Source of the DNA: Rhodocyclales bacterium
GTDB taxonomy: Bacteria; Pseudomonadota; Gammaproteobacteria; Burkholderiales; Rhodocyclaceae
Reading direction: 5' to 3'
NCBI GenBank assembly: GCA_016235765.1
Contig: JACRIZ010000068.1
Span: forward strand, 1 to 64,000
Length of the DNA stretch: 64,000 nucleotides
Notes under the pieces: generated by a model
The model's input: only the letters and a program-made list of their open reading frames with translations
What the model was told of the DNA's origin: nothing
Databases searched by the model: none
In this document: one piece after another, positions 1 through 64,000 of the stretch
Position numbering within the stretch: position 1 is the first letter of the stretch
Layout: every line of letters starts with the position of its first letter
Program-made: the position numbers and the translations under genes

Positions 1-768
1 GCGCTGGCGCGGCTCAAGGCCGACGGCATCGAGGTCGAGGCCTGCCGCTACGCGCCGCTCGGCATCCGCGCCAAGGGCCGCCCGTTCCTGGCCAAGCATC
101 CGCTCTTCCTCGACGGCGCCATCGAGGTGCAGGACGAAGGCAGCCAGTTGCTCGGCCACCTGCTGGCGCCCAAGCGCGGCGAGATGGTGGTGGACTTCTG
201 CGCCGGCGCGGGCGGCAAGACGCTGCTGCTCGGCGCGCTGATGCGCTCGACCGGCCGCCTTTACGCCTTCGACGTCGCCGACAAGCGGCTGGTCAAGCTC
301 AAGCCGCGCGTCGCGCGTTCGGGCCTGTCCAACGTGCATCCGGTGCTGATCAGCGGCGAGAACGACACCAAGGTCAAGCGCCTGGCCGGCAAGATCGACC
401 GCGTGCTGGTCGATGCGCCGTGTTCGGGCCTGGGCACGCTGCGCCGCAATCCCGACCTGAAGTGGCGGCAGACGCCGGCGACGGTCGCCGAACTGACGCG
501 CAAGCAGGCCGACATCCTGGCCGGCGCGGCACGCTTGGTGAAGGCCGGCGGCCGCCTCGTTTACGCCACCTGCAGTATCCTGAACGAGGAGAACGAGGCG
601 ATCGTCGATGCGTTTCTTGCCGCGCATCCCGACTTCGCGCGCCTGTCGGCCGCCGAGGTGCTGGCGAAGCAGGACATCGCGATCGAGGTCGGAGCCGACC
701 TGCGCCTGGCGCCACATACGCACGGCACCGATGGCTTCTTTGCCGCCGTGCTGGAAAGGAAGAAGTGA
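1..768 (+). CDS. RsmB/NOP2-family rRNA (cytosine-C5) methyltransferase, 5'-truncated by window edge
   Basis: SAM-dependent enzyme that methylates a cytosine at C5 in rRNA, probably 16S, in the cytoplasm. The reading frame is open from base 1, so the N-terminal part lies outside the window; 255 C-terminal residues are visible. Seen: the SAM-binding segment DFCAGAGGKTL, the DAPCSGLGTLRRNPDLKWR block containing the PC cysteine, and YATCS with the second conserved cysteine, which is the catalytic nucleophile in this family. A GTG at 127 lies in frame but homologous sequence continues upstream of it, so it is not the start. The stop overlaps the next gene by 4 bp (GTGA), implying translational coupling. 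The exact subfamily (RsmB versus another RCMT) cannot be fixed from the C-terminal part. Confidence 0.9.
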   Translation, partial: ALARLKADGIEVEACRYAPLGIRAKGRPFLAKHPLFLDGAIEVQDEGSQLLGHLLAPKRGEMVVDFCAGAGGKTLLLGALMRSTGRLYAFDVADKRLVKLKPRVARSGLSNVHPVLISGENDTKVKRLAGKIDRVLVDAPCSGLGTLRRNPDLKWRQTPATVAELTRKQADILAGAARLVKAGGRLVYATCSILNEENEAIVDAFLAAHPDFARLSAAEVLAKQDIAIEVGADLRLAPHTHGTDGFFAAVLERKK

Positions 769-1316
769 GGGCTGCGCTCGCCTGCCTGCTTGCGACGCTC
801 TGCCTCACGGCGTTCGCCGCCGAGCCGCTGCCGGCCAAGGGGACGGTGCAGGTGTTGTTCACGCCCTGGGACGATGCCGAAGGCGCGCTGCTGAAGGTCA
901 TCGGCAAGGCCCGGTGCAGCATCCATGTCCAGGCCTTCGTGTTTACCAGCCGCAATATCGCCACGGCGATCGAGAAGGCGCATCGGCGCGGCGTAAAGGT
1001 CGAGATGCTGGCGGACGCGAAACCGGCGACCGAGAACGAGAACAGCCTGGTCCGGCGACTGCATGATTCCGGCATCCCCATCCGGCTCGAGGTGCGCTAC
1101 GCTAGCGCCCACAACAAGCTCATGCTCATCGATGCGGAGGGCAGCGATCCCGTGGTGGTCACCGGCAGCTACAACTTCACCTGGTCGGCGCAGGCGCGCA
1201 ACGCCGAGAACCTCGTGATCCTGCGCGGTAACGCGCCGCTGGCGCGAGCCTATCTCGACAACTGGCGCCGCCATCGGGGCGAGGCACTGCCCTACGCGGA
1301 GGTATTCCGGAAGTGA
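765..1316 (+). CDS. secreted single-HKD phospholipase D-like (Nuc-type) protein
   Basis: Predicted periplasmic phosphodiesterase of 183 residues. The GTG start overlaps the preceding stop by 4 bp and gives a signal peptide (MRAALACLLATLCLTAFAA, cleavage near residue 19). A single HxK(x)4D motif is present as HNKLMLID (His116, Lys118, Asp123), followed by the usual GSYNFTWSA segment with a Ser/Asn pair and NAENLVIL. One HKD motif and this length match the Nuc/BfiI-like branch, whose members form the active site as a dimer and cleave nucleic acid or phospholipid; which substrate is used here is unknown. It sits between the methyltransferase and MscS, overlapping both by 4 bp. A longer open frame starting at 420 is not used, because it runs inside the upstream gene. 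Confidence 0.85.
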   Translation: MRAALACLLATLCLTAFAAEPLPAKGTVQVLFTPWDDAEGALLKVIGKARCSIHVQAFVFTSRNIATAIEKAHRRGVKVEMLADAKPATENENSLVRRLHDSGIPIRLEVRYASAHNKLMLIDAEGSDPVVVTGSYNFTWSAQARNAENLVILRGNAPLARAYLDNWRRHRGEALPYAEVFRK

Positions 1317-2590
1317 GCGCCAACAGCCAATTCGGCCTCCTGCTGGCCGATCTCTGGGCCGACCTGCAGCAGCCGGACGTGATCTGGCAGGTCGGTGTGC
1401 TCGCCATTTGCATGGCGATCGCCTGGTTGTTCAGCTATATCGTGCGCAGCCACCAGGCGCATGCGGTACCGAGCGCCACGCGGGCCGGAAAGCTCGGCCA
1501 GCGCGGCTTCAAGCGCGTCGCCTTCCCACTGTCGGCCTTGCTGCTGGTGCTGGTGGCGCGCCCGCTGCTCGGTCAATGGCATCACGTCAATTTGTTGTCG
1601 CTGGCCGTACCGCTGCTGCTGTCGCTGGCAGTGATCCGCAGCGTGTTCTTCGTCCTGCGCCTGAGCTTCAGCGGCCCCTGGCTGGCAAGCTTCGAGCGGA
1701 CCTTCGCCGCCTTCGCCTGGGGCATCGTCGCGTTGCACATCACCGGCCTGTTGCCCGACCTGATCGCGCTGCTGGAAAGCGTCGGCTTTACCGTCGGCAA
1801 GCAGCGTCTCGACCTTTGGGTGATCCTGCAGGGGGTCGCGACGGTACTCGCGACGCTGCTGCTGGCGCTTTGGGCGGGGGGCACGATCGAAGGGCGCCTG
1901 ATGGCCGCGCCGGGGCTCGATTCGAACCTGCGCATCGTCTTCGCCCGGCTCGCCAAGGCGGTGCTGATCGTGATCGCGGTGCTGATCGCCCTGCCCGTGG
2001 TCGGTATCGACCTGACGACGCTCTCGGTATTCGGCGGCGCGCTCGGCGTCGGCCTCGGCTTCGGGTTGCAGAAGATCGCCGCCAACTACGTGTCCGGCTT
2101 CATCATCCTGCTCGACCGCTCGATCCGCATCGGCGACCTGATCTCGGTCGGGCCGGATCGCGGCCAGGTGAGCCGTATCACTACGCGCTATACCGTTATC
2201 AAGGGCATGACTGGCGTCGAGGCCATCGTGCCGAACGAGGTGCTGGTCGGCTCGGTGGTGCAGAACGAGTCGTTCTCGGATACGCGCGTGCGGATTGCCT
2301 TGCCGGTGCAGGTGGCCTATGGCTCCGACCTGGAGCGGGCGATGGCGATCATGGTCGAAGCGGCCGTCGCGCAACCGAGAGTGCTGGCCGATCCGCCGGC
2401 CAAGGCCTTCGTCACGGCGTTCGCCGATTCCGGGATCAACCTGGAACTCGGCTTCTGGGTCGGCGATCCGGAAGAAGGTACGCTGCAACTGCGCTCCGAC
2501 ATCAACCTCGGGATCTGGCGCGCCTTCCAGGCCGCCGGCATCGAGATTCCCTTCCCGCAGCGGGAAGTGCGCATCGTCGGCAAGGGATGA
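1313..2590 (+). CDS. MscS-family mechanosensitive ion channel
   Basis: Inner-membrane channel of 425 residues that opens under membrane tension to release solutes during hypo-osmotic shock. The GTG start overlaps the previous stop by 4 bp. The N-terminal two thirds hold several hydrophobic helices (about residues 22-43, 65-82, 95-115, 125-145, 160-185, 212-235). The pore helix and start of the beta domain are diagnostic: a glycine/alanine-rich stretch GGALGVGLGFGLQKIAANY at about residues 240-258, then SGFIILLDRSIRIGDLI. The C-terminal domain (to FPQREVRIVG) is the usual alpha/beta vestibule. Longer than E. coli MscS because of extra N-terminal helices. The stop overlaps the PPTase start (ATGA). 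Confidence 0.93.
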   Translation: MSANSQFGLLLADLWADLQQPDVIWQVGVLAICMAIAWLFSYIVRSHQAHAVPSATRAGKLGQRGFKRVAFPLSALLLVLVARPLLGQWHHVNLLSLAVPLLLSLAVIRSVFFVLRLSFSGPWLASFERTFAAFAWGIVALHITGLLPDLIALLESVGFTVGKQRLDLWVILQGVATVLATLLLALWAGGTIEGRLMAAPGLDSNLRIVFARLAKAVLIVIAVLIALPVVGIDLTTLSVFGGALGVGLGFGLQKIAANYVSGFIILLDRSIRIGDLISVGPDRGQVSRITTRYTVIKGMTGVEAIVPNEVLVGSVVQNESFSDTRVRIALPVQVAYGSDLERAMAIMVEAAVAQPRVLADPPAKAFVTAFADSGINLELGFWVGDPEEGTLQLRSDINLGIWRAFQAAGIEIPFPQREVRIVGKG

Positions 2591-3402
2591 CGCGCGACGG
2601 CGACCAGGTGGCCGACTGGCGGCCGGTCAGCACGAACGAGTTGCAGCAGGCGTGCCGCCTGGCGCCAGGCACCGTGCATGTCTGGCGATTCTCGCTGGAT
2701 GATCCGCCGTATCCGCAGTCGCTGCTTGCGGCCCATCTCAGCGCAGACGAGCAGTCACGGGCCGCGAGATTCGCTTTCGAGCGCGACCGGCGGCGTTTCG
2801 AATCCGGGCGTGGCGTGCTGCGGGCATTGCTCGGTGCCTATCTCGGGCGCGAGCCGGCGGCGCTGCGTTTCGACTACGGTTCGGCAGGCAAACCCGCGTT
2901 GGCGCCTGACGAGCGTGATCGCCGTCTGGCGTTCAATGTTTCGCATTCCCAGGCGTGGGCGCTGGTCGGCCTGACCGATCTGGATACCATCGGGGTGGAT
3001 ATCGAAGCCGTGCGCAATATCGCCGACCTCGAAGACATCGCATGCCGGAACTTCTCGCCTGGCGAAGTCGACGCCTTGTTGGCGCTGCCTGAGCACGACC
3101 GGCGGGATGCCTTCTTCCGCGGTTGGACTCGCAAGGAAGCCTATGTCAAGGCGCTGGGCTCGGGTTTGTCGACGCCATTGGACCGATTCGAGGTCTCGCT
3201 GGCCGCGGACGCGCCGACGGCCCTGCTATCGATCGACGGATCGGCCGATGCGGCCTTGGCGTGGACACTTTGTGGCTTCAAGCCACATCCGGGGGCCTGG
3301 GCCGCCGTTGCGGTGCGTGGGCGCGGCCTCGACCTATTCCCCTACGACCTGCCCGGTCTGAATGCCTTGCCGATTAGTCCGAACGTACCCACGGATACCT
3401 GA
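2587..3402 (+). CDS. Sfp-type 4'-phosphopantetheinyl transferase
   Basis: Transfers the phosphopantetheine arm of CoA to the conserved serine of ACP and PCP domains, converting them to holo form. 271 residues from ATG, overlapping the MscS stop by 4 bp. Seen: the FNVSHSQAWALVGL segment (about residues 117-130), the GVDIE metal-binding motif (Asp138 region), and WTRKEAYVKALG (Trp180, Lys183, Glu184), the second signature of the Sfp/HetI class. Length is typical for the broad-specificity Sfp type rather than the short AcpS type. It is the only PPTase here and lies 228 bp upstream of the thioesterase, so it very likely primes the nine carrier domains downstream. Transcription may come from the upstream housekeeping genes, independently of the main promoter. 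Confidence 0.93.
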   Translation: MTRDGDQVADWRPVSTNELQQACRLAPGTVHVWRFSLDDPPYPQSLLAAHLSADEQSRAARFAFERDRRRFESGRGVLRALLGAYLGREPAALRFDYGSAGKPALAPDERDRRLAFNVSHSQAWALVGLTDLDTIGVDIEAVRNIADLEDIACRNFSPGEVDALLALPEHDRRDAFFRGWTRKEAYVKALGSGLSTPLDRFEVSLAADAPTALLSIDGSADAALAWTLCGFKPHPGAWAAVAVRGRGLDLFPYDLPGLNALPISPNVPTDT

Positions 3403-3421
3403 TGAATTCACGGAATCGGGG

Positions 3422-3450
3422 TTGTAAGGCGTCAGGGCGGCCCGTAGAAT
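3422..3450 (+). promoter_or_regulatory. candidate sigma70-type promoter of the PKS-NRPS operon
   Basis: TTGTAA (3422-3427, 4 of 6 to the -35 consensus) and TAGAAT (3445-3450, 5 of 6 to the -10 consensus) are separated by exactly 17 bp. They lie in the only sizeable gap between the PPTase and the rest of the cluster. Expected transcription start is near 3457, giving a leader of about 175 nt before the thioesterase ATG. Not proven. Confidence 0.5.
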
Positions 3451-3630
3451 CGAGCGCTTATCCAAGGGGAATATGCGCCGGTGGCAGTTGGTTCCGCGCC
3501 GCGCTTTCGCGAAGCAAGGTGGTTGCAGAGCAGTTCCAGGGAGCCAATGAGTGCGTTTCGAGATTGACGTTGTCCGGGGAAGTTTTCGGCGTGTTTGCGC
3601 CTTAGGTGTCGTTCAGGCGCTTGGCCGGCG
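3451..3630 (+). other. leader region of the PKS-NRPS operon, with a possible 25-codon ORF
   Basis: Non-coding space between the promoter candidate and the thioesterase start. It contains a short open frame, ATG at 3473 to TGA at 3548-3550 (25 residues beginning MRRWQLVPRR), preceded by AAGGGG but only 3 nt from the ATG, which is closer than ideal. Its TGA overlaps another ATG (ATGA, 3547-3550) that opens six codons. The palindromic core TTCGCGAA sits inside it. This could be a leader peptide or chance; a 67-codon frame at 3402-3605 has no ribosome site or recognisable sequence and is not called. Confidence 0.2.
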
Positions 3631-4404
3631 ATGAGCAACCCCTGGGTCTATCGCCCCAAGCCGAACGGGCTGGCCGTGGCCCGATTGTTCTGCTTTCACC
3701 ATGCGGGTGTCGGCGGTGCTGTCTATCGGCTGTGGCCGAACGGGCTGTCCGACAGACTGGAGGTGTGCGCGGTTCAATTGCCGGGGCGAGGTGGTCGCTT
3801 GCGCGAACCGCTCATATCGAGCGTTTCCGCCATCGTCGATGCGCTCCTGCCCGCGCTGCTGCCCTTGCTCGATCGCCCGTTTGCCGTATTCGGGCATAGC
3901 ATGGGGGCGGTGATCGGCAGCGAGTTCGTGCGTGCATTGCTCGAACGCGGCGGGCCGGTGCCCGAGCATCTGGTGGTGTCGGGGCGGCGTCCGGCACATG
4001 TGCCCGATCCCCAGCCCTTGCTGAGCGTCCTGGATGACGCAGCCTTCGTTGCGGAGGTAGATCGCCGCTACGGCGGGATTCCGTCCGAAGTCCTGGCGGA
4101 TGCCGAGGTTATGGCCTTGCTCTTGCCCGCCCTGCGCGCCGACATCGCTGCGCTCGAGACCTTCCACCCCGGGCGCCGCGCGCCTTTGCCGTGCCCGATC
4201 TCGGCGTTTGGCGGCCATCAGGACCACCTGACGCCACGCGCCCACCTTGAAGCGTGGCGTGACGAGACGCTCGCATCCTGTCGCGTTCGGGTGTTCCCCG
4301 GCGATCACTTCTACCTCGAAGCCCAGCGGTCGCTGGTCCTCGCTGAACTGTCGGCGACGCTTGCCCCGATGCTCGGCGAAGCAACCACAGTGGAGGCGGC
4401 ATGA
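3631..4404 (+). CDS. type II thioesterase (GrsT/RifR-like editing hydrolase)
   Basis: Stand-alone alpha/beta-hydrolase of 257 residues that removes stalled or wrong acyl groups from carrier domains; in some systems such enzymes also help release. Seen: FCFHHAGVGGAVYRLWP near the N-terminus (oxyanion region), nucleophile elbow GHSMG (Ser90), Asp198 in GGHQDHLTP and His226 in GDHFYLE, the full catalytic triad. ATG at 3631 is preferred over an in-frame TTG at 3595 because homology-like sequence begins at NPWVYRPKPN; the ribosome site is weak. The stop overlaps the PKS1 start (ATGA). Because no module has an integrated thioesterase, this protein is one of three candidates for final chain release. 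Confidence 0.9.
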   Translation: MSNPWVYRPKPNGLAVARLFCFHHAGVGGAVYRLWPNGLSDRLEVCAVQLPGRGGRLREPLISSVSAIVDALLPALLPLLDRPFAVFGHSMGAVIGSEFVRALLERGGPVPEHLVVSGRRPAHVPDPQPLLSVLDDAAFVAEVDRRYGGIPSEVLADAEVMALLLPALRADIAALETFHPGRRAPLPCPISAFGGHQDHLTPRAHLEAWRDETLASCRVRVFPGDHFYLEAQRSLVLAELSATLAPMLGEATTVEAA

Positions 4405-7400
4405 CCGAACAGCGTACCGAGGCGGGGAAGGCGGTTGCCATAGTCGGCATCGGCTGCCGATTCCCGGGCGGCGTCGAAAGCCCCGACGACTTCTGGCGCT
4501 TGCTGAGCAGTGGTGTCGATGCGATCACGGAAATCCCGTCGAGCCGCATCGACCTCGGTCATTACTTCGATCCGCGCCCGGCGACGCCTGGCCGCATGAT
4601 GACGCGCTGGGGCGGCTTTCTCGACCATATCGACGAATTCGATCCGGGCTTCTTCGGCATATCGCCGCGCGAGGCCGAGCGCATGGATCCGCAGCAGCGC
4701 CTGGTGCTCGAAGCCGCCTGGGAAGCGCTGGAGGACGCCGGTATCGACGCCAGGCGCCTGGAAGGCAGCAACGCCGGTGTGTTCGTCGGCCAATGGCTCA
4801 ACGATTTCGAGGCGCGCCTGTTCGCCGATCCCGAAGGCGTCGACTTCCAGATGACCACTGGCAGCGGCCGCTATGCGACGTCGGGGCGCATCTCGTACGT
4901 GCTCGGTTTGCGCGGCCCCAGCATCACCCTGGACACCGCCTGTTCGTCGTCGCTGGCCGCCGTGCATTTCGCGGTGCGCAGCATTCGCGATGGCCAGTGC
5001 TCTCTGGCCCTGGCCGGCGGCGTGAACGTGATCCTCCAGCCGCACATCAGTGTTGCCTATTCGCAAAGCCGCATGATGGCGCCGGACGGGCGTTGCAAGT
5101 TCGGCGATGCCTCGGGTGACGGCTATGTGCGCAGCGAGGGCGCCGCGTTGATCGTGCTCAAGGCACTGGATCAGGCGCTGGCCGACGGCGACCGGATCTA
5201 TGCCGTCGTCCGCGGCACCGCAGTCAATAACGACGGCCGCAGCAGCGGTTCGATGGGCACCCCCAGCCGCGTCGGCCAGGAAGAGCTGTTGCGCAGCGCC
5301 TACCGCGATGCCGGTCTGGCGCCGGGCCGGGTCGGCTACGTCGAGGCGCACGGTACCGGCACACGGGCCGGCGATCCGGTCGAACTGGGAGCCTTGGGCG
5401 CAGTCCTGGGTGAAGGGCGCGCACCGGGGCAGCGGGCCTATGTCGGCTCGGTCAAGACCAATTTCGGTCATACGGAAGGAGCTGCGGGCGTAGCCGGCCT
5501 GATCAAGGTCGCGCTGGCGCTGCATCATGGCGCCATCCCGCCGAACCTGCATTTCAAGACCCCCAATCCGACCATTCCCTGGGCCGATGCGCCGTTCCAG
5601 ATTCCAACGGCCTTGGTGCCATGGCCGGATGGGCATGGTCCGCATGTCGGTGGGGTGAGCGCCTTCGGTATTGCCGGCACCAATGCGCACATCGTGCTCG
5701 AGCAGGCCGCCGAGCGAGCGTCGCGCCCGGAACTGCCGGCCGTGCGCGAGTTGGCAGTCCTGCCCGTTTCGGCCGCTAGCCCGGAGGCCTTGCACGCGTT
5801 GGCGGGGCGCTACGCCGACCTCATCGGCGGCGCGCAGCCGGTGCCGCTTCACGACGTCTGCTGGAACGCGGCGTTGACGCGTGCTGCGCTCGATCAGCGC
5901 GCCGTGTTCGTTGCCGTGGATCCTGCCGGCATGGCCGATGCCCTGCGGCGCTACGCTGCGGGCGAGGCTGCCGCTGCCGAAGGCGCCGTGCATGCCGCGG
6001 CCAAGCCGAAGATCGCCTTCGTGCTGCCGGGCCAAGGCGCGCAATGGACCGGCATGGCGCGCGAACTGGCGGCGCGCGAGCCCGAGTTCCGCAGTGCGCT
6101 CGAGCAATGCGACGCTGCGGCCCGCAAGTACGTGGACTGGTCGATTGTCGAACAGCTTGCCGCGGAACCGGGGACGCCCGCCTACAAACTCGACCGGATC
6201 GACGTGATCCAGCCGGTGCTGGTGGCACTGGCGATTGCCTATGCCCGCCTCTGGCGCTCGCTGGGCGTGGTTCCCGATGCAGTCGTCGGCCACAGCATGG
6301 GCGAGGTCGGTGCGGCCTACATCGCCGGTGTGCTCGATCTCGATCAGGCCATGCGCATCATCTGCCGGCGCAGTGCCTTGATGCGGCGGACCAGCGGCCA
6401 GGGAGCGATGGCGCTGGTCGATCTGTCGATGGACGAGGCACGCGCGCGAATTGCCGGCCATGAACACCAGATTTCGGTCGCCGTGAGCAACAGCCCGCGC
6501 TCGAGCGTGATTTCGGGCGATCCGGAGGCGATCCGGCAGGTCATGGCGGGGCTCGAGGCCGCGCAGGTGTTCTGCCGCCTGATCAAGGTCGATGTCGCGT
6601 CGCACAGCCCGCAGATGGAGCCGCTGGCAGCGGAACTCAAGGCCGAGCTGGCCGATCTGCGTCCGCAGGCGGCGCAGACGCCGATCTATTCGACCGTGCT
6701 CGCGCGCCGCGCCGAGGGCGAGGAATTCGGCGCCGGCTATTGGGCCAGCAATATGCGTCAGCCGGTGATGTTCGGCCAGGCCGTCGGCAAGCTTGTCGAT
6801 GACGGCGTGACCGTGTTCATTGAGCTCGGGCCGCATCCTGTGCTCCTGCCCTCGGTCGCGCAAACGGCACAGGCAAGCAGCGTCGAGGCACTCACCATTG
6901 CCTGCGGGCGTCGTGAAGAGCCCGAGCAAGCGACGTTCTTCGCGGCGCTGGGCGCGCTCTGGGCGGGCGGGGTCGAGATCGATTGGCGCCTGGCAATGGG
7001 CGCAATTCGACCACGGATTCCCTTGCCACTCTATCCATGGCAGCGCGAGCGGCACTGGGTGGCAGCCGCCGAGTTGCGCGCGTTCGGTGCCGGCGCTCAA
7101 GCGCAGCCCGTGCGGCCCGATGATGAGGCGCTGACCTGGCTGCACACGCTGCAGTGGCGCGCGCTGGAAGCGCCCACTGGCCCGGTGCCGGATTCCGTCC
7201 CGACGTCGCGGTACCTGTTGGTCTGTGGCGAACCGGTTTCAGGAACTGAACTCGCCAAGGCAATGTCGGCTGCGGGCCTCGCGGTGCAGGTGGTGTCACC
7301 GGCGGAACTGGGCACGCTACTTGAAAAGGCGCGAACCGAGGAGCTGCCGCTGGCGGGAATACTCGCGTTGGCCCCCGGCAATGCCGATGCGGCCTATTTC

Positions 7401-9002
7401 CCGGTGCAGGTGCTGCAAGCGTGCCTCGCCGCTCCTGGCGACGCAGCCACCAGATTGTGGTTCCTGACCAGCGGCGCACAGGCGGTGGCGGCATCGCCGG
7501 CGGCGCGGGTGGTGCCGGATCAGGCCGCGGCGTGGGGCGCGGCGCGAGTTGTCGCGGAAGAACACCCGCAGTGGTGGGGCGGCCTGGTCGATCTCGACCC
7601 CTCGTCTGCGACCGGCACCAATGCAGCGGCCTTGCTGCGGCATCTGCTCGCCGGCGACGGCGAGGATCAAGCGGCGCTCCGCAGCGGGCGGAGATTTGTC
7701 CTGCGACTGGCGGCGGAGCGGCGCGACAAGGCGCCGGCGTTCGTCTGGCGGTCCGATGCGGCTTACCTGATCACCGGCGGTCTGGGCGATATCGGCCTGC
7801 ATCTTGCGCATGAGATGGCGCGGCGAGGCGCGCGTCGCCTGGTGCTGATGGGACGTACGCCGCTGCCGCCGCGCGGAGAGTGGCTGCGCACGTCGCCCGA
7901 TAGCCCTGCCGGAAGGCGCACCGCCGCCGTGCGTGCGCTTGAAGCGATGGGCGTGACGGTGCATGTAGCCAGCGTCGATGTGAGCGATGAAATCCAATTG
8001 CGGGCGTATCTCGACCGATATGCCGGCGAGGCCTGGCCCGCGATTCGGGGCGTAGTCCATGGGGCAGGCAGTTTCGCCAACGAGCTGGCGGCGCGCATGG
8101 ATCGGCGTACCTTCGATGCGGTCGTGCGCCCCAAGCTGCTCGGGGCGCAATTGTTGGATCGCCTGTTGCCCGACCTGGACCTGTTCGTGATGTTCTCGTC
8201 GACCGGGGCCTTTCTGGCGCAGCCAGGGCAGGCGAATTACGCCGCGGCCAATGCCGGGCTCGACGCCGTGGCCCAGGATCGCCGTGCGCGCGGCCTGCCT
8301 GCCATGAGTATCGCCTGGGGCATCTGGGCCAATACCGGATTGGTGAAGGACGAAGCCGGCGTCCGCAATGTGGCCGAGATGGCGCGGCAGGGCATCGGCA
8401 GCTTCACTCCCGAGCGCGGCGCAGCCATGTTCGCCTGGTTGTGCGGGCAGTCGCAGCCGACGACTGTGGTTCTACCCATGGACTGGGCGGCATTTCGGCG
8501 CGCGCGAGGTGGGCGCGATTTTCCGATATTCCGGGAGGTCATGGCCGGTGCTGCTGCCGATGCGCCCGGCGCAGGCGACCTCGTGGCGAGTCTTGGCAGC
8601 GCGAACGCTGCCGAGCGGCGGCAGATTCTCGACGGCGTGGTGCGCGACACGGTGAGCCGGGTGCTGAAGATTGCGGCATCGCGTCTGGACCCGCGCAAGA
8701 CGCTGGGCAGCATGGGCTTGAATTCGCTGATGGCCATGGAACTGCGCAATCGCCTCGAGGCCACCCTCGGCCGGCCGCTGTCGGCGACGCTGGCGTGGAA
8801 CTATCCGACTGTCGAGGCGCTGGTGGCTCATCTGGCCGGCGCTGATCCGGCAGCTCCAGCCGCTGCGCCTGCCGCGACTGCCCCGCGCACCGACAATTCC
8901 GCTTCCTTGCCCACCGACATGCTGGACGGTCTCGACCAGTTGAGCGCCTTGAGTGACGAAGACGCAGCACTCGCCTTGCGTTCACGCAGAAAGCGTTCCT
9001 GA
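4401..9002 (+). CDS. PKS1: type I PKS module KS-AT-KR-ACP
   Basis: 1533 residues. Ketosynthase about 12-435 with active Cys181 (DTACSSS), HGTGT and the NFGHTEG histidine. Acyltransferase about 540-850 with GQGAQ, Ser632 in GHSMGE and VASHS at the specificity position, not the HAFH typical of malonyl-ATs. Ketoreductase about 1120-1310: TGGLGDIG nucleotide motif, catalytic Tyr in GQANYAAAN, and an LPPRGEW insert also found in PKS7. ACP about 1405-1480 with Ser1442 in GLNSL, where Asn replaces the common Asp. No DH, ER or methyltransferase, so the expected output is a beta-hydroxyacyl unit. There is no loading module and almost no N-terminal docking segment, consistent with being first in line. 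The C-terminal tail (about 1505-1533) has the LSDEDA docking-like motif seen in PKS2-PKS5. Confidence 0.95.
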   Translation: MTEQRTEAGKAVAIVGIGCRFPGGVESPDDFWRLLSSGVDAITEIPSSRIDLGHYFDPRPATPGRMMTRWGGFLDHIDEFDPGFFGISPREAERMDPQQRLVLEAAWEALEDAGIDARRLEGSNAGVFVGQWLNDFEARLFADPEGVDFQMTTGSGRYATSGRISYVLGLRGPSITLDTACSSSLAAVHFAVRSIRDGQCSLALAGGVNVILQPHISVAYSQSRMMAPDGRCKFGDASGDGYVRSEGAALIVLKALDQALADGDRIYAVVRGTAVNNDGRSSGSMGTPSRVGQEELLRSAYRDAGLAPGRVGYVEAHGTGTRAGDPVELGALGAVLGEGRAPGQRAYVGSVKTNFGHTEGAAGVAGLIKVALALHHGAIPPNLHFKTPNPTIPWADAPFQIPTALVPWPDGHGPHVGGVSAFGIAGTNAHIVLEQAAERASRPELPAVRELAVLPVSAASPEALHALAGRYADLIGGAQPVPLHDVCWNAALTRAALDQRAVFVAVDPAGMADALRRYAAGEAAAAEGAVHAAAKPKIAFVLPGQGAQWTGMARELAAREPEFRSALEQCDAAARKYVDWSIVEQLAAEPGTPAYKLDRIDVIQPVLVALAIAYARLWRSLGVVPDAVVGHSMGEVGAAYIAGVLDLDQAMRIICRRSALMRRTSGQGAMALVDLSMDEARARIAGHEHQISVAVSNSPRSSVISGDPEAIRQVMAGLEAAQVFCRLIKVDVASHSPQMEPLAAELKAELADLRPQAAQTPIYSTVLARRAEGEEFGAGYWASNMRQPVMFGQAVGKLVDDGVTVFIELGPHPVLLPSVAQTAQASSVEALTIACGRREEPEQATFFAALGALWAGGVEIDWRLAMGAIRPRIPLPLYPWQRERHWVAAAELRAFGAGAQAQPVRPDDEALTWLHTLQWRALEAPTGPVPDSVPTSRYLLVCGEPVSGTELAKAMSAAGLAVQVVSPAELGTLLEKARTEELPLAGILALAPGNADAAYFPVQVLQACLAAPGDAATRLWFLTSGAQAVAASPAARVVPDQAAAWGAARVVAEEHPQWWGGLVDLDPSSATGTNAAALLRHLLAGDGEDQAALRSGRRFVLRLAAERRDKAPAFVWRSDAAYLITGGLGDIGLHLAHEMARRGARRLVLMGRTPLPPRGEWLRTSPDSPAGRRTAAVRALEAMGVTVHVASVDVSDEIQLRAYLDRYAGEAWPAIRGVVHGAGSFANELAARMDRRTFDAVVRPKLLGAQLLDRLLPDLDLFVMFSSTGAFLAQPGQANYAAANAGLDAVAQDRRARGLPAMSIAWGIWANTGLVKDEAGVRNVAEMARQGIGSFTPERGAAMFAWLCGQSQPTTVVLPMDWAAFRRARGGRDFPIFREVMAGAAADAPGAGDLVASLGSANAAERRQILDGVVRDTVSRVLKIAASRLDPRKTLGSMGLNSLMAMELRNRLEATLGRPLSATLAWNYPTVEALVAHLAGADPAAPAAAPAATAPRTDNSASLPTDMLDGLDQLSALSDEDAALALRSRRKRS

Positions 9003-9012
9003 AATCGTCACG

Positions 9013-12000
9013 ATGAGCGATCCCACCAAGCCGCTGGCCGGCCTCTCCGCAATCAAGCTGGCATTGATGGCCAAGCAGGTCCGCCAGCAGGCGGAGCATG
9101 TGCTGCGCGCCGATCCGGTGGCGATCGTCGGCATGGCCTGCCGCGTCCCGGGCGGCGGCGATTCCCCCGAGCTGTTCTGGCAACTGCTGCGTGATGGCAC
9201 CGATGCGATCCGTGAAGTGCCGGCTGATCGATGGGACGCCGATGCCTGGTACGACAGCGATCCGTCGGCCATCGGCAAGACGGTGACCAAGTGGGCCGGT
9301 TTCCTTGAGCACATCGACGGCTTCGATGCCGAGTACTTCGGCATCCTGCCGCGTGAAGCCCAGCACATGGATCCGCAGCAGCGCCTGTTCCTCGAGGTCG
9401 CGATCGAGGCGCTCGACGATGCCGGCCTGACCCGCGAGCAATTGCGCGGCAGCCGCGCCGGTGTATTCATCGCCAGCTACCACAACGACTACGCCCAGCT
9501 GCAATACAGCGATGTCGATGCGATAGATCTGCGCACGCTCACCGGCACCTTGCACAGCGTGCTCGCCAATCGCCTGTCGTATTTCCTCGATTTGCGCGGC
9601 CCGAGCATTTCGATCGATACCGCGTGCTCCTCGTCGCTGGTGGCCACACATCTGGCCTGCCAGAGCCTGCGCCATGGCGAAAGCGATATCGCCATCGCCG
9701 GCGGCGTGTCGGTGATCATCGCGCCGGAACTGCTGGTCTCGATGTCCAAGGTCGGTTTCATGGCGCCCGACGGGCGCTGCAAGACCTTCGACGCAAGCGC
9801 CGATGGGTTCGGCCGCGGCGAAGGATGCGGCATTGTCGTACTGAAGCGCTTGTCGGACGCGATTGCCGATGGCGACCGGGTGCTGGCCGTGGTCCGCGGC
9901 TCGGCAGTCAACCAGGACGGCCATTCGACCTTGCTTGCCGCGCCCAGCGGCCCGGCGCAGCAGGCGCTGATCGAAGAGGCCCTGGCGGGGGCGCAATTGG
10001 ACGCCGGCCGCATCGGGCTGATGGAAACCCATGGCACCGGTACCGCGCTCGGCGATCCGATCGAGGTCGAAGCCATTGCTGCCACCATCGGTCGCCCCGC
10101 AGCGGGTGCGGGTCCCTGCCTGCTCGGCTCGGCTAAGGCCAACGTCGGCCACCTCGAAGCGGCGGCCGGCGTCACCGGACTCATAAAGTCAGTGCTGGCG
10201 CTACGCCACGAGGCGGTGCCGCCGCAAGTACATTTCCATCGCCTCAGTCCGCACATTTCGCTGCAAGGCACGCGCCTGGCGGTGCCGACCAGCCTGGTGC
10301 CCTGGCCGAAGGGCGAAGTGCCGCGTTGCGCAGCGATCAGCTCCTTCGGTGTCGGCGGCACGAACGCGCATGTGATCGTCGAAGAGGCACCGAGCCTGCC
10401 GGGCGAGAATGCGGAGGCCTCGCGCGATCAGCTTCGCGTGCTGAGCCTGTCGGCACATAGCGATGCCGCCTTGCGCGAACTCGCTGCCGCGTGGTCCGGC
10501 TTTCTCGAACGGACGCCCGAGTCGGCGGCCGATCTTTGCTACACCGCAACGCAGCGCCGCACCCATCACGACTACCGCCTGGCGCTCGTCGGCCGCAGCA
10601 AGAGCGACCTTGCCGCGCGCATCGCCGACTACCTGCGCGACGACGTGGCGACGGGTTTCGCAGCCGGGCGGCGCCCGGCGATTTCAGGGCCGCGTGTGGC
10701 ATTCGTTTTCAGCGGCCAGGGGCCGCAATGGCATGCGATGGGGCGCGAACTGATGGCGTCCGAGCCCGTGTTCCGCGACGCGATCGAGGCCTGCGATCGC
10801 GTGCTGCGGCCGTGGTCCGGCTGGTCCTTGCTGGAAGCCTTGGCCGCCACCGAAGCCGACACGCGCGTCGATCAGACCGAGGTGGCCCAGCCGGCACTTT
10901 TTGCCGTACAAGTGGCCTTGGCCGCCCTGTGGAAGTCATGGGGCATCGAGCCCGATGCCGTGGTGGGCCACAGTGTCGGCGAGATCGCGGCCTTGCACGT
11001 CGCCGGCGTCCTTACTCTGGAACAGGCCATACGCGTTGTGTGGCATCGCGGGCGCATCATGCAGCAGGCCACGGGATTCGGCCGCATGGCGTCCGTGGGA
11101 CTGACTGCCGGGCAGGCGGCGGAGTTGGTGCGGCCCTATGGCGAGCGCCTGAGCGTGGCGGCGATCAATGCACCGCGCAGCGTCGTGCTTTCCGGGGAAA
11201 CCGAGGCATTGACGGCGGTGCTTGCCGAGCTGACGGCGCGCGGTGTGGAGCATCGTCTGTTGCCCGTGCAGTACGCATTCCACAGCGCCCAAATGGCACC
11301 ATTCCAGCAGCGGCTGGCTGACGAACTCGCCGACCTGCACAGCGCAACAGCGATGATCCCGGTCTATTCGACGGTCATGGGCGGCTTGGCGGCCGACGTG
11401 AATTTCGATGCCGGATATTTCGGCCGCAACGTGCGTGAGCCGGTGCGGTTTGCCGACGCCATCCGCGCCATGGCCGATGACGGTCATACGGCCTTTCTCG
11501 AGATCGGCCCGCATCCAGTGCTCGGCAGCACGATCGCCGAATGCTTCGCGGCGCACGAGGAAGCGCATGTCGCCGTGCTCGCCTCCTTGCGGCGCGGCAA
11601 GCCGGAGCGCGAGACCATGCTGCTGGCGTGTGCCGGGCTTTACGCCGCCGGATGCGTACCGGCTTGGCATGCCTTCCAGGAAGACTTCGGCAATGTCGTT
11701 TCCTTGCCGCCGACTGCATGGCAACGCAAGCGCTACTGGCTGCGTCGGCGGCCCGCAGCCCAGTTGCCGGCTGGCGGGCCGGGGACGGCCTTGCAGGGCG
11801 CGGCGAGCGGTCACCCGCTGCTCGGGGCGCGTTTGTCGGTAGCGGGTACACGCGCGCAATTCTTCGAAGGCACTTCGGCGGCATGCGCCTGGCTGGAGGA
11901 TCACCGGATCTTCGGAACCCTGGTGTTGCCGGGGGCAGCGGTTCTGGATACCTTCGCTGCGGCAGCGAGCGCCGTCGGCGGGCCGACGCCGATGCGCTTG

Positions 12001-15000
12001 GCGGACTTCACGATGGAGCGGGCCCTGGTGCTGCCCGAAGCCGGAGCGCCGGCAGCGCGCTGGCAGACCATGGTGGAACCGTCCGAACATGACGGATTCA
12101 ATCTCGAGTTGTTCGAGGCGATGCCGCAAGCCGGTGGTGACGAACCGCAATGGCGCCGGGTGGCAACGGCGTCGGCGCACAAGGCTGACGATGGCAACGA
12201 TGTGCGCATCGCGCACACGGAGGTCTCGACCATCGCACCAGACTTGATCTACGAACGCTTCGCCAGCCTGGGTGTCGCTTTCGGACCGAACTTCCGATTG
12301 ATGCACCAGGTGTCGCGCGGGCCTGGCAGTGCGGAGACCTGGGTCGAATTGCCCGAGGATTTGCAGGCCGACGCTGCCGGGCATGTCTTGCATCCGGTGT
12401 TGCTCGATGCCGCATTGCAGCTTTGTTCGGTAGCCGCGGTGGCACCCGGCGACGCCCAGGTTCCCAGCCAAGTGCTGCTGCCGCTGGGTGCGGATCGCGT
12501 GCTGCTGCGGCCGTGCGCCGCGCAGCGTTTGCGGGCACGCGCCTTGGTCGTCGAAGCGGCCGAGCGTTCGCTGGTCGCCAATCTGACTCTCGAGACGGCC
12601 GACGGCGAACTTGTCGCGGCCATCGAAGGCATGCGCTTCGCCGCCGCGGACCGCAATACCTTTGCGCATCATGACGCGGTCGACCCGTGGCTGTACCGGG
12701 TGGCATGGCACGCGACGCCCATGGCGGTGTCCGCGGCCGACGCGCAGGCGCAAGGCTGGTGGCTGGTCTTTGCCGATCGTTCCGGTGTCGGCGATGCGCT
12801 GGTGGCCGAACTGTCGGCGCGCGGCGGCCGATGCCTGCGGGTCTATGCCGGCAGTGCCGCCGGACGGGCGGAGACGGACACCTGGATTGTCGATCCGACG
12901 CAGCGCGAACAGTTCGCACGCGTTTTCGATGATGCGCCATGGCGCGGTGACGGTGTGCTGCGCGGCGTAGTTCATCTCTGGAGTCTGGATGTCTCGCCCA
13001 ATCCGTCGGCAACGAGCGATGTACTCGATGAAGATGATCGTGTCGGCGTGGCTTCGGCCTTGCACCTGACGCAGGCCCTGGTGGCCATGGGCGTGAACGC
13101 CGAGTATTGGTGGGTGAGCGCGGGCGGGCAATCCATCACCGGGGACGAACCGGTCGAGGCGCTGATTCCGCGGGCTGCGGGCCTGTGGGGCCTGGGCGGA
13201 GTGGTGGCGGCCGAACATCCGGAATTGCGGTTGCGGCGAATCGACCTCGATCCGGCGGATTCGCCCGGCGTCGGTGCGACCCGCCTGGTGCAGGCCATGT
13301 TGTCAGGGGCGCCGCCGTCCGGATCGCCGGCCCGCGAGATCGGGCTGCGCGCCGGTCAGGCATGGACACCGCACCTCGAAGCCTATCGTGCCAAGTCGAA
13401 CCTGTCGTCACCGAAGTTGCAGCGCCTCGAAGTTCTGCGCGCCGGTACGCTCGATGGCATCGGTTTGGGTCCGATGGAAAGGACGCCGCTCAAAGCCGAC
13501 GAAGTGCGCTTGCGTGTGCTCGCCGCAGGCCTGAATTTCCGCGACGTGCTGCTGGCCTTGGGCATGTATCCGGGCGGTGGTGTTCCGCTCGGGGCCGAAT
13601 GCGCCGGCGTCGCGATCGAGGTCGGGGCTGGCGTTTCCGAATTTGCGATCGGCGATGAGGTGTTCGGCTTCGTGCCGGCGAGCATGGCCAGCGAGGCGAG
13701 TGTTCCGGCGGCCTTCCTGGTCAAGGTGCCCGGACAACTGAGTATCGAAGAGGCGGCCGTCCTGCCCGTGGCCTTTCTCACTGCACACTACGGCTTGCAC
13801 GGCCTGGCGCGGCTGCAGCGCGGCGAACGTGTATTGATCCATGCCGCGACCGGTGGTGTCGGCCTCGCCGCCGTGCAGCTTGCGCGGCGCTGCGGTGCCG
13901 AGATATTCGCGACTGCGGGCTCCGACGAAAAGCGGGCGCTGCTGCGCTCGTTGGGCATCGCGCATGTGATGGACTCGCGCACGCTCGACTTCGCCGACCA
14001 GATTGCCGCGACGACCGCCGGACAGGGCGTGCATGTGGTGCTCAATTCGCTCGCCGGCGACTTCATCGCCGCCAGCCTGCGTGCGCTGGGCTCCCATGGC
14101 AGGTTCCTCGAACTCGGCAAGCGCGACATCCTCACGCCCCAGGCGCTGGCCCAGTTGCGGCCCGATGTCAGTTATCACGTCTACGATTTGGGTTCCGAGG
14201 CCCAGGCCAACCGCGGTTTGCTGCGCCCGATGTTCGATGACTTGCTTGGCGCCCTTGCCGACGGCAGTCTGCGCGCCCTGCCGGTGAAAGTCTTTTCGCT
14301 CGACGAGGCGCAGGACGCATTTCGCTACATGGCCCAGGCGCGCCATGTCGGCAAGATCGTATTGCGCATGCCGGCGGCAGGCGCTCAAGCACGGCGCTTC
14401 GTGTCCGCCGATGCCGCCTATCTGGTCACGGGCGGCCTGGGTGCGCTCGGCCTGCAGACGGCCCGCTGGCTGGTCGAGCGTGGCGCAAGGCATTTGGTGC
14501 TCACTGGCCGAAGCGCGCCGAATGCCGCTGCGGCGCAAGTGGTCGCCAGCCTGGAGAGTGCCGGCGTCGCGGTTCGCGTGGTGCAGGCGGACGTCGCCGA
14601 TCGCGCGCAAGTCCAGAACCTATTGGCAGACATCGGGCGCAACATGCCGCCCTTGCGTGGCTTGATCCACGCGGCGGGCGTCGTGCACGACGCGGTGCTG
14701 ATGAATCAGCACTGGTCCGACGCGCGCAACGTCATGCGCGGCAAGGCGCATGGCGCATGGGTGCTGCACGAAGCGACACGCGATCTGGCGCTGGACTTCT
14801 TTGTGATGTACTCCGCGGCCGGTGTGCTGCTCGGCGCACGCGGGCAGGGCGTGTATCCGGCTGCCAATGCCGAGCTCGACGCGCTGGCGCATTGGCGCAG
14901 GCGTCTCGGTCTGCCGGCACTGAGCGTGGCCTGGGGGGTATGGGCCGGGGCCGGCATGGCGGGGCAGGCCGCGGCACAAGGACGTGATCAGTGGGCCGAG

Positions 15001-15630
15001 CGTGGCTTGCACAAGATCGAACCCGAGCAAGGGTTTGCCCGACTCGAAACCTTGATGCACGGCGGCGCGACCTGCGCCGCCGTGCTGCCCATCGACTGGC
15101 AGCGCTTTCTCGCCAGCCTGCCTGAGGGCATGGACCGGGGCTTTTATGCCGCCGTGACGCCGCGCGGCGGCGGGGCGCGCGGCGAGGCCGCGGCGAGCGC
15201 GACGGTCACAGTCGCTGCGCGCCTGAAAGCCCTGCCCGCTGGGCAGCGTCGAGAGGCCCTGATGCATCATCTGAGCGAACGCGCCTTGCATGTGCTCGAC
15301 CTGGAAGCCACCACGGCCGTGGATCCGCGCGCCCCGCTCAAGGATATTGGCCTCGATTCCCTGATGGCAGTCGAATTGCGCAACGCGCTGACGCGATCGA
15401 TCGGCCAGACCTTGCCGGCGACGCTGCTGTTTGATTACCCGACACTCGATGCCTTGACCGACCACCTGGCGCGTATCCTCGGATTGGAACCGGCACATGC
15501 TGCGTCCGACAGCGCACCCGCAAAGTCCGCCGACAAGGGAAGAACCGAACTGGCCGCGCTTTCAGATGAGGACGCCGAGGCCCTGCTGCTCGCCGAACTG
15601 GGCGACGCGACGACCGGAAAGATGCCATGA
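9013..15630 (+). CDS. PKS2: fully reducing module KS-AT-DH-ER-KR-ACP
   Basis: 2205 residues from ATG at 9013, 10 bp after PKS1. An in-frame GTG at 8953 would add 20 residues overlapping PKS1 and is less likely. N-terminal helical docking segment about 1-32, then KS with Cys205 and THGTGT; AT with Ser654 (GHSVGE) and YAFHS, close to the malonyl-type HAFH. DH: His964 in [10 protein letters not shown] and Asp1132 in DAALQ, both catalytic residues present. A structural ketoreductase half follows, about 1225-1470. ER about 1480-1790 with [14 protein letters not shown] about 1800-1985 with TGGLGALG and Tyr in [10 protein letters not shown] Ser2116 (GLDSL). No methyltransferase. Expected output: a saturated two-carbon extension. 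C-terminal tail [14 protein letters not shown] is a docking-like helix matching PKS3-PKS5. Confidence 0.96.
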
Positions 15631-18600
15631 GTACAGGTCAAGATAGTGTCGACGAACTGTCACCCGTCAAGCGTGCGCTGATCGAGATCCGCGATTTGCG
15701 CGCCCGGCTGGCAACGGCGGAAACTGCCGCGCGAGAGCCGGTCGCCATCATCGGCGCCGGGATGTGCCTGCCGGGCGGCGTGCACGATCTGGCCGGCTTG
15801 TGGAATCTGCTGCGGACGGGGCGTGACGCCATCACCGAGATTCCGCCCGACCGCTGGGATATCGAAGCCTTGTACGACGAGGATGCCGATGCCCCGGGCA
15901 AGATGTTCACCCGCCATGGCGGATTCGTCGATGGTGTGGATCGCTTCGACGCCGAGTTCTTCGGTATTTCGCCGCGCGAAGCCGAGACCATGGATCCGCA
16001 GCAGCGCCTGCTGCTCGAGACCGCCTGGCATGCTTTTGAAGATGCCGGCATCGCGCCGACGTCCTTGCACGGCTCGCAAACCGGCGTGTTTCTCGGCGTG
16101 TGCAACAACGACTACGGACGCATGCTGTTCGCTCATCCCGAGCGCATCGATCCGTATTTCAGCCCGGGCAATGCCGGCAGCGTGGTGTCGGGGCGTCTGT
16201 CGTATTTTCTCGGCGCGCACGGCCCGAGCATCACCATCGATACCGCGTGTTCTTCGTCGCTGGTGGCCATCCACCTGGCCATGCAGAGCCTGCGTCGTGG
16301 CGAATGCGATCTGGCGCTCGCCGGCGGAATCAATCTGATTCTGTCGCCCGAGATGAACATCAACTTCTCCACGGCCCGCATGATGGCCCGCGACGGCCGT
16401 TGCAAGACTTTCGATGCCGCCGCCGACGGTTATGCGCGCGGCGAAGGCTGCGGGGTCGTGGTGCTGCGGCGCTTGTGCGATTGCCAGGCATCCGATCGCG
16501 TGCTGGCCGTGATCCGCGGCAGTGCGATCAATCAGGACGGACGCAGCGGCGGCCTGACGGCACCCAACGGGCCGGCGCAGGAAGCGGTGATCCGCGCTGC
16601 GCTCGAATCGGCCGATCTGACACCGTCGCAAGTCGGCTACGTCGAAGCGCACGGGACGGGTACATCGCTGGGCGATCCGATAGAAGTGCAGGCTTTGGGG
16701 GTGGCCCTGGCGCCCGGACGCGATCCATCGCAACCCGTGGCGATCGGCTCGATCAAGACCAACATCGGGCATCTGGAAGCCGCCGCGGGCATCGCCGGCG
16801 TGCTCAAGGTCGTGGCAGCCCTGCAGCATCGCGAGATTCCGCCGCACTTGCATTTGCGCGAGAAGAATCCGCATATCGATTGGGCCGCGTATCCGATTGT
16901 CGTGCCCACCGCGGCCACGCCCTGGCTGCCGATCGGTGGCCGGTGGCTGGCTGGTGTCAGTTCCTTCGGTTTCAGCGGCACCAATGCCCATGTGATCGTA
17001 GAGGCCGCGCCCGACAGGGTCGCATCGGCAGGCGCAGCCATGCCGGACCGACCGCAACACGTGCTGGCCTTGTCCGCGCGCGATCAGCGCGCCTTGGCGT
17101 CGTTGGTGTCGGCTTGTCTGGAACGGCTGGCCAACACTGCCGATCCTGCAGCCGACATCTGTTTCACCGCCAACACCGGGCGCAGCCATTTCGCGCATCG
17201 CTTGTCGGTACGAGGCGCAACGGCGTCGGACTTGCGCGACGGACTGCGGGCGGTGGCCGAAGGCAGAACAGCGGCAGAGGTGGTGCAAGGCAGCAGCGGA
17301 AGCCGTCCGCGTATCGCTTTCCTGTTCACTGGGGGTGGCGCGCAATCGGCTGGCATGGCGCGCGGGCTGTATGAACATTCGCCGGTATTTCGCCAGGCAC
17401 TTGACGAGGCGGCGTCGATCCTTGATCCGCTGATCGGGACCCGCCTGCTCGACGTGCTCAATGCGCCGGGCGATGCCGAGGCCCCAATCAACCTGACCCG
17501 CTACGGCCAGCCGGCCCTCGTGGCTGTGGAAATCGCGCTCGCCCGGTTGTGGCGCTCATGGGGCATCGAACCGTCCGTCGTGCTCGGTCACAGTCTGGGC
17601 GAGTATGCCGCGGCACATGTCGCGGGCGTGATTTCGCTCGAGGATGCCCTGCGCATCGTGGTCGAGCGCACCCGCCAGGTTGACACGCTGCAGGCAAGCG
17701 GGAGCATGGCGACCATATTCGCGCCGTTGACCGAGGTCGAGGCCGTATTGCGCGATACCGGCAGCAGCGCTTCGATTGCCGCCTACAATGGTCCTGAACA
17801 AATCGTGATCAGCGGACCGTCCGCCGCGGTCGACGCAGTCGGCGCGCATTTCGAAGGGCGCGGCGTGCGCGTATCGCGGTTGCGCGTGGCCTATGCCTCG
17901 CATTCATCAATGATGGATCCGATCCTGGCCGGATTCGAACGAGCCCTGGCCGGCGTCCGGTTCTGCGAGCCGCGGGTGACCTTCATATCGAACCTGACGG
18001 GCGCGCCCGCCGGACTCGATCTGATCGGACGCCCGGCTTACTGGCGCGATCATTTGCGTCAGCCGGTGCGCTTTGCGCAAAGCATCCAGGCCCTGGCGCA
18101 ACTTGGAATCACGCATTGCATCGAAATCGGTCCGCACCCCGTGCTGGTGGGTATGGGCGCAGAGTGCCTGGGTGACGAGGCCGTGACCTGGCTGCCCTCC
18201 CTGCGTCGCGAAAACGACGATTGGCAGATCATCCTCGATAGTCTGCAGCAGGTCTATGCCGCCGGCGCCGACGTGGATTGGCGCGGCTTCGATGCAGGTT
18301 TTGCGCGTCGCTGCGTTTCGCTGCCGACTTACCCATTCCAGCGCAAGCGGCATTGGGCCGATTGGGCTGGTGCCATCGCCCCGATCGACATCGCGCATGC
18401 CTGGACGGCGGCGAACGCGGCACTGCGCCGGCAAGCCGATTGCGGACCGATCGGGCTTGATCTCTCTGGCTACGACGAGAAGTGGGCCTGTCTGGAACGT
18501 CTGACGGTCGCCTACGCCGCATCGGTTCTACGCGCTGCCGGAGTATTCATGGTGCCGGGTGAAGAGGCGACCGCGGAGCAAGTGCGCGATCGCCTGGGGG

Positions 18601-20033
18601 CCTCCGACAGCTATCGGCATTTGCTCGTTCGCTGGCTCGAGCGCCTTGTTGCAGCGGGTCAATTGCGTATTGCCGGCGATCGCTTCGTGAGCGACGCGCC
18701 ATTGGCGACACCGGACCTTGCGGCGCACTGGAACGAAGCGCGGCGCATGCTCGCCGACAACCAGCCCTTGCTCGACTACATCCGTCATTGCGGCGATCTG
18801 CTGTACCCGGTGCTGACTGGGGCGCAAAGTCCGCTCGAGACGCTTTTCCCGGGTGGCGATTTTGCGTTGGCCGACGGCCTGTACCGACGTTCGGCCACCA
18901 TGCGCTACATCAACGGCCTGGCTGCTGCGGGGATCGAAGCCTTTGTCGCGGCGCGACCGACCGGTCCGATCCGCGTGCTCGAAATCGGCGCCGGCACCGG
19001 CGGCACGACCGCGGCACTGCTGCCCTGTCTCCCGGTCGAGCGTACGCGCTACAGGTATACGGATGTGTCGCCGTTCTTTTTCGATCGGGCGCGCGAAGGA
19101 TTCTCCGCCTATCCGTTCATTGAATTCGCCGAACTTGATATTGACCGGGATCTCGCCACCCAAGCGATTGCGCCGGGTTCGTTCGACCTGGTCGTTGTGT
19201 CGAATGCCGTGCATGCCAGCCGCGACTTGCGCGCAGCGCTGCGTCGATTGCATGCGCTGGTGGCGCCGGGCGGCATGTTGCTGCTGGTCGAATCGACGGT
19301 GCATCTGGCCTGGTTCGACATGACGACCGGATTGATAGAAGGCTGGCAGCATTTCGCCGACGACCTGCGCACCGACAACCCCTTGCTGCCCGCAAACACT
19401 TGGGTGACCGCGCTGCACGATGCCGGCTTCGATCATGCTGCCGCCTGGCCCGCACCCGGATCGGCCGCTGAGGCGCTGGGCCAGCATGTCGTCGTTGCCA
19501 ACGTCGGCGGCGCAGCAGCAGCGGATACCGAACTGGCTCCCGTCGAGACCGGCGCGCACGCAGTCTCCTCGGTCACGGCGGTATCTTCGGTCGAGCAGGG
19601 CCCGGCCTTGCGCCAGCGCGTGCTCGACAGCCTGCCCGACGAGCGCCTCGAAATCCTGCGCGACTTCGTGCGCGATCGCGTTGTGGCCATCCTCAAGCTC
19701 GACGCCAACGAGCCGCCCAGCCGCAATGACCGCCTGATGGATCTCGGTTTCGATTCCCTGATGGCGGTGCAATTGCGCAACCGCCTGGGCAGCGGCCTCG
19801 CGCTCGACAAGCCCTTGCCGGCTACCGTGATGTTCGATCACCCGACCATCGACGCGCTGGCGGCCTACTTGCTCGGCCGCATCGACGCGCCGAAGGCCGT
19901 GCCGACGCTGGCCGCCGGCCCTCAACCTGCCGGCGCCACCGCAAATCCCCAAATGCTCGGCGCTGCAGACATAGCCGCGCTGAGCGATGCGGAAATCGAG
20001 GCGCTGCTGCTTTCACGCTTGGAAAATACATGA
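15627..20033 (+). CDS. PKS3: module KS-AT-cMT-ACP
   Basis: 1468 residues, overlapping PKS2 by 4 bp. N-terminal docking helix about 1-38 (SPVKRALIEIRDLRARLATA). KS with Cys208, HGTGTS and NIGHLEA. AT with GGGAQ in place of GQGAQ, Ser656 in GHSLGE and YASHS, a signature associated with methylmalonyl-selective ATs, although the GHSQG partner motif is absent. C-methyltransferase about 985-1290: SAM loop LEIGAGTGGTT near 1118, and the His (NAVHAS) and Glu (LLLVES) expected in the active site. ACP Ser1377 (GFDSL). No KR, DH, ER or structural KR half, so the beta-keto group should remain and the alpha carbon should be methylated. If the AT really loads methylmalonyl-CoA, a gem-dimethyl group would result. 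Confidence 0.95.
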   Translation: MSTGQDSVDELSPVKRALIEIRDLRARLATAETAAREPVAIIGAGMCLPGGVHDLAGLWNLLRTGRDAITEIPPDRWDIEALYDEDADAPGKMFTRHGGFVDGVDRFDAEFFGISPREAETMDPQQRLLLETAWHAFEDAGIAPTSLHGSQTGVFLGVCNNDYGRMLFAHPERIDPYFSPGNAGSVVSGRLSYFLGAHGPSITIDTACSSSLVAIHLAMQSLRRGECDLALAGGINLILSPEMNINFSTARMMARDGRCKTFDAAADGYARGEGCGVVVLRRLCDCQASDRVLAVIRGSAINQDGRSGGLTAPNGPAQEAVIRAALESADLTPSQVGYVEAHGTGTSLGDPIEVQALGVALAPGRDPSQPVAIGSIKTNIGHLEAAAGIAGVLKVVAALQHREIPPHLHLREKNPHIDWAAYPIVVPTAATPWLPIGGRWLAGVSSFGFSGTNAHVIVEAAPDRVASAGAAMPDRPQHVLALSARDQRALASLVSACLERLANTADPAADICFTANTGRSHFAHRLSVRGATASDLRDGLRAVAEGRTAAEVVQGSSGSRPRIAFLFTGGGAQSAGMARGLYEHSPVFRQALDEAASILDPLIGTRLLDVLNAPGDAEAPINLTRYGQPALVAVEIALARLWRSWGIEPSVVLGHSLGEYAAAHVAGVISLEDALRIVVERTRQVDTLQASGSMATIFAPLTEVEAVLRDTGSSASIAAYNGPEQIVISGPSAAVDAVGAHFEGRGVRVSRLRVAYASHSSMMDPILAGFERALAGVRFCEPRVTFISNLTGAPAGLDLIGRPAYWRDHLRQPVRFAQSIQALAQLGITHCIEIGPHPVLVGMGAECLGDEAVTWLPSLRRENDDWQIILDSLQQVYAAGADVDWRGFDAGFARRCVSLPTYPFQRKRHWADWAGAIAPIDIAHAWTAANAALRRQADCGPIGLDLSGYDEKWACLERLTVAYAASVLRAAGVFMVPGEEATAEQVRDRLGASDSYRHLLVRWLERLVAAGQLRIAGDRFVSDAPLATPDLAAHWNEARRMLADNQPLLDYIRHCGDLLYPVLTGAQSPLETLFPGGDFALADGLYRRSATMRYINGLAAAGIEAFVAARPTGPIRVLEIGAGTGGTTAALLPCLPVERTRYRYTDVSPFFFDRAREGFSAYPFIEFAELDIDRDLATQAIAPGSFDLVVVSNAVHASRDLRAALRRLHALVAPGGMLLLVESTVHLAWFDMTTGLIEGWQHFADDLRTDNPLLPANTWVTALHDAGFDHAAAWPAPGSAAEALGQHVVVANVGGAAAADTELAPVETGAHAVSSVTAVSSVEQGPALRQRVLDSLPDERLEILRDFVRDRVVAILKLDANEPPSRNDRLMDLGFDSLMAVQLRNRLGSGLALDKPLPATVMFDHPTIDALAAYLLGRIDAPKAVPTLAAGPQPAGATANPQMLGAADIAALSDAEIEALLLSRLENT

Positions 20034-23000
20034 GCCACGCCAGTTCCTCGGACCCGAACGGCACCGCGTTGAACCCCTTGCAGCGAGCCTTTCTGGCCCT
20101 GCAAGAGGCGCAAGCCAAAGTTGCGGCGCTGGAAGGCGCTGCGCGTGAGCCAATCGCCGTGATCGGCCTCGGCGTGCGTGCGCCAGGCAATGTCGTCGAT
20201 GGCGCCAGCTTCTGGAAGCTCATGCACGACCAGATCGACGCCATCGGACCGGTTCCGGACGATCGCTGGGATGCCGACGCGCTGTTCGATCCGGATCCGG
20301 AAGTCCCCGGCCGCATTGCGACTCGCCATGGCGGATTTCTCGGGGCCGTTGACGGATTCGATCCCGGGTTCTTCGGCATCGCACCGCGTGAAGCGCAAGG
20401 CATGGACCCGCAGCAGCGCATGTTGCTGGAAGTCGCCTGGGAAGCCCTGGAGAACGCAGGTCAGGCTCCCGACCGACTCGATCGTTCCGCGACAGGCGTG
20501 TTCATCGGCATGTGCAGCAGCGACTACGCCTACATGCAGCTCATGTCCGGGGATCGCACGCTGCTCGATGCGCATTTCACTTCCGGCATCGCACACAGCA
20601 TCGTCTCGGGACGCTTGTCGTATTTGCTTGGCCTGCAGGGCCCCAGCGTGACCATCGACACCGCGTGTTCGTCGTCACTGGTCTCCGTGCATCTCGCGTG
20701 CCAGTCTTTGCGCAGCGGCGAGTCGCGCATGGCGCTGGCCGGCGGTGTGAACCTCATCTTGTCGCCCGACCTTTACATCGCGCTATCGCATTCGCGGATG
20801 CTGGCGCCGGACGGCCGTTGCAAGACTTTCGATGCGAGCGCAGACGGATTCGCGCGCGGCGAGGGCTGCGGCGTCGTGGTGCTCAAACGCTTGCGCGATG
20901 CGCAGGCCGACGGTGATCGCATCTTGGCCGTGATCCGCGGCAGCGCGGTCAATCAGGATGGCCCGAGCAGCAGCCTGACGGCGCCCAACGGGCCGGCCCA
21001 GGAAGCCGTGATCCGCGATGCCCTGGCGCACGCCGGCGTGGCACCCGCCGACGTCGGCTTCATCGAGGCGCACGGTACCGGCACCCAACTCGGAGACCCG
21101 CTCGAAGTTCATGCCCTGGGCGCCGTGTTCGGGCCGGACCGCGATCCGCAACAGCCGCTATTGATCGGCTCGGTCAAGACCAACATCGGGCACCTGGAAG
21201 GCGCCGCCGGCGTGACCGGGCTGATCAAGCTCGTGCTTGCGTTGCAGCACAAGACCATCCCGGCGCACTTGCACTTCCGCACGCCGAGTCCGCACATCTC
21301 CTGGAGCGACTGGCCGGTACGGGTTCCCGCGCAGGAGACGCCCTGGATGCCGATACGCGGGCGCCGCATCGGCGGCGTGAGCTCCTTCGGATTCAGCGGC
21401 ACCAATGCGCATCTGATCGTCGAAGAGGCGCCGGTTTCGGCTGGGGTGGCCGCCGCAGAACGGCCCGCACATCTGTTGACGATATCGGCGCGCGATGAAT
21501 CGGCGCTGGCCGAGTTGGCTGCGCGTCTGGCGTCGGCTCTCGAAAGCCAGCCGGACAGCGCGCTGGCCGACTTTTGTTTCACGGCGAATGCCGGTCGGTC
21601 GCATTTTGCCCAGCGAGCGGCGATCCTCGCGCACAGCGTGGCCGAGATGCATGCCTCGTTGCGTGCGCTGGCTTCGGGCCAAACCGCGGAAGGCATGCGC
21701 ATCGCACGTGTGACGCGCCGCGATCCCCCGCGAATTGCCTTTCTGTACACCGGTCAGGGGGCGCAATACCCCGGCATGGCGCGCGGGCTGTACGAAACCG
21801 CGCCGGTATTTCGCGCAGCGCTCGATCGCTGTGCTGCGCTGCTGGCCCCGCTGCTCCCGCGACCGCTGCTCGATGTCATGTTCGCTGCCGATGCGGGTTC
21901 GACGCAAGCCGCTTCGAACGCGATCGACGAAACGGCCTATACCCAACCCGCACTGTTCGCCCTTGAATACGCGCTCACCGAACTGTGGCGATCCTGGGGG
22001 GTGACGCCGAGCGCGGTAATCGGCCATTCGGTGGGCGAATATGCGGCGGCATGCGCTGCCGGCGTCATGTCTCTCGAGGACGCCGCCCGGCTCATCGCCC
22101 ACCGGGGGCGGCTGATGCAGGCGCTGCCTGCGGGTGGCGCCATGGCAGCGATCTTCGTGCCAGAGGCCACCATTCGTGCTGCCGTCGCTCCGCACGCGTC
22201 GCGGGCGTCTGTGGCAGCGGTCAATGGGCCAGAGCAGACGGTCATTTCCGGCGCGGCCGATGTGATCGACTCCATCTGCCGGCAATTCACCGACCAGGGC
22301 GTGCGCTGCCAACGCTTGCCGGTGTCGCATGCCTTTCATTCGCCGTTGATCGATCCGATGCTCGATGCCTTCGAGCGCGAGGCGGCGACGGCGAGTTTCT
22401 GCACACCCCGGCTGCGCCTGGTGTCGAATCTGACCGGCAGGATTGTCCAGTCCGAGGAGATCACGCGGGCGCGCTATTGGCGCGAGCATGTCCGTGAGGC
22501 GGTGCGCTTTGGCGACGGTCTCGACGCGCTGGCCGCACTCAAACTCGATGCCTATGTCGAAATCGGCCCGCATCCGACTTTGTTGTCGTTCGCCGGCACA
22601 GCCGATGGCGGCGAAGGGCCGGCGCCGGTGGTATCGCTGCGCAAGGGCAAGCCGGATTGGGAGCAGATGCTCGGTGCGGTGGCATCGCTGTATCTGGTCG
22701 GAGCGAAGGTCGATTGGCGCGGCGTCGAGCAGGGCCGGAGACCGCGCCTGATCGAATTGCCGACATATCCATTCCAGCGCGAGCGCTACTGGTTCCAGGC
22801 CAAGCCGGCGCAAGTGCGGCAAGCTTCGCGGGGGCGGGCGACCGGTCACCCGATCCTCGGCACGCGCTTGCGCAACGCGTCATCGGAGACGATATTCGAG
22901 GCGCAGATCAGTGCCGATCACCCCGGGTTCGTGCGGCAGCATCGGGTCCAGGGCCATGTGGTGATGCCGGCCACCGCTTATCTGGACACCCTGTTGGCCG

Positions 23001-26000
23001 CCGCGCATGACCTGCTGGGGCCCGGTCCGGTTTGGGTCGAGGACGTAGCGGTCAAGGAAGCCATGTTGCTCGATGACGACGGCGGCGAGCGCGTCGTCCA
23101 GGTCGTCGCCGCAAGCGCGCAGGACGGATCGATCGCTGCCAGTGTCAGCAGCATCGACGATGGTGCCGACGACGGAGCATCGTGGATCGGCCATGTCAGC
23201 GCGCGCCTGCGGTCCGGTGCGCCACCGGCGGTATCGTCATTGTCGCTCGACGCGCTGCGGCAGTGTTGCAGCCAGGCCGAGACCCCCGAGGCCTTCTATG
23301 CCGATTTCGAGCGCCGCGGGTTGGCTTTCGGGCCGGCATTTCGCGCCTTGCGCCAATTGTGGAAGGGCGATGCGCAAGCCTTGGGCGAAGTCGAGCTTGC
23401 GGCGGATCTGAGGCATGAGGCGGGCGTCTGGCGCATGCATCCGGTGCTGCTCGACGGATGCCTGCAGGTCATGGCGGCAGCCTTGGCCCAGGAGGCCGGC
23501 GATGCGCTGTACCTGCCGATCGGCATCGGGCGCTATTCCTTGTTGGGAACGCCGGGCAGCAAATGCTGGAGCCATGTCCAGATCCAGGCCGGTGGCGCCG
23601 AGACCCGGCGCGCGCAGATACACGTGTTTTCCGAGGCAGGCGGCTTGTTGGCCAGATTGGACGATGTGCAGCTCAAGCGCGTCGGGCGTGACGCTCTCGG
23701 TCGCCTGGGCGAGCGCTGGCTCGACGATTGCCTGTACGAAACGCGATGGCTGCCGCGCGAATTGCCGGGCACGATGCCCGGTCATGCATTGTCGATCCCC
23801 GTGCTGGCCAAGGCGGCATCGGCCGCGATGGCCGGATTGCGCGAATCTGCAAAGCTCGATGCCTATGACCGGTTCCTGCCTCGGCTGGAGGCCCTGTGTG
23901 CCGACTATGTCGAGCATACCGTCCGGCAACTCGGCTGGACGCCGATGGCCGGTGAAACCGTCATCGAGGCCGAATTGGCCGATCGGCTCAAGGTTGCGTC
24001 CAGGCATCGACGCCTGTTCGGTCGATTGCTGGCGATTCTGAATGAGGCCGGACAGCTTGAACGAAGTGCTTCGGGCTGGCTTGTGATGCGTGGCTTGGCG
24101 ACCGTGCAGCCGGCGCACACGCTGGCGCAACTGCAAGCTGCGCATCCATGCGGCGAGGTCGAACTGGAATTCACCGGCCGGGTCGCCAGCGAATTCGCCG
24201 AGGCCCTGCGCGGTGAAGTCGAGCCCATGCAATTGCTGTTCCCGGGAGGCTCGCTGGACACCGCCGAGCGCTTGTATCGCGATACGCCCACGGCGCAGTT
24301 CTACAACGGGCTGATGGCCGAAGTGATTGCCGCGGCAGTCAGCGCGCGTAGCGCCGGTCGTGTCCTGCGCGTGCTCGAAATCGGCGCCGGCACCGGCGGG
24401 ACCACCGCCCATGTCGTGCCGCGTCTGCCGGCCGACGGGGTCGAGTACACCTTCACCGACATCGGCCCTTTGTTCGTTGCCAAGGCGCGCGAGCGATTCG
24501 GCGCCCATGGCTTCATGCGCTTCCAGGTGCTCGATCTCGAGCGCGATCCGCAGGCGCAGGGTTTGGCTCCGGCTTCGTTCGACATCGTCATTGCTTCGAA
24601 TGTCATTCACGCAACTGCCGACCTGCGTCACACCCTGGCGCGTGTTCGCGACCTGCTGGCGCCAGGTGGTCTGCTGGCGATGCTCGAAGTCACGGCACCG
24701 CAGCGCTGGTTCGATCTGACCGTCGGCTTGACCGATGGCTGGTGGGCCTTCACCGACAGCGATCTGCGCGCCGACTACGCCACCTTGCCGCGCGCAGGCT
24801 GGTTCAATCTGCTCGAGTCATGCGGGTTCGAGTCGGCGACGGCCTTGCCCGAGGGCAAGCAGCAGCATGGCACGCTTGCCCTGCAGTCGCTGTTCCTGGC
24901 GCGCAAACCCGCCGGCGCGGTTGCGCAAGCAGGCGGCAGCGACTGGTTGCTGTTTGCCGATCGGGGTGGACTCGCGACCGGACTGGCGCAGACCCTGCGC
25001 GCCGGAGGCGAACGCTGCACCGTGGTTCAGGCAGGCGCGCACTATGGGGCTGGCGCGGCCGGTAGCGCCGATGCGGTCATCGACCCGGCGTCGGCCGCGG
25101 ACTATCGACGGCTGCTGGCCGAGTTGCGCACGGCAGGCCACAACATCGGCAAGGTGTTTCATGCCTGGAGCCTTGATGCGCCCGCCTGGGAGGGAATTTC
25201 GGACGGTGCGCTGGCGGCGGCGCAGACCACCGGTGTCGTGAGCGCAATGCTGTTGGCGCAGGCTCTGGTGGCGCAGGCCCCCGTGCCGTGCCTGTGGATT
25301 GCCACTCGCGGCGGACAACAGGCCGATACGGGCGATCGCGAACTCGATCCGGCACAGGCGCCGGTGTGGGGTTTGGGCAAGGCCCTGGCGCTGGAACATC
25401 CCGAATTGCGCTGCACCTGCGTTGATCTTGATCCGGACGCCCCTCTGACCGCCCTCGATGCCCTGATCGCCGAACTCGGCGATGGCAGCGGCGAGGCCCA
25501 GATCGCATTGCGCGCCGGCGGGCGGCGGATTGCCCGGTTGGCGCGCGTCCGGCGCAAGTCCGAAGTGCGCCGTCCGGATCCCTATCGGCTGGTTCCGTCG
25601 GTGCGCGGCTCGCTGGATGCATTCCAGCTCGACCCACTGGAGCGTCGCGTACCCGGGCCGGGCGAGGTCGAGATAGCGGTCGAGGCGACCGGCCTGAACT
25701 TCAAGGACGTACTCAATGTGCTGGGCATGTACCCGGGTGATCCGGGTCCCTTGGGCGGCGAATGCGCGGGGCGGGTGAGTGCCGTAGGCCCTGGCGTCAC
25801 CCATGTGCGTCCGGGCGACGACGTCCTGGCAGTGGCCGGCGGCAGTTTTTCATCGCATGTGCTGGCGCGTGCGGAATTTGTTCAGGTGCGCCCGCCAGGC
25901 GTGACCGCGCCGGAAGGCGCGGCCTTCCCGATCGCTTTCCTGACGGCCGAGTTCTGTCTCGGCCATCTGGCGCGGATGCAGGCCGGCGAGCGCGTCCTGA

Positions 26001-27838
26001 TCCATGCCGCGGCCGGCGGAGTCGGCATGGCCGCGGTGCGCCTGGCGCAGCGTGCCGGTGCGATCGTGTTTGCCACGGCCGGATCGGCCGCCAAGCGCGC
26101 GATCGTTCGCTCGATGGGCGTGGCGCACGTGTTCGATTCGCGCAGCGCCGCGTTCGCTGACGAGATCCTGGCGCTGACCGATGGTCGTGGCGTCGACCTG
26201 GTGCTCAATTCACTGTCGGGCGATTTGATCGACGCGAGCTTCCGCGCCTTGGCCCGCAATGGACGTTTTGTCGAGATCGGCAAGCGCGGCATCAAGACGC
26301 CCGAATGGGTCGAGGCGCTCGATCGCGGTCTGCGCTATTTTGTTGTCGATTGGGGCGAAACCGGTGCCCGCGAGCCCGCGCTGATCGGCGGCATGCTCGG
26401 GCGCCTGGTCGAGGAATTGCGCAACGGAGCGCTGACGTCCTTGCCGCGCCATGTCTTTGCGCTCGACGATGCGCAGCGCGCCTTCCGATTCATGGCGCAG
26501 GCGCGCCATACCGGCAAGATCGTCGTCACGCACCGTGCGCCGGGGCCGGTCACGATCCGCCGCGACGGCACCTATCTGGTGACCGGCGGTTTGTCAGGCC
26601 TCGGTCTGGTGGTCGCGCGCTGGCTGGCCGAGCGCGGCGCCGGGTGTCTGGTCCTGATCGGGCGGCGTGGCGTTACCCGGGAGGCCGCTGCGGAAATCGA
26701 CGCATTGCGCGCGCTCGGCAGCCAGGTCCTGGCCGAATCGGTGGATGTCAGTGACGAAGCGGCGCTGGCGGACCTGTTGTCACGCGCCCGACGCGATGGG
26801 CCGCCCTTGCGCGGCATCGTGCACAGCGCGGGCGTGCTTGCCGATGCCGGCTTGCTGCAACAGGATGCGGCTCGCTACGCCGAAGTCTTCAAACCCAAGG
26901 TGCAAGGCGGCTATCTGCTCGATGCCCTGACCCGTGCCGATCCGCTCGACTGTTTCGTGTTGTTCTCTTCGGTGGCAGCGGTGCTCGGCTCGCCAGGGCA
27001 GTCCAATCACTCGGCAGCCAATGCCTTTCTGGATATGCTGGCGCGCGAACGGCGCAGCCGCGGGTTGCCGGGGCTGAGCATCAATTGGGGCGCCTGGACC
27101 GATGTCGGTGCCGCGGTCGACCGCGGCGTAGCCGAACGCATCGAAGCCATGGGCTTGGGCGCCGTGACGCCGGCGCAGGGCTTGCAGGCCCTGGAGCGCC
27201 TGCTCGGCGAGGATCGTGCGCAAGTCGCGGTGCTGCCGGCCGACTGGCGTCGCTATTTCGCGCAGGCACGGCATGTCGATTACGCGGGCAAGCCCTGCGT
27301 ACCGGCGTTCCTCGCCGACCTGGCCAGGGATGCAGCCGGCACTGCGACGGCGACCCCTGCTGCCGGCGGCAGCGGGGATCGGGAGGCAGGGGCGACCGTG
27401 CGTCCGGTCGAGTTGCGCGAGCAATTGGCAACTGCCGCGCCCGGCCGCCGCAGGCCGCTGGTCGCCGCCTTCGTGCGCGAGCGCGCGCTGCGTGCCCTGG
27501 GTGTCGATCAGTCGCGCGCCATCGACCCGCGCGCGCCCCTCGGCGAACTCGGCCTCGATTCGCTGCTCGCGGTCGAACTGCGCAATACGCTAGGCACGGC
27601 GCTGGGGCAGTCCTTGCCGGCGACCTTGTTGTTCGACTACCCGACCATTGATGCGCTGACCGACTACTTGCTCGAAGAGGTGCTGCAACTCGGCGCGCCC
27701 GCGGCGCCGGCGGCCGCGGCTCCCGCAGGCACGACAACGCGGCCGATTAGCATGGTCGGGGCGATCGAAGATCTTTCCGACGATGAAGTGGACCGGCTGC
27801 TCGCGCAGCGTGCACGTGGCAAGGGCGCAAACCAATGA
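20030..27838 (+). CDS. PKS4: module KS-AT-DH-cMT-ER-KR-ACP
   Basis: 2602 residues, the largest protein here, overlapping PKS3 by 4 bp. Docking helix about 1-42; KS Cys213; AT Ser667 (GHSVGE) with HAFHS, malonyl type. DH with His971 in HRVQGHVVMP and Asp1142 in DGCLQ. C-methyltransferase about 1300-1620 (LEIGAGTGGTT near 1449; NVIHAT and LLAMLE). ER about 1850-2180 with HAAAGGVGMAAV. KR about 2180-2370 with TGGLSGLG, but the catalytic Tyr position reads His2327 (SNHSAAN), unlike the other five KRs of this cluster. ACP Ser2511 (GLDSL). If KR is active the unit is alpha-methyl, fully saturated; if not, DH and ER cannot act and a beta-ketone remains. C-terminal tail has the LSDDEVDRLL docking-like motif. 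Confidence 0.96.
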   Translation: MSHASSSDPNGTALNPLQRAFLALQEAQAKVAALEGAAREPIAVIGLGVRAPGNVVDGASFWKLMHDQIDAIGPVPDDRWDADALFDPDPEVPGRIATRHGGFLGAVDGFDPGFFGIAPREAQGMDPQQRMLLEVAWEALENAGQAPDRLDRSATGVFIGMCSSDYAYMQLMSGDRTLLDAHFTSGIAHSIVSGRLSYLLGLQGPSVTIDTACSSSLVSVHLACQSLRSGESRMALAGGVNLILSPDLYIALSHSRMLAPDGRCKTFDASADGFARGEGCGVVVLKRLRDAQADGDRILAVIRGSAVNQDGPSSSLTAPNGPAQEAVIRDALAHAGVAPADVGFIEAHGTGTQLGDPLEVHALGAVFGPDRDPQQPLLIGSVKTNIGHLEGAAGVTGLIKLVLALQHKTIPAHLHFRTPSPHISWSDWPVRVPAQETPWMPIRGRRIGGVSSFGFSGTNAHLIVEEAPVSAGVAAAERPAHLLTISARDESALAELAARLASALESQPDSALADFCFTANAGRSHFAQRAAILAHSVAEMHASLRALASGQTAEGMRIARVTRRDPPRIAFLYTGQGAQYPGMARGLYETAPVFRAALDRCAALLAPLLPRPLLDVMFAADAGSTQAASNAIDETAYTQPALFALEYALTELWRSWGVTPSAVIGHSVGEYAAACAAGVMSLEDAARLIAHRGRLMQALPAGGAMAAIFVPEATIRAAVAPHASRASVAAVNGPEQTVISGAADVIDSICRQFTDQGVRCQRLPVSHAFHSPLIDPMLDAFEREAATASFCTPRLRLVSNLTGRIVQSEEITRARYWREHVREAVRFGDGLDALAALKLDAYVEIGPHPTLLSFAGTADGGEGPAPVVSLRKGKPDWEQMLGAVASLYLVGAKVDWRGVEQGRRPRLIELPTYPFQRERYWFQAKPAQVRQASRGRATGHPILGTRLRNASSETIFEAQISADHPGFVRQHRVQGHVVMPATAYLDTLLAAAHDLLGPGPVWVEDVAVKEAMLLDDDGGERVVQVVAASAQDGSIAASVSSIDDGADDGASWIGHVSARLRSGAPPAVSSLSLDALRQCCSQAETPEAFYADFERRGLAFGPAFRALRQLWKGDAQALGEVELAADLRHEAGVWRMHPVLLDGCLQVMAAALAQEAGDALYLPIGIGRYSLLGTPGSKCWSHVQIQAGGAETRRAQIHVFSEAGGLLARLDDVQLKRVGRDALGRLGERWLDDCLYETRWLPRELPGTMPGHALSIPVLAKAASAAMAGLRESAKLDAYDRFLPRLEALCADYVEHTVRQLGWTPMAGETVIEAELADRLKVASRHRRLFGRLLAILNEAGQLERSASGWLVMRGLATVQPAHTLAQLQAAHPCGEVELEFTGRVASEFAEALRGEVEPMQLLFPGGSLDTAERLYRDTPTAQFYNGLMAEVIAAAVSARSAGRVLRVLEIGAGTGGTTAHVVPRLPADGVEYTFTDIGPLFVAKARERFGAHGFMRFQVLDLERDPQAQGLAPASFDIVIASNVIHATADLRHTLARVRDLLAPGGLLAMLEVTAPQRWFDLTVGLTDGWWAFTDSDLRADYATLPRAGWFNLLESCGFESATALPEGKQQHGTLALQSLFLARKPAGAVAQAGGSDWLLFADRGGLATGLAQTLRAGGERCTVVQAGAHYGAGAAGSADAVIDPASAADYRRLLAELRTAGHNIGKVFHAWSLDAPAWEGISDGALAAAQTTGVVSAMLLAQALVAQAPVPCLWIATRGGQQADTGDRELDPAQAPVWGLGKALALEHPELRCTCVDLDPDAPLTALDALIAELGDGSGEAQIALRAGGRRIARLARVRRKSEVRRPDPYRLVPSVRGSLDAFQLDPLERRVPGPGEVEIAVEATGLNFKDVLNVLGMYPGDPGPLGGECAGRVSAVGPGVTHVRPGDDVLAVAGGSFSSHVLARAEFVQVRPPGVTAPEGAAFPIAFLTAEFCLGHLARMQAGERVLIHAAAGGVGMAAVRLAQRAGAIVFATAGSAAKRAIVRSMGVAHVFDSRSAAFADEILALTDGRGVDLVLNSLSGDLIDASFRALARNGRFVEIGKRGIKTPEWVEALDRGLRYFVVDWGETGAREPALIGGMLGRLVEELRNGALTSLPRHVFALDDAQRAFRFMAQARHTGKIVVTHRAPGPVTIRRDGTYLVTGGLSGLGLVVARWLAERGAGCLVLIGRRGVTREAAAEIDALRALGSQVLAESVDVSDEAALADLLSRARRDGPPLRGIVHSAGVLADAGLLQQDAARYAEVFKPKVQGGYLLDALTRADPLDCFVLFSSVAAVLGSPGQSNHSAANAFLDMLARERRSRGLPGLSINWGAWTDVGAAVDRGVAERIEAMGLGAVTPAQGLQALERLLGEDRAQVAVLPADWRRYFAQARHVDYAGKPCVPAFLADLARDAAGTATATPAAGGSGDREAGATVRPVELREQLATAAPGRRRPLVAAFVRERALRALGVDQSRAIDPRAPLGELGLDSLLAVELRNTLGTALGQSLPATLLFDYPTIDALTDYLLEEVLQLGAPAAPAAAAPAGTTTRPISMVGAIEDLSDDEVDRLLAQRARGKGANQ

Positions 27839-30800
27839 GCGATTTCCTGGACCGGATAGAGAAACTCACGCCCAAGCGCCTGGCGCTGTTGGCGCTTGAG
27901 CAGCACGAGCAGATAGAGGCCGCCGATCGGCGTGCCCATGAACCGCTCGCAGTGGTCGGCATGGCCTGTCGCTTCCCCGGCGCCGACGATCCGGCGGCCT
28001 TCTGGGAATTGCTCGCCAAGGGCCGTGACGCCATTGGCGAGGTCCCGGCGGATCGCTGGGATATCGATGCCTATTTCGATCCCGATCCCGATGCCCCGGG
28101 CCACATGTCGGTGCGCGCGGGCGGATTCCTCGCAAAGGTCGACGAGTTCGATGCCGCGTTCTTTGGCATCGCACCGCGTGAGGCCCTGACCATGGATCCA
28201 CAGCAGCGGCTCTTGCTCGAAGTCGCGTGGCAGGCGCTGGAGAACGCAGGCATCGCGCCTGAACGCCTGGCGGGGACCGCCACTGGCGTCTTTGTCGGCA
28301 TCTGCAATTCCGATCATTTCCATCGCCTGCTGCAGCGCGGCCCGGAAGCGATCGACGCCTATCTTGCCTCCGGCAATGCGCACAGTGTCGCTGCCGGGCG
28401 TATCTCCTATTGCCTGGGGCTGCAAGGACCGGCCATGGCGATCGATACCGCGTGTTCATCGTCGCTGGTGGCGCTGCACGCGGCAACGCGCAGCCTGCGC
28501 AGCGGCGAATCGCGGGTCGCGCTGGTCGGCGGTGTCAATCTGATGTGCACGCCCGAGACAACCATTGCTCTGACCAAAGGGCACATGCTGGCCCCGGACG
28601 GCCGGTGCAAGACCTTTGACGACAGCGCGGACGGGTTCTCGCGTGGTGAAGGCTGCGGCGTGCTGGTGCTCAAGCGTCTGGAAGACGCGCAAGCCGATGG
28701 CGACCACGTGCTCGCACTCATCCGCGGCAGCGCAATCAATCAGGACGGCCGCAGCGGCGGCCTTACCGTGCCCAACGGCCCGGCCCAGGAAGCGGTGATC
28801 CGGGCTGCACTCGCCGACGGCGGTGTGGCTGCCGCCGAGATCGACTATGTCGAGGCCCACGGCACCGGCACTTCGCTCGGGGACCCGATCGAAGTGCGCG
28901 CGCTTGCCGGCGCGCTGGGAGCGGCGCGGACCATGACGGACCCGCTGCTGATCGGATCGGTCAAGACCAACATCGGTCATCTCGAGTCGGCGGCGGGTGT
29001 CGCTGGCATGATCAAGGTCATCCTGTCGCTGCGGCATGAGGCGATTCCGCCCCACCTGCATTTCACCAAACCCAGCACACACATCGCCTGGTCGAAGTAT
29101 CCGGTCAAGGTGACTGCGGCCGGGCAGCCATGGCCGCGCACCGCACGCCGTCGACTTGCGGGCGTGAGTTCCTTCGGCTTCAGCGGCACCAATGCCCACG
29201 TCGTGCTCGAAGAGGCGCCGCCGGTGGCAGCGGACGGTGGCGCGCCGGGCGCGCTGCGGCCGTTGCATTGCATGCCCTTGTCGGCGCGATCGGAGGAAGC
29301 GCTGGAGCAAGTCGCGGCGCGCACCCGTGACACGCTGGTTGGCGCTACGGCATTCGCCGACGCGGCCTACAGTGCCGGCGTCGGCCGCAGCCACTTCCAC
29401 GTCCGGGCGGCGGTCGTTGCCGCCGACACGGGCGAGGCGCGCGCGGCGCTGCAGGCTTTGTCATGCGGCGAATCGCATGCGGCCTTGTTCCGGGGCGCGA
29501 CCGAGCCCGGGCAGGTTCCTGAAGTCGTATTCCTGTTCACCGGGCAGGGTTCACAGTATCCGGGCATGAGCCAGAAGCTCTATGACAGTGCGCCGGTGTT
29601 TCGCGAAGTCATCGACCGCTGCGACGAACTGCTCGGTGCCGATGCGCAGGGGCGCACGCTCAAGATGGTGCTGCAGGCCGGGCCGGCCGAGGGGGCGCCG
29701 ATCCACGAAACTGCGTGGACCCAACCCGCACTGTTTGCGGTCGAATACGCGCTGACCCGGTTGTGGGCCTCCTGGGGCATCGTGCCCGCGGCGGTGATTG
29801 GCCATTCGGTGGGCGAGTACGTCGCGGCCTGTGTGGCTGGCGTGTTCTCGTTGGAAGAGGGCCTGAAGTTGATCGCCGAGCGCGGTCGCCTGCTGCAGTC
29901 CCTGCCGCCTGGCGGTGCGATGGCCGCGCTGTTCACTTCGCCCGAGGAAGTCGAACGCGCGATCGCGCCATTTGCCGATCGGTTGGCGATTGCTGCAGTC
30001 AATGCCGTCGACAGCGTGGTCATTTCCGGCGATGCCGCGGCTGTTGATGCCGTGCTTGCGGAATTTGCCGCGCGCGACATTCAGGCCCAGCGCCTGCTGG
30101 TTTCATTTGCGGCGCACTCACCGTTGGTTGCTCCGGCGCTGGATGCCATGGAAGCCTGCGCGCGCTCTGTCGCCATGCGCGCGCCGCGCATACCCGTGGC
30201 TTGGAACGTGACCGGCGGCGCAGCGCTGCCTGGCGCAGCGCCCGACGCGCACTATTGGCGACGTCATTTGCGCGAGCCGGTGCGCTTCGCTGCGGGGGTT
30301 GAATCCCTGTACCGCGATGGCTACCGCGTATTCCTCGAGGTCGGTCCGCATCCGACGCTGGTCGCACTGGCGCAGCACTCGCTGCCGGAAGCCGGGCCGC
30401 TCCTGCTGACATCCCTGCGCCGGGGCAAGGACGACTGGCTCGAAATGCTCACCAGTCTGGCGCGGCTCTACGTCAACGGTGCGGCGGTCGATTGGTCCGG
30501 TTTCGATGCTGCGCACGGCCGCCGCCGCATCGACCTGCCCACCTATCCGTTCGAACGGCAGTCGTACTGGATCACGCCGGATGCGCCGCGCCAGCGAGCG
30601 GCGGGCAGGGCCACGGGTTCGACGCTGCTTGGCAATCGCCTGCCGACTGCGCTGGCGATGTTCGAGACCATACTGGCACCGACAACGCTGGACTACCTGG
30701 GCGACCATCGCGTCCACGGCGCCGTGCTGGTTGCTGGACCGGTGTTCCTCGAACTTGCGCAAGCCGCGGCGCGGCAAGTCGCCGGGCCCGGGATGCGCGG

Positions 30801-33800
30801 CGTCGAAGTCTTCGCGATCCGCGAACCGCTGGTACTGCCCGATGCCGGCCGCATCGTGCAGACGCACGTGGGCGATGAACTGGACGGCGTGCGCGCGTTC
30901 TCGATCTACAGCCGCGATGTCGATGGCAGTGGGGAGTGGCGCTTGCATGCCACCGGACGACTGGTCGCCACCGATGCCAGGGCGGCCGTCGCCGGCGCCG
31001 ACATCACGGGCTTGTCGGCCACTCAGGATGCCCTGGGCGCCGCCCAATCCTGTGACCCCTACTACGAACGGCTTGCCGGGCTGGGCATTGCGCTTGGTCC
31101 GGCTTTCCGCAGCCTGGTGCTTGCGCATCGCACCGATGGCGAGGTCCTGGCGCAAATTGCGCTGCCCATGGCGGCTGCAACAGACGCCCTGGCCTGGGCG
31201 CATCCGGCACTGCTCGACGGCGCCCTGCAGGCCGTCGGCTTGGCGCTGCCGCCGGCCGAGGATGATGCGACCGCCTATCTGCTCACCGAGGTCGATCGCC
31301 TCGATTTGGCCGGGCCTTTGCCGGCCCGGTTGTGGTGTCACGCCCGGGTGCGCAATGCGCGCGATCAGAACCCCGCCGAGTGGCAAGCCGACGTGACGCT
31401 GCGGTCGCTCGAAGGCGGCGTGCTCGGCGTCATTGAGGGTGTGCGCCTGCATCGCGCCACGCGCGACGCTTTAGCACGCGCTGCCGGGCAGGGCGGCAGT
31501 GGCGACATGTTCTACCGTGTGGAATGGGAGCCTGCACCGCTGGTGCCGCGGGCCGCCGCAGCATTGGCGGCGCCCGAGGGGTTCATGGCCGGCATGCGCG
31601 ACCGTTTTGCCTCGTTGGCGGCACGGTATGGTCTGGCGATCTACGAACAACTGCTGCCTGAACTGGATCGCTTGAGCGGTGATCATGTGGCCGCCGCTCT
31701 GCGCACCCTCGGCTTCGACAGCACCTGCGGTCGCGTCTTCACAGTGCCGGAGGAAGCCGCACGTCTCGGTGTCGTGGCCTGCCACGCGCGTTTGTTCAAG
31801 CGTTTGCTCGACATGCTGGTCGAGGATGGTGTCTTGCGTGTCCGGGGCGCCGGTCTCGAAGTGATCGGACCGCTGCCGAGTGCGGATGCGGCGGACCGCT
31901 ACGAAACCTTGCTGGCGCGTCATGCGCAGACCCAGGGCGAATTGCGCACCCTGCGTCGGTGCGGTCCCGAGCTTGCCCGCGTGCTGCGCGGCGAGCAGGA
32001 TCCGTTGCAACTGTTGTTCCCCGGGGGGTCGTTCGACGAAGCGCGCGAGTTGTATGTCGAGTCGCCATTTGCGCAGACCTACAATCGCGCGCTCGGTGAG
32101 GCGCTGCAGGCGGCGCTTGCCACAGTGCCGCCAGGCGCACGTTTGCGCGTGCTGGAAATCGGCGCAGGTACCGGCGGCACCACCACTTATGTGCTGCCCC
32201 TGCTGCCGGCCGACCGCACCGAATACACCTTTACCGATCTGTCGCCGCTCTTCCTCGAACGCGCGGCCGAACAGTTTGCCGCCTACCCCTTTGTCCGCCA
32301 TGCGCTACTCGACATCGAGGCGGATCCCGTCGGCCAGGGTTTCGCGGCCGGTGCCTACGATATCGTGATTGCCGCCAACGTGCTGCACGCCACGGCCGAT
32401 CTGCGTCAGAGCCTGGTGCACGCACAACGCCTGATGGCGCCCGGCGCCATGCTATTCCTGCTGGAAGGTGTGGCGCCGGAGCGCTGGGTCGACCTGACAT
32501 TCGGCCTCACGGAAGGCTGGTGGCGCTTCGCGGACACTGACTTGCGCCCGCACTATCCTCTGATCGATCGCGGCGCGTGGCTCAATCTATTGCAGAGTGT
32601 GGGCTTCAATGAATCGGCAGCGCTACCCGACGCAACCTGGACCGCGCGTGGCGCGGCCCAGCAGTCGTTGGTCGTCGCGCGCGCGCCGCTGGGCGGTCGT
32701 CACTGGGTCGTGGTCGGCGCCGATGGCGGCGTGGGCACGGCGCTCGCCGAACTCTTGCGCGCACGTGGCGACATCGCGATGCTATTGCCGGTCGATGCGT
32801 CCGACGGAGCGGTGCCTCCGGAGGCCGATTTGGTTTACCTCGGTGCGCTCGAATTGGCGGCGCGCCCGATGGCGGACGCATCGGCAGTGCGCGTGGCCCA
32901 GCATCTGGCCTGCGACACGCCGCTGCGTTGGCTGAAGGCGATGGCACGCGGGAGCGGTCGCGCCTGGCTCGCGACGCAAGGCGTTCAGGCTGGCGTCGGA
33001 GCGGTAGTGCCCGGGGCGCCCTGGCAGGCACCCTTGTGGGGATTGGGCCGCGGATTTGCGCTGGAGCATCCGGACCGCTGGGGCGGTCTGATCGATCTCC
33101 AGGAAGGGGATGCAGCGGCGGTTGCCGCTACATTGCTGGCGGCGCTCGATGGCGCAGACCAGGAAGACCAGACAACCTGGCGCGGCGGACGACGCAGCGC
33201 ACCTCGCCTCGTCCATGCACCCGCGCCGCGTCCCGCCCAAATCGATCTGGCGGGCGACGGCACGTATCTCGTCACCGGCGGCTTCGGCGGCCTGGGCCTG
33301 TTGGTCGCACGCTGGCTGGTCGATCGTGGTGCGCGACATATTGCCTTGCTCGGCCGTCATCCCGATCCGACGTCCGACGGCGTGCGTGCCCTTGAGGCCC
33401 TGGGCGCCAAGGTGTTGTCGCTGCAGGGTGATGTCGGTGACGCGCCGGCCATGGAGCAGTTGTTCGCCCGCTTGCGGGTCGAAGCCCCGCCGCTGCGCGG
33501 CGTGATTCATGCGGCGGCCGCTTTGAGCGCCGCGCCACTCGTCGATCTGACCTCAGCCCAGGTGGCCGAGATGATGCGGCCGAAACTCGATGGAAGCCTC
33601 GTGCTCGAGCGACTGACGCGCGATCCCCCAATCGACTTCCTGGTGCTGTTCTCGTCGACCACCGCCTTGCTCGGCGCTTCGGGCCTGGCGCACTATGCGG
33701 CAGCGAATGCCTTCCTCGATGCCCTGGCGGCAGCCGCCGACGGCGCGAAGCGCCGCGTCATTTCGATCAATTGGGGGACATGGGAGGTAATGCGTCTGGC

Positions 33801-34464
33801 CTCTGCCGAAAGCCAGCGTAGCTACCTTGCGGGCGGGCTGCTGCCCATGAGTGCAAGCGATGCGCTCGATGCGCTCGGTCGCCTGCTCGCCGATCCGCGT
33901 CCGCAGGCGGTGGTGGCGAAGGTAGATTGGGGCGTGCTGAAGGCCCTGCACGAGGCGCGCCGCCCACGGCCGCTGCTGACGCATCTGGGCAAGGTGCAGC
34001 AGGCCGCACGGCGCGTGGCGCGAACTGTCGCTGGCCCTGGCCTGGCCGAACGGCTGGCGGCTGTGCCGCCCTCACAGCGTCACGACCTGCTGGTCGACTT
34101 TGTCCAGCGCGAGGTCGCCGATGTGCTCGGCCTGGCCGGTGCTTCGGCGGTGCCTTTGACTACCGGCCTGTTCGACCTGGGCATGGATTCGTTGATGTCG
34201 GTCGAGCTCAAGCGCCGCCTGGAGCGCGGCGCCGAGCGTCCAATGCCGTCCACGTTGACCTTCAACTATCCCAATGTCGCTGCGCTGGCGCGTTTCCTGG
34301 AAACGCAACTGGCGGTCAGGATCGCCGAGCCCGCTGGCTCCGCAGCACCGGTCGCAAGTGCTGCGGCGACCTCCGTGGTGCCTGAGGCAGACGTCGATCT
34401 GGACGCCTTGAGTGATGATGAACTCGAGGCGCGCTTGATGGCCCGACTGGAGCAGATGCGGTGA
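27835..34464 (+). CDS. PKS5: module KS-AT-DH-cMT-KR-ACP
   Basis: 2209 residues, overlapping PKS4 by 4 bp. N-terminal docking helix about 1-36; KS Cys207 with HGTGTS and NIGHLES; AT Ser658 (GHSVGE) with FAAHS at the specificity position. DH has His958 in HRVHGAVLVAG, where the usual closing Pro is Ala, and Asp1128 in DGALQ. C-methyltransferase about 1290-1620 with GAGTGG at 1443, NVLHAT and LLEG. A structural KR half about 1640-1790 leads to KR about 1805-1990 with TGGFGGLG and Tyr in AHYAAAN. ACP Ser2119 (GMDSL). No ER. Expected output: alpha-methyl-alpha,beta-unsaturated unit, or alpha-methyl-beta-hydroxy if the DH is impaired. C-terminal tail LSDDELEARLMARLEQ is the docking-like helix. Confidence 0.95.
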   Translation: MSDFLDRIEKLTPKRLALLALEQHEQIEAADRRAHEPLAVVGMACRFPGADDPAAFWELLAKGRDAIGEVPADRWDIDAYFDPDPDAPGHMSVRAGGFLAKVDEFDAAFFGIAPREALTMDPQQRLLLEVAWQALENAGIAPERLAGTATGVFVGICNSDHFHRLLQRGPEAIDAYLASGNAHSVAAGRISYCLGLQGPAMAIDTACSSSLVALHAATRSLRSGESRVALVGGVNLMCTPETTIALTKGHMLAPDGRCKTFDDSADGFSRGEGCGVLVLKRLEDAQADGDHVLALIRGSAINQDGRSGGLTVPNGPAQEAVIRAALADGGVAAAEIDYVEAHGTGTSLGDPIEVRALAGALGAARTMTDPLLIGSVKTNIGHLESAAGVAGMIKVILSLRHEAIPPHLHFTKPSTHIAWSKYPVKVTAAGQPWPRTARRRLAGVSSFGFSGTNAHVVLEEAPPVAADGGAPGALRPLHCMPLSARSEEALEQVAARTRDTLVGATAFADAAYSAGVGRSHFHVRAAVVAADTGEARAALQALSCGESHAALFRGATEPGQVPEVVFLFTGQGSQYPGMSQKLYDSAPVFREVIDRCDELLGADAQGRTLKMVLQAGPAEGAPIHETAWTQPALFAVEYALTRLWASWGIVPAAVIGHSVGEYVAACVAGVFSLEEGLKLIAERGRLLQSLPPGGAMAALFTSPEEVERAIAPFADRLAIAAVNAVDSVVISGDAAAVDAVLAEFAARDIQAQRLLVSFAAHSPLVAPALDAMEACARSVAMRAPRIPVAWNVTGGAALPGAAPDAHYWRRHLREPVRFAAGVESLYRDGYRVFLEVGPHPTLVALAQHSLPEAGPLLLTSLRRGKDDWLEMLTSLARLYVNGAAVDWSGFDAAHGRRRIDLPTYPFERQSYWITPDAPRQRAAGRATGSTLLGNRLPTALAMFETILAPTTLDYLGDHRVHGAVLVAGPVFLELAQAAARQVAGPGMRGVEVFAIREPLVLPDAGRIVQTHVGDELDGVRAFSIYSRDVDGSGEWRLHATGRLVATDARAAVAGADITGLSATQDALGAAQSCDPYYERLAGLGIALGPAFRSLVLAHRTDGEVLAQIALPMAAATDALAWAHPALLDGALQAVGLALPPAEDDATAYLLTEVDRLDLAGPLPARLWCHARVRNARDQNPAEWQADVTLRSLEGGVLGVIEGVRLHRATRDALARAAGQGGSGDMFYRVEWEPAPLVPRAAAALAAPEGFMAGMRDRFASLAARYGLAIYEQLLPELDRLSGDHVAAALRTLGFDSTCGRVFTVPEEAARLGVVACHARLFKRLLDMLVEDGVLRVRGAGLEVIGPLPSADAADRYETLLARHAQTQGELRTLRRCGPELARVLRGEQDPLQLLFPGGSFDEARELYVESPFAQTYNRALGEALQAALATVPPGARLRVLEIGAGTGGTTTYVLPLLPADRTEYTFTDLSPLFLERAAEQFAAYPFVRHALLDIEADPVGQGFAAGAYDIVIAANVLHATADLRQSLVHAQRLMAPGAMLFLLEGVAPERWVDLTFGLTEGWWRFADTDLRPHYPLIDRGAWLNLLQSVGFNESAALPDATWTARGAAQQSLVVARAPLGGRHWVVVGADGGVGTALAELLRARGDIAMLLPVDASDGAVPPEADLVYLGALELAARPMADASAVRVAQHLACDTPLRWLKAMARGSGRAWLATQGVQAGVGAVVPGAPWQAPLWGLGRGFALEHPDRWGGLIDLQEGDAAAVAATLLAALDGADQEDQTTWRGGRRSAPRLVHAPAPRPAQIDLAGDGTYLVTGGFGGLGLLVARWLVDRGARHIALLGRHPDPTSDGVRALEALGAKVLSLQGDVGDAPAMEQLFARLRVEAPPLRGVIHAAAALSAAPLVDLTSAQVAEMMRPKLDGSLVLERLTRDPPIDFLVLFSSTTALLGASGLAHYAAANAFLDALAAAADGAKRRVISINWGTWEVMRLASAESQRSYLAGGLLPMSASDALDALGRLLADPRPQAVVAKVDWGVLKALHEARRPRPLLTHLGKVQQAARRVARTVAGPGLAERLAAVPPSQRHDLLVDFVQREVADVLGLAGASAVPLTTGLFDLGMDSLMSVELKRRLERGAERPMPSTLTFNYPNVAALARFLETQLAVRIAEPAGSAAPVASAAATSVVPEADVDLDALSDDELEARLMARLEQMR

Positions 34465-34478
34465 GCTGGGGAGCTTCC

Positions 34479-35368
34479 ATGGGCGAGCGTCGCCGCGCCA
34501 TGCTGTTGATGGCCACTTTTGCCGTTTTGTGGGCGGCGATCGATGCGCTCGAGGGCATTCTGTTGCAGCGGTATTCGCTCTATCAGGTCCTGTGGGGCCG
34601 CTTCGCGGTCCATCTTGCCGTCATGTTGGCCGTGTGGGGCTGGCGGCAGCCGCGGTTGCTATGGGCTACACGGCGCCCGCTTTTCCAGTTCGCGCGCTCA
34701 TCGCTCATGCTGGGCATGGGAATCTCCTGGATCGGCGGCTTGCAGTCGGGCATGGATAGCACGACTTTGCTGTGCGTGTTCTGGCTGAGTCCGCTGCTGA
34801 TACTGCTGCTGTCCTGGATGTTCTGGCGCGAGCGGATTACTGCCGTCTTCTCGATCGCAACTTTGTGCGCTGCTTGCGGTGCTTTTGCCTTGCATCCGCC
34901 AGGCCAGTTGGCGACGGTGTCCTTGCTGGCCTGGCCGTTGGCCATGGCCCTGTGCTTCAGCCTCTACGTTGTCATGACGCGCTCGCTACGGACTGAAGGC
35001 ACCACAAGCAATCTCTTCTACGCTGCATTGGGCGTCGTTCTGGCCTTGACACCGGCGATGCCGGGGCTGTGGGTGATGCCGGAGCCCCTCGACGTGCTGG
35101 TCTTTTGCGTCATCGGCGGGCTTGGTCTCGTTGCGCTGTATGCCCTGGAACGCATGGTCGCTGCCGCACCGGTTTCGGTCTCGGCACCGTTCGCCTACTT
35201 GCAGATTGTCGCCACCGCGGCGATCGCCTCGATGGCAGGACAGGAGTCGCAATACTCGACGCGCCGGCTCTTCGTCGGCCTGCTGCTGATTGTCGGCGCC
35301 GCCCTGTATCTCTGGCTGCGCGAATCGCGCTTGAGCGTTCCCGCAGCCACAACGGCGAGGACCGCACA

Positions 35369-35372
<4 letters not shown>
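34479..35372 (+). CDS. EamA/DMT-family membrane transporter
   Basis: Inner-membrane protein of 297 residues with about ten hydrophobic helices in two repeats, the drug/metabolite transporter fold. Typical segments: an N-terminal helix with FAVLWAAIDALEGI, SLLAWPLAMALCFSLYVVMTRSL in the middle, and a C-terminal FVGLLLIVGAALYLWLRES ending in positive charge. ATG at 34479 is chosen because GGGGAG (34468-34473) lies 5 nt upstream; a GTG at 34461 overlapping PKS5 would add six residues. It is embedded between PKS5 and PKS6 and overlaps PKS6 by 4 bp, so it is co-expressed with the assembly line. Likely role: export of the product or an intermediate, or self-protection. The substrate is not shown by sequence. 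Confidence 0.88.
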
Positions 35373-41922
<6,550 letters not shown>

Positions 41923-41926
<4 letters not shown>

Positions 41927-44900
41927 CCAGTACCGCCGAGTTGCTGGATCGTTTGCGTTCCCTTGACGTTCGTCTCGCGCTGGAAGGTGATCGCCTTGGT
42001 GTCAATGCACCCAAGGGCGCGCTGACGCCGGAATTGCGCGAGGAGCTGGGACGCCGCAAGGAGGAGCTCAAGGCGTTTCTGGCGGCGCAGGGCAGCCGGG
42101 GCGCGACGTCGGCGGCGGGCAAGGCGCCGCCAGTCCTTGAACGGGTGATGCGCCAGCCCGACATGCCTGTCTCGCATACGCAACGGCGTCTGTGGTTCAT
42201 CAAGCAGATGGATCCGCACAGTCATGTCTACAATGTGCCTGCCGCGCTGCGGCTCGAGGGCAAGCTTGATGTGGCTGCACTCGAACGCACGCTGGCGGCA
42301 TTGGTCGCAAGGCATGAGTGCTTGCGCACCCGCTTCCTGGCGATTGACGGGACGCCGCGCTGCGCAGTCGACGAGCAGGCCGCGGTGACGCTCGAATATC
42401 TCGATCTGAGCGCCTTGCCCAAAGCGGAGCGTGAGCCGGCTGCGCTGGACGCAATGGTGGCCACGGCGGAACGCCCATTCGACATTTCACGAGCACCGCT
42501 GTTGCACGCCATGCTTGTCCGCATTGCGAGCGATTCGCACATCTTCCTGTTTGTGCTCGATCACATCGTCGCCGACGGCCTTTCGCTCGGCATCTTCTTG
42601 GGCGAGTTTCAAGAGCTGTATCGGCGCGACGTCACCGGCTCGGGCGCGCCGCTGCCTGACTTGCCGGTGCAATACATCGACTATGTAGACTGGGAGCGCC
42701 GCACGTTCGCGCTAGGGGCAATCGACGAGCACCTGGCGTTCTGGAAAAAACAACTGGCCGGTGTTCCGTCCTTGCTGGCTCTGCCCACCGACCGTCCGCG
42801 CCCCCCGGTGCAGACGATGCGCGGTGCGCGAAGTGTCGTGCAACTTTCGCCTGAGCTCAGCCGGCAGATCAAGGCACTTGTGCGGGACGAGGCCACGACC
42901 CTGTTTGTGGTGCTGTTGACGGCATTCCAGGTGCTATTGCACCGCTACAGCGGCGAAACCGACCTGGTCGTCGGGTCGGCGATCGCCAATCGCGGCCGCT
43001 CTGAAATGAAGCACGTGATGGGCTACTTTGCCAACAACATCGTGCTGCGTGGCGACCTGTCGGGCAATCCGTCCGTGCGCGAGTTGCTTGCGCGTTCGCG
43101 CGCGATGGCGCTGAATGCCTATGCGCATCAGGACATGCCGTTTGATATGCTGGTCGAGACACTCGCCACGCGGCGCGAACTGAATCACTCGCCGCTCTTC
43201 CAGGTGATGTTTGTCTTGCAGAACCTCAGTCTGGGCGCCTTCGAACTCCCGGACCTGGCTTGCGAGACCTTGGAGCTGCCCGTCACGACAGCGCGCTTCG
43301 ATCTCACGGTCGATGTGTGCGATCTGCAGCAGCACGGATTGCGTGTCTATTTCGAGTACAACACCGATCTCTTCGATGCAGCCACGATCGCACGCATGCA
43401 GCGACATTTCGAGCGCCTGCTCGAGGGTATCGTCGCCATGCCCGATGTGCCCATCAGTGACCTGCCGATCCTCTCGGACGAGGAACTGCGAGGCTTGCTG
43501 CACGATTGGAACCACACTGCGATCGAGTATCCGCGCGACCAGACAGTGCACGGCCTGTTCGAGCGGCAAGCGCGCAGTACGCCGGACTCAATCGCGCTCA
43601 TATTCGAGGGCGCCGAACTCACCTATCGCGAACTCAATGTGCGTGCCAATCGGGTAGCGCACTACTTGCGCGAACTCGGCGTCGGGCGCGAGTCCCTTGT
43701 CGGCGTGTGGCTGGACCGATCGGTGGACATGGTCGTGGCGCTGCTCGCGGTACTCAAGGCGGGTGGCGGGTATGTGCCGCTCGATCCCGCGTTTCCGCGC
43801 GATCGCATCGACTACATGATGGCCGATGCCGCCCTGACCGTGGTCCTCACGCAAACCCGGCTGGCGGAGGGACTCGCCAGCGAAGGGCCGCGTGCGGTAT
43901 GCATGGACGGCGATGTGGAGCGATTTGCGCGCATGCCGGCCGACAACCCGGAACCCGTGGCCGCAGCTACCAATCTCGCGTATGTCATCTATACCTCGGG
44001 TTCGACGGGTCGGCCAAAGGGCGTTATGCTCGAACACCGGTCGGTCGTGAATTTCCTGTTGTCCATGCACCGCGAACCGGGTATTACCGCGCAGGACCGA
44101 TTCGTCTCGGTGACGACGCTGTGCTTCGATATCGCGGGCCTCGAAATCCATGGGCCGCTGACGGTCGGCGGTACCGTGGTCCTGGCGTCGCGCGCCACGG
44201 CACTCGACGGCCTTGGTCTTGCCGAGCTCCTCGATCGCACTGCCGCCACCTTGTTGCAGGCAACGCCGGCCACCTGGCGGCTCCTGCTCGATAGCGGCTG
44301 GCGTGGCCGACCAGGCCTCAAGATGTTGTGTGGTGGAGAGGGCCTGCCGCGCGACCTCGCTGGCAAATTGCTGGCGCTGCCCGGCGAGTTGTGGAACATG
44401 TATGGCCCGACCGAGACGACGATCTGGTCGACGCTATGGCGTGTCAAGGACACGGCGCGTGCCGTGCCCATCGGCCGGCCGATCGCGAACACGCAGGTCT
44501 ACGTCCTCGAATCTTCGGGTTTGCCCGCACCGATAGGCGTTGGCGGCGAGCTTTGCATCGGCGGTGACGGCCTGGCGCGCGGCTACCGGAATCGCGATGA
44601 CCTGACCGCGGAAAAGTTCGTGACCCTGGACCTGCCGGGCGTCGGCAGCACGCGCGTGTACCGGACCGGGGATGTCGTCCGCTGGTTGGCCGACGGCCGG
44701 CTCGAGTTCGTCGGCAGACGAGACCACCAGGTCAAGGTGAGGGGGTTTCGCATCGAGCTCGGCGAGATCGAGACCGTGCTGGCAACTCATGACGGCATCA
44801 GGGACTGCGTTGTCCACGTGCGCGAGGACACGCCAGGCGACCAGCGGATGGTGGCATACGTCGTGATGGCGACTGGGTTGTCCATCGATGTCGAAGCGGC

Positions 44901-45345
44901 CCGGACTACCTTGCGTGCGCGGCTGCCGGAGTACATGATTCCGAACAATTTTGTCGTACTGGATGCCTTGCCGCTGACGCCCAATGGCAAGGTCGATCGC
45001 CGGGCCCTGCCGGCGCCGAATCCGCAAGCAGCGACCGCCGTCGATTCCGGGAGCGATGCCCTGATGACGCCGGTGCAACGCCAGGTCGCGCGCCTGTGGC
45101 AGGAAGTCCTTGGACTGGAGCGCGTTGGCCTGCAGGCCAATTTCTTCGATCTGGGCGGTCATTCGTTGCTGCTGGTCAAGCTACAATCTGCGTTGCGGCG
45201 GGAGTTTGGCCGCGAGTTGCCTTTGGTCGAGTTGTTCCAACGCACCACAGTGGCGGCTCAGGCCGAGGGGCTTTCGGCGCCGTCGGGATCCGATGCGGCA
45301 TTGAGACGGGCGCAGGCGCGTGCCGCAAAGCAGGTTCTTGGTTGA
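41923..45345 (+). CDS. NRPS1: docking-C-A-PCP module, predicted glycine
   Basis: 1140 residues; GTG start overlapping PKS6 by 4 bp. Residues about 1-52 match a TubC-type N-terminal docking domain (STAELLDRLRSLDVRLALEG, then GVNAPKGALTPELREEL). Condensation domain about 80-510: active motif DHIVADG with the catalytic His214 kept and the first His replaced by Asp213. Adenylation domain about 540-1035: YTSGSTGRPKG at 689, FDIAGLE (Asp736, Ile737, Leu740), QATPATW, LCGGE, MYGPTETTIW, NGKVDR. The ten-residue code reads D-I-L-Q-L-G-M-I-W-K, which from memory is one residue from the glycine code. PCP Ser1081 (GGHSLL). No epimerase or thioesterase. Role: join the acyl chain from PKS6 to glycine. Confidence 0.95.
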
Positions 45346-45349
45346 GAGA

Positions 45350-48300
45350 ATGACCATCACCCACACATTCCCGCCGCACGCGATAGCCATTGTCGGACTG
45401 GCCGGACGTTTTCCCGGCGCGCGCGATCTGGACGAGTTCTGGCAGAACCTGAAGAGCGGCGTCGAGTCGCTGGCGCCGTTCAGCGATGCCGACCTCGATG
45501 CGGCGGGCATCGCGCCGGCGCTGCGCAACGATCCGAACTATGTCCGGCGCGGCACCGTGCTCGAAGGCGCGGACTTGTTCGATGCGGCCTTCTTCGGCAT
45601 CTCGCCGCGCGAGGCGCAGATTCTCGACCCGCAGCAGCGCATCTTCCTCGAGTGTGCGTGGGAGGCACTCGAGCACGCTGGCCATGGCCCGGGCACCTTC
45701 GATCAGTCGGTGGGTGTCTATGGCGGCATGAGCATGAACAGCTACCTGATTGCGCAGGTCCTGCGTGACCCGGCACTGGTCGCCACGGTCGGCGGCTATC
45801 AGTTGATGCTGGGCAACGACAAGGACTTCCTGTGTACTCGCGTGTCGTACAAGCTCGACCTGCACGGGCCAAGCATGACGATCCAGACGGCATGCTCGAC
45901 CTCGTTGGTGGCCGTCCAGGTCGCGTGCCAGGCGCTCACACGCGGCGAATGCGACATGGCGCTCGCGGGGGGCGTATCGCTATCGTTTCCCCAGCGCGGC
46001 GGCTACCTCTACCAGGAAGGCATGATCCTCTCGCGTGACGCGCATTGCCGGCCCTTCGATGCGAACGGCGGAGGCACACGCGCGGGCGCCGGCTGCGGGA
46101 TCGTCGTGCTCAAGCGCCTGACCGATGCTGTTGCCGATCGCGACACCATACATGCGGTGATTCGTGGTGCCGCAATCAACAACGACGGCGCCGGCAAGGC
46201 GGGCTATACCGCGCCCAGCGTCGACGGCCAGGTCGAAGCGATTGCCACCGCGCAGATGCTCGCCGGCATCGATGCACGCAGCATCGGCTATATCGAGGCG
46301 CACGGTACCGGCACGCCGCTCGGCGACCCGATCGAAATCGCGGCGTTGAGCCAGGTGTTTCGCGCCACCACATCCGATACAGGCTTTTGCCGGCTGGGGT
46401 CGCTGAAGGCCAATCTCGGCCATCTCGACGCGGCGGCTGGTGTCGCAGGGCTGATCAAGACGGTGCTGGTGCTGCAGCACCGGGAAATCCCGCCGTTGGT
46501 GAATTTCACTGAGCCAAACCCGCAACTCGATTTGGCGCACAGCCCGTTTTGCGCCAGCGCCGAGGCCAGCCCGTGGCCCGCCGGACCCGAGCCGCGCCGT
46601 GCCGGCGTAAGTGCGTTTGGGATTGGCGGTACCAACGCACACGTTGTGGTCGAAGAGGCGCCGCAGGTCGACCAAAGCCAAAGCGCATCGGGGCGAAAGG
46701 AACAATTGCTCGTGGTTTCGGCGCGGAGCGCCACTGCACTGGATGCTGCCTCGGCGCGCCTGACGCAACATCTGCGCCGGCATACCGATCAGGCGCTGGC
46801 CGATACGGCCTGGACCCTGCAGGCGGGGCGTCATGCGTTTGCCCATCGGCGCATCGTGGTCGCGGCAGATCATGCGGCCGCGATCTCCAGTCTCGGCGAA
46901 TCGCAGCATCCGTCGGTGTTTGGGGGTTTGCACGAAGGCGGCGCGCGACCGATTGCGTTCCTGTTCAGCGGGCAGGGCAGCCAGTTCGCCGGCATGGGCG
47001 CGGGACTCTATCAAGGCGAGCGGGTTTTTCGCGAAGCGGTAGATCAATGCGCAGAGCTGCTGCTGCCGCATCTTGGATTGGACCTGCGCTCGGTCATGTA
47101 CGCGCCGTTCGGCGACACCCGTATCGATGAAACGCATCTTGCGCAACCTGCGCTCTTCGTCACGGAATACGCCTTGGCCATGCTTTGGCAGCAATGGGGC
47201 GTTCGCCCCGCCGCCCTGCTTGGCCACAGCATTGGTGAATACGTGGCGGCTCATTTGGCCGGCGTGTTTTCTCTGCGAGATGCGTTGGCCGTCGTGGCGG
47301 CGCGCGGGCGCCTCATGCAGGAGCTGCCCGCGGGGCGCATGGCGGCGGTGCACCTCGGGAGCGGCGACCTGGCGGGACTGGTCGACGCGAGCGGCGTCGA
47401 AATCGCGGCAGCGAATGCCCCCGGTCTGTGTACCGTCTCGGGCCCGAGCGACGCGGTTGCGTCTCTGCTCGAGCGGCTGGGCACCCGGGGCATCGAGTCA
47501 CGCGTGCTTCATACATCGCATGCATTTCATTCCGCAATGATGGAGCCGGTGCTCGAACGCTTCACCGAAATCGTGGCGGGTGTGCAACGCCACGCGCCGA
47601 GCCTGCCCTATGTATCGAACTTGACGGGAACCTGGATCAGCACCGAGGAGGCATGTTCGCCGGCCTATTACGCCCGCCACTTGCGCAACACGGTGCAGTT
47701 CGAGTCCGGACTGCGCACTCTGGCCGCGAATCCAGCGCTGCATTTTCTCGAGGTCGGCCCAGGCACGGCCTTGGCGTCGCTCGCGCGCATGTGCCTCGGC
47801 AAGGACGGCACCAAGCGCGTGCTCGCGTCGCTCGGACGTGCGGACGAGAATCGGCCCGACGTGCCGGCCATGCTCGAAGCCGCGGGGCGCCTGTGGCTGG
47901 CGGGTGTGCCGATCGACTGGCGGGGCTTGCACGGCGACGCGGCGCCACGACGGGTGGCGTTGCCGACCTATCCGTTCGAGCGCAAGCGTTTCTGGGTTGA
48001 AGGGGCCACGGCGCAAGCTGTGAGTCCGATCCCCACAAACGACGCGCAGTCGCCGGGGCGCAATGCCAAGGTCGATGACTGGTTCTTTGCGCCGACCTGG
48101 GTACGCGATGACGCCGCGTTGGACGTACCGCCGAAGCTCCAGGGCACCTGGCTGGTGCTTGGCGGTACGGCGGATATGTCGGCCGCCGTCGCCTCATGCG
48201 CACGTGCCGCCGGGGCGCAAGTCATTCGCGTTACGCCGGCCGGCGCCTATGTTCCATTGCACGGCGACACCTGCCAGGTGCGCCTGGGTGTTGGCGAGGA

Positions 48301-49918
48301 TATCGAACGGCTTGCCGCCGACGCCCGCGTCCGGCGCGCGCCGGTGTGCGGCGCGATCGTGTTGTCGACCATGCCTGACCCGGCAGCGACGCCCAAACAG
48401 CAATTGCAGCGCTGCTTTCATGCCCAGGTCGCGCTTGCGGCGGGGCTGGGCGTCACGCGCGAAGCGCCGGTGCGTATGGTCGTGGCGACGGTTGCCACCC
48501 AGGCGGTACTCGACGAGACTGCCGTGCATGTCGGCGCTGCCGCTGCGCTCGGGCCCGTGTTGGCCTTGCCGGATGAAGTCGCCGGTCTCGATATGCGCAT
48601 TGTCGACCTGCCTGCGCAATCGAGCGGCGCAGACTGCAGTGAAGCCGCAGCAGCGCTGGTGGCCGAAGCGGCGGCACGCGATCGCGAATTGCAGCTTGCC
48701 TATCGCGCAGGAGGGCGCTGGCTGCGGCGCTATGAGCGCTGCGCCTTGCCGCCGCTTGGTCCTGATGTGCGATTGCTCAAATCGCGCGGCGTGGTGCTGG
48801 TCACCGGCGGTCTGGGCGGCGTGGGCTTGGCGCTGGCGCTCGAATTGGCGCGGCGTTCGCAGGCTCGGCTGCTGCTGACCGGACGCACCGGCTTGCCACC
48901 GCGCAGCACTTGGGACGCGCATCTGGCCACCCACGCCGCAGACGAGCGTGATGTCCTTGCCATCTTGGCGATCCGTGCCATCGAGTCAGCAGGCGGCGAG
49001 GTGCTGGTTGTTGCGACCGATGTCGCCGATCGCCAGTCCATGGCCGCCGCGATCGCGCTGGCGCAGGCCCAGTGGGGGCCGATCGATGCGCTGATCCATG
49101 CTGCGGGAATCGTGGGGGCCGGCCGCCTTGCGATCCAACAGTCCGCCGACGCCGTCGCGGCGGTGCTCGCGCCCAAGGCCGGCGGGCTCGAAGTGCTCGT
49201 CGATTTGCTTGGCGCGCATGCCCTCGATTTTGTTGTACTGATGAGTTCCATTGCCACCGTGATTCCGGCTGCCGGCATGGCCGACTACGCGGCAGCCAAC
49301 GCGGTGCTCGATGCCTTTGTCGACGCGGCCGACCGTACACCGGGCTGGCGCCGGGTGGTAGCGCTTGATTGGGGTGCCTGGCGCGACGTCGGCATGGCCG
49401 CCAAGGTCGAAGTGCCCGCCGCGCGTCGAGCGGCCTGGCAGGCGCATTTGAGGACGGCGATCGGTACGGCGGAGGGCGTCGACGCATTTTCTCGGGCCCT
49501 GGCTAGCGGCAGGCGCCGTCTGGTGGTGTTGCCGTTCGACGTAAATCAAATGCTGAGCATCGCGCGGGGCGAGATCGCTGCGGCAGCGTCCGCGGCGCCC
49601 GCCGCGTCCGTCGTAGCGGCGGGCGCATCCGCACGCCTGCCGCGCGAGGAGTTCGAGCGAGGGCTGGCCGCAATCTGGGTCGAACTGCTGGGGGTCGACA
49701 GCGTCGACGCCGCAGACGACTTCTTCGAACTCGGTGGTCACTCGCTGTTGGCCACCCGCGTTCTGACTCGCATTGAAGACAGGTTTGGTGTGCACCTCGC
49801 ATTGCGCGACATCTTCGACGCGTCGACCCTGGGCCGCCTCGCGGACAAGATTGCCGGTCGTGCAAGTGAGCAGCCTCGAACCAGCACGGCTGAAGATCGT
49901 GAGGAGATCGAGTTTTGA
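45350..49918 (+). CDS. PKS7: module KS-AT-KR-T, downstream of an NRPS
   Basis: 1522 residues, 4 bp after NRPS1. ATG at 45350 is chosen; a GTG at 45320 in frame would overlap NRPS1. No N-terminal docking helix. KS with Cys182 in TACSTS (Thr in place of the usual second Ser), HGTGTP and NLGHLDA; its DPNYVRRGTVLEGADLFDAA stretch is of the kind seen in KSs that accept aminoacyl chains. AT Ser627 (GHSIGE) with HAFHS, malonyl type. KR about 1145-1350: TGGLGGVG, Tyr in ADYAAAN and an LPPRSTW insert as in PKS1. Carrier Ser1465 in ELGGHSLL, PCP-like rather than GLDSL. C-terminal acidic tail TSTAEDREEIEF fits the NRPS2 docking domain. Expected result: glycyl extended to a 4-amino-3-hydroxybutyryl unit. 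Confidence 0.95.
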   Translation: MTITHTFPPHAIAIVGLAGRFPGARDLDEFWQNLKSGVESLAPFSDADLDAAGIAPALRNDPNYVRRGTVLEGADLFDAAFFGISPREAQILDPQQRIFLECAWEALEHAGHGPGTFDQSVGVYGGMSMNSYLIAQVLRDPALVATVGGYQLMLGNDKDFLCTRVSYKLDLHGPSMTIQTACSTSLVAVQVACQALTRGECDMALAGGVSLSFPQRGGYLYQEGMILSRDAHCRPFDANGGGTRAGAGCGIVVLKRLTDAVADRDTIHAVIRGAAINNDGAGKAGYTAPSVDGQVEAIATAQMLAGIDARSIGYIEAHGTGTPLGDPIEIAALSQVFRATTSDTGFCRLGSLKANLGHLDAAAGVAGLIKTVLVLQHREIPPLVNFTEPNPQLDLAHSPFCASAEASPWPAGPEPRRAGVSAFGIGGTNAHVVVEEAPQVDQSQSASGRKEQLLVVSARSATALDAASARLTQHLRRHTDQALADTAWTLQAGRHAFAHRRIVVAADHAAAISSLGESQHPSVFGGLHEGGARPIAFLFSGQGSQFAGMGAGLYQGERVFREAVDQCAELLLPHLGLDLRSVMYAPFGDTRIDETHLAQPALFVTEYALAMLWQQWGVRPAALLGHSIGEYVAAHLAGVFSLRDALAVVAARGRLMQELPAGRMAAVHLGSGDLAGLVDASGVEIAAANAPGLCTVSGPSDAVASLLERLGTRGIESRVLHTSHAFHSAMMEPVLERFTEIVAGVQRHAPSLPYVSNLTGTWISTEEACSPAYYARHLRNTVQFESGLRTLAANPALHFLEVGPGTALASLARMCLGKDGTKRVLASLGRADENRPDVPAMLEAAGRLWLAGVPIDWRGLHGDAAPRRVALPTYPFERKRFWVEGATAQAVSPIPTNDAQSPGRNAKVDDWFFAPTWVRDDAALDVPPKLQGTWLVLGGTADMSAAVASCARAAGAQVIRVTPAGAYVPLHGDTCQVRLGVGEDIERLAADARVRRAPVCGAIVLSTMPDPAATPKQQLQRCFHAQVALAAGLGVTREAPVRMVVATVATQAVLDETAVHVGAAAALGPVLALPDEVAGLDMRIVDLPAQSSGADCSEAAAALVAEAAARDRELQLAYRAGGRWLRRYERCALPPLGPDVRLLKSRGVVLVTGGLGGVGLALALELARRSQARLLLTGRTGLPPRSTWDAHLATHAADERDVLAILAIRAIESAGGEVLVVATDVADRQSMAAAIALAQAQWGPIDALIHAAGIVGAGRLAIQQSADAVAAVLAPKAGGLEVLVDLLGAHALDFVVLMSSIATVIPAAGMADYAAANAVLDAFVDAADRTPGWRRVVALDWGAWRDVGMAAKVEVPAARRAAWQAHLRTAIGTAEGVDAFSRALASGRRRLVVLPFDVNQMLSIARGEIAAAASAAPAASVVAAGASARLPREEFERGLAAIWVELLGVDSVDAADDFFELGGHSLLATRVLTRIEDRFGVHLALRDIFDASTLGRLADKIAGRASEQPRTSTAEDREEIEF
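49901..49906 (+). promoter_or_regulatory. ribosome binding site deciding the TTG start of NRPS2
   Basis: GAGGAG lies 8 nt upstream of TTG at 49915, which overlaps the PKS7 stop as TTGA. The next in-frame ATG (49963) would delete part of the docking domain, so the TTG start is strongly favoured. Confidence 0.7.
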
Positions 49919-52900
49919 ATCCACAAGAATTGATCGACCATCTGGATAGGCTCGGCGTGGCCATGGCTGCCGAGGATGGTCGGTTACGCGTGAATGCGGC
50001 GCGAGGGCAATTGAACGACGAACTCAAGGCCATGATCGCCGAACACAAGACCGAGCTGCTGAGCATGCTGGCGGATCGACAACGCCGGCGCGAGCAGGGC
50101 GCGACTGCCGAGCACTTGCTGGTGACGGGTGCAGCGCCGAGGCTGTCCTTGTTCCAGGAGCGGTTATGGGTACTCAACCGGCTCGACCCGGAGAACTCGG
50201 CCTATCACATGGCGGCCCTGCTGCCAGGCACCGAAGCCGCCTCTGTTGAACAGATGATTGCCGCCATCCATCTGGTGGTGCGCAGCCATGAGATCCTGCG
50301 GTCGTGCGTGGATGACGGCGACGTGCCGATACCCAAGCTGCTGCCGGTGGAAGCGGTGCCCATCGATGTCGTCGATTGGCGCGATCATCCCGAGGGTCGA
50401 CACGAGGGCGAACTGCGAGAGATGGCCGAAAGCGCGGTCCATCGATCCTTCGATCTGGCGACCCAGTCGCCAGTGAGATTTACCATTTTCCGGCTGCGGG
50501 ACGATCGAATCGCGACGCTGGTCATCGCGCATCACATCGCGCTCGACGCTTGGTCGATGTCGATGCTTGGCCAGCAGATTCGCGTCGCCCTGAACACCGG
50601 GCGGTGCGATCCCCCGCCACTGCAATACGCAACCTACGCCGCCTGGCAGCACAAGACTCAGGATTCGGCGCGCGTCGATGCCGACCTCGCGTGGTGGAAG
50701 GAAAGACTCAAGGGCATTCCGCAGACATCGGCTTTCCCGCCCGATTTCACGGCGCCGGCGAAGCCATCGGGGGCGACCTGGGGTTTTCATTGGGATAATG
50801 AGCTCAGCCAAGGCCTCGCCGACCTGGCACGCGCGAACGGCGCGACAACCTACATGGCATTGGTGGCGGCCATGGCCATCGTCTTGCAGCGCCATACCGG
50901 CCAAAGCGATATCGTGCTGGGCAGCCCCATGGGCTTGCGCGAGCGCCCGGAGTTCGAGGTGATCATCGGTCCGTTCGTCAATTTGCTCGTCGTCCGGCTC
51001 GACCTGAGCGATGACCCGACGTTTTCAGAATTGTTGACGCGGGCGCGCAACGCATTGCTCGATGCACATGATCATCGCTCGGTGTCGTTCGAGCGGCTCA
51101 TCGAACAGTTGAAGCCCGAACGTTCCTTCGGACATGGGCCGATTTTCCAGGTAGCCCTGGTCCAGCACAATGTCCCGGTCGATGGGGCGATCCCGGTCGC
51201 CGGTGGCGGCGCAATGCACGAACTGACCGTTTTCGTGCGCGACGCTGCTGACGGTCTGGTGGGCGCCTTCGAGTATCGGTCCGACCTGTACGCCGAGGCA
51301 ACCATCGAGCGTATTGCCGATCAGGTGCAGGTCCTGCTGGGCCATGCGATCGCGAACAGCCAGCGTCCGATCAGCACTTTGTCGGTACTGAATCCCGATG
51401 CCCGTTCGCGGCTGATCGAGGGGTTCAACGACACCCGAGTCGATCTGGATGACCGGATCTTCGTGCGGCAGTTCGAGGATCGCGTCAAGGCTGCGCCGCA
51501 CGCGATTGCGCTTGTTTGCCATGGCGAGGGAACGTCATATGCCGAGTTGAATGCCCGGGCGAACCGGCTGGCCCGGCATCTCCGTGCGCTCGGGGCCGGT
51601 GCGGGAAGTTTGATCGCAGTCTGCATGGGGCGCTCGGCCGAGCTGCTCGTGGCCCTCCTGGCAGTTCAGAAGGCCGGTGCTGCATACGTGCCGCTCGACC
51701 CCGGGTTCCCGGCAGAACGCATTGCCTACATGATCGAGGACAGCACCGCTTCAATCCTGCTGGCCGATGAGGATTCAATTGCCAGTCTCGATGCGCCGAC
51801 GTCGCTGCGTGTGATCGACCTCGTGCGCGGCGCGACATCGTGGGCCGGACTCGATTCCGCCGATCTGGTCGATGCAGCGGCAGCTTCGGATGCTGCTTAT
51901 GTGATCTACACCTCCGGATCGACGGGACGCCCGAAGGGCGTTGCCGTGTCACACGGTGCGTTGTCGAACTTCCTTGGGTCGATGAAGCGCGAACCGGGCC
52001 TGACTTCCGCCGATGTGCTCGCGGCGGTCACGACCATTTCGTTCGACATTGCGGGGCTGGAGCTGTATCTGCCCTTGCTGGTGGGCGCGCGGATCGAGCT
52101 GGTCGCACGCGAAGTCGCAAGCGATGGCAATGCATTGGCGCAATTGCTCACATCCTGTGCTGCGACGGTGCTGCAGGCAACGCCTGCTACCTGGCGCCTG
52201 CTGATCGAAGCGGATTGGCGTGCGTCGGTATCGGGCTTTCGCGCGCTATGCGGTGGTGAAGCCTTGCCCCGTGATTTGGCCAACGCCTTGCTCGAACGGG
52301 TCGATACGCTCTGGAATCTGTACGGACCGACCGAAACGACCATCTGGTCGACGGTACAGCAGATAGAGGCCGGCGATGCCGACATCCTGATCGGCAGGCC
52401 GATCGCCAACACGGAACTCTACGTGCTGGACCGCAGCGGCCAGCCCGCGCCGATCGGCGTGGCCGGGGAAATCTGGATTGCCGGTACTGGCGTTGCCTTG
52501 GGTTACCACCGGCGCCCTGAATTGACCGCCGAGCGCTTCGTGCCGGACCCGTTCTCCGATCGCCCCGGCGCCCGCATGTATCGTACCGGCGATCTGGGCC
52601 GCTGGACGCAAGACGGCCGTTTGCACCATCTGGGGCGAATTGATCACCAAGTCAAGATCCGCGGGTTCCGCATCGAGCTGGGTGAAATCGAAGCCGTACT
52701 CGCATCCCACGAAGCGGTGCGCCAAGCGGTCGTGGTCGCGCGCGAGGCCGCCCCGGGGGACTTGCGGCTGGTCGCCTATGTGGCCTACGCGCCGGGCGAG
52801 GACCTCACGGTCAGCGACGTCCGGCGTCATTTGCGGCGCGATCTCCCTGACTACATGCTTCCCTCGGTCGTGGTGGCGCTCGACACCATTCCCCTGACGC

Positions 52901-53244
52901 CCAACGGCAAGGTCGATCGTGCGGCACTGCCCGACCCGTTCCGAGGCGTGCAACGGACCGATCTTCAATTCACGCCACCGGCACCCGGACTTGAACAGGT
53001 CATGGCGCAAGTGTGGGCCGATCTGCTCAAGATCGAGCGTATCGGCGCCGACGACAACTTCTTCGAACTCGGCGGCCATTCCCTGCTATCGCTGCGGGTT
53101 GTAGCCGCGATCGAGAAGCAGACCGGTTGGCGCATGGACCCGCGCACGCTCTTCTTTCAGAACCTCAGACAGATTGCCGCTGCCGCGGCAGCCAATGCTG
53201 CAAAGACAGGACTTGCGCAATCGGAAGGATCCTGGCGAGGATGA
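49915..53244 (+). CDS. NRPS2: docking-C-A-PCP module, predicted glycine, no thioesterase
   Basis: 1109 residues from TTG. Residues about 1-52 form a second TubC-type docking domain (PQELIDHLDRLGVAMAAEDG, then RVNAARGQLNDELKAM). Condensation domain about 78-480 with HHIALDA (His206, catalytic His207; Ala replaces the final Gly of HHxxxDG). Adenylation domain about 515-1015: YTSGSTGRPKG at 665, FDIAGLE (Asp711, Ile712, Leu715), QATPATW, LCGGE, LYGPTETTIW, NGKVDR. The code reads D-I-L-Q-L-G-L-I-W-K, which I recall as the glycine code. PCP Ser1056 (GGHSLL) at about 1020-1090, then only a short tail. It is the last module, yet has no TE, reductase or terminal condensation domain. Chain release must therefore come from another protein. 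Confidence 0.95.
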   Translation: MNPQELIDHLDRLGVAMAAEDGRLRVNAARGQLNDELKAMIAEHKTELLSMLADRQRRREQGATAEHLLVTGAAPRLSLFQERLWVLNRLDPENSAYHMAALLPGTEAASVEQMIAAIHLVVRSHEILRSCVDDGDVPIPKLLPVEAVPIDVVDWRDHPEGRHEGELREMAESAVHRSFDLATQSPVRFTIFRLRDDRIATLVIAHHIALDAWSMSMLGQQIRVALNTGRCDPPPLQYATYAAWQHKTQDSARVDADLAWWKERLKGIPQTSAFPPDFTAPAKPSGATWGFHWDNELSQGLADLARANGATTYMALVAAMAIVLQRHTGQSDIVLGSPMGLRERPEFEVIIGPFVNLLVVRLDLSDDPTFSELLTRARNALLDAHDHRSVSFERLIEQLKPERSFGHGPIFQVALVQHNVPVDGAIPVAGGGAMHELTVFVRDAADGLVGAFEYRSDLYAEATIERIADQVQVLLGHAIANSQRPISTLSVLNPDARSRLIEGFNDTRVDLDDRIFVRQFEDRVKAAPHAIALVCHGEGTSYAELNARANRLARHLRALGAGAGSLIAVCMGRSAELLVALLAVQKAGAAYVPLDPGFPAERIAYMIEDSTASILLADEDSIASLDAPTSLRVIDLVRGATSWAGLDSADLVDAAAASDAAYVIYTSGSTGRPKGVAVSHGALSNFLGSMKREPGLTSADVLAAVTTISFDIAGLELYLPLLVGARIELVAREVASDGNALAQLLTSCAATVLQATPATWRLLIEADWRASVSGFRALCGGEALPRDLANALLERVDTLWNLYGPTETTIWSTVQQIEAGDADILIGRPIANTELYVLDRSGQPAPIGVAGEIWIAGTGVALGYHRRPELTAERFVPDPFSDRPGARMYRTGDLGRWTQDGRLHHLGRIDHQVKIRGFRIELGEIEAVLASHEAVRQAVVVAREAAPGDLRLVAYVAYAPGEDLTVSDVRRHLRRDLPDYMLPSVVVALDTIPLTPNGKVDRAALPDPFRGVQRTDLQFTPPAPGLEQVMAQVWADLLKIERIGADDNFFELGGHSLLSLRVVAAIEKQTGWRMDPRTLFFQNLRQIAAAAAANAAKTGLAQSEGSWRG

Positions 53245-54035
53245 CACCTTTCTACTTCGGCACGGGTTCGCGCCGACTATTTGGCTTGTATACGCCAGCG
53301 CGCGTCGGCGCCGTGGGCATTCGGTCTGTCGTGCTGTGCCCGGCATGGGGGCAGGAGTATCTGCGCGCCCACCGGTCGATGCGGCAACTGGCGAACATGT
53401 TGAACTCGGCGGGATTTCATGTCTTGCGTTTCGACTACTTCGGCACCGGCGATTCAGCCGGCGACATGACGCAGGCCGATTTGGCCGGCTGGGAAGGCGA
53501 TATCGGCGCTGCGATCGATGAGCTGAAGGACACTTGCGGCGCCTCGCGCGTCGCCCTGGTGGGTCTGCGCCTGGGCGGAGCCCTGGCAGCGCGCGTCGCC
53601 GCGCGGCGCGCAAGCGATGTCGATGCACTCGTACTGTGGGACCCGGTGGTGGATGGCCGCGCCTACGTCGATGAGATCATGCTGACCGGCAAGCAGAAAG
53701 CCCTGGGGCTGGGCCGATCCACCCAACGTGCCGCCGACCAGGGCGGCGGCCACGAAATCCTCGGATTTCCGCTCACGGAGCGCCTGGCCGATGACTTCAG
53801 CAAGATCGACGTGGCGGCGCAGATCGGTTCGGTGCGAGCCCGCACAGAGGTGGTCGTATCTCACACGCTCGCGTCGCATGGCGGACTGGCCGCGGCGCTG
53901 GCCGCGTATGCCGGTCAGCCGCCACGTGCAGTCGAACTGATTGAAAGCCAGGCGGCATGGATCAATGTCAAGGAAGTGGGCTCGGGTGCGGTACCGGTGA
54001 AGATCCTGCAGCGGATCGTGCAATGGTTGGCATGA
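53241..54035 (+). CDS. alpha/beta-hydrolase-fold protein with Arg at the nucleophile position
   Basis: 264 residues; ATG overlaps the NRPS2 stop. It has the look of the S33/Hydrolase_4 group close to the exosortase-A-associated hydrolase 2 type: an N-terminal GSRRLFGLY, LCPAWGQEYLRAHRSMRQLA, VLRFDYFGTGDSAGD, then the elbow GLRLGGALAA. The third residue of the elbow, normally Ser, is Arg110 (G-L-R-L-G). As far as I recall, this substitution is not unique to this protein, so it may be a family trait. Classical serine-hydrolase chemistry is doubtful; it could be a structural partner of the next gene, overlapping it by 4 bp. Position right after the terminal NRPS suggests a role in release or tailoring. 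Confidence 0.8.
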   Translation: MTPFYFGTGSRRLFGLYTPARVGAVGIRSVVLCPAWGQEYLRAHRSMRQLANMLNSAGFHVLRFDYFGTGDSAGDMTQADLAGWEGDIGAAIDELKDTCGASRVALVGLRLGGALAARVAARRASDVDALVLWDPVVDGRAYVDEIMLTGKQKALGLGRSTQRAADQGGGHEILGFPLTERLADDFSKIDVAAQIGSVRARTEVVVSHTLASHGGLAAALAAYAGQPPRAVELIESQAAWINVKEVGSGAVPVKILQRIVQWLA

Positions 54036-54910
54036 CGGATCGGATCAAGGAACAGGCCCATGTGCTTGGGCCACGCCAATCGTTGGTGGGAATTCTGTCG
54101 CCGGCAACGCCGGCGCCACGGGACGACATACCGTACGTCGTTGTGCTCAATGCCGGAATCATTCACCGGATCGGCCCGAATCGCATGAGCGTGAACCTGG
54201 CGCGGGAACTCTGCGCGCGCGGATTCAACGTGCTGCGTTTCGATCTTTCGGGCATTGGCGACAGCGATCCGCGCGAGGATGTTCTGCCTCCGCTCGAAGC
54301 AGCCACGGCCGACTTGCGCGAGGCGCTGGACTGGCTTGAACAGTCGCGTGGCGCGCGCCGGTTCGTACTGGTTGGCTTGTGCTCGGGTGCCGATCAGTCG
54401 GTCATTTATGGCGGCGATGATCGGCGCGTGATCGGCGTCGTGCTGCTCGATCCTTCGATTCCGCGCACAGGCCGCTTCTATCGCCGGCATTTCGCCACCC
54501 GGATGGTCAACGGTCGGACCTGGATGGCGATTCTTACCGGGCGCCACGCGCTGTGGGGAAAGCTGCTACGGCGAATCAGCCCCACGCCGCCGGAACCGGG
54601 CAACGCGCGCGATGTGGCCGTGGATAGTCCGGCCGTGCGCGCGTTTCTTGAAAACGCCTATCAGATCGCGATCAAGCAGGGCATCAAAATCCTGGCCGTG
54701 TTCGCCGGTGCCGGTGGGCGCGAATACGAGATCAACTATCGAGAGCAGATTCTCGATGCCTTCCCGAATGTGAACTTCGGCACATCGATGGAAATCGAAT
54801 ACGTCAAGCAATCCGATCACACTTTTTCGTTTGAAAGCGATCGCCGGCACGTGATCAAGGTGATCGTCGATTGGGTGCAGAAAATTGCCGGCAATCCGGA
54901 TCGGACCTGA
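54032..54910 (+). CDS. alpha/beta-hydrolase with Cys elbow, candidate release enzyme
   Basis: 292 residues; ATG at 54032 overlaps the previous stop by 4 bp, and a longer upstream frame is a shadow. Fold landmarks: VVVLNAGIIHRIGPNR, VLRFDLSGIGDSD, the elbow GLCSGAD with Cys117 at the nucleophile position (G-x-C-x-G; Ser118 is next to it), and a C-terminal SDHTFS with His263. It resembles the exosortase-A-associated hydrolase 1 type, which is found paired with a hydrolase-2 protein as here. Cys nucleophiles do occur in thioesterase-like release enzymes, so this is my first candidate to cleave the chain from the NRPS2 carrier. That is inference from position and residues only. It is the last gene of the operon, 34 bp before a terminator. 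Confidence 0.82.
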   Translation: MTDRIKEQAHVLGPRQSLVGILSPATPAPRDDIPYVVVLNAGIIHRIGPNRMSVNLARELCARGFNVLRFDLSGIGDSDPREDVLPPLEAATADLREALDWLEQSRGARRFVLVGLCSGADQSVIYGGDDRRVIGVVLLDPSIPRTGRFYRRHFATRMVNGRTWMAILTGRHALWGKLLRRISPTPPEPGNARDVAVDSPAVRAFLENAYQIAIKQGIKILAVFAGAGGREYEINYREQILDAFPNVNFGTSMEIEYVKQSDHTFSFESDRRHVIKVIVDWVQKIAGNPDRT

Positions 54911-54944
54911 CTTGCGCTGATGGCGCGCCTTCCATGCCAACAAA

Positions 54945-54967
54945 AAAGCCCGCGCGCGGCGGGCTTT
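54945..54967. terminator. hairpin terminator between the cluster and rpmG
   Basis: Perfect 9-bp stem, AAAGCCCGC with GCGGGCTTT, and a 5-nt loop. On the minus strand it is followed by a T run (six A on the plus strand just before the stem, sharing its last three bases with it), so it should end rpmB-rpmG transcription; on the plus strand the tail is only TTTC and it may act more weakly after the hydrolase gene. Confidence 0.75.
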
Positions 54968-54988
54968 CTCGACCAGGCAGCAGCCTGA

Positions 54989-55156
54989 TTACTTAAGCTT
55001 CACTTCCTTGTACAGGACGTGCTTGCGCGCCTTGGGGTCGTACTTCATGAACTCCAGCTTTTCTGGCGTGGTGCGCTTGTTCTTGTTGGTGGTGTAGAAA
55101 TGGCCGGTACCGGCCGTGGATTCCAGCTTGATCTTCTCGCGACCGCCTTTGGCCAT
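54989..55156 (-). CDS. rpmG: 50S ribosomal protein L33
   Basis: 55 residues beginning [20 protein letters not shown] and ending [10 protein letters not shown], the full length of bacterial L33. It lacks the CxxC zinc-ribbon cysteines, so it is the zinc-independent form. It lies 24 bp downstream of rpmB on the same strand and is followed by the hairpin terminator. GGGAGAG precedes the ATG. Component of the large ribosomal subunit near the E site. Confidence 0.97.
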
Positions 55157-55180
55157 GTTCGCTCTCCCGGGACGGTTGGA

Positions 55181-55414
55181 TTAAATGGCGCCGCTCGCGC
55201 GCAGTTCGGCGAGGACGACATCGATGCCCTTCTTGTCGATGGTGCGCAGACCGGCATTGGAGACGCGCAGGCGCACCCAGCGGTTTTCGCTTTCCACCCA
55301 GAAGCGGCGGCTTTGCAGGTTAGGCAGATAACGGCGCTTGGTCTTGTTGTTGGCGTGGGAGACATTGTTCCCAACCATCGGGGCCTTGCCCGTCACTTGG
55401 CAGACGCGAGACAT
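55181..55414 (-). CDS. rpmB: 50S ribosomal protein L28
   Basis: 77 residues beginning [20 protein letters not shown], containing [17 protein letters not shown], a standard L28. First gene of the rpmB-rpmG pair, with its own candidate promoter in the gap before radC. TTGGAGC lies just upstream of the ATG on the minus strand. Structural protein of the large subunit. Confidence 0.98.
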
Positions 55415-55452
55415 GGTCTTGCTCCAATTAGTCGAATTCAGTAAAGCCGCGC

Positions 55453-55482
55453 AGTATACCCGGAAATGAACCGACCTTTCAA
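55453..55482 (-). promoter_or_regulatory. candidate rpmB-rpmG promoter
   Basis: On the minus strand TTGAAA (55482-55477, 5 of 6 to consensus) and TATACT (55458-55453, 5 of 6) with an 18-bp spacer, about 38 bp upstream of the rpmB ATG and within the 75-bp gap after radC. Confidence 0.6.
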
Positions 55483-55489
55483 GCCTTTT

Positions 55490-56170
55490 TCAGACCAAGC
55501 CGCGTTCGGCGAAGGATAGGGGCAGGGCCCGGCCGGCGACGATGAAATGGTCGAGGACGCGCACATCGACCAGGGCCAGCGCCTCCTTCAGGTTGCGGGT
55601 CAGGGTTTCGTCGGCCGCCGAGGGCTCCGTGAGGCCCGACGGGTGGTTGTGGGCGAGAATCACCGCCGCGGCGTTGCGGGTGAGTGCCTGCTTCACGACT
55701 TCGCGCGGATAGACGCTGGTTTGCGTCAGGGTGCCGCGGAAGAGCTCATCCCAGCCGATCAAGCGGTTCTGGGCGTCCAGCCAGAGGGCGCCGAACACTT
55801 CGTGGTCAAGGCCGCCCAGCTTCAGCTTCAGCCAGTCGCGCGCCGCGCCGGGCGAACACATCAGGTCGCGCGCCTTCATGTCTTCGCCCAGCGCCCGGCG
55901 GGCCAACTCGAGAGTGGCGGCGAGTTGGGCAGCCTTGGCCGGCCCGAGTCCGGGCAGCTTCGCCAGGTCCTTCGGCGGCGTCTCGGCGAGCCGCGCCAGG
56001 CTGCCATCGACCTGGGCGAGCAGGTCGCGGGCGAGGTCCACGGCGCTCTTGCCCTTGACGCCGACGCGCAGGAAGATGGCCAGCAACTCGGCGTCCGACA
56101 GCGCCTGCGGGCCGAGCGCCAACAGCCGCTCGCGCGGCCGTTCGTTCTCGGGCCAGTCGGTGATCGCCAT
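55490..56170 (-). CDS. radC: RadC family JAMM-domain protein
   Basis: 226 residues, full length for RadC. An N-terminal helix-hairpin-helix-like region ([20 protein letters not shown], about 68-87) precedes the MPN/JAMM domain. The metal-binding motif is intact: [14 protein letters not shown] (H-x-H-x10-D) with an upstream Glu in [17 protein letters not shown] follows. The cellular role of chromosomal RadC is still unclear despite its name; an early link to DNA repair has been questioned. Divergent from coaBC, separated by 46 bp carrying an inverted repeat. The ATG at 56170 is the only sensible start, beginning [20 protein letters not shown]. Confidence 0.96.
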
Positions 56171-56174
56171 TAGA

Positions 56175-56211
56175 AGGTAGAATTTCCGAATACTTTCAAT
56201 GGATTCTACCT
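56175..56211. promoter_or_regulatory. 9-bp inverted repeat in the radC-coaBC divergent region
   Basis: AGGTAGAAT (56175-56183) and ATTCTACCT (56203-56211) are perfect inverted copies 19 bp apart. Each arm contains TAGAAT, 5 of 6 to a -10 box, pointing towards coaBC on the plus strand and towards radC on the minus strand. It may be a pair of overlapping divergent promoters or an operator. Neither has a clear -35 box. Confidence 0.35.
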
Positions 56212-56216
56212 GTCAT

Positions 56217-57413
56217 ATGGCTGAAATCGCGGGCAAGCGCATCGTCCTCGGCGTCACGGGCGGCATCGCGGCCTACAAGGCGGCGGAACTGACGCGCCTG
56301 CTGGTCAAGGCCGGCGCGACCGTCGACGTGGTCATGACCGAGGCGGCGACCCGCTTCGTCAGCGCCGTGACCTTCCAGGCGCTGTCGGGCCGCCCGGTCT
56401 GGTCCAGCCTGTGGTCGGACGAGAATCGCTCCATGGCGCACATCGACCTGACGCGCGGCGCCGATGCCGTGCTGGTCGCTCCGGCCACCGCCGATTTCCT
56501 GGCCCGGCTCGCGCACGGCATGGCCAACGACCTGCTGACGACGCTTTGCCAGGCGCGCGACTGCCCGCTGCTGGTGGCGCCGGCCATGAATCGCCAGATG
56601 TGGGAGCAGCCGGCCACGCAACGCAACGTCGCACAACTGGCAGCCGACGGCGTCGCCGTCCTCGGTCCGGCGGCGGGCGAGCAGGCCTGCGGCGAGGTGG
56701 GCGAGGGCCGCATGCTGGAAGCGCAGGAAGTCTTCGATGCCTTGGTCGCCTTCGTGCAGCCCAAGCCGCTGGCGGGCAAGAAGGTGATGCTGACGGCCGG
56801 GCCGACCTTCGAGGCCCTCGACCCGGTGCGCGGCCTGACCAACACCAGTTCCGGCAAGATGGGCTTCGCGCTGGCGCGCGCCTGCGCCGAAGCGGGGGCC
56901 GAGGTGACGCTGGTCGCCGGCCCGGTCTGCGAAAGTCAGTCGTCGCGATACGCCGCCAAGCGCATCGACGTGGTGAGCGCGCTGGAAATGCGCGACGCCG
57001 TGCTGGCGGCGCTGCCCGGCCAGGACGTGTTCATCGCGGTGGCGGCGGTGGCCGACTACCGGCCGGCGTCGCCCAGCGAGCACAAGATCAAGAAGGGCGC
57101 GCAGACCTTGAGCATCGAACTGGTCGCCAACCCGGACATCCTGGCCGAAGTGGCGGCACGGCCCGATGCGCCGTTCTGCGTCGGCTTCGCGGCCGAGAGC
57201 CGGAATCTCGCCGAGTACGCCGAAGGCAAGCGCAAGGCGAAGAAGCTGCCGCTGGTGGTCGGCAACCTAGTGCAGGACGGCCTGGGCGGCGACACCAACC
57301 AGGTCACGCTGTTCGACGCCACGGGTGCCCACCCGCTGCCGGCCGGCGACAAACTGGCCGTCGCGCGCGGCATCGTTTCCCACATTGAGAGGTTGATGAA
57401 GTGCCCCGAATAG
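56217..57413 (+). CDS. coaBC: bifunctional phosphopantothenoylcysteine decarboxylase / phosphopantothenate-cysteine ligase
   Basis: 398 residues from ATG at 56217. Makes 4'-phosphopantetheine: CoaB joins cysteine to phosphopantothenate and CoaC, a flavoprotein, decarboxylates it. Seen: the CoaC half about 1-180 starts [20 protein letters not shown], with PAMNRQMW (substrate clamp); the CoaB half about 185-398 begins [19 protein letters not shown], followed by NTSSGKMG and the AAVADYRP and KIKK motifs. ATG at 56199 is an alternative that adds six residues, but it falls in the loop of the inverted repeat and family members usually start MAEIAGK-like. It overlaps dut by 13 bp. It supplies the CoA pathway that also feeds the PPTase and AT domains, though it is a housekeeping gene. 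Confidence 0.96.
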
Positions 57414-57850
57414 ACGTCAAGATTCTCGACCAGCGGCTGAAGGACAGCCCTCCGCATTACGCGACACCCGGCTCGGCAGGCCTCGACTTGCGTGCCTGCA
57501 TCGAAGCGCCGATCAAGATCCATCCCGGCGAAACGCATCTGGTTCCAACCGGGATGGCGATTCACCTGGCCGACCCGGGGCTGGCGGCGATGATCCTGCC
57601 GCGCTCGGGGCTCGGCCACAAGCATGGCATCGTGCTCGGCAACCTGGTTGGCCTCATCGACTCGGACTACCAGGGCGAGATCTTCGTCTCGACCTGGAAT
57701 CGCGGCAGTCAATCCTTCACGCTCAATCCGCTCGACCGGCTGGCGCAACTGGTGGTGGTGCCCGTGGTGCAGGTCGCCTTCAACGTCGTCGACGATTTCG
57801 AGGCCAGCCACCGCGGTGAGGGCGGCTTCGGCAGTACCGGCCACGGCTGA
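57401..57850 (+). CDS. dut: deoxyuridine 5'-triphosphate nucleotidohydrolase (dUTPase)
   Basis: 149 residues, GTG start overlapping coaBC by 13 bp. Hydrolyses dUTP to dUMP and diphosphate, keeping uracil out of DNA and feeding dTMP synthesis. The five trimeric-dUTPase motifs are readable: [53 protein letters not shown] and the C-terminal [11 protein letters not shown]. The coaBC-dut order is common in proteobacteria. It ends at a strong hairpin terminator. Confidence 0.98.
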
Positions 57851-57853
57851 AAA

Positions 57854-57881
57854 AACAAACCCCGCCGGAGCGGGGTTTGTT
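57854..57881. terminator. strong bidirectional terminator between dut and the fcc-type operon
   Basis: Perfect 12-bp stem (AACAAACCCCGC pairing with GCGGGGTTTGTT) with a CGGA tetraloop. A-rich sequence precedes it and TTGTT follows, so it can end transcription from both convergent units. Confidence 0.9.
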
Positions 57882-57904
57882 GTCTTGCAGTAACGACCGC
57901 TGAA

Positions 57905-59206
57905 TCAGGTCGACATTTCGGTCAGGATGTTCTTGAGCCAGCTATGGGCGTAGATCGCCTCCATCTTGGCGGCCGAGAAGTCGCCGGGCGAGACGCCGCC
58001 CGAATTCGGCACCGCGATGATCTTGCCTTCCTTGACCGCATAGACCGCCGCCACGCTCACCGCCTCGTGCTCGGTGATGTAGCTGTAGCAGGTGTTGATG
58101 CCGGACATCTCCGAGGTCTCCTTGCCGTTCATCATGGCCACGATGTTCATGGCGCAGACCTTGGCTTCGGAGTTGGCCGAGTAGCCCGACTTCGGCATGG
58201 CGCCGGCGATCGACGAGTCGCCGATCACATGGACGTCCTTGTGCAGCGTCGACTCGAAGGTGGTGGCGTTGACCGGGCACCACTTCTTGTCCTCGCCGAC
58301 CAGGCCGGCTTGCGCGGCGATGGCGGCCGCCTTCTGCGGCGGAATGATGTTGACCACGTCGCCCTTGACCTCCTCGATGCCTTCGATCAGCACGGTCTTG
58401 GTCTTGGCGTCGACTTCCGTGACCTTCTTTGCGGCGCGGTAGTCGATGATGCCGGCGTAGTTGTCCTTCCAGCCCTTGGTGAACAGCGGACCCTTGGAGG
58501 CGATGGCCGGGTTGGCGTCGAGGACGATGATCTTCGACTTCGGCTTGTGGTGCTTCAGGTAATGGGCGATCATGCTGGTCCGCTCGTAGGGTCCGGGCGG
58601 GCAGCGGAACGGCGACAGCGGCACGGACATGACGACGGTGCCGCCGTCGTGCATCGCTTCCAGTTGCTTGCGCAGCAGGATCGTCTGCGGGCCGGCCTTC
58701 CAGGCGTGCGGCATCACTTCCATGGCCGCGGCGTCATAGCCCTTCATCTCGTCGAGGCGGAAGTCGATGCCGGGCGAGACCACCAGGCGGTCGTACTTGA
58801 GCGTGCCCTTGGAGGTGACCACCGTGTGCGCCGCCGCGTCGATGGCGGTGACCTCGGCCTGCACGACCTTGATGCCGTGGTTGGCGGCCAGCTTGTCGTA
58901 CTTGATGGTCAGCGGCGTCAGGTCCTTGAGGATGCCGCCGATGTAGAGGTTGCTGAACGGGCAGGAAACGAAATGGTCGTTGCGCTCGACCAGCACCACC
59001 TCGATGCTCGAATCGAGCATGCGGACGTACTTGGCGGCAACGGTGCCGCCGTAGCCGCCGCCGATCACGACCACGCGACGCTTGGTCTTGGGCATGATCT
59101 CCGCGGCGCTGCCGGACGAAACTGCCGGGGCGCCAGCGCAGCCGGCCAGGGCGACGCCGGAGGCGCTGCCGAGAATCTTGATGAAACTTCTGCGATCCAA
59201 AGTCAT
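57905..59206 (-). CDS. FAD-dependent sulfide dehydrogenase-like flavoprotein (FccB family), Tat-exported
   Basis: 433 residues. Periplasmic flavoprotein related to the FAD subunit of flavocytochrome c sulfide dehydrogenase, which oxidises sulfide and passes electrons to a cytochrome c partner. Seen: Tat motif DRRSFIK (4-10), a lipobox-like LAGC (20-23), FAD fold VVVIGGGYGG (45-54), SCPFSN with Cys82 in the region where FccB binds FAD covalently, RCPPGPYERT (Cys202) and KWCPVN (Cys310), the likely redox cysteine pair, and a C-terminal FCSD flavin-binding region ending SWLKNIL. AAGGGGGAG precedes the ATG. It lies 12 bp downstream of a dihaem cytochrome, the expected partner. Sulfide as substrate is inferred from the family. 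Confidence 0.9.
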   Translation of the reverse strand: MTLDRRSFIKILGSASGVALAGCAGAPAVSSGSAAEIMPKTKRRVVVIGGGYGGTVAAKYVRMLDSSIEVVLVERNDHFVSCPFSNLYIGGILKDLTPLTIKYDKLAANHGIKVVQAEVTAIDAAAHTVVTSKGTLKYDRLVVSPGIDFRLDEMKGYDAAAMEVMPHAWKAGPQTILLRKQLEAMHDGGTVVMSVPLSPFRCPPGPYERTSMIAHYLKHHKPKSKIIVLDANPAIASKGPLFTKGWKDNYAGIIDYRAAKKVTEVDAKTKTVLIEGIEEVKGDVVNIIPPQKAAAIAAQAGLVGEDKKWCPVNATTFESTLHKDVHVIGDSSIAGAMPKSGYSANSEAKVCAMNIVAMMNGKETSEMSGINTCYSYITEHEAVSVAAVYAVKEGKIIAVPNSGGVSPGDFSAAKMEAIYAHSWLKNILTEMST

Positions 59207-59218
59207 GTCGTCTCCCCC

Positions 59219-59800
59219 TTACTTGTTGACGCTGGCATAGAAGTGCAGCAGGGCGTCCACATCTTCCTTGGACAGCGGCTTCACCTTCTCGGCCATCTTC
59301 TCGGGCATCTTGCGCTTGCCGGACTGGTACAAGTCCATCTGGATCTGCAAGTAGGGCAGCCACTGGCTGGCCATCACCGGCGTGTCGTCCTTGCCTTCCT
59401 TGCCGTCTTCCAGGTGGCAGCGCGAGCAGTTGGCTTCCTGCAGGCTGGCGCCCTTGGCGGCCTTGGCGGCGTCGACGGTCTGGTGCGTGAAATGCACCTT
59501 CTGCGCGGCGAAGAAGCCGCCGATCATGTCGATCTGCTCGTCGCTGTAACCCTTGGCGAGCCGGCCCATGACGGTGGCCGGGCGCTCGCCCGACTTGAAC
59601 TTCTTCATGGCGTCGACGATCGCGGTCTTCGACTGCCCGGCCAGGCTGGGCATGGTCGCGCCGGCGCTGCCGCCGTGCGTGCCGTGGCAGCCGGCGCAGG
59701 CGTTGGACAACATCGCCGCGGTCGGGCCGGCAGCGGATGCCGCGGCCGAAATTGTCAAAGCGCCGACTGCAAGCGCCAACGTGCTCCATCTTTGCTTCAT
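59219..59800 (-). CDS. dihaem cytochrome c (c4-like, FccA-type partner)
   Basis: 193 residues from ATG at 59800, chosen because GGAGGAG lies 6 nt upstream; an ATG at 59815 would add five residues. Signal peptide about 1-24 (ends AAASA). Two class I-type haem sites: CAGCH (Cys35-His39) and CSRCH in the second half, each domain with a downstream methionine candidate. The tandem layout (TMPSLAGQ, YSDEQIDMIGGFFAAQK, VMASQWLPYLQIQ, KMPEKMAEKV) is that of cytochrome c4 and of the cytochrome subunit of flavocytochrome c. Adjacent to the FAD subunit, so it probably accepts its electrons in the periplasm. Confidence 0.92.
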   Translation of the reverse strand: MKQRWSTLALAVGALTISAAASAAGPTAAMLSNACAGCHGTHGGSAGATMPSLAGQSKTAIVDAMKKFKSGERPATVMGRLAKGYSDEQIDMIGGFFAAQKVHFTHQTVDAAKAAKGASLQEANCSRCHLEDGKEGKDDTPVMASQWLPYLQIQMDLYQSGKRKMPEKMAEKVKPLSKEDVDALLHFYASVNK

Positions 59801-59851
59801 CTTGGTCTCCTCCATGAGATGGCAATGAACCGCTAGGTACTGCTTCCCCGC

Positions 59852-60757
59852 CTACTGCTTGCTAACGTTGTAATAGTTCTTGACGCCCTCGACGGCCTTG
59901 TCGAGGCCGAACTGGTAACCGAGGGACACGTAGTGGTAGCGCGCTTCGCTGAAATTCTCGTGAATCGCGAAGCCGAAGTTGTAGGTCTTGCCCGCGGCGA
60001 TGGCGTGGTCGCCCTTGCCGCCGCCGGCCAGCGATCGCTCGAAGGTGACGACCCACTTGTTGCCTTCCTTCTTGCCTTCCGCCTTGACGAGGCCCTTGCC
60101 GCCTTCCATGACGCGCTTGTCGGCAACGTAGCCGTCGACCGGCTTCTCGCCCTTGCCGCTGCGGAACTGGATCAGGTCGTAGAACTTGCCGCCGGCGAGG
60201 TCGGCGTCCTTGATGTACTTGGTTTTCTTGGGATCCTTGCCGTCCTTCATGGTGCGCAGGTCGGTATGGCAGGTCGCCCAGCAGCCGTTCAGGTCGGCGC
60301 CGGCCACCGTGCCGCCGCCGTCGAACAGCATGGTCAGCTTGGCTTCGTTCTTCTTGTCGGTCTTGTCGCCGCCGGCGGCGGGCGATTCCCACTCGACGCG
60401 CACGTACAGCTTGTCGCCGTCGTGGGCGGCCTTGAAGCTCGCCTGTACCCAGCCGCCCTTGCCGGCGGGCGGCTTCGGCTCCAGGACCGACTTCGACTGG
60501 CCGACCGGCTTGCCCGCGACGATGGCGTTGCCGACGTCGTTGGCATCGCCTTCATGGCACTTGGCGCAGGGACGCTTCTTGTCCACGATGTCGGGCACGG
60601 CGGAGTGGTCCGCCTTGTTCATCACCCACTCGTAGGCGGACTGGCCGGGGTAGAACAGCTTGAACTTGCGTTCGGTAACCTTGCTCCAATCGGGGGCGGC
60701 GGCAAACGCGCCGCTGACCATGCACGCGCCCGTCACTGCCAAGGCAATCTTCTTCAT
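59852..60757 (-). CDS. periplasmic cytochrome with ethylbenzene-dehydrogenase haem-binding-like domain
   Basis: 301 residues from ATG at 60757, preceded by AGGAG at 8 nt; longer upstream frame rejected. Signal peptide about 1-20 (MKKIALAVTGACMVSGAFA). One canonical haem site CAKCH (Cys64-His68), and a second CWATCH (Cys159, Cys163, His164) that has three residues between the cysteines instead of two. Beta-strand-rich sequence (KLYVRVEWESP, EAKLTMLFDGGG, NKWVVTFERSLAGG, KTYNFGFAIHEN, YHYVSLGYQFGLD) fits the EB_dh haem domain found in DMSO-reductase-family gamma subunits and related cytochromes. No molybdoenzyme gene is visible here. Lies between the NapC-type and c4-type genes, 65 and 51 bp away, so probably part of one electron-transfer chain. 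Confidence 0.82.
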   Translation of the reverse strand: MKKIALAVTGACMVSGAFAAAPDWSKVTERKFKLFYPGQSAYEWVMNKADHSAVPDIVDKKRPCAKCHEGDANDVGNAIVAGKPVGQSKSVLEPKPPAGKGGWVQASFKAAHDGDKLYVRVEWESPAAGGDKTDKKNEAKLTMLFDGGGTVAGADLNGCWATCHTDLRTMKDGKDPKKTKYIKDADLAGGKFYDLIQFRSGKGEKPVDGYVADKRVMEGGKGLVKAEGKKEGNKWVVTFERSLAGGGKGDHAIAAGKTYNFGFAIHENFSEARYHYVSLGYQFGLDKAVEGVKNYYNVSKQ

Positions 60758-60822
60758 CAATCGACTCCTGGTGCCGTAAGGTGGTCTGGAAAAACTGAAC
60801 AACAATTGACGCAACCGCCGGC

Positions 60823-61467
60823 TCAAGTCGCCGGCTGGTCCGCAGGGGCCTGCTCGAGCGCCTGGTGCACCGGCTTGTGGGCGATGCCCTTGTGGCATTC
60901 GATGCAGGTCTTGCCGTCTTCGACGGCGCCTTCGTGCTTGACCACGGAGCGGTCCTTCTGCTTCTCGGGGTCCATGTACTTGAAGTCATGGCAGTTGCGG
61001 CATTCCTTGGAATCCCGTTCCTCCATGCGCGCCCACACCCGCTTGGCCATCGTCAGTCGGTGCGCCTCGAACTTTTCGGGCGTATCGACGACGCCGGTGA
61101 TCTTGCCGATCACGTCCCGCGCAGCCATCAGCTTCTGGAAGGACTTGAACATGTAGTCGGTCGGCGTCTTGCTGCTGGCGACGTGGCAGTCGGCGCACTG
61201 CGCCGCGGCGCCGCTGCGGTTCTTGAAGTGGACCGTCTTCTTGAGTTCTTCGTACGGGATGCTCATCTCGTGGCAGGAGAGGCAGAACTCGGACCGGTTG
61301 GTGTATTCCATGCCCATGTTGAGCGCACCCCAGATCACGATGCCCAACACCGAGCCGACGCCCAGCATGCGCAGCATGGAGCATTTCGGTGGATTGAGAA
61401 GCCGGACGAACCAGCTTCTGCGTTGCTCTGAAGGGCCCTGGTCCTGGGGCGGGGTGTGGTCTGCCAT
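60823..61467 (-). CDS. NapC/NirT-family membrane-anchored tetrahaem cytochrome c
   Basis: 214 residues. Quinol-oxidising cytochrome that carries electrons from the membrane pool to periplasmic enzymes. One N-terminal membrane helix about 31-52 (MLRMLGVGSVLGIVIWGALN) anchors it. Four haem motifs: CLSCHEM (Cys62), CADCH (Cys91), CRNCH (Cys156), CIECH (Cys188), the usual NapC/NrfH number and spacing, with Met68 after the first haem. GAGGAG lies 8 nt before the ATG. First gene of the four-gene minus-strand set, downstream of a long intergenic region that probably holds its promoter. The direction of electron flow cannot be read from sequence. Confidence 0.93.
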   Translation of the reverse strand: MADHTPPQDQGPSEQRRSWFVRLLNPPKCSMLRMLGVGSVLGIVIWGALNMGMEYTNRSEFCLSCHEMSIPYEELKKTVHFKNRSGAAAQCADCHVASSKTPTDYMFKSFQKLMAARDVIGKITGVVDTPEKFEAHRLTMAKRVWARMEERDSKECRNCHDFKYMDPEKQKDRSVVKHEGAVEDGKTCIECHKGIAHKPVHQALEQAPADQPAT

Positions 61468-61857
61468 CAGTATGTCTCCTCTTGTGGCCGCAGTCTGATT
61501 CCGGATCGTTGTCCGCAGCCTTAGCTATTCTTGGTCTAGGGATTATTGCAGGACTCCATAGCCGCGGACAAGGGGCATGACGGCATTTATTTATCGAAGT
61601 GTGTGATTTTGCCCTCAGCGAAACTAATACGTGGTCAAACATGAGGCATATGCGGCAATGCGCTATGCCCGAATACGCAGATGACGCACCACAACATTTT
61701 GCATGAAATCGTTTATAAACAACGGCATGAGCATTAGTAAATTCTAATAAAGTGCGTGACAAAATGTCTGTGCACCAATAGTCCCATATCTTGATCAGTC
61801 ACCAATATTCACGGCTGCCGTTGGCTGATGGCGAGGCGGCTGTTGCATAATCACGAC
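61468..61857. other. 390-bp divergent intergenic region, relatively AT-rich, with dyads
   Basis: No gene seen. The sequence is visibly richer in A and T than its surroundings. It holds a hairpin (GGCATA 61645-61650 with TATGCC 61664-61669, extended by GCG/CGC), a perfect 10-bp palindrome GTTTATAAAC (61711-61720) and an imperfect dyad ATTAG-N6-CTAAT (61733-61748). It must carry the promoters of the cytochrome operon (leftward) and the ABC transporter (rightward). I could not place a convincing -35/-10 pair or a clean FNR box. Confidence 0.5.
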
Positions 61858-64000
61858 ATGAGTGAGGATTCAGTTTCCGGGGCCGATTCGGCGGCCGTTC
61901 ATCTAGGCGGCGGCTTGCGGGAGGACCTCCTGCACCATGATCCCCTGCTGGATTGCCTGGTCGAACTGACCCGCATCCATGGCCGGCCGAGCACCCGGGC
62001 CGCCCTAAGCGCCGGATTGCCGGTGGCCAAGGCGGGCCTGACGCCCTCCCTGTTTCCGCGCGCCGCGGCCCGCGCCGGCCTTTCCAGCAAGGTGCTGCGG
62101 CGCTCGCTGGACAAGCTGGCGGCGGAACTGCTGCCGGCGATCCTCCTCCTGGAAGGCAACGAAGCCTGCGTGTTGCTGGGCTGGGAGGACGAGGGGCGGA
62201 CCGCGCGCATCCTCTTTCCGGAGACCGGCCAGGGCAGCGTGGCGCTGAGCCGCGAGGAACTGGCGCGGCGCTACGTCGGCATCGTCATCTTCTCCCGTCC
62301 CCACTTCCGTTTCGACCAGCGGACGCCGCAAGTCGGCCAGGCGGTGCAGCGCCACTGGTTCTGGGGCGCGGTCCTGGAACAGTGGCCGGTCTACCGGGAC
62401 ATCCTGGCGGCGGCGCTGCTGATCAACCTGTTCGCGCTGGCCATGCCGCTGTTCACGATGAACGTGTATGACCGCGTGATCCCGAACTTCGGCGTCGAGA
62501 CGCTCTGGATGCTGGCGGCCAGCCTGGTGCTGGTGCTCGGTCTCGACTACCTGCTGCGCCTGCTGCGCGGCCACTTCATCGACCTGGCCAGCGCGCGCAT
62601 CGACATCAAGCTGTCGTCGCTGATCATGGAACGCGTGCTCGGCATGCGGCTAGCCGACCGGCCGGCTTCGGTCGGTTCCTTCGCGGCGACCCTGCGCTCC
62701 TTCGAGTCGATCCGCGATTTCATCGCCTCGGCGACGGTGACGGCGCTGATCGACCTGCCGTTCGCGCTCCTGTTCATGCTGGTGATCCTCTGGATTTCCT
62801 GGCCGCTGGTGTTCTTCCCCATCCTGGGCGGCATCGCCATCGTCATCTACAGCTATGTCGTCCAGCACAAGATGCACGAATTGTCCGACAGCACCTTCCG
62901 GGCGACGGCCTTGCGCAACGCGACGCTGGTCGAGAGCCTGACGGCGCTGGAGACGATCAAGACCCAGGGCGCCGAAGGCCTGATGCAGGACAAATGGGAA
63001 CGGACCGCCGCCTTCCTGGCGCGCGTCAGCAGCCAGTTGCGCCTGCTCTCGGCCTCCGCCATCAACGGCACGGCCACGCTGCAGCAGCTCACCAACCTGG
63101 TGACGATCGTCGCCGGCGTCTATCTCATCCACGCCGGCATGCTGACCATGGGCGGCCTGATCGCGGTCACCATGCTGATCGGGCGGGCGATGGCGCCGCT
63201 GGGCCAGATCGTCGGCCTGCTGATGCAGTACCACAACGCGCGCCTGTCGCTGACCTCGCTGGAGCAGACGATGGCGCGGCCGACCGAGCGCAACGGCGAA
63301 ACCGCATTGGTGCATCGGCCGGAACTGCGCGGCGAGATCGAATTCCGGGCGGTCACCTTCGACTACGGCGGCCAGGGCGAACCGGCGTTGAAGAACGTCT
63401 CCTTCAAGGTCAAGGCGGGCGAGCACTTGGTGGTGATCGGTCGCGTCGGCTCGGGCAAGACGACGCTGCAGAAATTGATGCTGGGCCTTTACGAGCCGTC
63501 CGAGGGGGCGGTGCTGGTGGACGGCGTCGACCTGCGCCAGCTCGATCCGGCCGACCTGCGCCGCAATGTCGGCTATGTCGGCCAGGACGCGACGCTGTTC
63601 TTCGGTACCCTGCGCGAGAATATCGCCATCGGCGCGCCCTATGCCGACGACCGCGCCATCATCGAGGCCGCCGAGGTCGGCGGCCTGACCGAATTCGTCA
63701 ATCGCCACCCGCAGGGCTTCGACATGCCGATCGGCGAACGCGGCGAGTCGCTCTCCGGCGGCCAGCGACAGGGTGTGGCGATCGCGCGCGCCACGCTGCT
63801 CGATCCGCCCATCCTGATCCTGGACGAGCCGACCGGCGCGATGGATTTCACCTCCGAAGCGCAATTCAAGGAGCGGCTGCGCCGGCTGGCGGCCGACAAG
63901 ACCGTCGTGATCGTCACCCATCGCACCAGCCTGATCGACCTCGCCGACCGCATCATCGTCATCGACGGCGGGCGCATCGTCGCCGACGGCCCGCGCGAAT
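61858..64000 (+). CDS. type I secretion ABC transporter (LapB-like), 3'-truncated by window edge
   Basis: 714 residues visible, no stop before the edge. Inner-membrane ATPase/permease of a type I secretion system, exporting a large protein with an MFP and an outer-membrane partner. N-terminal C39-like domain about 24-140 (DPLLDCLVELTRIHGRPST) without the catalytic cysteine arrangement, a CLD that binds rather than cuts cargo. Membrane helices about 185-330 and 405-445. ATPase: Walker A GRVGSGKTT (528-536), signature LSGGQ (632-636), Walker B ILILDEPT (from 652) and the H-loop THR near 687-689. ATG at 61858 is used; an in-frame ATG at 61828 would add ten residues and neither has a clear ribosome site. 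LapB-type systems usually export giant RTX adhesins, not visible here. Confidence 0.93.
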   Translation, partial: MSEDSVSGADSAAVHLGGGLREDLLHHDPLLDCLVELTRIHGRPSTRAALSAGLPVAKAGLTPSLFPRAAARAGLSSKVLRRSLDKLAAELLPAILLLEGNEACVLLGWEDEGRTARILFPETGQGSVALSREELARRYVGIVIFSRPHFRFDQRTPQVGQAVQRHWFWGAVLEQWPVYRDILAAALLINLFALAMPLFTMNVYDRVIPNFGVETLWMLAASLVLVLGLDYLLRLLRGHFIDLASARIDIKLSSLIMERVLGMRLADRPASVGSFAATLRSFESIRDFIASATVTALIDLPFALLFMLVILWISWPLVFFPILGGIAIVIYSYVVQHKMHELSDSTFRATALRNATLVESLTALETIKTQGAEGLMQDKWERTAAFLARVSSQLRLLSASAINGTATLQQLTNLVTIVAGVYLIHAGMLTMGGLIAVTMLIGRAMAPLGQIVGLLMQYHNARLSLTSLEQTMARPTERNGETALVHRPELRGEIEFRAVTFDYGGQGEPALKNVSFKVKAGEHLVVIGRVGSGKTTLQKLMLGLYEPSEGAVLVDGVDLRQLDPADLRRNVGYVGQDATLFFGTLRENIAIGAPYADDRAIIEAAEVGGLTEFVNRHPQGFDMPIGERGESLSGGQRQGVAIARATLLDPPILILDEPTGAMDFTSEAQFKERLRRLAADKTVVIVTHRTSLIDLADRIIVIDGGRIVADGPRE

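What the first reader, a model, noticed from the sequence alone, without database searches (positions are those of the whole stretch)
26999..27022. PKS4 ketoreductase has His where the other five have the catalytic Tyr
PKS1, 2, 5, 6 and 7 carry Tyr at the N-Y-A-A-A-N position, PKS4 reads S-N-H-S-A-A-N (His2327). PKS4 also has DH and ER, which are useless if no beta-hydroxy group is formed. Either the KR works with His, or the module leaves a ketone and its DH and ER are idle. A similar His variant may exist in other PKSs; I cannot check.
Basis: seen in the sequence. Interest (0 to 1): 0.5.

Follow-up and report, generated by a model that had tools for sequence, protein, structure and literature searches.

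The report
Histidine-type ketoreductase in methylating PKS modules
One enzyme of this natural-product assembly line has histidine where textbooks require tyrosine; it looks like one of a widespread group of such enzymes, usually placed where the chain has just been methylated, rather than a broken part.

Summary
In detail: PKS4 (window 20030-27838 +) has His2327 (CAC, 27008-27010) at the KR catalytic Tyr column; the other five window KRs have Tyr. It is neither a lone defect nor a likely sequencing error. The His motif hit at least 118 stretches of one-genome-per-species contigs (80 loci held, 13 named phyla). Of 111 distinct His-KRs collected, 111 keep Lys and 108 Ser. Of 107 with a readable lid residue (EryKR1 Met1847), none has Met or Leu; 83 of 120 Tyr-KRs do; PKS4 has Ala2361. 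His-KRs mostly sit in modules with a C-methyltransferase, as PKS4 does. In their modules the DH His and Asp are intact in 50 of 50 and ER glycines in 60 of 60 domains aligned, so DH and ER do not look like relics. Irp1/HMWP1 of yersiniabactin, whose KR is assigned a reduction, has His here. Best reading: KR4 is an active B-type reductase of a recurrent, remodelled His class, and PKS4 makes a fully reduced alpha-methyl unit. I found no description of the class in the library searched. The methyltransferase link has exceptions both ways (PKS5 is one) and is only moderately supported after correction for relatedness; the lid link is stronger. No activity was measured.

The parts
20030..27838 (+). 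PKS4, one module KS-AT-DH-CMT-ER-KR-ACP, 2602 aa
26561..27163 (+). KR catalytic domain of PKS4 (approximate bounds)
   Evidence: Pfam KR 213.4 bits, 218.9 bits; bounds; AlphaFold2 model pLDDT 83.1, pTM 0.83, matched to solved PKS and FAS KRs
27008..27010 (+). CAC, His2327, in place of the catalytic Tyr
27110..27112 (+). GCC, Ala2361, lid residue that is Met or Leu in most Tyr-KRs; equals EryKR1 Met1847 by its distance (+8) from the conserved Trp
26897..26899 (+). Lys2290, catalytic Lys, kept
26969..26971 (+). Ser2314, catalytic Ser, kept
27020..27022 (+). Asn2331, catalytic Asn, kept
26843..26845 (+). Asp2272 of L-A-D, the B-type (LxD) marker
   Evidence: marker per PMC5331325 passages
24170..24829 (+). 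C-methyltransferase domain of PKS4
   Evidence: Pfam Methyltransf_12; used as query
22844..23704 (+). DH domain of PKS4, HxxxGxxxxP motif present
25640..26530 (+). ER domain of PKS4, GGVGMA present

Best explanation
KR4 is a working NADPH-dependent ketoreductase of a recurrent His class. His2327 (with Ser2314, and Lys2290 behind the cofactor) takes over the role of the Tyr in protonating the forming alkoxide, and the active site is remodelled at the lid (Ala2361 in place of Met, the residue that in EryKR1 is modelled as touching the phosphopantetheine arm). The class is used mostly in modules whose C-methyltransferase acts on the beta-ketoacyl chain. PKS4 would load malonyl (HAFH AT), condense, methylate, reduce to the D-3-hydroxy (B-type), dehydrate, enoyl-reduce, and pass on a saturated alpha-methyl unit. 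Shown by sequence: the residues, the domain set, the spread of the class, the lid coupling. Inferred: activity of KR4, His as proton donor, the product. Why methylating modules favour His is not known; a KR that waits for methylation, or a pocket shaped for the methylated substrate, are possible.
For: Among 76 distinct KRs reached from the methyltransferase, without any KR pattern, 56 are Tyr, 19 His, 1 Ala. Retained catalysis in 111 distinct His-KRs: Lys 111, Ser 108, Asn 109 (the Asn, unlike Lys and Ser, is fixed by the search pattern in the pattern-seeded loci). In His-KR modules, domains long enough to align: DH catalytic His 50 of 50 and Asp 50 of 50 (Tyr-KR modules 26 and 30 of 30); ER GGxG glycines 60 of 60; CMT Glu and His 74 of 74. 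Irp1 of E. coli Nissle has His1698 at this column with Lys and Ser kept; the KR of that assembly line is described as doing NAD(P)H-dependent reduction (PMC9547227 figure legend). Lid: Met/Leu in 0 of 107 His-KRs against 83 of 120 Tyr-KRs; the most divergent KR column besides the catalytic one. Correlated evolution, Pagel test: His-lid LR 74.8, His-CMT LR 46.0; without the His-seeded loci 37.6 (p 1.4e-7) and 17.2 (p 0.0018). His and Tyr alternate on the tree: 19 changes, at least 6 forced by well-supported branches. Metazoan FAS KR with Tyr2027 changed to Phe keeps some reduction, with Ser2014 partly compensating (PMC12856111 passages), so the Tyr is not absolutely needed there. LxD Asp in 105 of 111 His-KRs against 68 of 94 Tyr-KRs, which fits dehydration of a B-type product.
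Against: No activity was measured, and in the ten PDB alignments printed (five, five) no His-KR appears, so I know of no solved structure. A review states that all reductase-active KRs have the Tyr, Ser, Lys, Asn tetrad (PMC5331325). Irp1 has Cys for Asn, so it is not an exact twin. The CMT link has exceptions: in the cis-AT set that leaves out His-seeded loci, 12 Tyr-KRs sit in CMT modules against 18 His, PKS5 of this window among the Tyr; the one decided module with CMT but no recognised AT (L246) is Tyr; His-KRs without CMT exist (L044, L079, L269, L270, and L199 without a recognised AT). Using only well-supported branches, paired tests are not significant: His-lid about 4.5 of 6 contrasts the same way and none against, median p 0.06; His-CMT 2.7 with and 0.3 against of 5; in the other two trees 2.6:0 of 3 for the lid, and for the CMT 1.8:0.2 of 4 and 0.9:0.3 of 3. 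One CMT-module KR has Ala at the site (L200), perhaps a dead derivative. Active-site loop and lid are the low-confidence parts of the model (residues 152-157 and 189-196).
Confidence: 0.75

Rival explanations
1. KR4 is dead; the module leaves an alpha-methyl beta-ketone and its DH and ER are relics.
For: Loss of the catalytic Tyr is the usual sign of an inactive KR. A CMT module without any KR stands in this window (PKS3, CMT at 18810-19430). L200 has Ala at the site.
Against: Lys and Ser are almost invariant in 111 His-KRs. DH and ER active sites are intact in the 50 DH and 60 ER domains of His-KR modules that could be aligned. Irp1 has His. The lid change is coupled to His across the tree. 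Decay would not be expected to produce these.
Confidence: 0.12
2. Sequencing or assembly error (CAC for TAC) in an ordinary Tyr-KR.
For: One transition separates the codons; the genome is a draft of 136 contigs.
Against: The lid Ala2361, 34 residues away, is neither Met nor Leu, as in 107 of 107 His-KRs with a readable lid, while the five Tyr-KRs of the window have Met or Leu. The surrounding motif matches other His-KRs.
Confidence: 0.02
3. KR4 is active, but the His is of little consequence (reduction leans on Ser), and the CMT association reflects shared ancestry rather than function.
For: His is clustered on the tree (shuffle test) and well-supported independent contrasts are few. CMT modules without a recognised DH are Tyr in 9 of 9 of the CMT-seeded cis-AT set, though Irp1 and five His-seeded modules of that kind are His. 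Methylmalonyl modules such as DEBS reduce alpha-methyl substrates with Tyr (recalled).
Against: At least 6 switches are forced by supported branches, with the lid never going against His. In the 76 KRs reached without a KR pattern the only replacement besides His is one Ala, which is not what free drift would give.
Confidence: 0.25

Closest known systems
Yersiniabactin HMWP1 (Irp1) KR, E. coli Nissle 1917
   Same: cis-AT module with CMT before KR; His at the catalytic Tyr column; Lys and Ser kept; lid not Met (Arg)
   Different: no DH or ER recognised; Asn replaced by Cys; product keeps the hydroxyl (recalled); long branch on the tree
Canonical B-type cis-AT PKS ketoreductases (EryKR1 and kin, Pfam PF08659)
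   Same: fold, TGGxxGLG, Lys, Ser, Asn, LxD Asp
   Different: His for Tyr, Ala for lid Met (EryKR1 Tyr1813 and Met1847, numbering from PMC3422181 passages)
C-type (reductively inactive) KRs (features recalled)
   Same: lack of the catalytic Tyr
   Different: KR4 keeps the rest of the active site and sits with intact DH and ER
AT-DH-CMT-ER-KR-ACP-KS-AT synthases of sponge symbionts (perhaps the Sup family; identity recalled, not tested)
   Same: same domain order in the reducing module and His-KR
   Different: lid Glu in those looked at one by one (L052, L082, L094); extra KS-AT at the end

Membership tests
Type I PKS ketoreductase domain (PF08659) | profile match over the whole domain and PKS KR fold | tested here: met
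   218.9 bits, positions 1-180 of 180; Foldseek to MAS-like, AmphB, EryKR1 and FAS structures, query TM-score 0.75-0.88 in the 50 listed
Type I PKS ketoreductase domain (PF08659) | NADPH-binding TGGxxGxG | tested here: met
   TGGLSGLG starting at residue 2185
Canonical reductase-active KR | Lys, Ser, Asn of the tetrad | tested here: met
   Lys2290, Ser2314, Asn2331
Canonical reductase-active KR | catalytic Tyr | tested here: not met
   His2327
B-type KR | second Asp of LDD | tested here: met
   L-A-D, Asp2272
His-type KR class as defined in this report | His at Tyr column with Lys, Ser, Asn kept and lid not Met/Leu | tested here: met
His-type KR class as defined in this report | C-methyltransferase in the same module (usual, not universal) | tested here: met
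His-type KR class as defined in this report | reductase activity | not testable with these tools
   inferred from Irp1 and from intact DH and ER
C-type inactive KR | no reduction | not testable with these tools
   sequence evidence points the other way

The most novel reading that the evidence does not exclude
His-KRs are a distinct catalytic class that arose repeatedly, in which an imidazole donates the proton and the lid is opened, and whose job is order of operations: they reduce the beta-ketone efficiently only after the module's C-methyltransferase has acted, so a two-residue code (His plus non-Met lid) marks modules where methylation must come first.
Probability: 0.25. Interest if true: 0.75.

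Novelty: new variant of a known kind. Interest (0 to 1): 0.6.

Why it matters
A KR without the catalytic Tyr is commonly called inactive when polyketide structures are predicted from sequence (recalled), and a published review states that the tetrad with Tyr is present in all active KRs (PMC5331325). If His-KRs reduce, structures predicted for many methylating modules, in 13 named phyla here, would be wrong by an oxidation state. It would also give a two-residue sequence marker and a handle on an open question: how a module makes sure methylation happens before reduction.

Tried and rejected
Ten paper searches, all that were allowed, listed no paper whose title, abstract start or passages that I opened describe His-KRs; most subscription papers are not in the library, and I opened passages of 11 papers only. 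blastn of the KR region against E. coli genomes found nothing, so Irp1 was reached through CFT073 coordinates and a ybtU search.

Idea 'CMT means His' as a strict rule: rejected. PKS5 in this window, L233, L230 and nine CMT modules without a recognised DH are Tyr; L044, L079, L269, L270 and L199 are His without CMT. Idea 'His is needed for any alpha-methyl substrate': weakened; three Tyr-KRs with lid Met or Leu sit behind AT motifs that begin with Tyr (two of them YAFH, so only one is the methylmalonyl YASH), and DEBS uses Tyr (recalled). Idea 'one inherited His clade': rejected by the tree with both columns removed (0% of 200 bootstrap trees; the bootstrap had not settled). AT-motif reading was patchy (many 'none') and is not used for counts. 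The AlphaFold2 model does not settle His geometry because loop and lid have low confidence.

Counting notes. The His counts were read off the printed rows; each sample includes a genome chosen beforehand (the window's own, G302, G299), without which they are 0 of 8, 5 of 109 and 4 of 33. CMT was looked for only between the KR and the domain before it, so a CMT placed after the KR, as in many trans-AT modules, is not counted. Not every CMT match was fetched; 80 regions were, of which 12 (L217-L228) come from genomes chosen for having His and are left out of the counts called not His-seeded. DH, ER and CMT residues were read only on domains above a length limit (50 of 63, 60 of 64 and 74 of 79 domains in His-KR modules); the DH Gly of HxxxGxxxxP is often replaced (regex found in 37 of 63) while the His is not. 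In the trees, rows too similar to one of the same residue class, too short, without a lid letter, of undecided context, or Tyr-KRs from modules without a recognised AT were dropped (113, 115 and 92 rows kept). Of the 40 loci were chosen for His and 38 for Tyr, out of 145 matches.

Full report
What is there. PKS4 is a single complete module, KS-AT-DH-CMT-ER-KR-ACP. Its KR has His2327 at the catalytic Tyr column, with Lys2290, Ser2314, Asn2331, the nucleotide-binding TGGLSGLG and the B-type Asp2272 in place. The five other KRs of the cluster have Tyr. The AT reads HAFH, the DH HRVQGHVVMP and the ER GGVGMA. The PKS4 KR is the best Pfam KR match of the six by a small margin, and its predicted fold matches solved PKS and FAS KRs.

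How common. The 80 loci held carry 82 His matches, and 3 Tyr matches to the same pattern opened to Tyr, and lie in 13 named phyla, two loci having none. With the pattern open to both residues, His was 1 of 10 in the window's own phylum (299 genomes; the one is PKS4), 6 of 110 in the phylum of the Myxococcaceae locus L091 (146 genomes) and 5 of 35 in the phylum of the Nostoc locus L019 (244 genomes). Leaving out the genome each sample was centred on, these are 0 of 8, 5 of 109 and 4 of 33.

Module context. Among distinct His-KRs from the His-seeded loci, 54 of 56 with a readable context sit behind a C-methyltransferase; 25 more are cut off by the end of the locus. Of the 12 His matches found with the open pattern, 9 (PKS4 included) lie in CMT modules, 2 (L269, L270) do not, and 1 (L194) is undecided because a stop lies between the KR and the upstream part. 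In 40 loci fetched mainly for Tyr matches, 36 distinct Tyr-KRs had a readable module and none had a CMT before the KR; 12 more were unreadable. Started from the CMT instead, cis-AT modules with DH and CMT had 17 His, 2 Tyr (one, L230, cut at its 5' end) and 1 Ala, while CMT modules without a recognised DH had 9 Tyr and no His; Irp1 and five His-seeded modules of that last kind are His. Over the sets that leave out His-seeded loci, cis-AT: His with CMT 18, His without 2, Tyr with CMT 12, Tyr without 44 (Fisher p 8e-8; not corrected for relatedness). KRs in modules without a recognised AT are Tyr but for L199 and L223. So His predicts a CMT well, DH plus CMT predicts His fairly well, and CMT alone does not.

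A second residue. Comparing 111 His- with 94 Tyr-KRs column by column, the largest difference besides the catalytic column is the residue just after WGxWxxxG (0.80 on a 0-1 scale; next 0.56). Of 107 His-KRs with a letter there, none has Met or Leu (Glu 59, Ala 30, Ser 8, Ile 5, Gln 2, Arg 1, Val 1, Lys 1); of 120 Tyr-KRs, 83 do. His-KRs outside the main group agree: Irp1 has Arg, L269 and L270 have Gln, while of their Tyr relatives L305 and L306 have Met and L307 Leu; L290, L295, L300 and L044 align poorly there and L079 has no letter. By distance from the conserved Trp (+8) this is Met1847 of EryKR1, listed as contacting phosphopantetheine in a docking study whose passages I read (PMC3422181; offset).

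Relatedness. With both columns removed, a maximum-likelihood tree of 115 KRs needs 19 Tyr/His changes (bootstrap range 16-19, bootstrap not settled), at least 6 forced by supported branches; an earlier quick tree of 113 rows gave 10 and 3. On supported branches alone the lid moves with His in about 4.5 of 6 contrasts and against it in none (median p 0.06); the CMT moves with His in 2.7 and against it in 0.3 of 5 (not significant). Pagel tests on the best tree give LR 74.8 for the lid and 46.0 for the CMT, and 37.6 and 17.2 without any His-seeded locus. These tests take the tree as given, and many of its branches are weak, so I take the lid coupling as well supported and the CMT link as moderately supported.

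Is it active? In His-KR modules the DH catalytic His and Asp are intact in 50 of 50, the ER glycines in 60 of 60 and the CMT Glu and His in 74 of 74 domains long enough to align. Irp1 of E. coli Nissle has His1698 at this site. The KR of that assembly line is described as reducing the keto group in a figure legend of PMC9547227; the secondary alcohol of yersiniabactin and its in-vitro reconstitution (Miller et al. 2002, seen only as a citation in PMC3672683) are recalled, not read. In metazoan FAS, Tyr2027Phe keeps some reduction and Ser2014 partly compensates (PMC12856111 passages). Together these make an active KR4 the likeliest reading. How His serves, and why methylating modules prefer it, are inferences.

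Novelty. The ten paper searches listed nothing that I could see to describe His-KRs as a class, the CMT link or the lid coupling, and one review states that active KRs have the Tyr (passages). The library lacks most subscription papers, so the observation may exist elsewhere.

Noticed in passing
window 15627-20033: PKS3 has a C-methyltransferase (18810-19430) and a YASH AT motif but no KR match, so it should leave a ketone, perhaps with extra methylation.
   Followed up: partly
window 27835-34464: PKS5 is DH-CMT-KR with Tyr, lid Leu and no LxD Asp: a Tyr exception in the same cluster, although its CMT is 56% identical to that of PKS4.
   Followed up: partly
L200 (KR of the DH-CMT module): KR with Ala at the catalytic position and lid Ala, with Lys, Ser and Asn kept: perhaps a dead descendant of a His-KR.
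   Followed up: no
L269, L270: AT-KR modules without CMT whose KR reads GQV(E/D)HCAAN, with lid Gln: probably a separate origin of His.
   Followed up: partly
L021, L022, L030 and others of L019-L098: Very similar CMT-ER-KR(His)-ACP-KS-AT synthases in metagenome-assembled genomes of many phyla, perhaps the Sup family spread by transfer.
   Followed up: no
L082: Bryobacterales ORF with a His-KR and, in the next module (DH, no CMT), a Tyr-KR that falls inside a well-supported clade of His-KRs: a possible natural switch with loss of the CMT; its lid is Asp.
   Followed up: partly

What the first reader, a model, noticed from the sequence alone, without database searches (positions are those of the whole stretch)
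57905..61467. Four-gene cytochrome operon linking a NapC-type quinol oxidase to an Fcc-like flavoprotein
NapC/NirT tetrahaem, EB_dh-type cytochrome, c4-like dihaem and FccB-like FAD protein are read in this order on one strand. Sulfide dehydrogenase normally gives electrons to cytochrome c, whereas NapC-type proteins normally take them from quinol to a reductase. Having both suggests either sulfide electrons fed back to the quinone pool or an Fcc-like protein working as a reductase.
Basis: partly seen in the sequence, partly recalled or inferred. Interest (0 to 1): 0.6.

Follow-up and report, generated by a model that had tools for sequence, protein, structure and literature searches.

The report
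Sulfide dehydrogenase operon wired to quinones
A conserved four-gene operon in sulfur-oxidising betaproteobacteria ties a sulfide-oxidising enzyme (FccAB) to a membrane cytochrome module previously shown to work with nitrate and perchlorate reductases, which suggests a second route, besides the known enzyme SQR, from sulfide into the respiratory quinone pool.

Summary
Minus-strand genes 61467→57905 are a NapC/NirT-family tetrahaem protein, an EB_dh-fold dihaem cytochrome, a true FccA (nearest solved relative: Allochromatium FccA, not c4) and a true FccB with all catalytic cysteines. The order is conserved: 76 of 80 related loci show all four genes, and the other four stop at contig ends. In 20 of 79 loci NapC and EB_dh are one polypeptide. 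In nine loci soxYZ sits just upstream on the same strand. Within the family, 30 of 31 operon carriers have dsrA, against 16 of 169 non-carriers.

NapC+EB_dh is a known module: PcrQ/PcrO and NapC/NapO carry electrons from quinol to perchlorate and nitrate reductases in Azospira suillum (PMC5845722). Paralogous pairs lie in nir/nap clusters of these relatives. Its link to FccAB was not found in the papers searched.

Best explanation: sulfide (or polysulfide, or Sox-bound sulfur) → FccAB → EB_dh → NapC → quinone, a two-component analogue of SQR. The reverse, quinol-driven sulfur reduction, is less likely: 13 of 31 carriers lack the menaquinone genes tested, and carriers are sulfur oxidisers. Most carriers (25/31) also have SQR, so the benefit is unclear. 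Direction is inferred, not shown.

The parts
60823..61467 (-). NapC/NirT-family membrane-anchored tetrahaem cytochrome (214 aa; N-terminal transmembrane helix, four CXXCH); proposed quinone-reactive protein
   Evidence: PF03264 215 bits, TIGR02161 218 bits (below that model's 310.6 cut-off); forms a clade with the other fcc-operon NapCs
59852..60757 (-). EB_dh-fold periplasmic cytochrome (301 aa), PcrO/NapO-like; CXXCH at residues 64-68 and CXXXCH at 159-164, both invariant; proposed shuttle between NapC and FccA
   Evidence: PF09459 101 bits; AlphaFold model pLDDT 77.8, top fold hit EbdC 2ivf_C E=8.6e-11, then NXR subunit C; alignments A1, A2
59219..59815 (-). FccA, dihaem cytochrome subunit of flavocytochrome c sulfide dehydrogenase (198 aa; an internal start at 59800 is possible)
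   Evidence: 1fcd_C E=1.3e-41 over the whole mature chain; two CXXCH in 79 of 79 relatives
57905..59206 (-). FccB, FAD subunit of flavocytochrome c sulfide dehydrogenase (433 aa, twin-arginine-like N-terminus); Cys82, Cys202 and Cys373 correspond to Cys42 (FAD thioether), Cys161 and Cys337 (redox pair) of A. vinosum FccB
   Evidence: PF21706, PF09242; 5n1t_A, 1fcd_A; Cys42, Cys161, Glu167, Cys337 and Trp391 equivalents invariant in 76 of 76
57860..57875 (.). G+C-rich hairpin CCCCGCCGGAGCGGGG with flanking A and T runs between dut (+) and fccB (-), probably a shared terminator
   Evidence: read from sequence; terminator-like site on the minus strand, although such sites are no more frequent here than in shuffled sequence

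Best explanation
The operon encodes a periplasmic sulfide dehydrogenase (FccAB) whose electrons are carried by a dedicated EB_dh-fold dihaem cytochrome to a membrane-anchored NapC-family tetrahaem protein, which reduces the quinone pool. It is a two-component, FCSD-based counterpart of SQR, feeding sulfide (or polysulfide, or Sox-derived sulfane sulfur) electrons in at the quinone level for use by quinol oxidases, quinol-dependent nitrate reduction, or reverse electron flow. Shown here: gene content, conserved order, active-site residues, NapC-EB_dh fusions, sulfur-gene neighbours and co-occurrence. Shown elsewhere: NapC+EB_dh pairs exchange electrons with quinol and with periplasmic enzymes (PMC5845722). 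Inferred: contact between FccA and EB_dh, the direction of flow, and the exact sulfur substrate.
For: FccB keeps the covalent-FAD cysteine and the redox cysteine pair in 76 of 76 relatives, so it should be a competent sulfide dehydrogenase. The four genes stay together in 76 of 80 loci, and in 18 of 20 loci selected by FccB alone. NapC and EB_dh are one polypeptide in 20 of 79 loci, which argues for direct NapC-EB_dh transfer. In nine loci soxYZ lies just upstream on the same strand; 19 of 80 loci have a Sox, Sulf_transp or DsrE2 neighbour. 30 of 31 operon carriers have dsrA against 16 of 169 non-carriers (Fisher 7e-23; at genus level 14 of 15 against 5 of 50, 3e-9), and 29 of 31 have soxB. 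13 of 31 carriers have neither MenA nor MenD above cut-off and none has futalosine-pathway MqnA, so the operon must also work with ubiquinone. A second NapC lineage, without EB_dh, sits beside FccAB elsewhere (L237, L238, L241, L271). The dsrAB of Ca. Desulfobacillus denitrificans, a carrier, is of the oxidative type (PMC8402940), and an fccA of a Desulfobacillus genome rose on sulfide exposure (PMC12138975). A NapC-family protein taking electrons into the quinone pool is the accepted model for hydroxylamine oxidation (cM552, PMC3701875).
Against: NapC-family proteins with tested function mostly oxidise quinol; ImoA of Sideroxydans, proposed to reduce quinone, oxidised quinol when tested (PMC9600427). 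The only tested NapC+EB_dh pairs run from quinol to a reductase. 25 of 31 carriers also hold SQR, so a sulfide-to-quinone route already exists and the operon does not replace it. 17 of 31 carriers, the window genome among them, have MenA, so a low-potential quinone may be available there. No expression, complex or redox data exist for these proteins.
Confidence: 0.6

Rival explanations
1. Reductase direction: NapC oxidises quinol, EB_dh relays the electrons, and FccAB reduces polysulfide, elemental sulfur or a protein-bound persulfide or disulfide (for example on SoxYZ).
For: All tested NapC+EB_dh pairs (PcrQ/PcrO, NapC/NapO) run from quinol to the enzyme (PMC5845722), and ImoA oxidises quinol (PMC9600427). 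17 of 31 carriers have MenA. soxYZ is co-directional just upstream in nine loci.
Against: The sulfur/sulfide couple (about -270 mV) lies far below ubiquinone (about +100 mV) and below menaquinone (about -75 mV) (general knowledge). 13 of 31 carriers lack the menaquinone genes tested. Carriers are dsrA- and soxB-bearing sulfur oxidisers.
Confidence: 0.17
2. Junction model: NapC-EB_dh carries quinol electrons, and FccAB carries sulfide electrons, into a common periplasmic acceptor (nitrite reductase, N2O reductase or a cytochrome c oxidase). The operon then makes a joint donor set rather than a sulfide-to-quinone chain.
For: FCSD is known to reduce small periplasmic cytochromes c (PMC12010331). 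Paralogous NapC-EB_dh pairs serve nirS and nap clusters in the same family. SQR is already present in most carriers.
Against: The four genes are almost never separated, and no acceptor gene is conserved beside them. The fcc-operon NapC and EB_dh have diverged from the nir/nap pairs as a separate clade, which suggests specialisation to FccAB.
Confidence: 0.15
3. Mere co-residence: the two gene pairs are functionally separate and are kept together by vertical inheritance in one lineage.
For: The operon occupies the same chromosomal place (beside dut, coaBC and radC) in 47 of 80 loci, so part of the conservation is shared descent. FccB forms one clade.
Against: The four genes stay together in other surroundings too, including Gallionellaceae next to soxYZ and Comamonadaceae. 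A separate NapC lineage is paired with FccAB elsewhere. Sequence divergence is large (EB_dh down to about 50% identity) while gene order is fixed.
Confidence: 0.08

Closest known systems
PcrQ/PcrO and NapC/NapO of Azospira suillum PS (PMC5845722)
   Same: A NapC-type tetrahaem protein plus an EB_dh-fold dihaem cytochrome encoded with a periplasmic redox enzyme; the pairs are interchangeable electron carriers between quinone pool and enzyme.
   Different: Partner enzymes there are molybdenum reductases (perchlorate, nitrate). Here the partner is the sulfide dehydrogenase FccAB, so the expected net direction is reversed, and NapC and EB_dh are often fused.
Flavocytochrome c sulfide dehydrogenase FccAB (A. 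vinosum 1fcd, T. tepidum 3vrd, T. paradoxus 5n1t)
   Same: FAD subunit with covalent-FAD cysteine and redox cysteine pair; dihaem FccA of the A. vinosum type.
   Different: Described FCSDs hand electrons to small soluble cytochromes c (PMC12010331); this one is locked in an operon with a membrane quinone-reactive cytochrome and its shuttle.
Hydroxylamine:ubiquinone redox module (HAO - c554 - cM552; PMC3701875)
   Same: A periplasmic dehydrogenase feeding the quinone pool through a NapC-family tetrahaem protein, with a reverse-running version proposed.
   Different: A different dehydrogenase (octahaem HAO) and a different shuttle (c554); a mechanistic analogy only.
Sulfide:quinone oxidoreductase (SQR)
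   Same: The same proposed overall reaction, sulfide to quinone; related flavoprotein superfamily.
   Different: SQR is one membrane-bound flavoprotein without haem. FccB is clearly on the FCSD side (432 against 38 bits), and most carriers have SQR as well.
nirS and nap clusters with NirT/NapC + EB_dh in the same family (L114-L127)
   Same: Paralogous NapC + EB_dh pair, about 50% identical, beside periplasmic reductase genes.
   Different: Separate NapC clade; no FccAB; partner is NirS or NapA.

Membership tests
Flavocytochrome c sulfide dehydrogenase (FccAB) | FCSD flavoprotein with central and flavin-binding FCSD domains | tested here: met
   PF21706 157 bits and PF09242 67 bits, both above cut-off; 5n1t_A E=2e-128
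Flavocytochrome c sulfide dehydrogenase (FccAB) | Covalent-FAD cysteine and redox-active cysteine pair | tested here: met
   Cys42/161/337 equivalents at window residues 82/202/373, invariant in 76 of 76 relatives
Flavocytochrome c sulfide dehydrogenase (FccAB) | Adjacent cytochrome c subunit | tested here: met
   Dihaem FccA, 1fcd_C E=1.3e-41, 12 bp upstream of fccB
Flavocytochrome c sulfide dehydrogenase (FccAB) | Sulfide-dependent cytochrome c reduction | not testable with these tools
   needs purified protein
NapC/NirT superfamily | N-terminal membrane anchor and NapC/NirT domain with four CXXCH | tested here: met
   PF03264 215 bits (cut-off 24.1); four CXXCH and a hydrophobic N-terminal segment in the sequence
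NapC or NirT proper (NCBIfam subfamily TIGR02161) | Score above the subfamily cut-off | tested here: not met
   217.8 bits against a cut-off of 310.6: a superfamily member, not NapC or NirT in the strict sense
NapC/NirT superfamily | Quinol oxidation or quinone reduction | not testable with these tools
   no biochemical data
PcrO/NapO-type EB_dh cytochrome | EB_dh domain with the EbdC fold | tested here: met
   PF09459 101 bits; top fold match 2ivf_C, E=8.6e-11
PcrO/NapO-type EB_dh cytochrome | Two c-type haem motifs | tested here: met
   CXXCH plus CXXXCH, both invariant in A1 and A2; haem attachment at the CXXXCH site is assumed
PcrO/NapO-type EB_dh cytochrome | Sequence relationship to A. 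suillum PcrO and NapO | not tested
   those sequences were not retrieved; the link rests on shared domain, haem number and NapC neighbour
Sulfide:quinone oxidoreductase | FccB closer to SQR than to FCSD | tested here: not met
   FCSD 432 bits, SQR 38 bits
Operon | Co-transcription of the four genes | not testable with these tools
   same strand, gaps of 65, 36 and 12 bp; conserved order; no transcript data

The most novel reading that the evidence does not exclude
A dedicated FCSD-based sulfide:quinone redox module: FccAB, an EB_dh-type shuttle (or a NapC-EB_dh fusion) and a NapC-family quinone reductase form one electron-transfer chain in the sulfur-oxidising betaproteobacteria surveyed. This would make NapC-EB_dh a reversible adaptor used with reductases and with dehydrogenases alike.
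Probability: 0.5. Interest if true: 0.7.

Novelty: new variant of a known kind. Interest (0 to 1): 0.58.

Why it matters
FCSD is described as a soluble enzyme that bypasses the quinone pool, with SQR as the quinone-linked alternative. If this operon works as proposed, that division does not hold in a large group of sulfur oxidisers common in denitrifying and groundwater systems, and genome-based energy budgets that book fccAB electrons to cytochrome c would be wrong for them. It also offers a clean test of whether a NapC-family protein can run as a quinone reductase, a question left open for Fe(II) oxidisers such as Sideroxydans.

Tried and rejected
Idea that the operon replaces SQR: rejected, 25 of 31 carriers have a strong SQR hit, against 9 of 16 dsrA-bearing non-carriers. 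Idea that all carriers are ubiquinone-only, which would have excluded the reductase direction: rejected, 17 of 31 have MenA and 13 of 31 MenD over cut-off; the argument now rests on the 13 that lack both. A first count of 35 carriers by FccB score alone was corrected to 31 after neighbourhoods showed that G078, G085, G141 and G174 have FccAB without NapC/EB_dh. Two NapC rows on very long branches (L076, L091) were traced to NapC-EB_dh fusions truncated to their EB_dh end by my script; they do not bear on the clades named. A regular-expression miss of the second redox cysteine was resolved by alignment: it is invariant. Literature searches combining FCSD with NapC/NirT or EB_dh terms found no description of this operon; subscription journals and preprints are not held. 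Promoter scanning gave nothing above chance.
Full report
What is there. On the minus strand, 61467 to 57905, four ORFs follow one another with gaps of 65, 36 and 12 bp. The first is a NapC/NirT-family protein with an N-terminal hydrophobic segment and four CXXCH motifs (PF03264 215 bits; it stays below the cut-off of the NCBIfam napC_nirT subfamily, 218 against 311 bits). The second is an EB_dh-domain cytochrome with one CXXCH and one CXXXCH (PF09459 101 bits). The third is FccA: its best solved relatives are the dihaem subunits of the A. vinosum and T. tepidum enzymes (146 and 142 bits), far ahead of cytochrome c4 (53 bits). The fourth is FccB (432 bits to 5n1t_A, 362 bits to 1fcd_A, 38 bits to SQR). 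The genes lie between dut (plus strand) and a divergent ABC exporter gene; a G+C-rich hairpin separates dut and fccB.

Active site. In an alignment of 76 operon FccBs with 1fcd, the equivalents of Cys42 (FAD thioether), Cys161 and Cys337 (redox pair), Glu167 and Trp391 are invariant. FccA has two CXXCH in 79 of 79 relatives. The enzyme should therefore be a working sulfide dehydrogenase; activity itself was not tested.

Conservation. A scan of named genomes with an alignment of 13 EB_dh sequences gave 80 loci, from Rhodocyclaceae, Sulfuritalea, Sulfurisoma, Thiobacillus, Gallionella, Sideroxydans, Ca. Desulfobacillus denitrificans, Ca. Nitricoxidireducens and some Comamonadaceae bins. NapC-EB_dh-FccA-FccB occurs in this order in 76; the other four are cut by contig ends. 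Starting instead from FccB avoids selecting on EB_dh: of 20 loci with FccB at 62% identity or more, 17 have all four genes, one is cut after EB_dh, one is cut just upstream of fccB, and one is FccAB alone; four loci with FccB at 53-57% have no NapC or EB_dh. FccB of the operon is one clade, with a few FccAB-only copies inside it. Quick trees with SH-aLRT support only.

Fusion. In 20 of 79 loci, mostly the Sulfuritalea clade, NapC and EB_dh are a single polypeptide of 537-636 aa joined by an Ala/Pro-rich linker. This is the strongest sequence argument that NapC and EB_dh exchange electrons directly.

The module is known; the partner is new. In Azospira suillum PS, PcrQ (NapC-type) with PcrO (EB_dh-type, dihaem) and NapC with NapO pass electrons from quinol to perchlorate and nitrate reductases, and double mutants lose both respirations (PMC5845722). 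In the family of the window, paralogous NapC-EB_dh pairs at about 50% identity sit in nirS clusters (NirS confirmed by PF02239, 485 bits, in L127) and, by inspection, in nap clusters. Fcc-operon NapCs and nir/nap NapCs form separate clades. The predicted EB_dh structure (pLDDT 77.8) matches EbdC first and nitrite oxidoreductase subunit C next.

Substrate context. In nine loci (Gallionellaceae and relatives) soxYZ ends roughly 40-150 bp upstream of napC on the same strand; SoxY and SoxZ pass their NCBIfam equivalog cut-offs. 19 of 80 loci have SoxY/SoxZ, a Sulf_transp transporter or DsrE2 close by. Among 200 genomes of the family, 31 carry the operon; 30 of these have dsrA against 16 of 169 others (Fisher 7e-23), and 29 have soxB against 54 of 169 (6e-11); counted by genus, 14 of 15 against 5 of 50 for dsrA (3e-9). 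Genomes are related, so the genus figure is the fairer one, and it is still not corrected for phylogeny. The window genome has dsrA (C33), soxB (C133) and SQR (C112). The dsrAB of Ca. Desulfobacillus denitrificans is of the oxidative type and its annotated fccAB, DSYM_09470-80, lies, judged by locus-tag order, at the operon reported here (L044); that paper does not mention napC (PMC8402940). An fccA of a Desulfobacillus genome was up-regulated on sulfide exposure in another study (PMC12138975); whether it is the operon copy was not checked.

Direction. Fcc enzymes pass electrons to cytochromes (PMC12010331). NapC-family proteins usually oxidise quinol, and ImoA did so when tested (PMC9600427), but in ammonia oxidisers the NapC relative cM552 is taken to feed the quinone pool, and its reverse has been proposed too (PMC3701875). 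With ubiquinone, reduction of sulfur by quinol is strongly uphill (standard potentials, general knowledge), while sulfide to quinone is downhill. Futalosine-pathway genes are absent from all carriers; MenA is over cut-off in 17 of 31 and MenD in 13 of 31; 13 have neither. So the oxidative direction is compelled only in part of the carriers, and is the more likely one overall. Against a simple story, 25 of 31 carriers also have SQR, so the module is an addition to SQR. Possible reasons, all untested: a periplasmic active site, another affinity, or a different substrate such as polysulfide or SoxYZ-bound sulfur.

A second, related arrangement. A shorter NapC lineage, separate in the NapC tree, stands beside FccAB without EB_dh in L237, L238, L241, and outside the family in L271; L246 is a further, more divergent case. 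Other FccAB copies in the family sit beside a nine-haem protein with a weak b561-like membrane domain (L166, L168, L169; in L167 beside a nine-haem protein whose membrane part was not checked), a c552-type multihaem protein (L165), or a molybdenum-enzyme-like cluster (L164, L236). FCSD thus seems to be coupled to membrane or multihaem partners more than once.

Verdict. It is a new variant of known parts: a known adaptor (NapC + EB_dh) on a known enzyme (FccAB), in a combination not found in the papers searched.

Noticed in passing
window 4401-53244: Large modular polyketide/non-ribosomal peptide cluster: KS-AT-KR and KS-AT-DH-MT-ER-KR type modules and a condensation-AMP-binding module, followed by two alpha/beta-hydrolase genes (53013-54910). 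Unusual in a small sulfur-oxidiser genome.
   Followed up: partly
L130 2873-8771 (own genome, contig C11): A longer EB_dh protein (208 bits to PF09459) stands near two dihaem c4-like cytochromes and a protein whose N-terminus looks like the outer-membrane iron oxidase Cyc2 (no Pfam match); possibly an iron-oxidation or extracellular electron-transfer cluster.
   Followed up: partly
L166, L167, L168, L169: FccAB (FccA not called by the gene finder in L167) beside a protein with nine CXXCH; in L168 that protein has a weak b561-like membrane domain (PF01292 below cut-off): possibly another quinone-linked FCSD.
   Followed up: partly
L237, L238, L241, L246, L271: Short NapC-like tetrahaem protein beside FccAB without EB_dh; in L238, L241 and L271 a further, ankyrin-like gene lies between; L237 and L241 have SoxCD-like genes next to them by inspection.
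   Followed up: partly
L165 and L164/L236: FccAB next to a c552/NrfA-type multihaem protein (PF02335 197 bits) and next to a molybdenum-enzyme-like cluster with a 4Fe-4S subunit, respectively.
   Followed up: no
L270, L272, L278, L281: In genomes outside the order, FccAB lies near an eight-haem cytochrome.
   Followed up: no
L128 6404-8058 and L129 7695-9017 (own genome): Two further FccB-like proteins in the window's genome: one with a monohaem FccA, one without a cytochrome partner.
   Followed up: partly
L051, L095, L218, L219, L222: FccB matches stretch over about 2.7 kb, suggesting tandem fccB copies in the operon.
   Followed up: no
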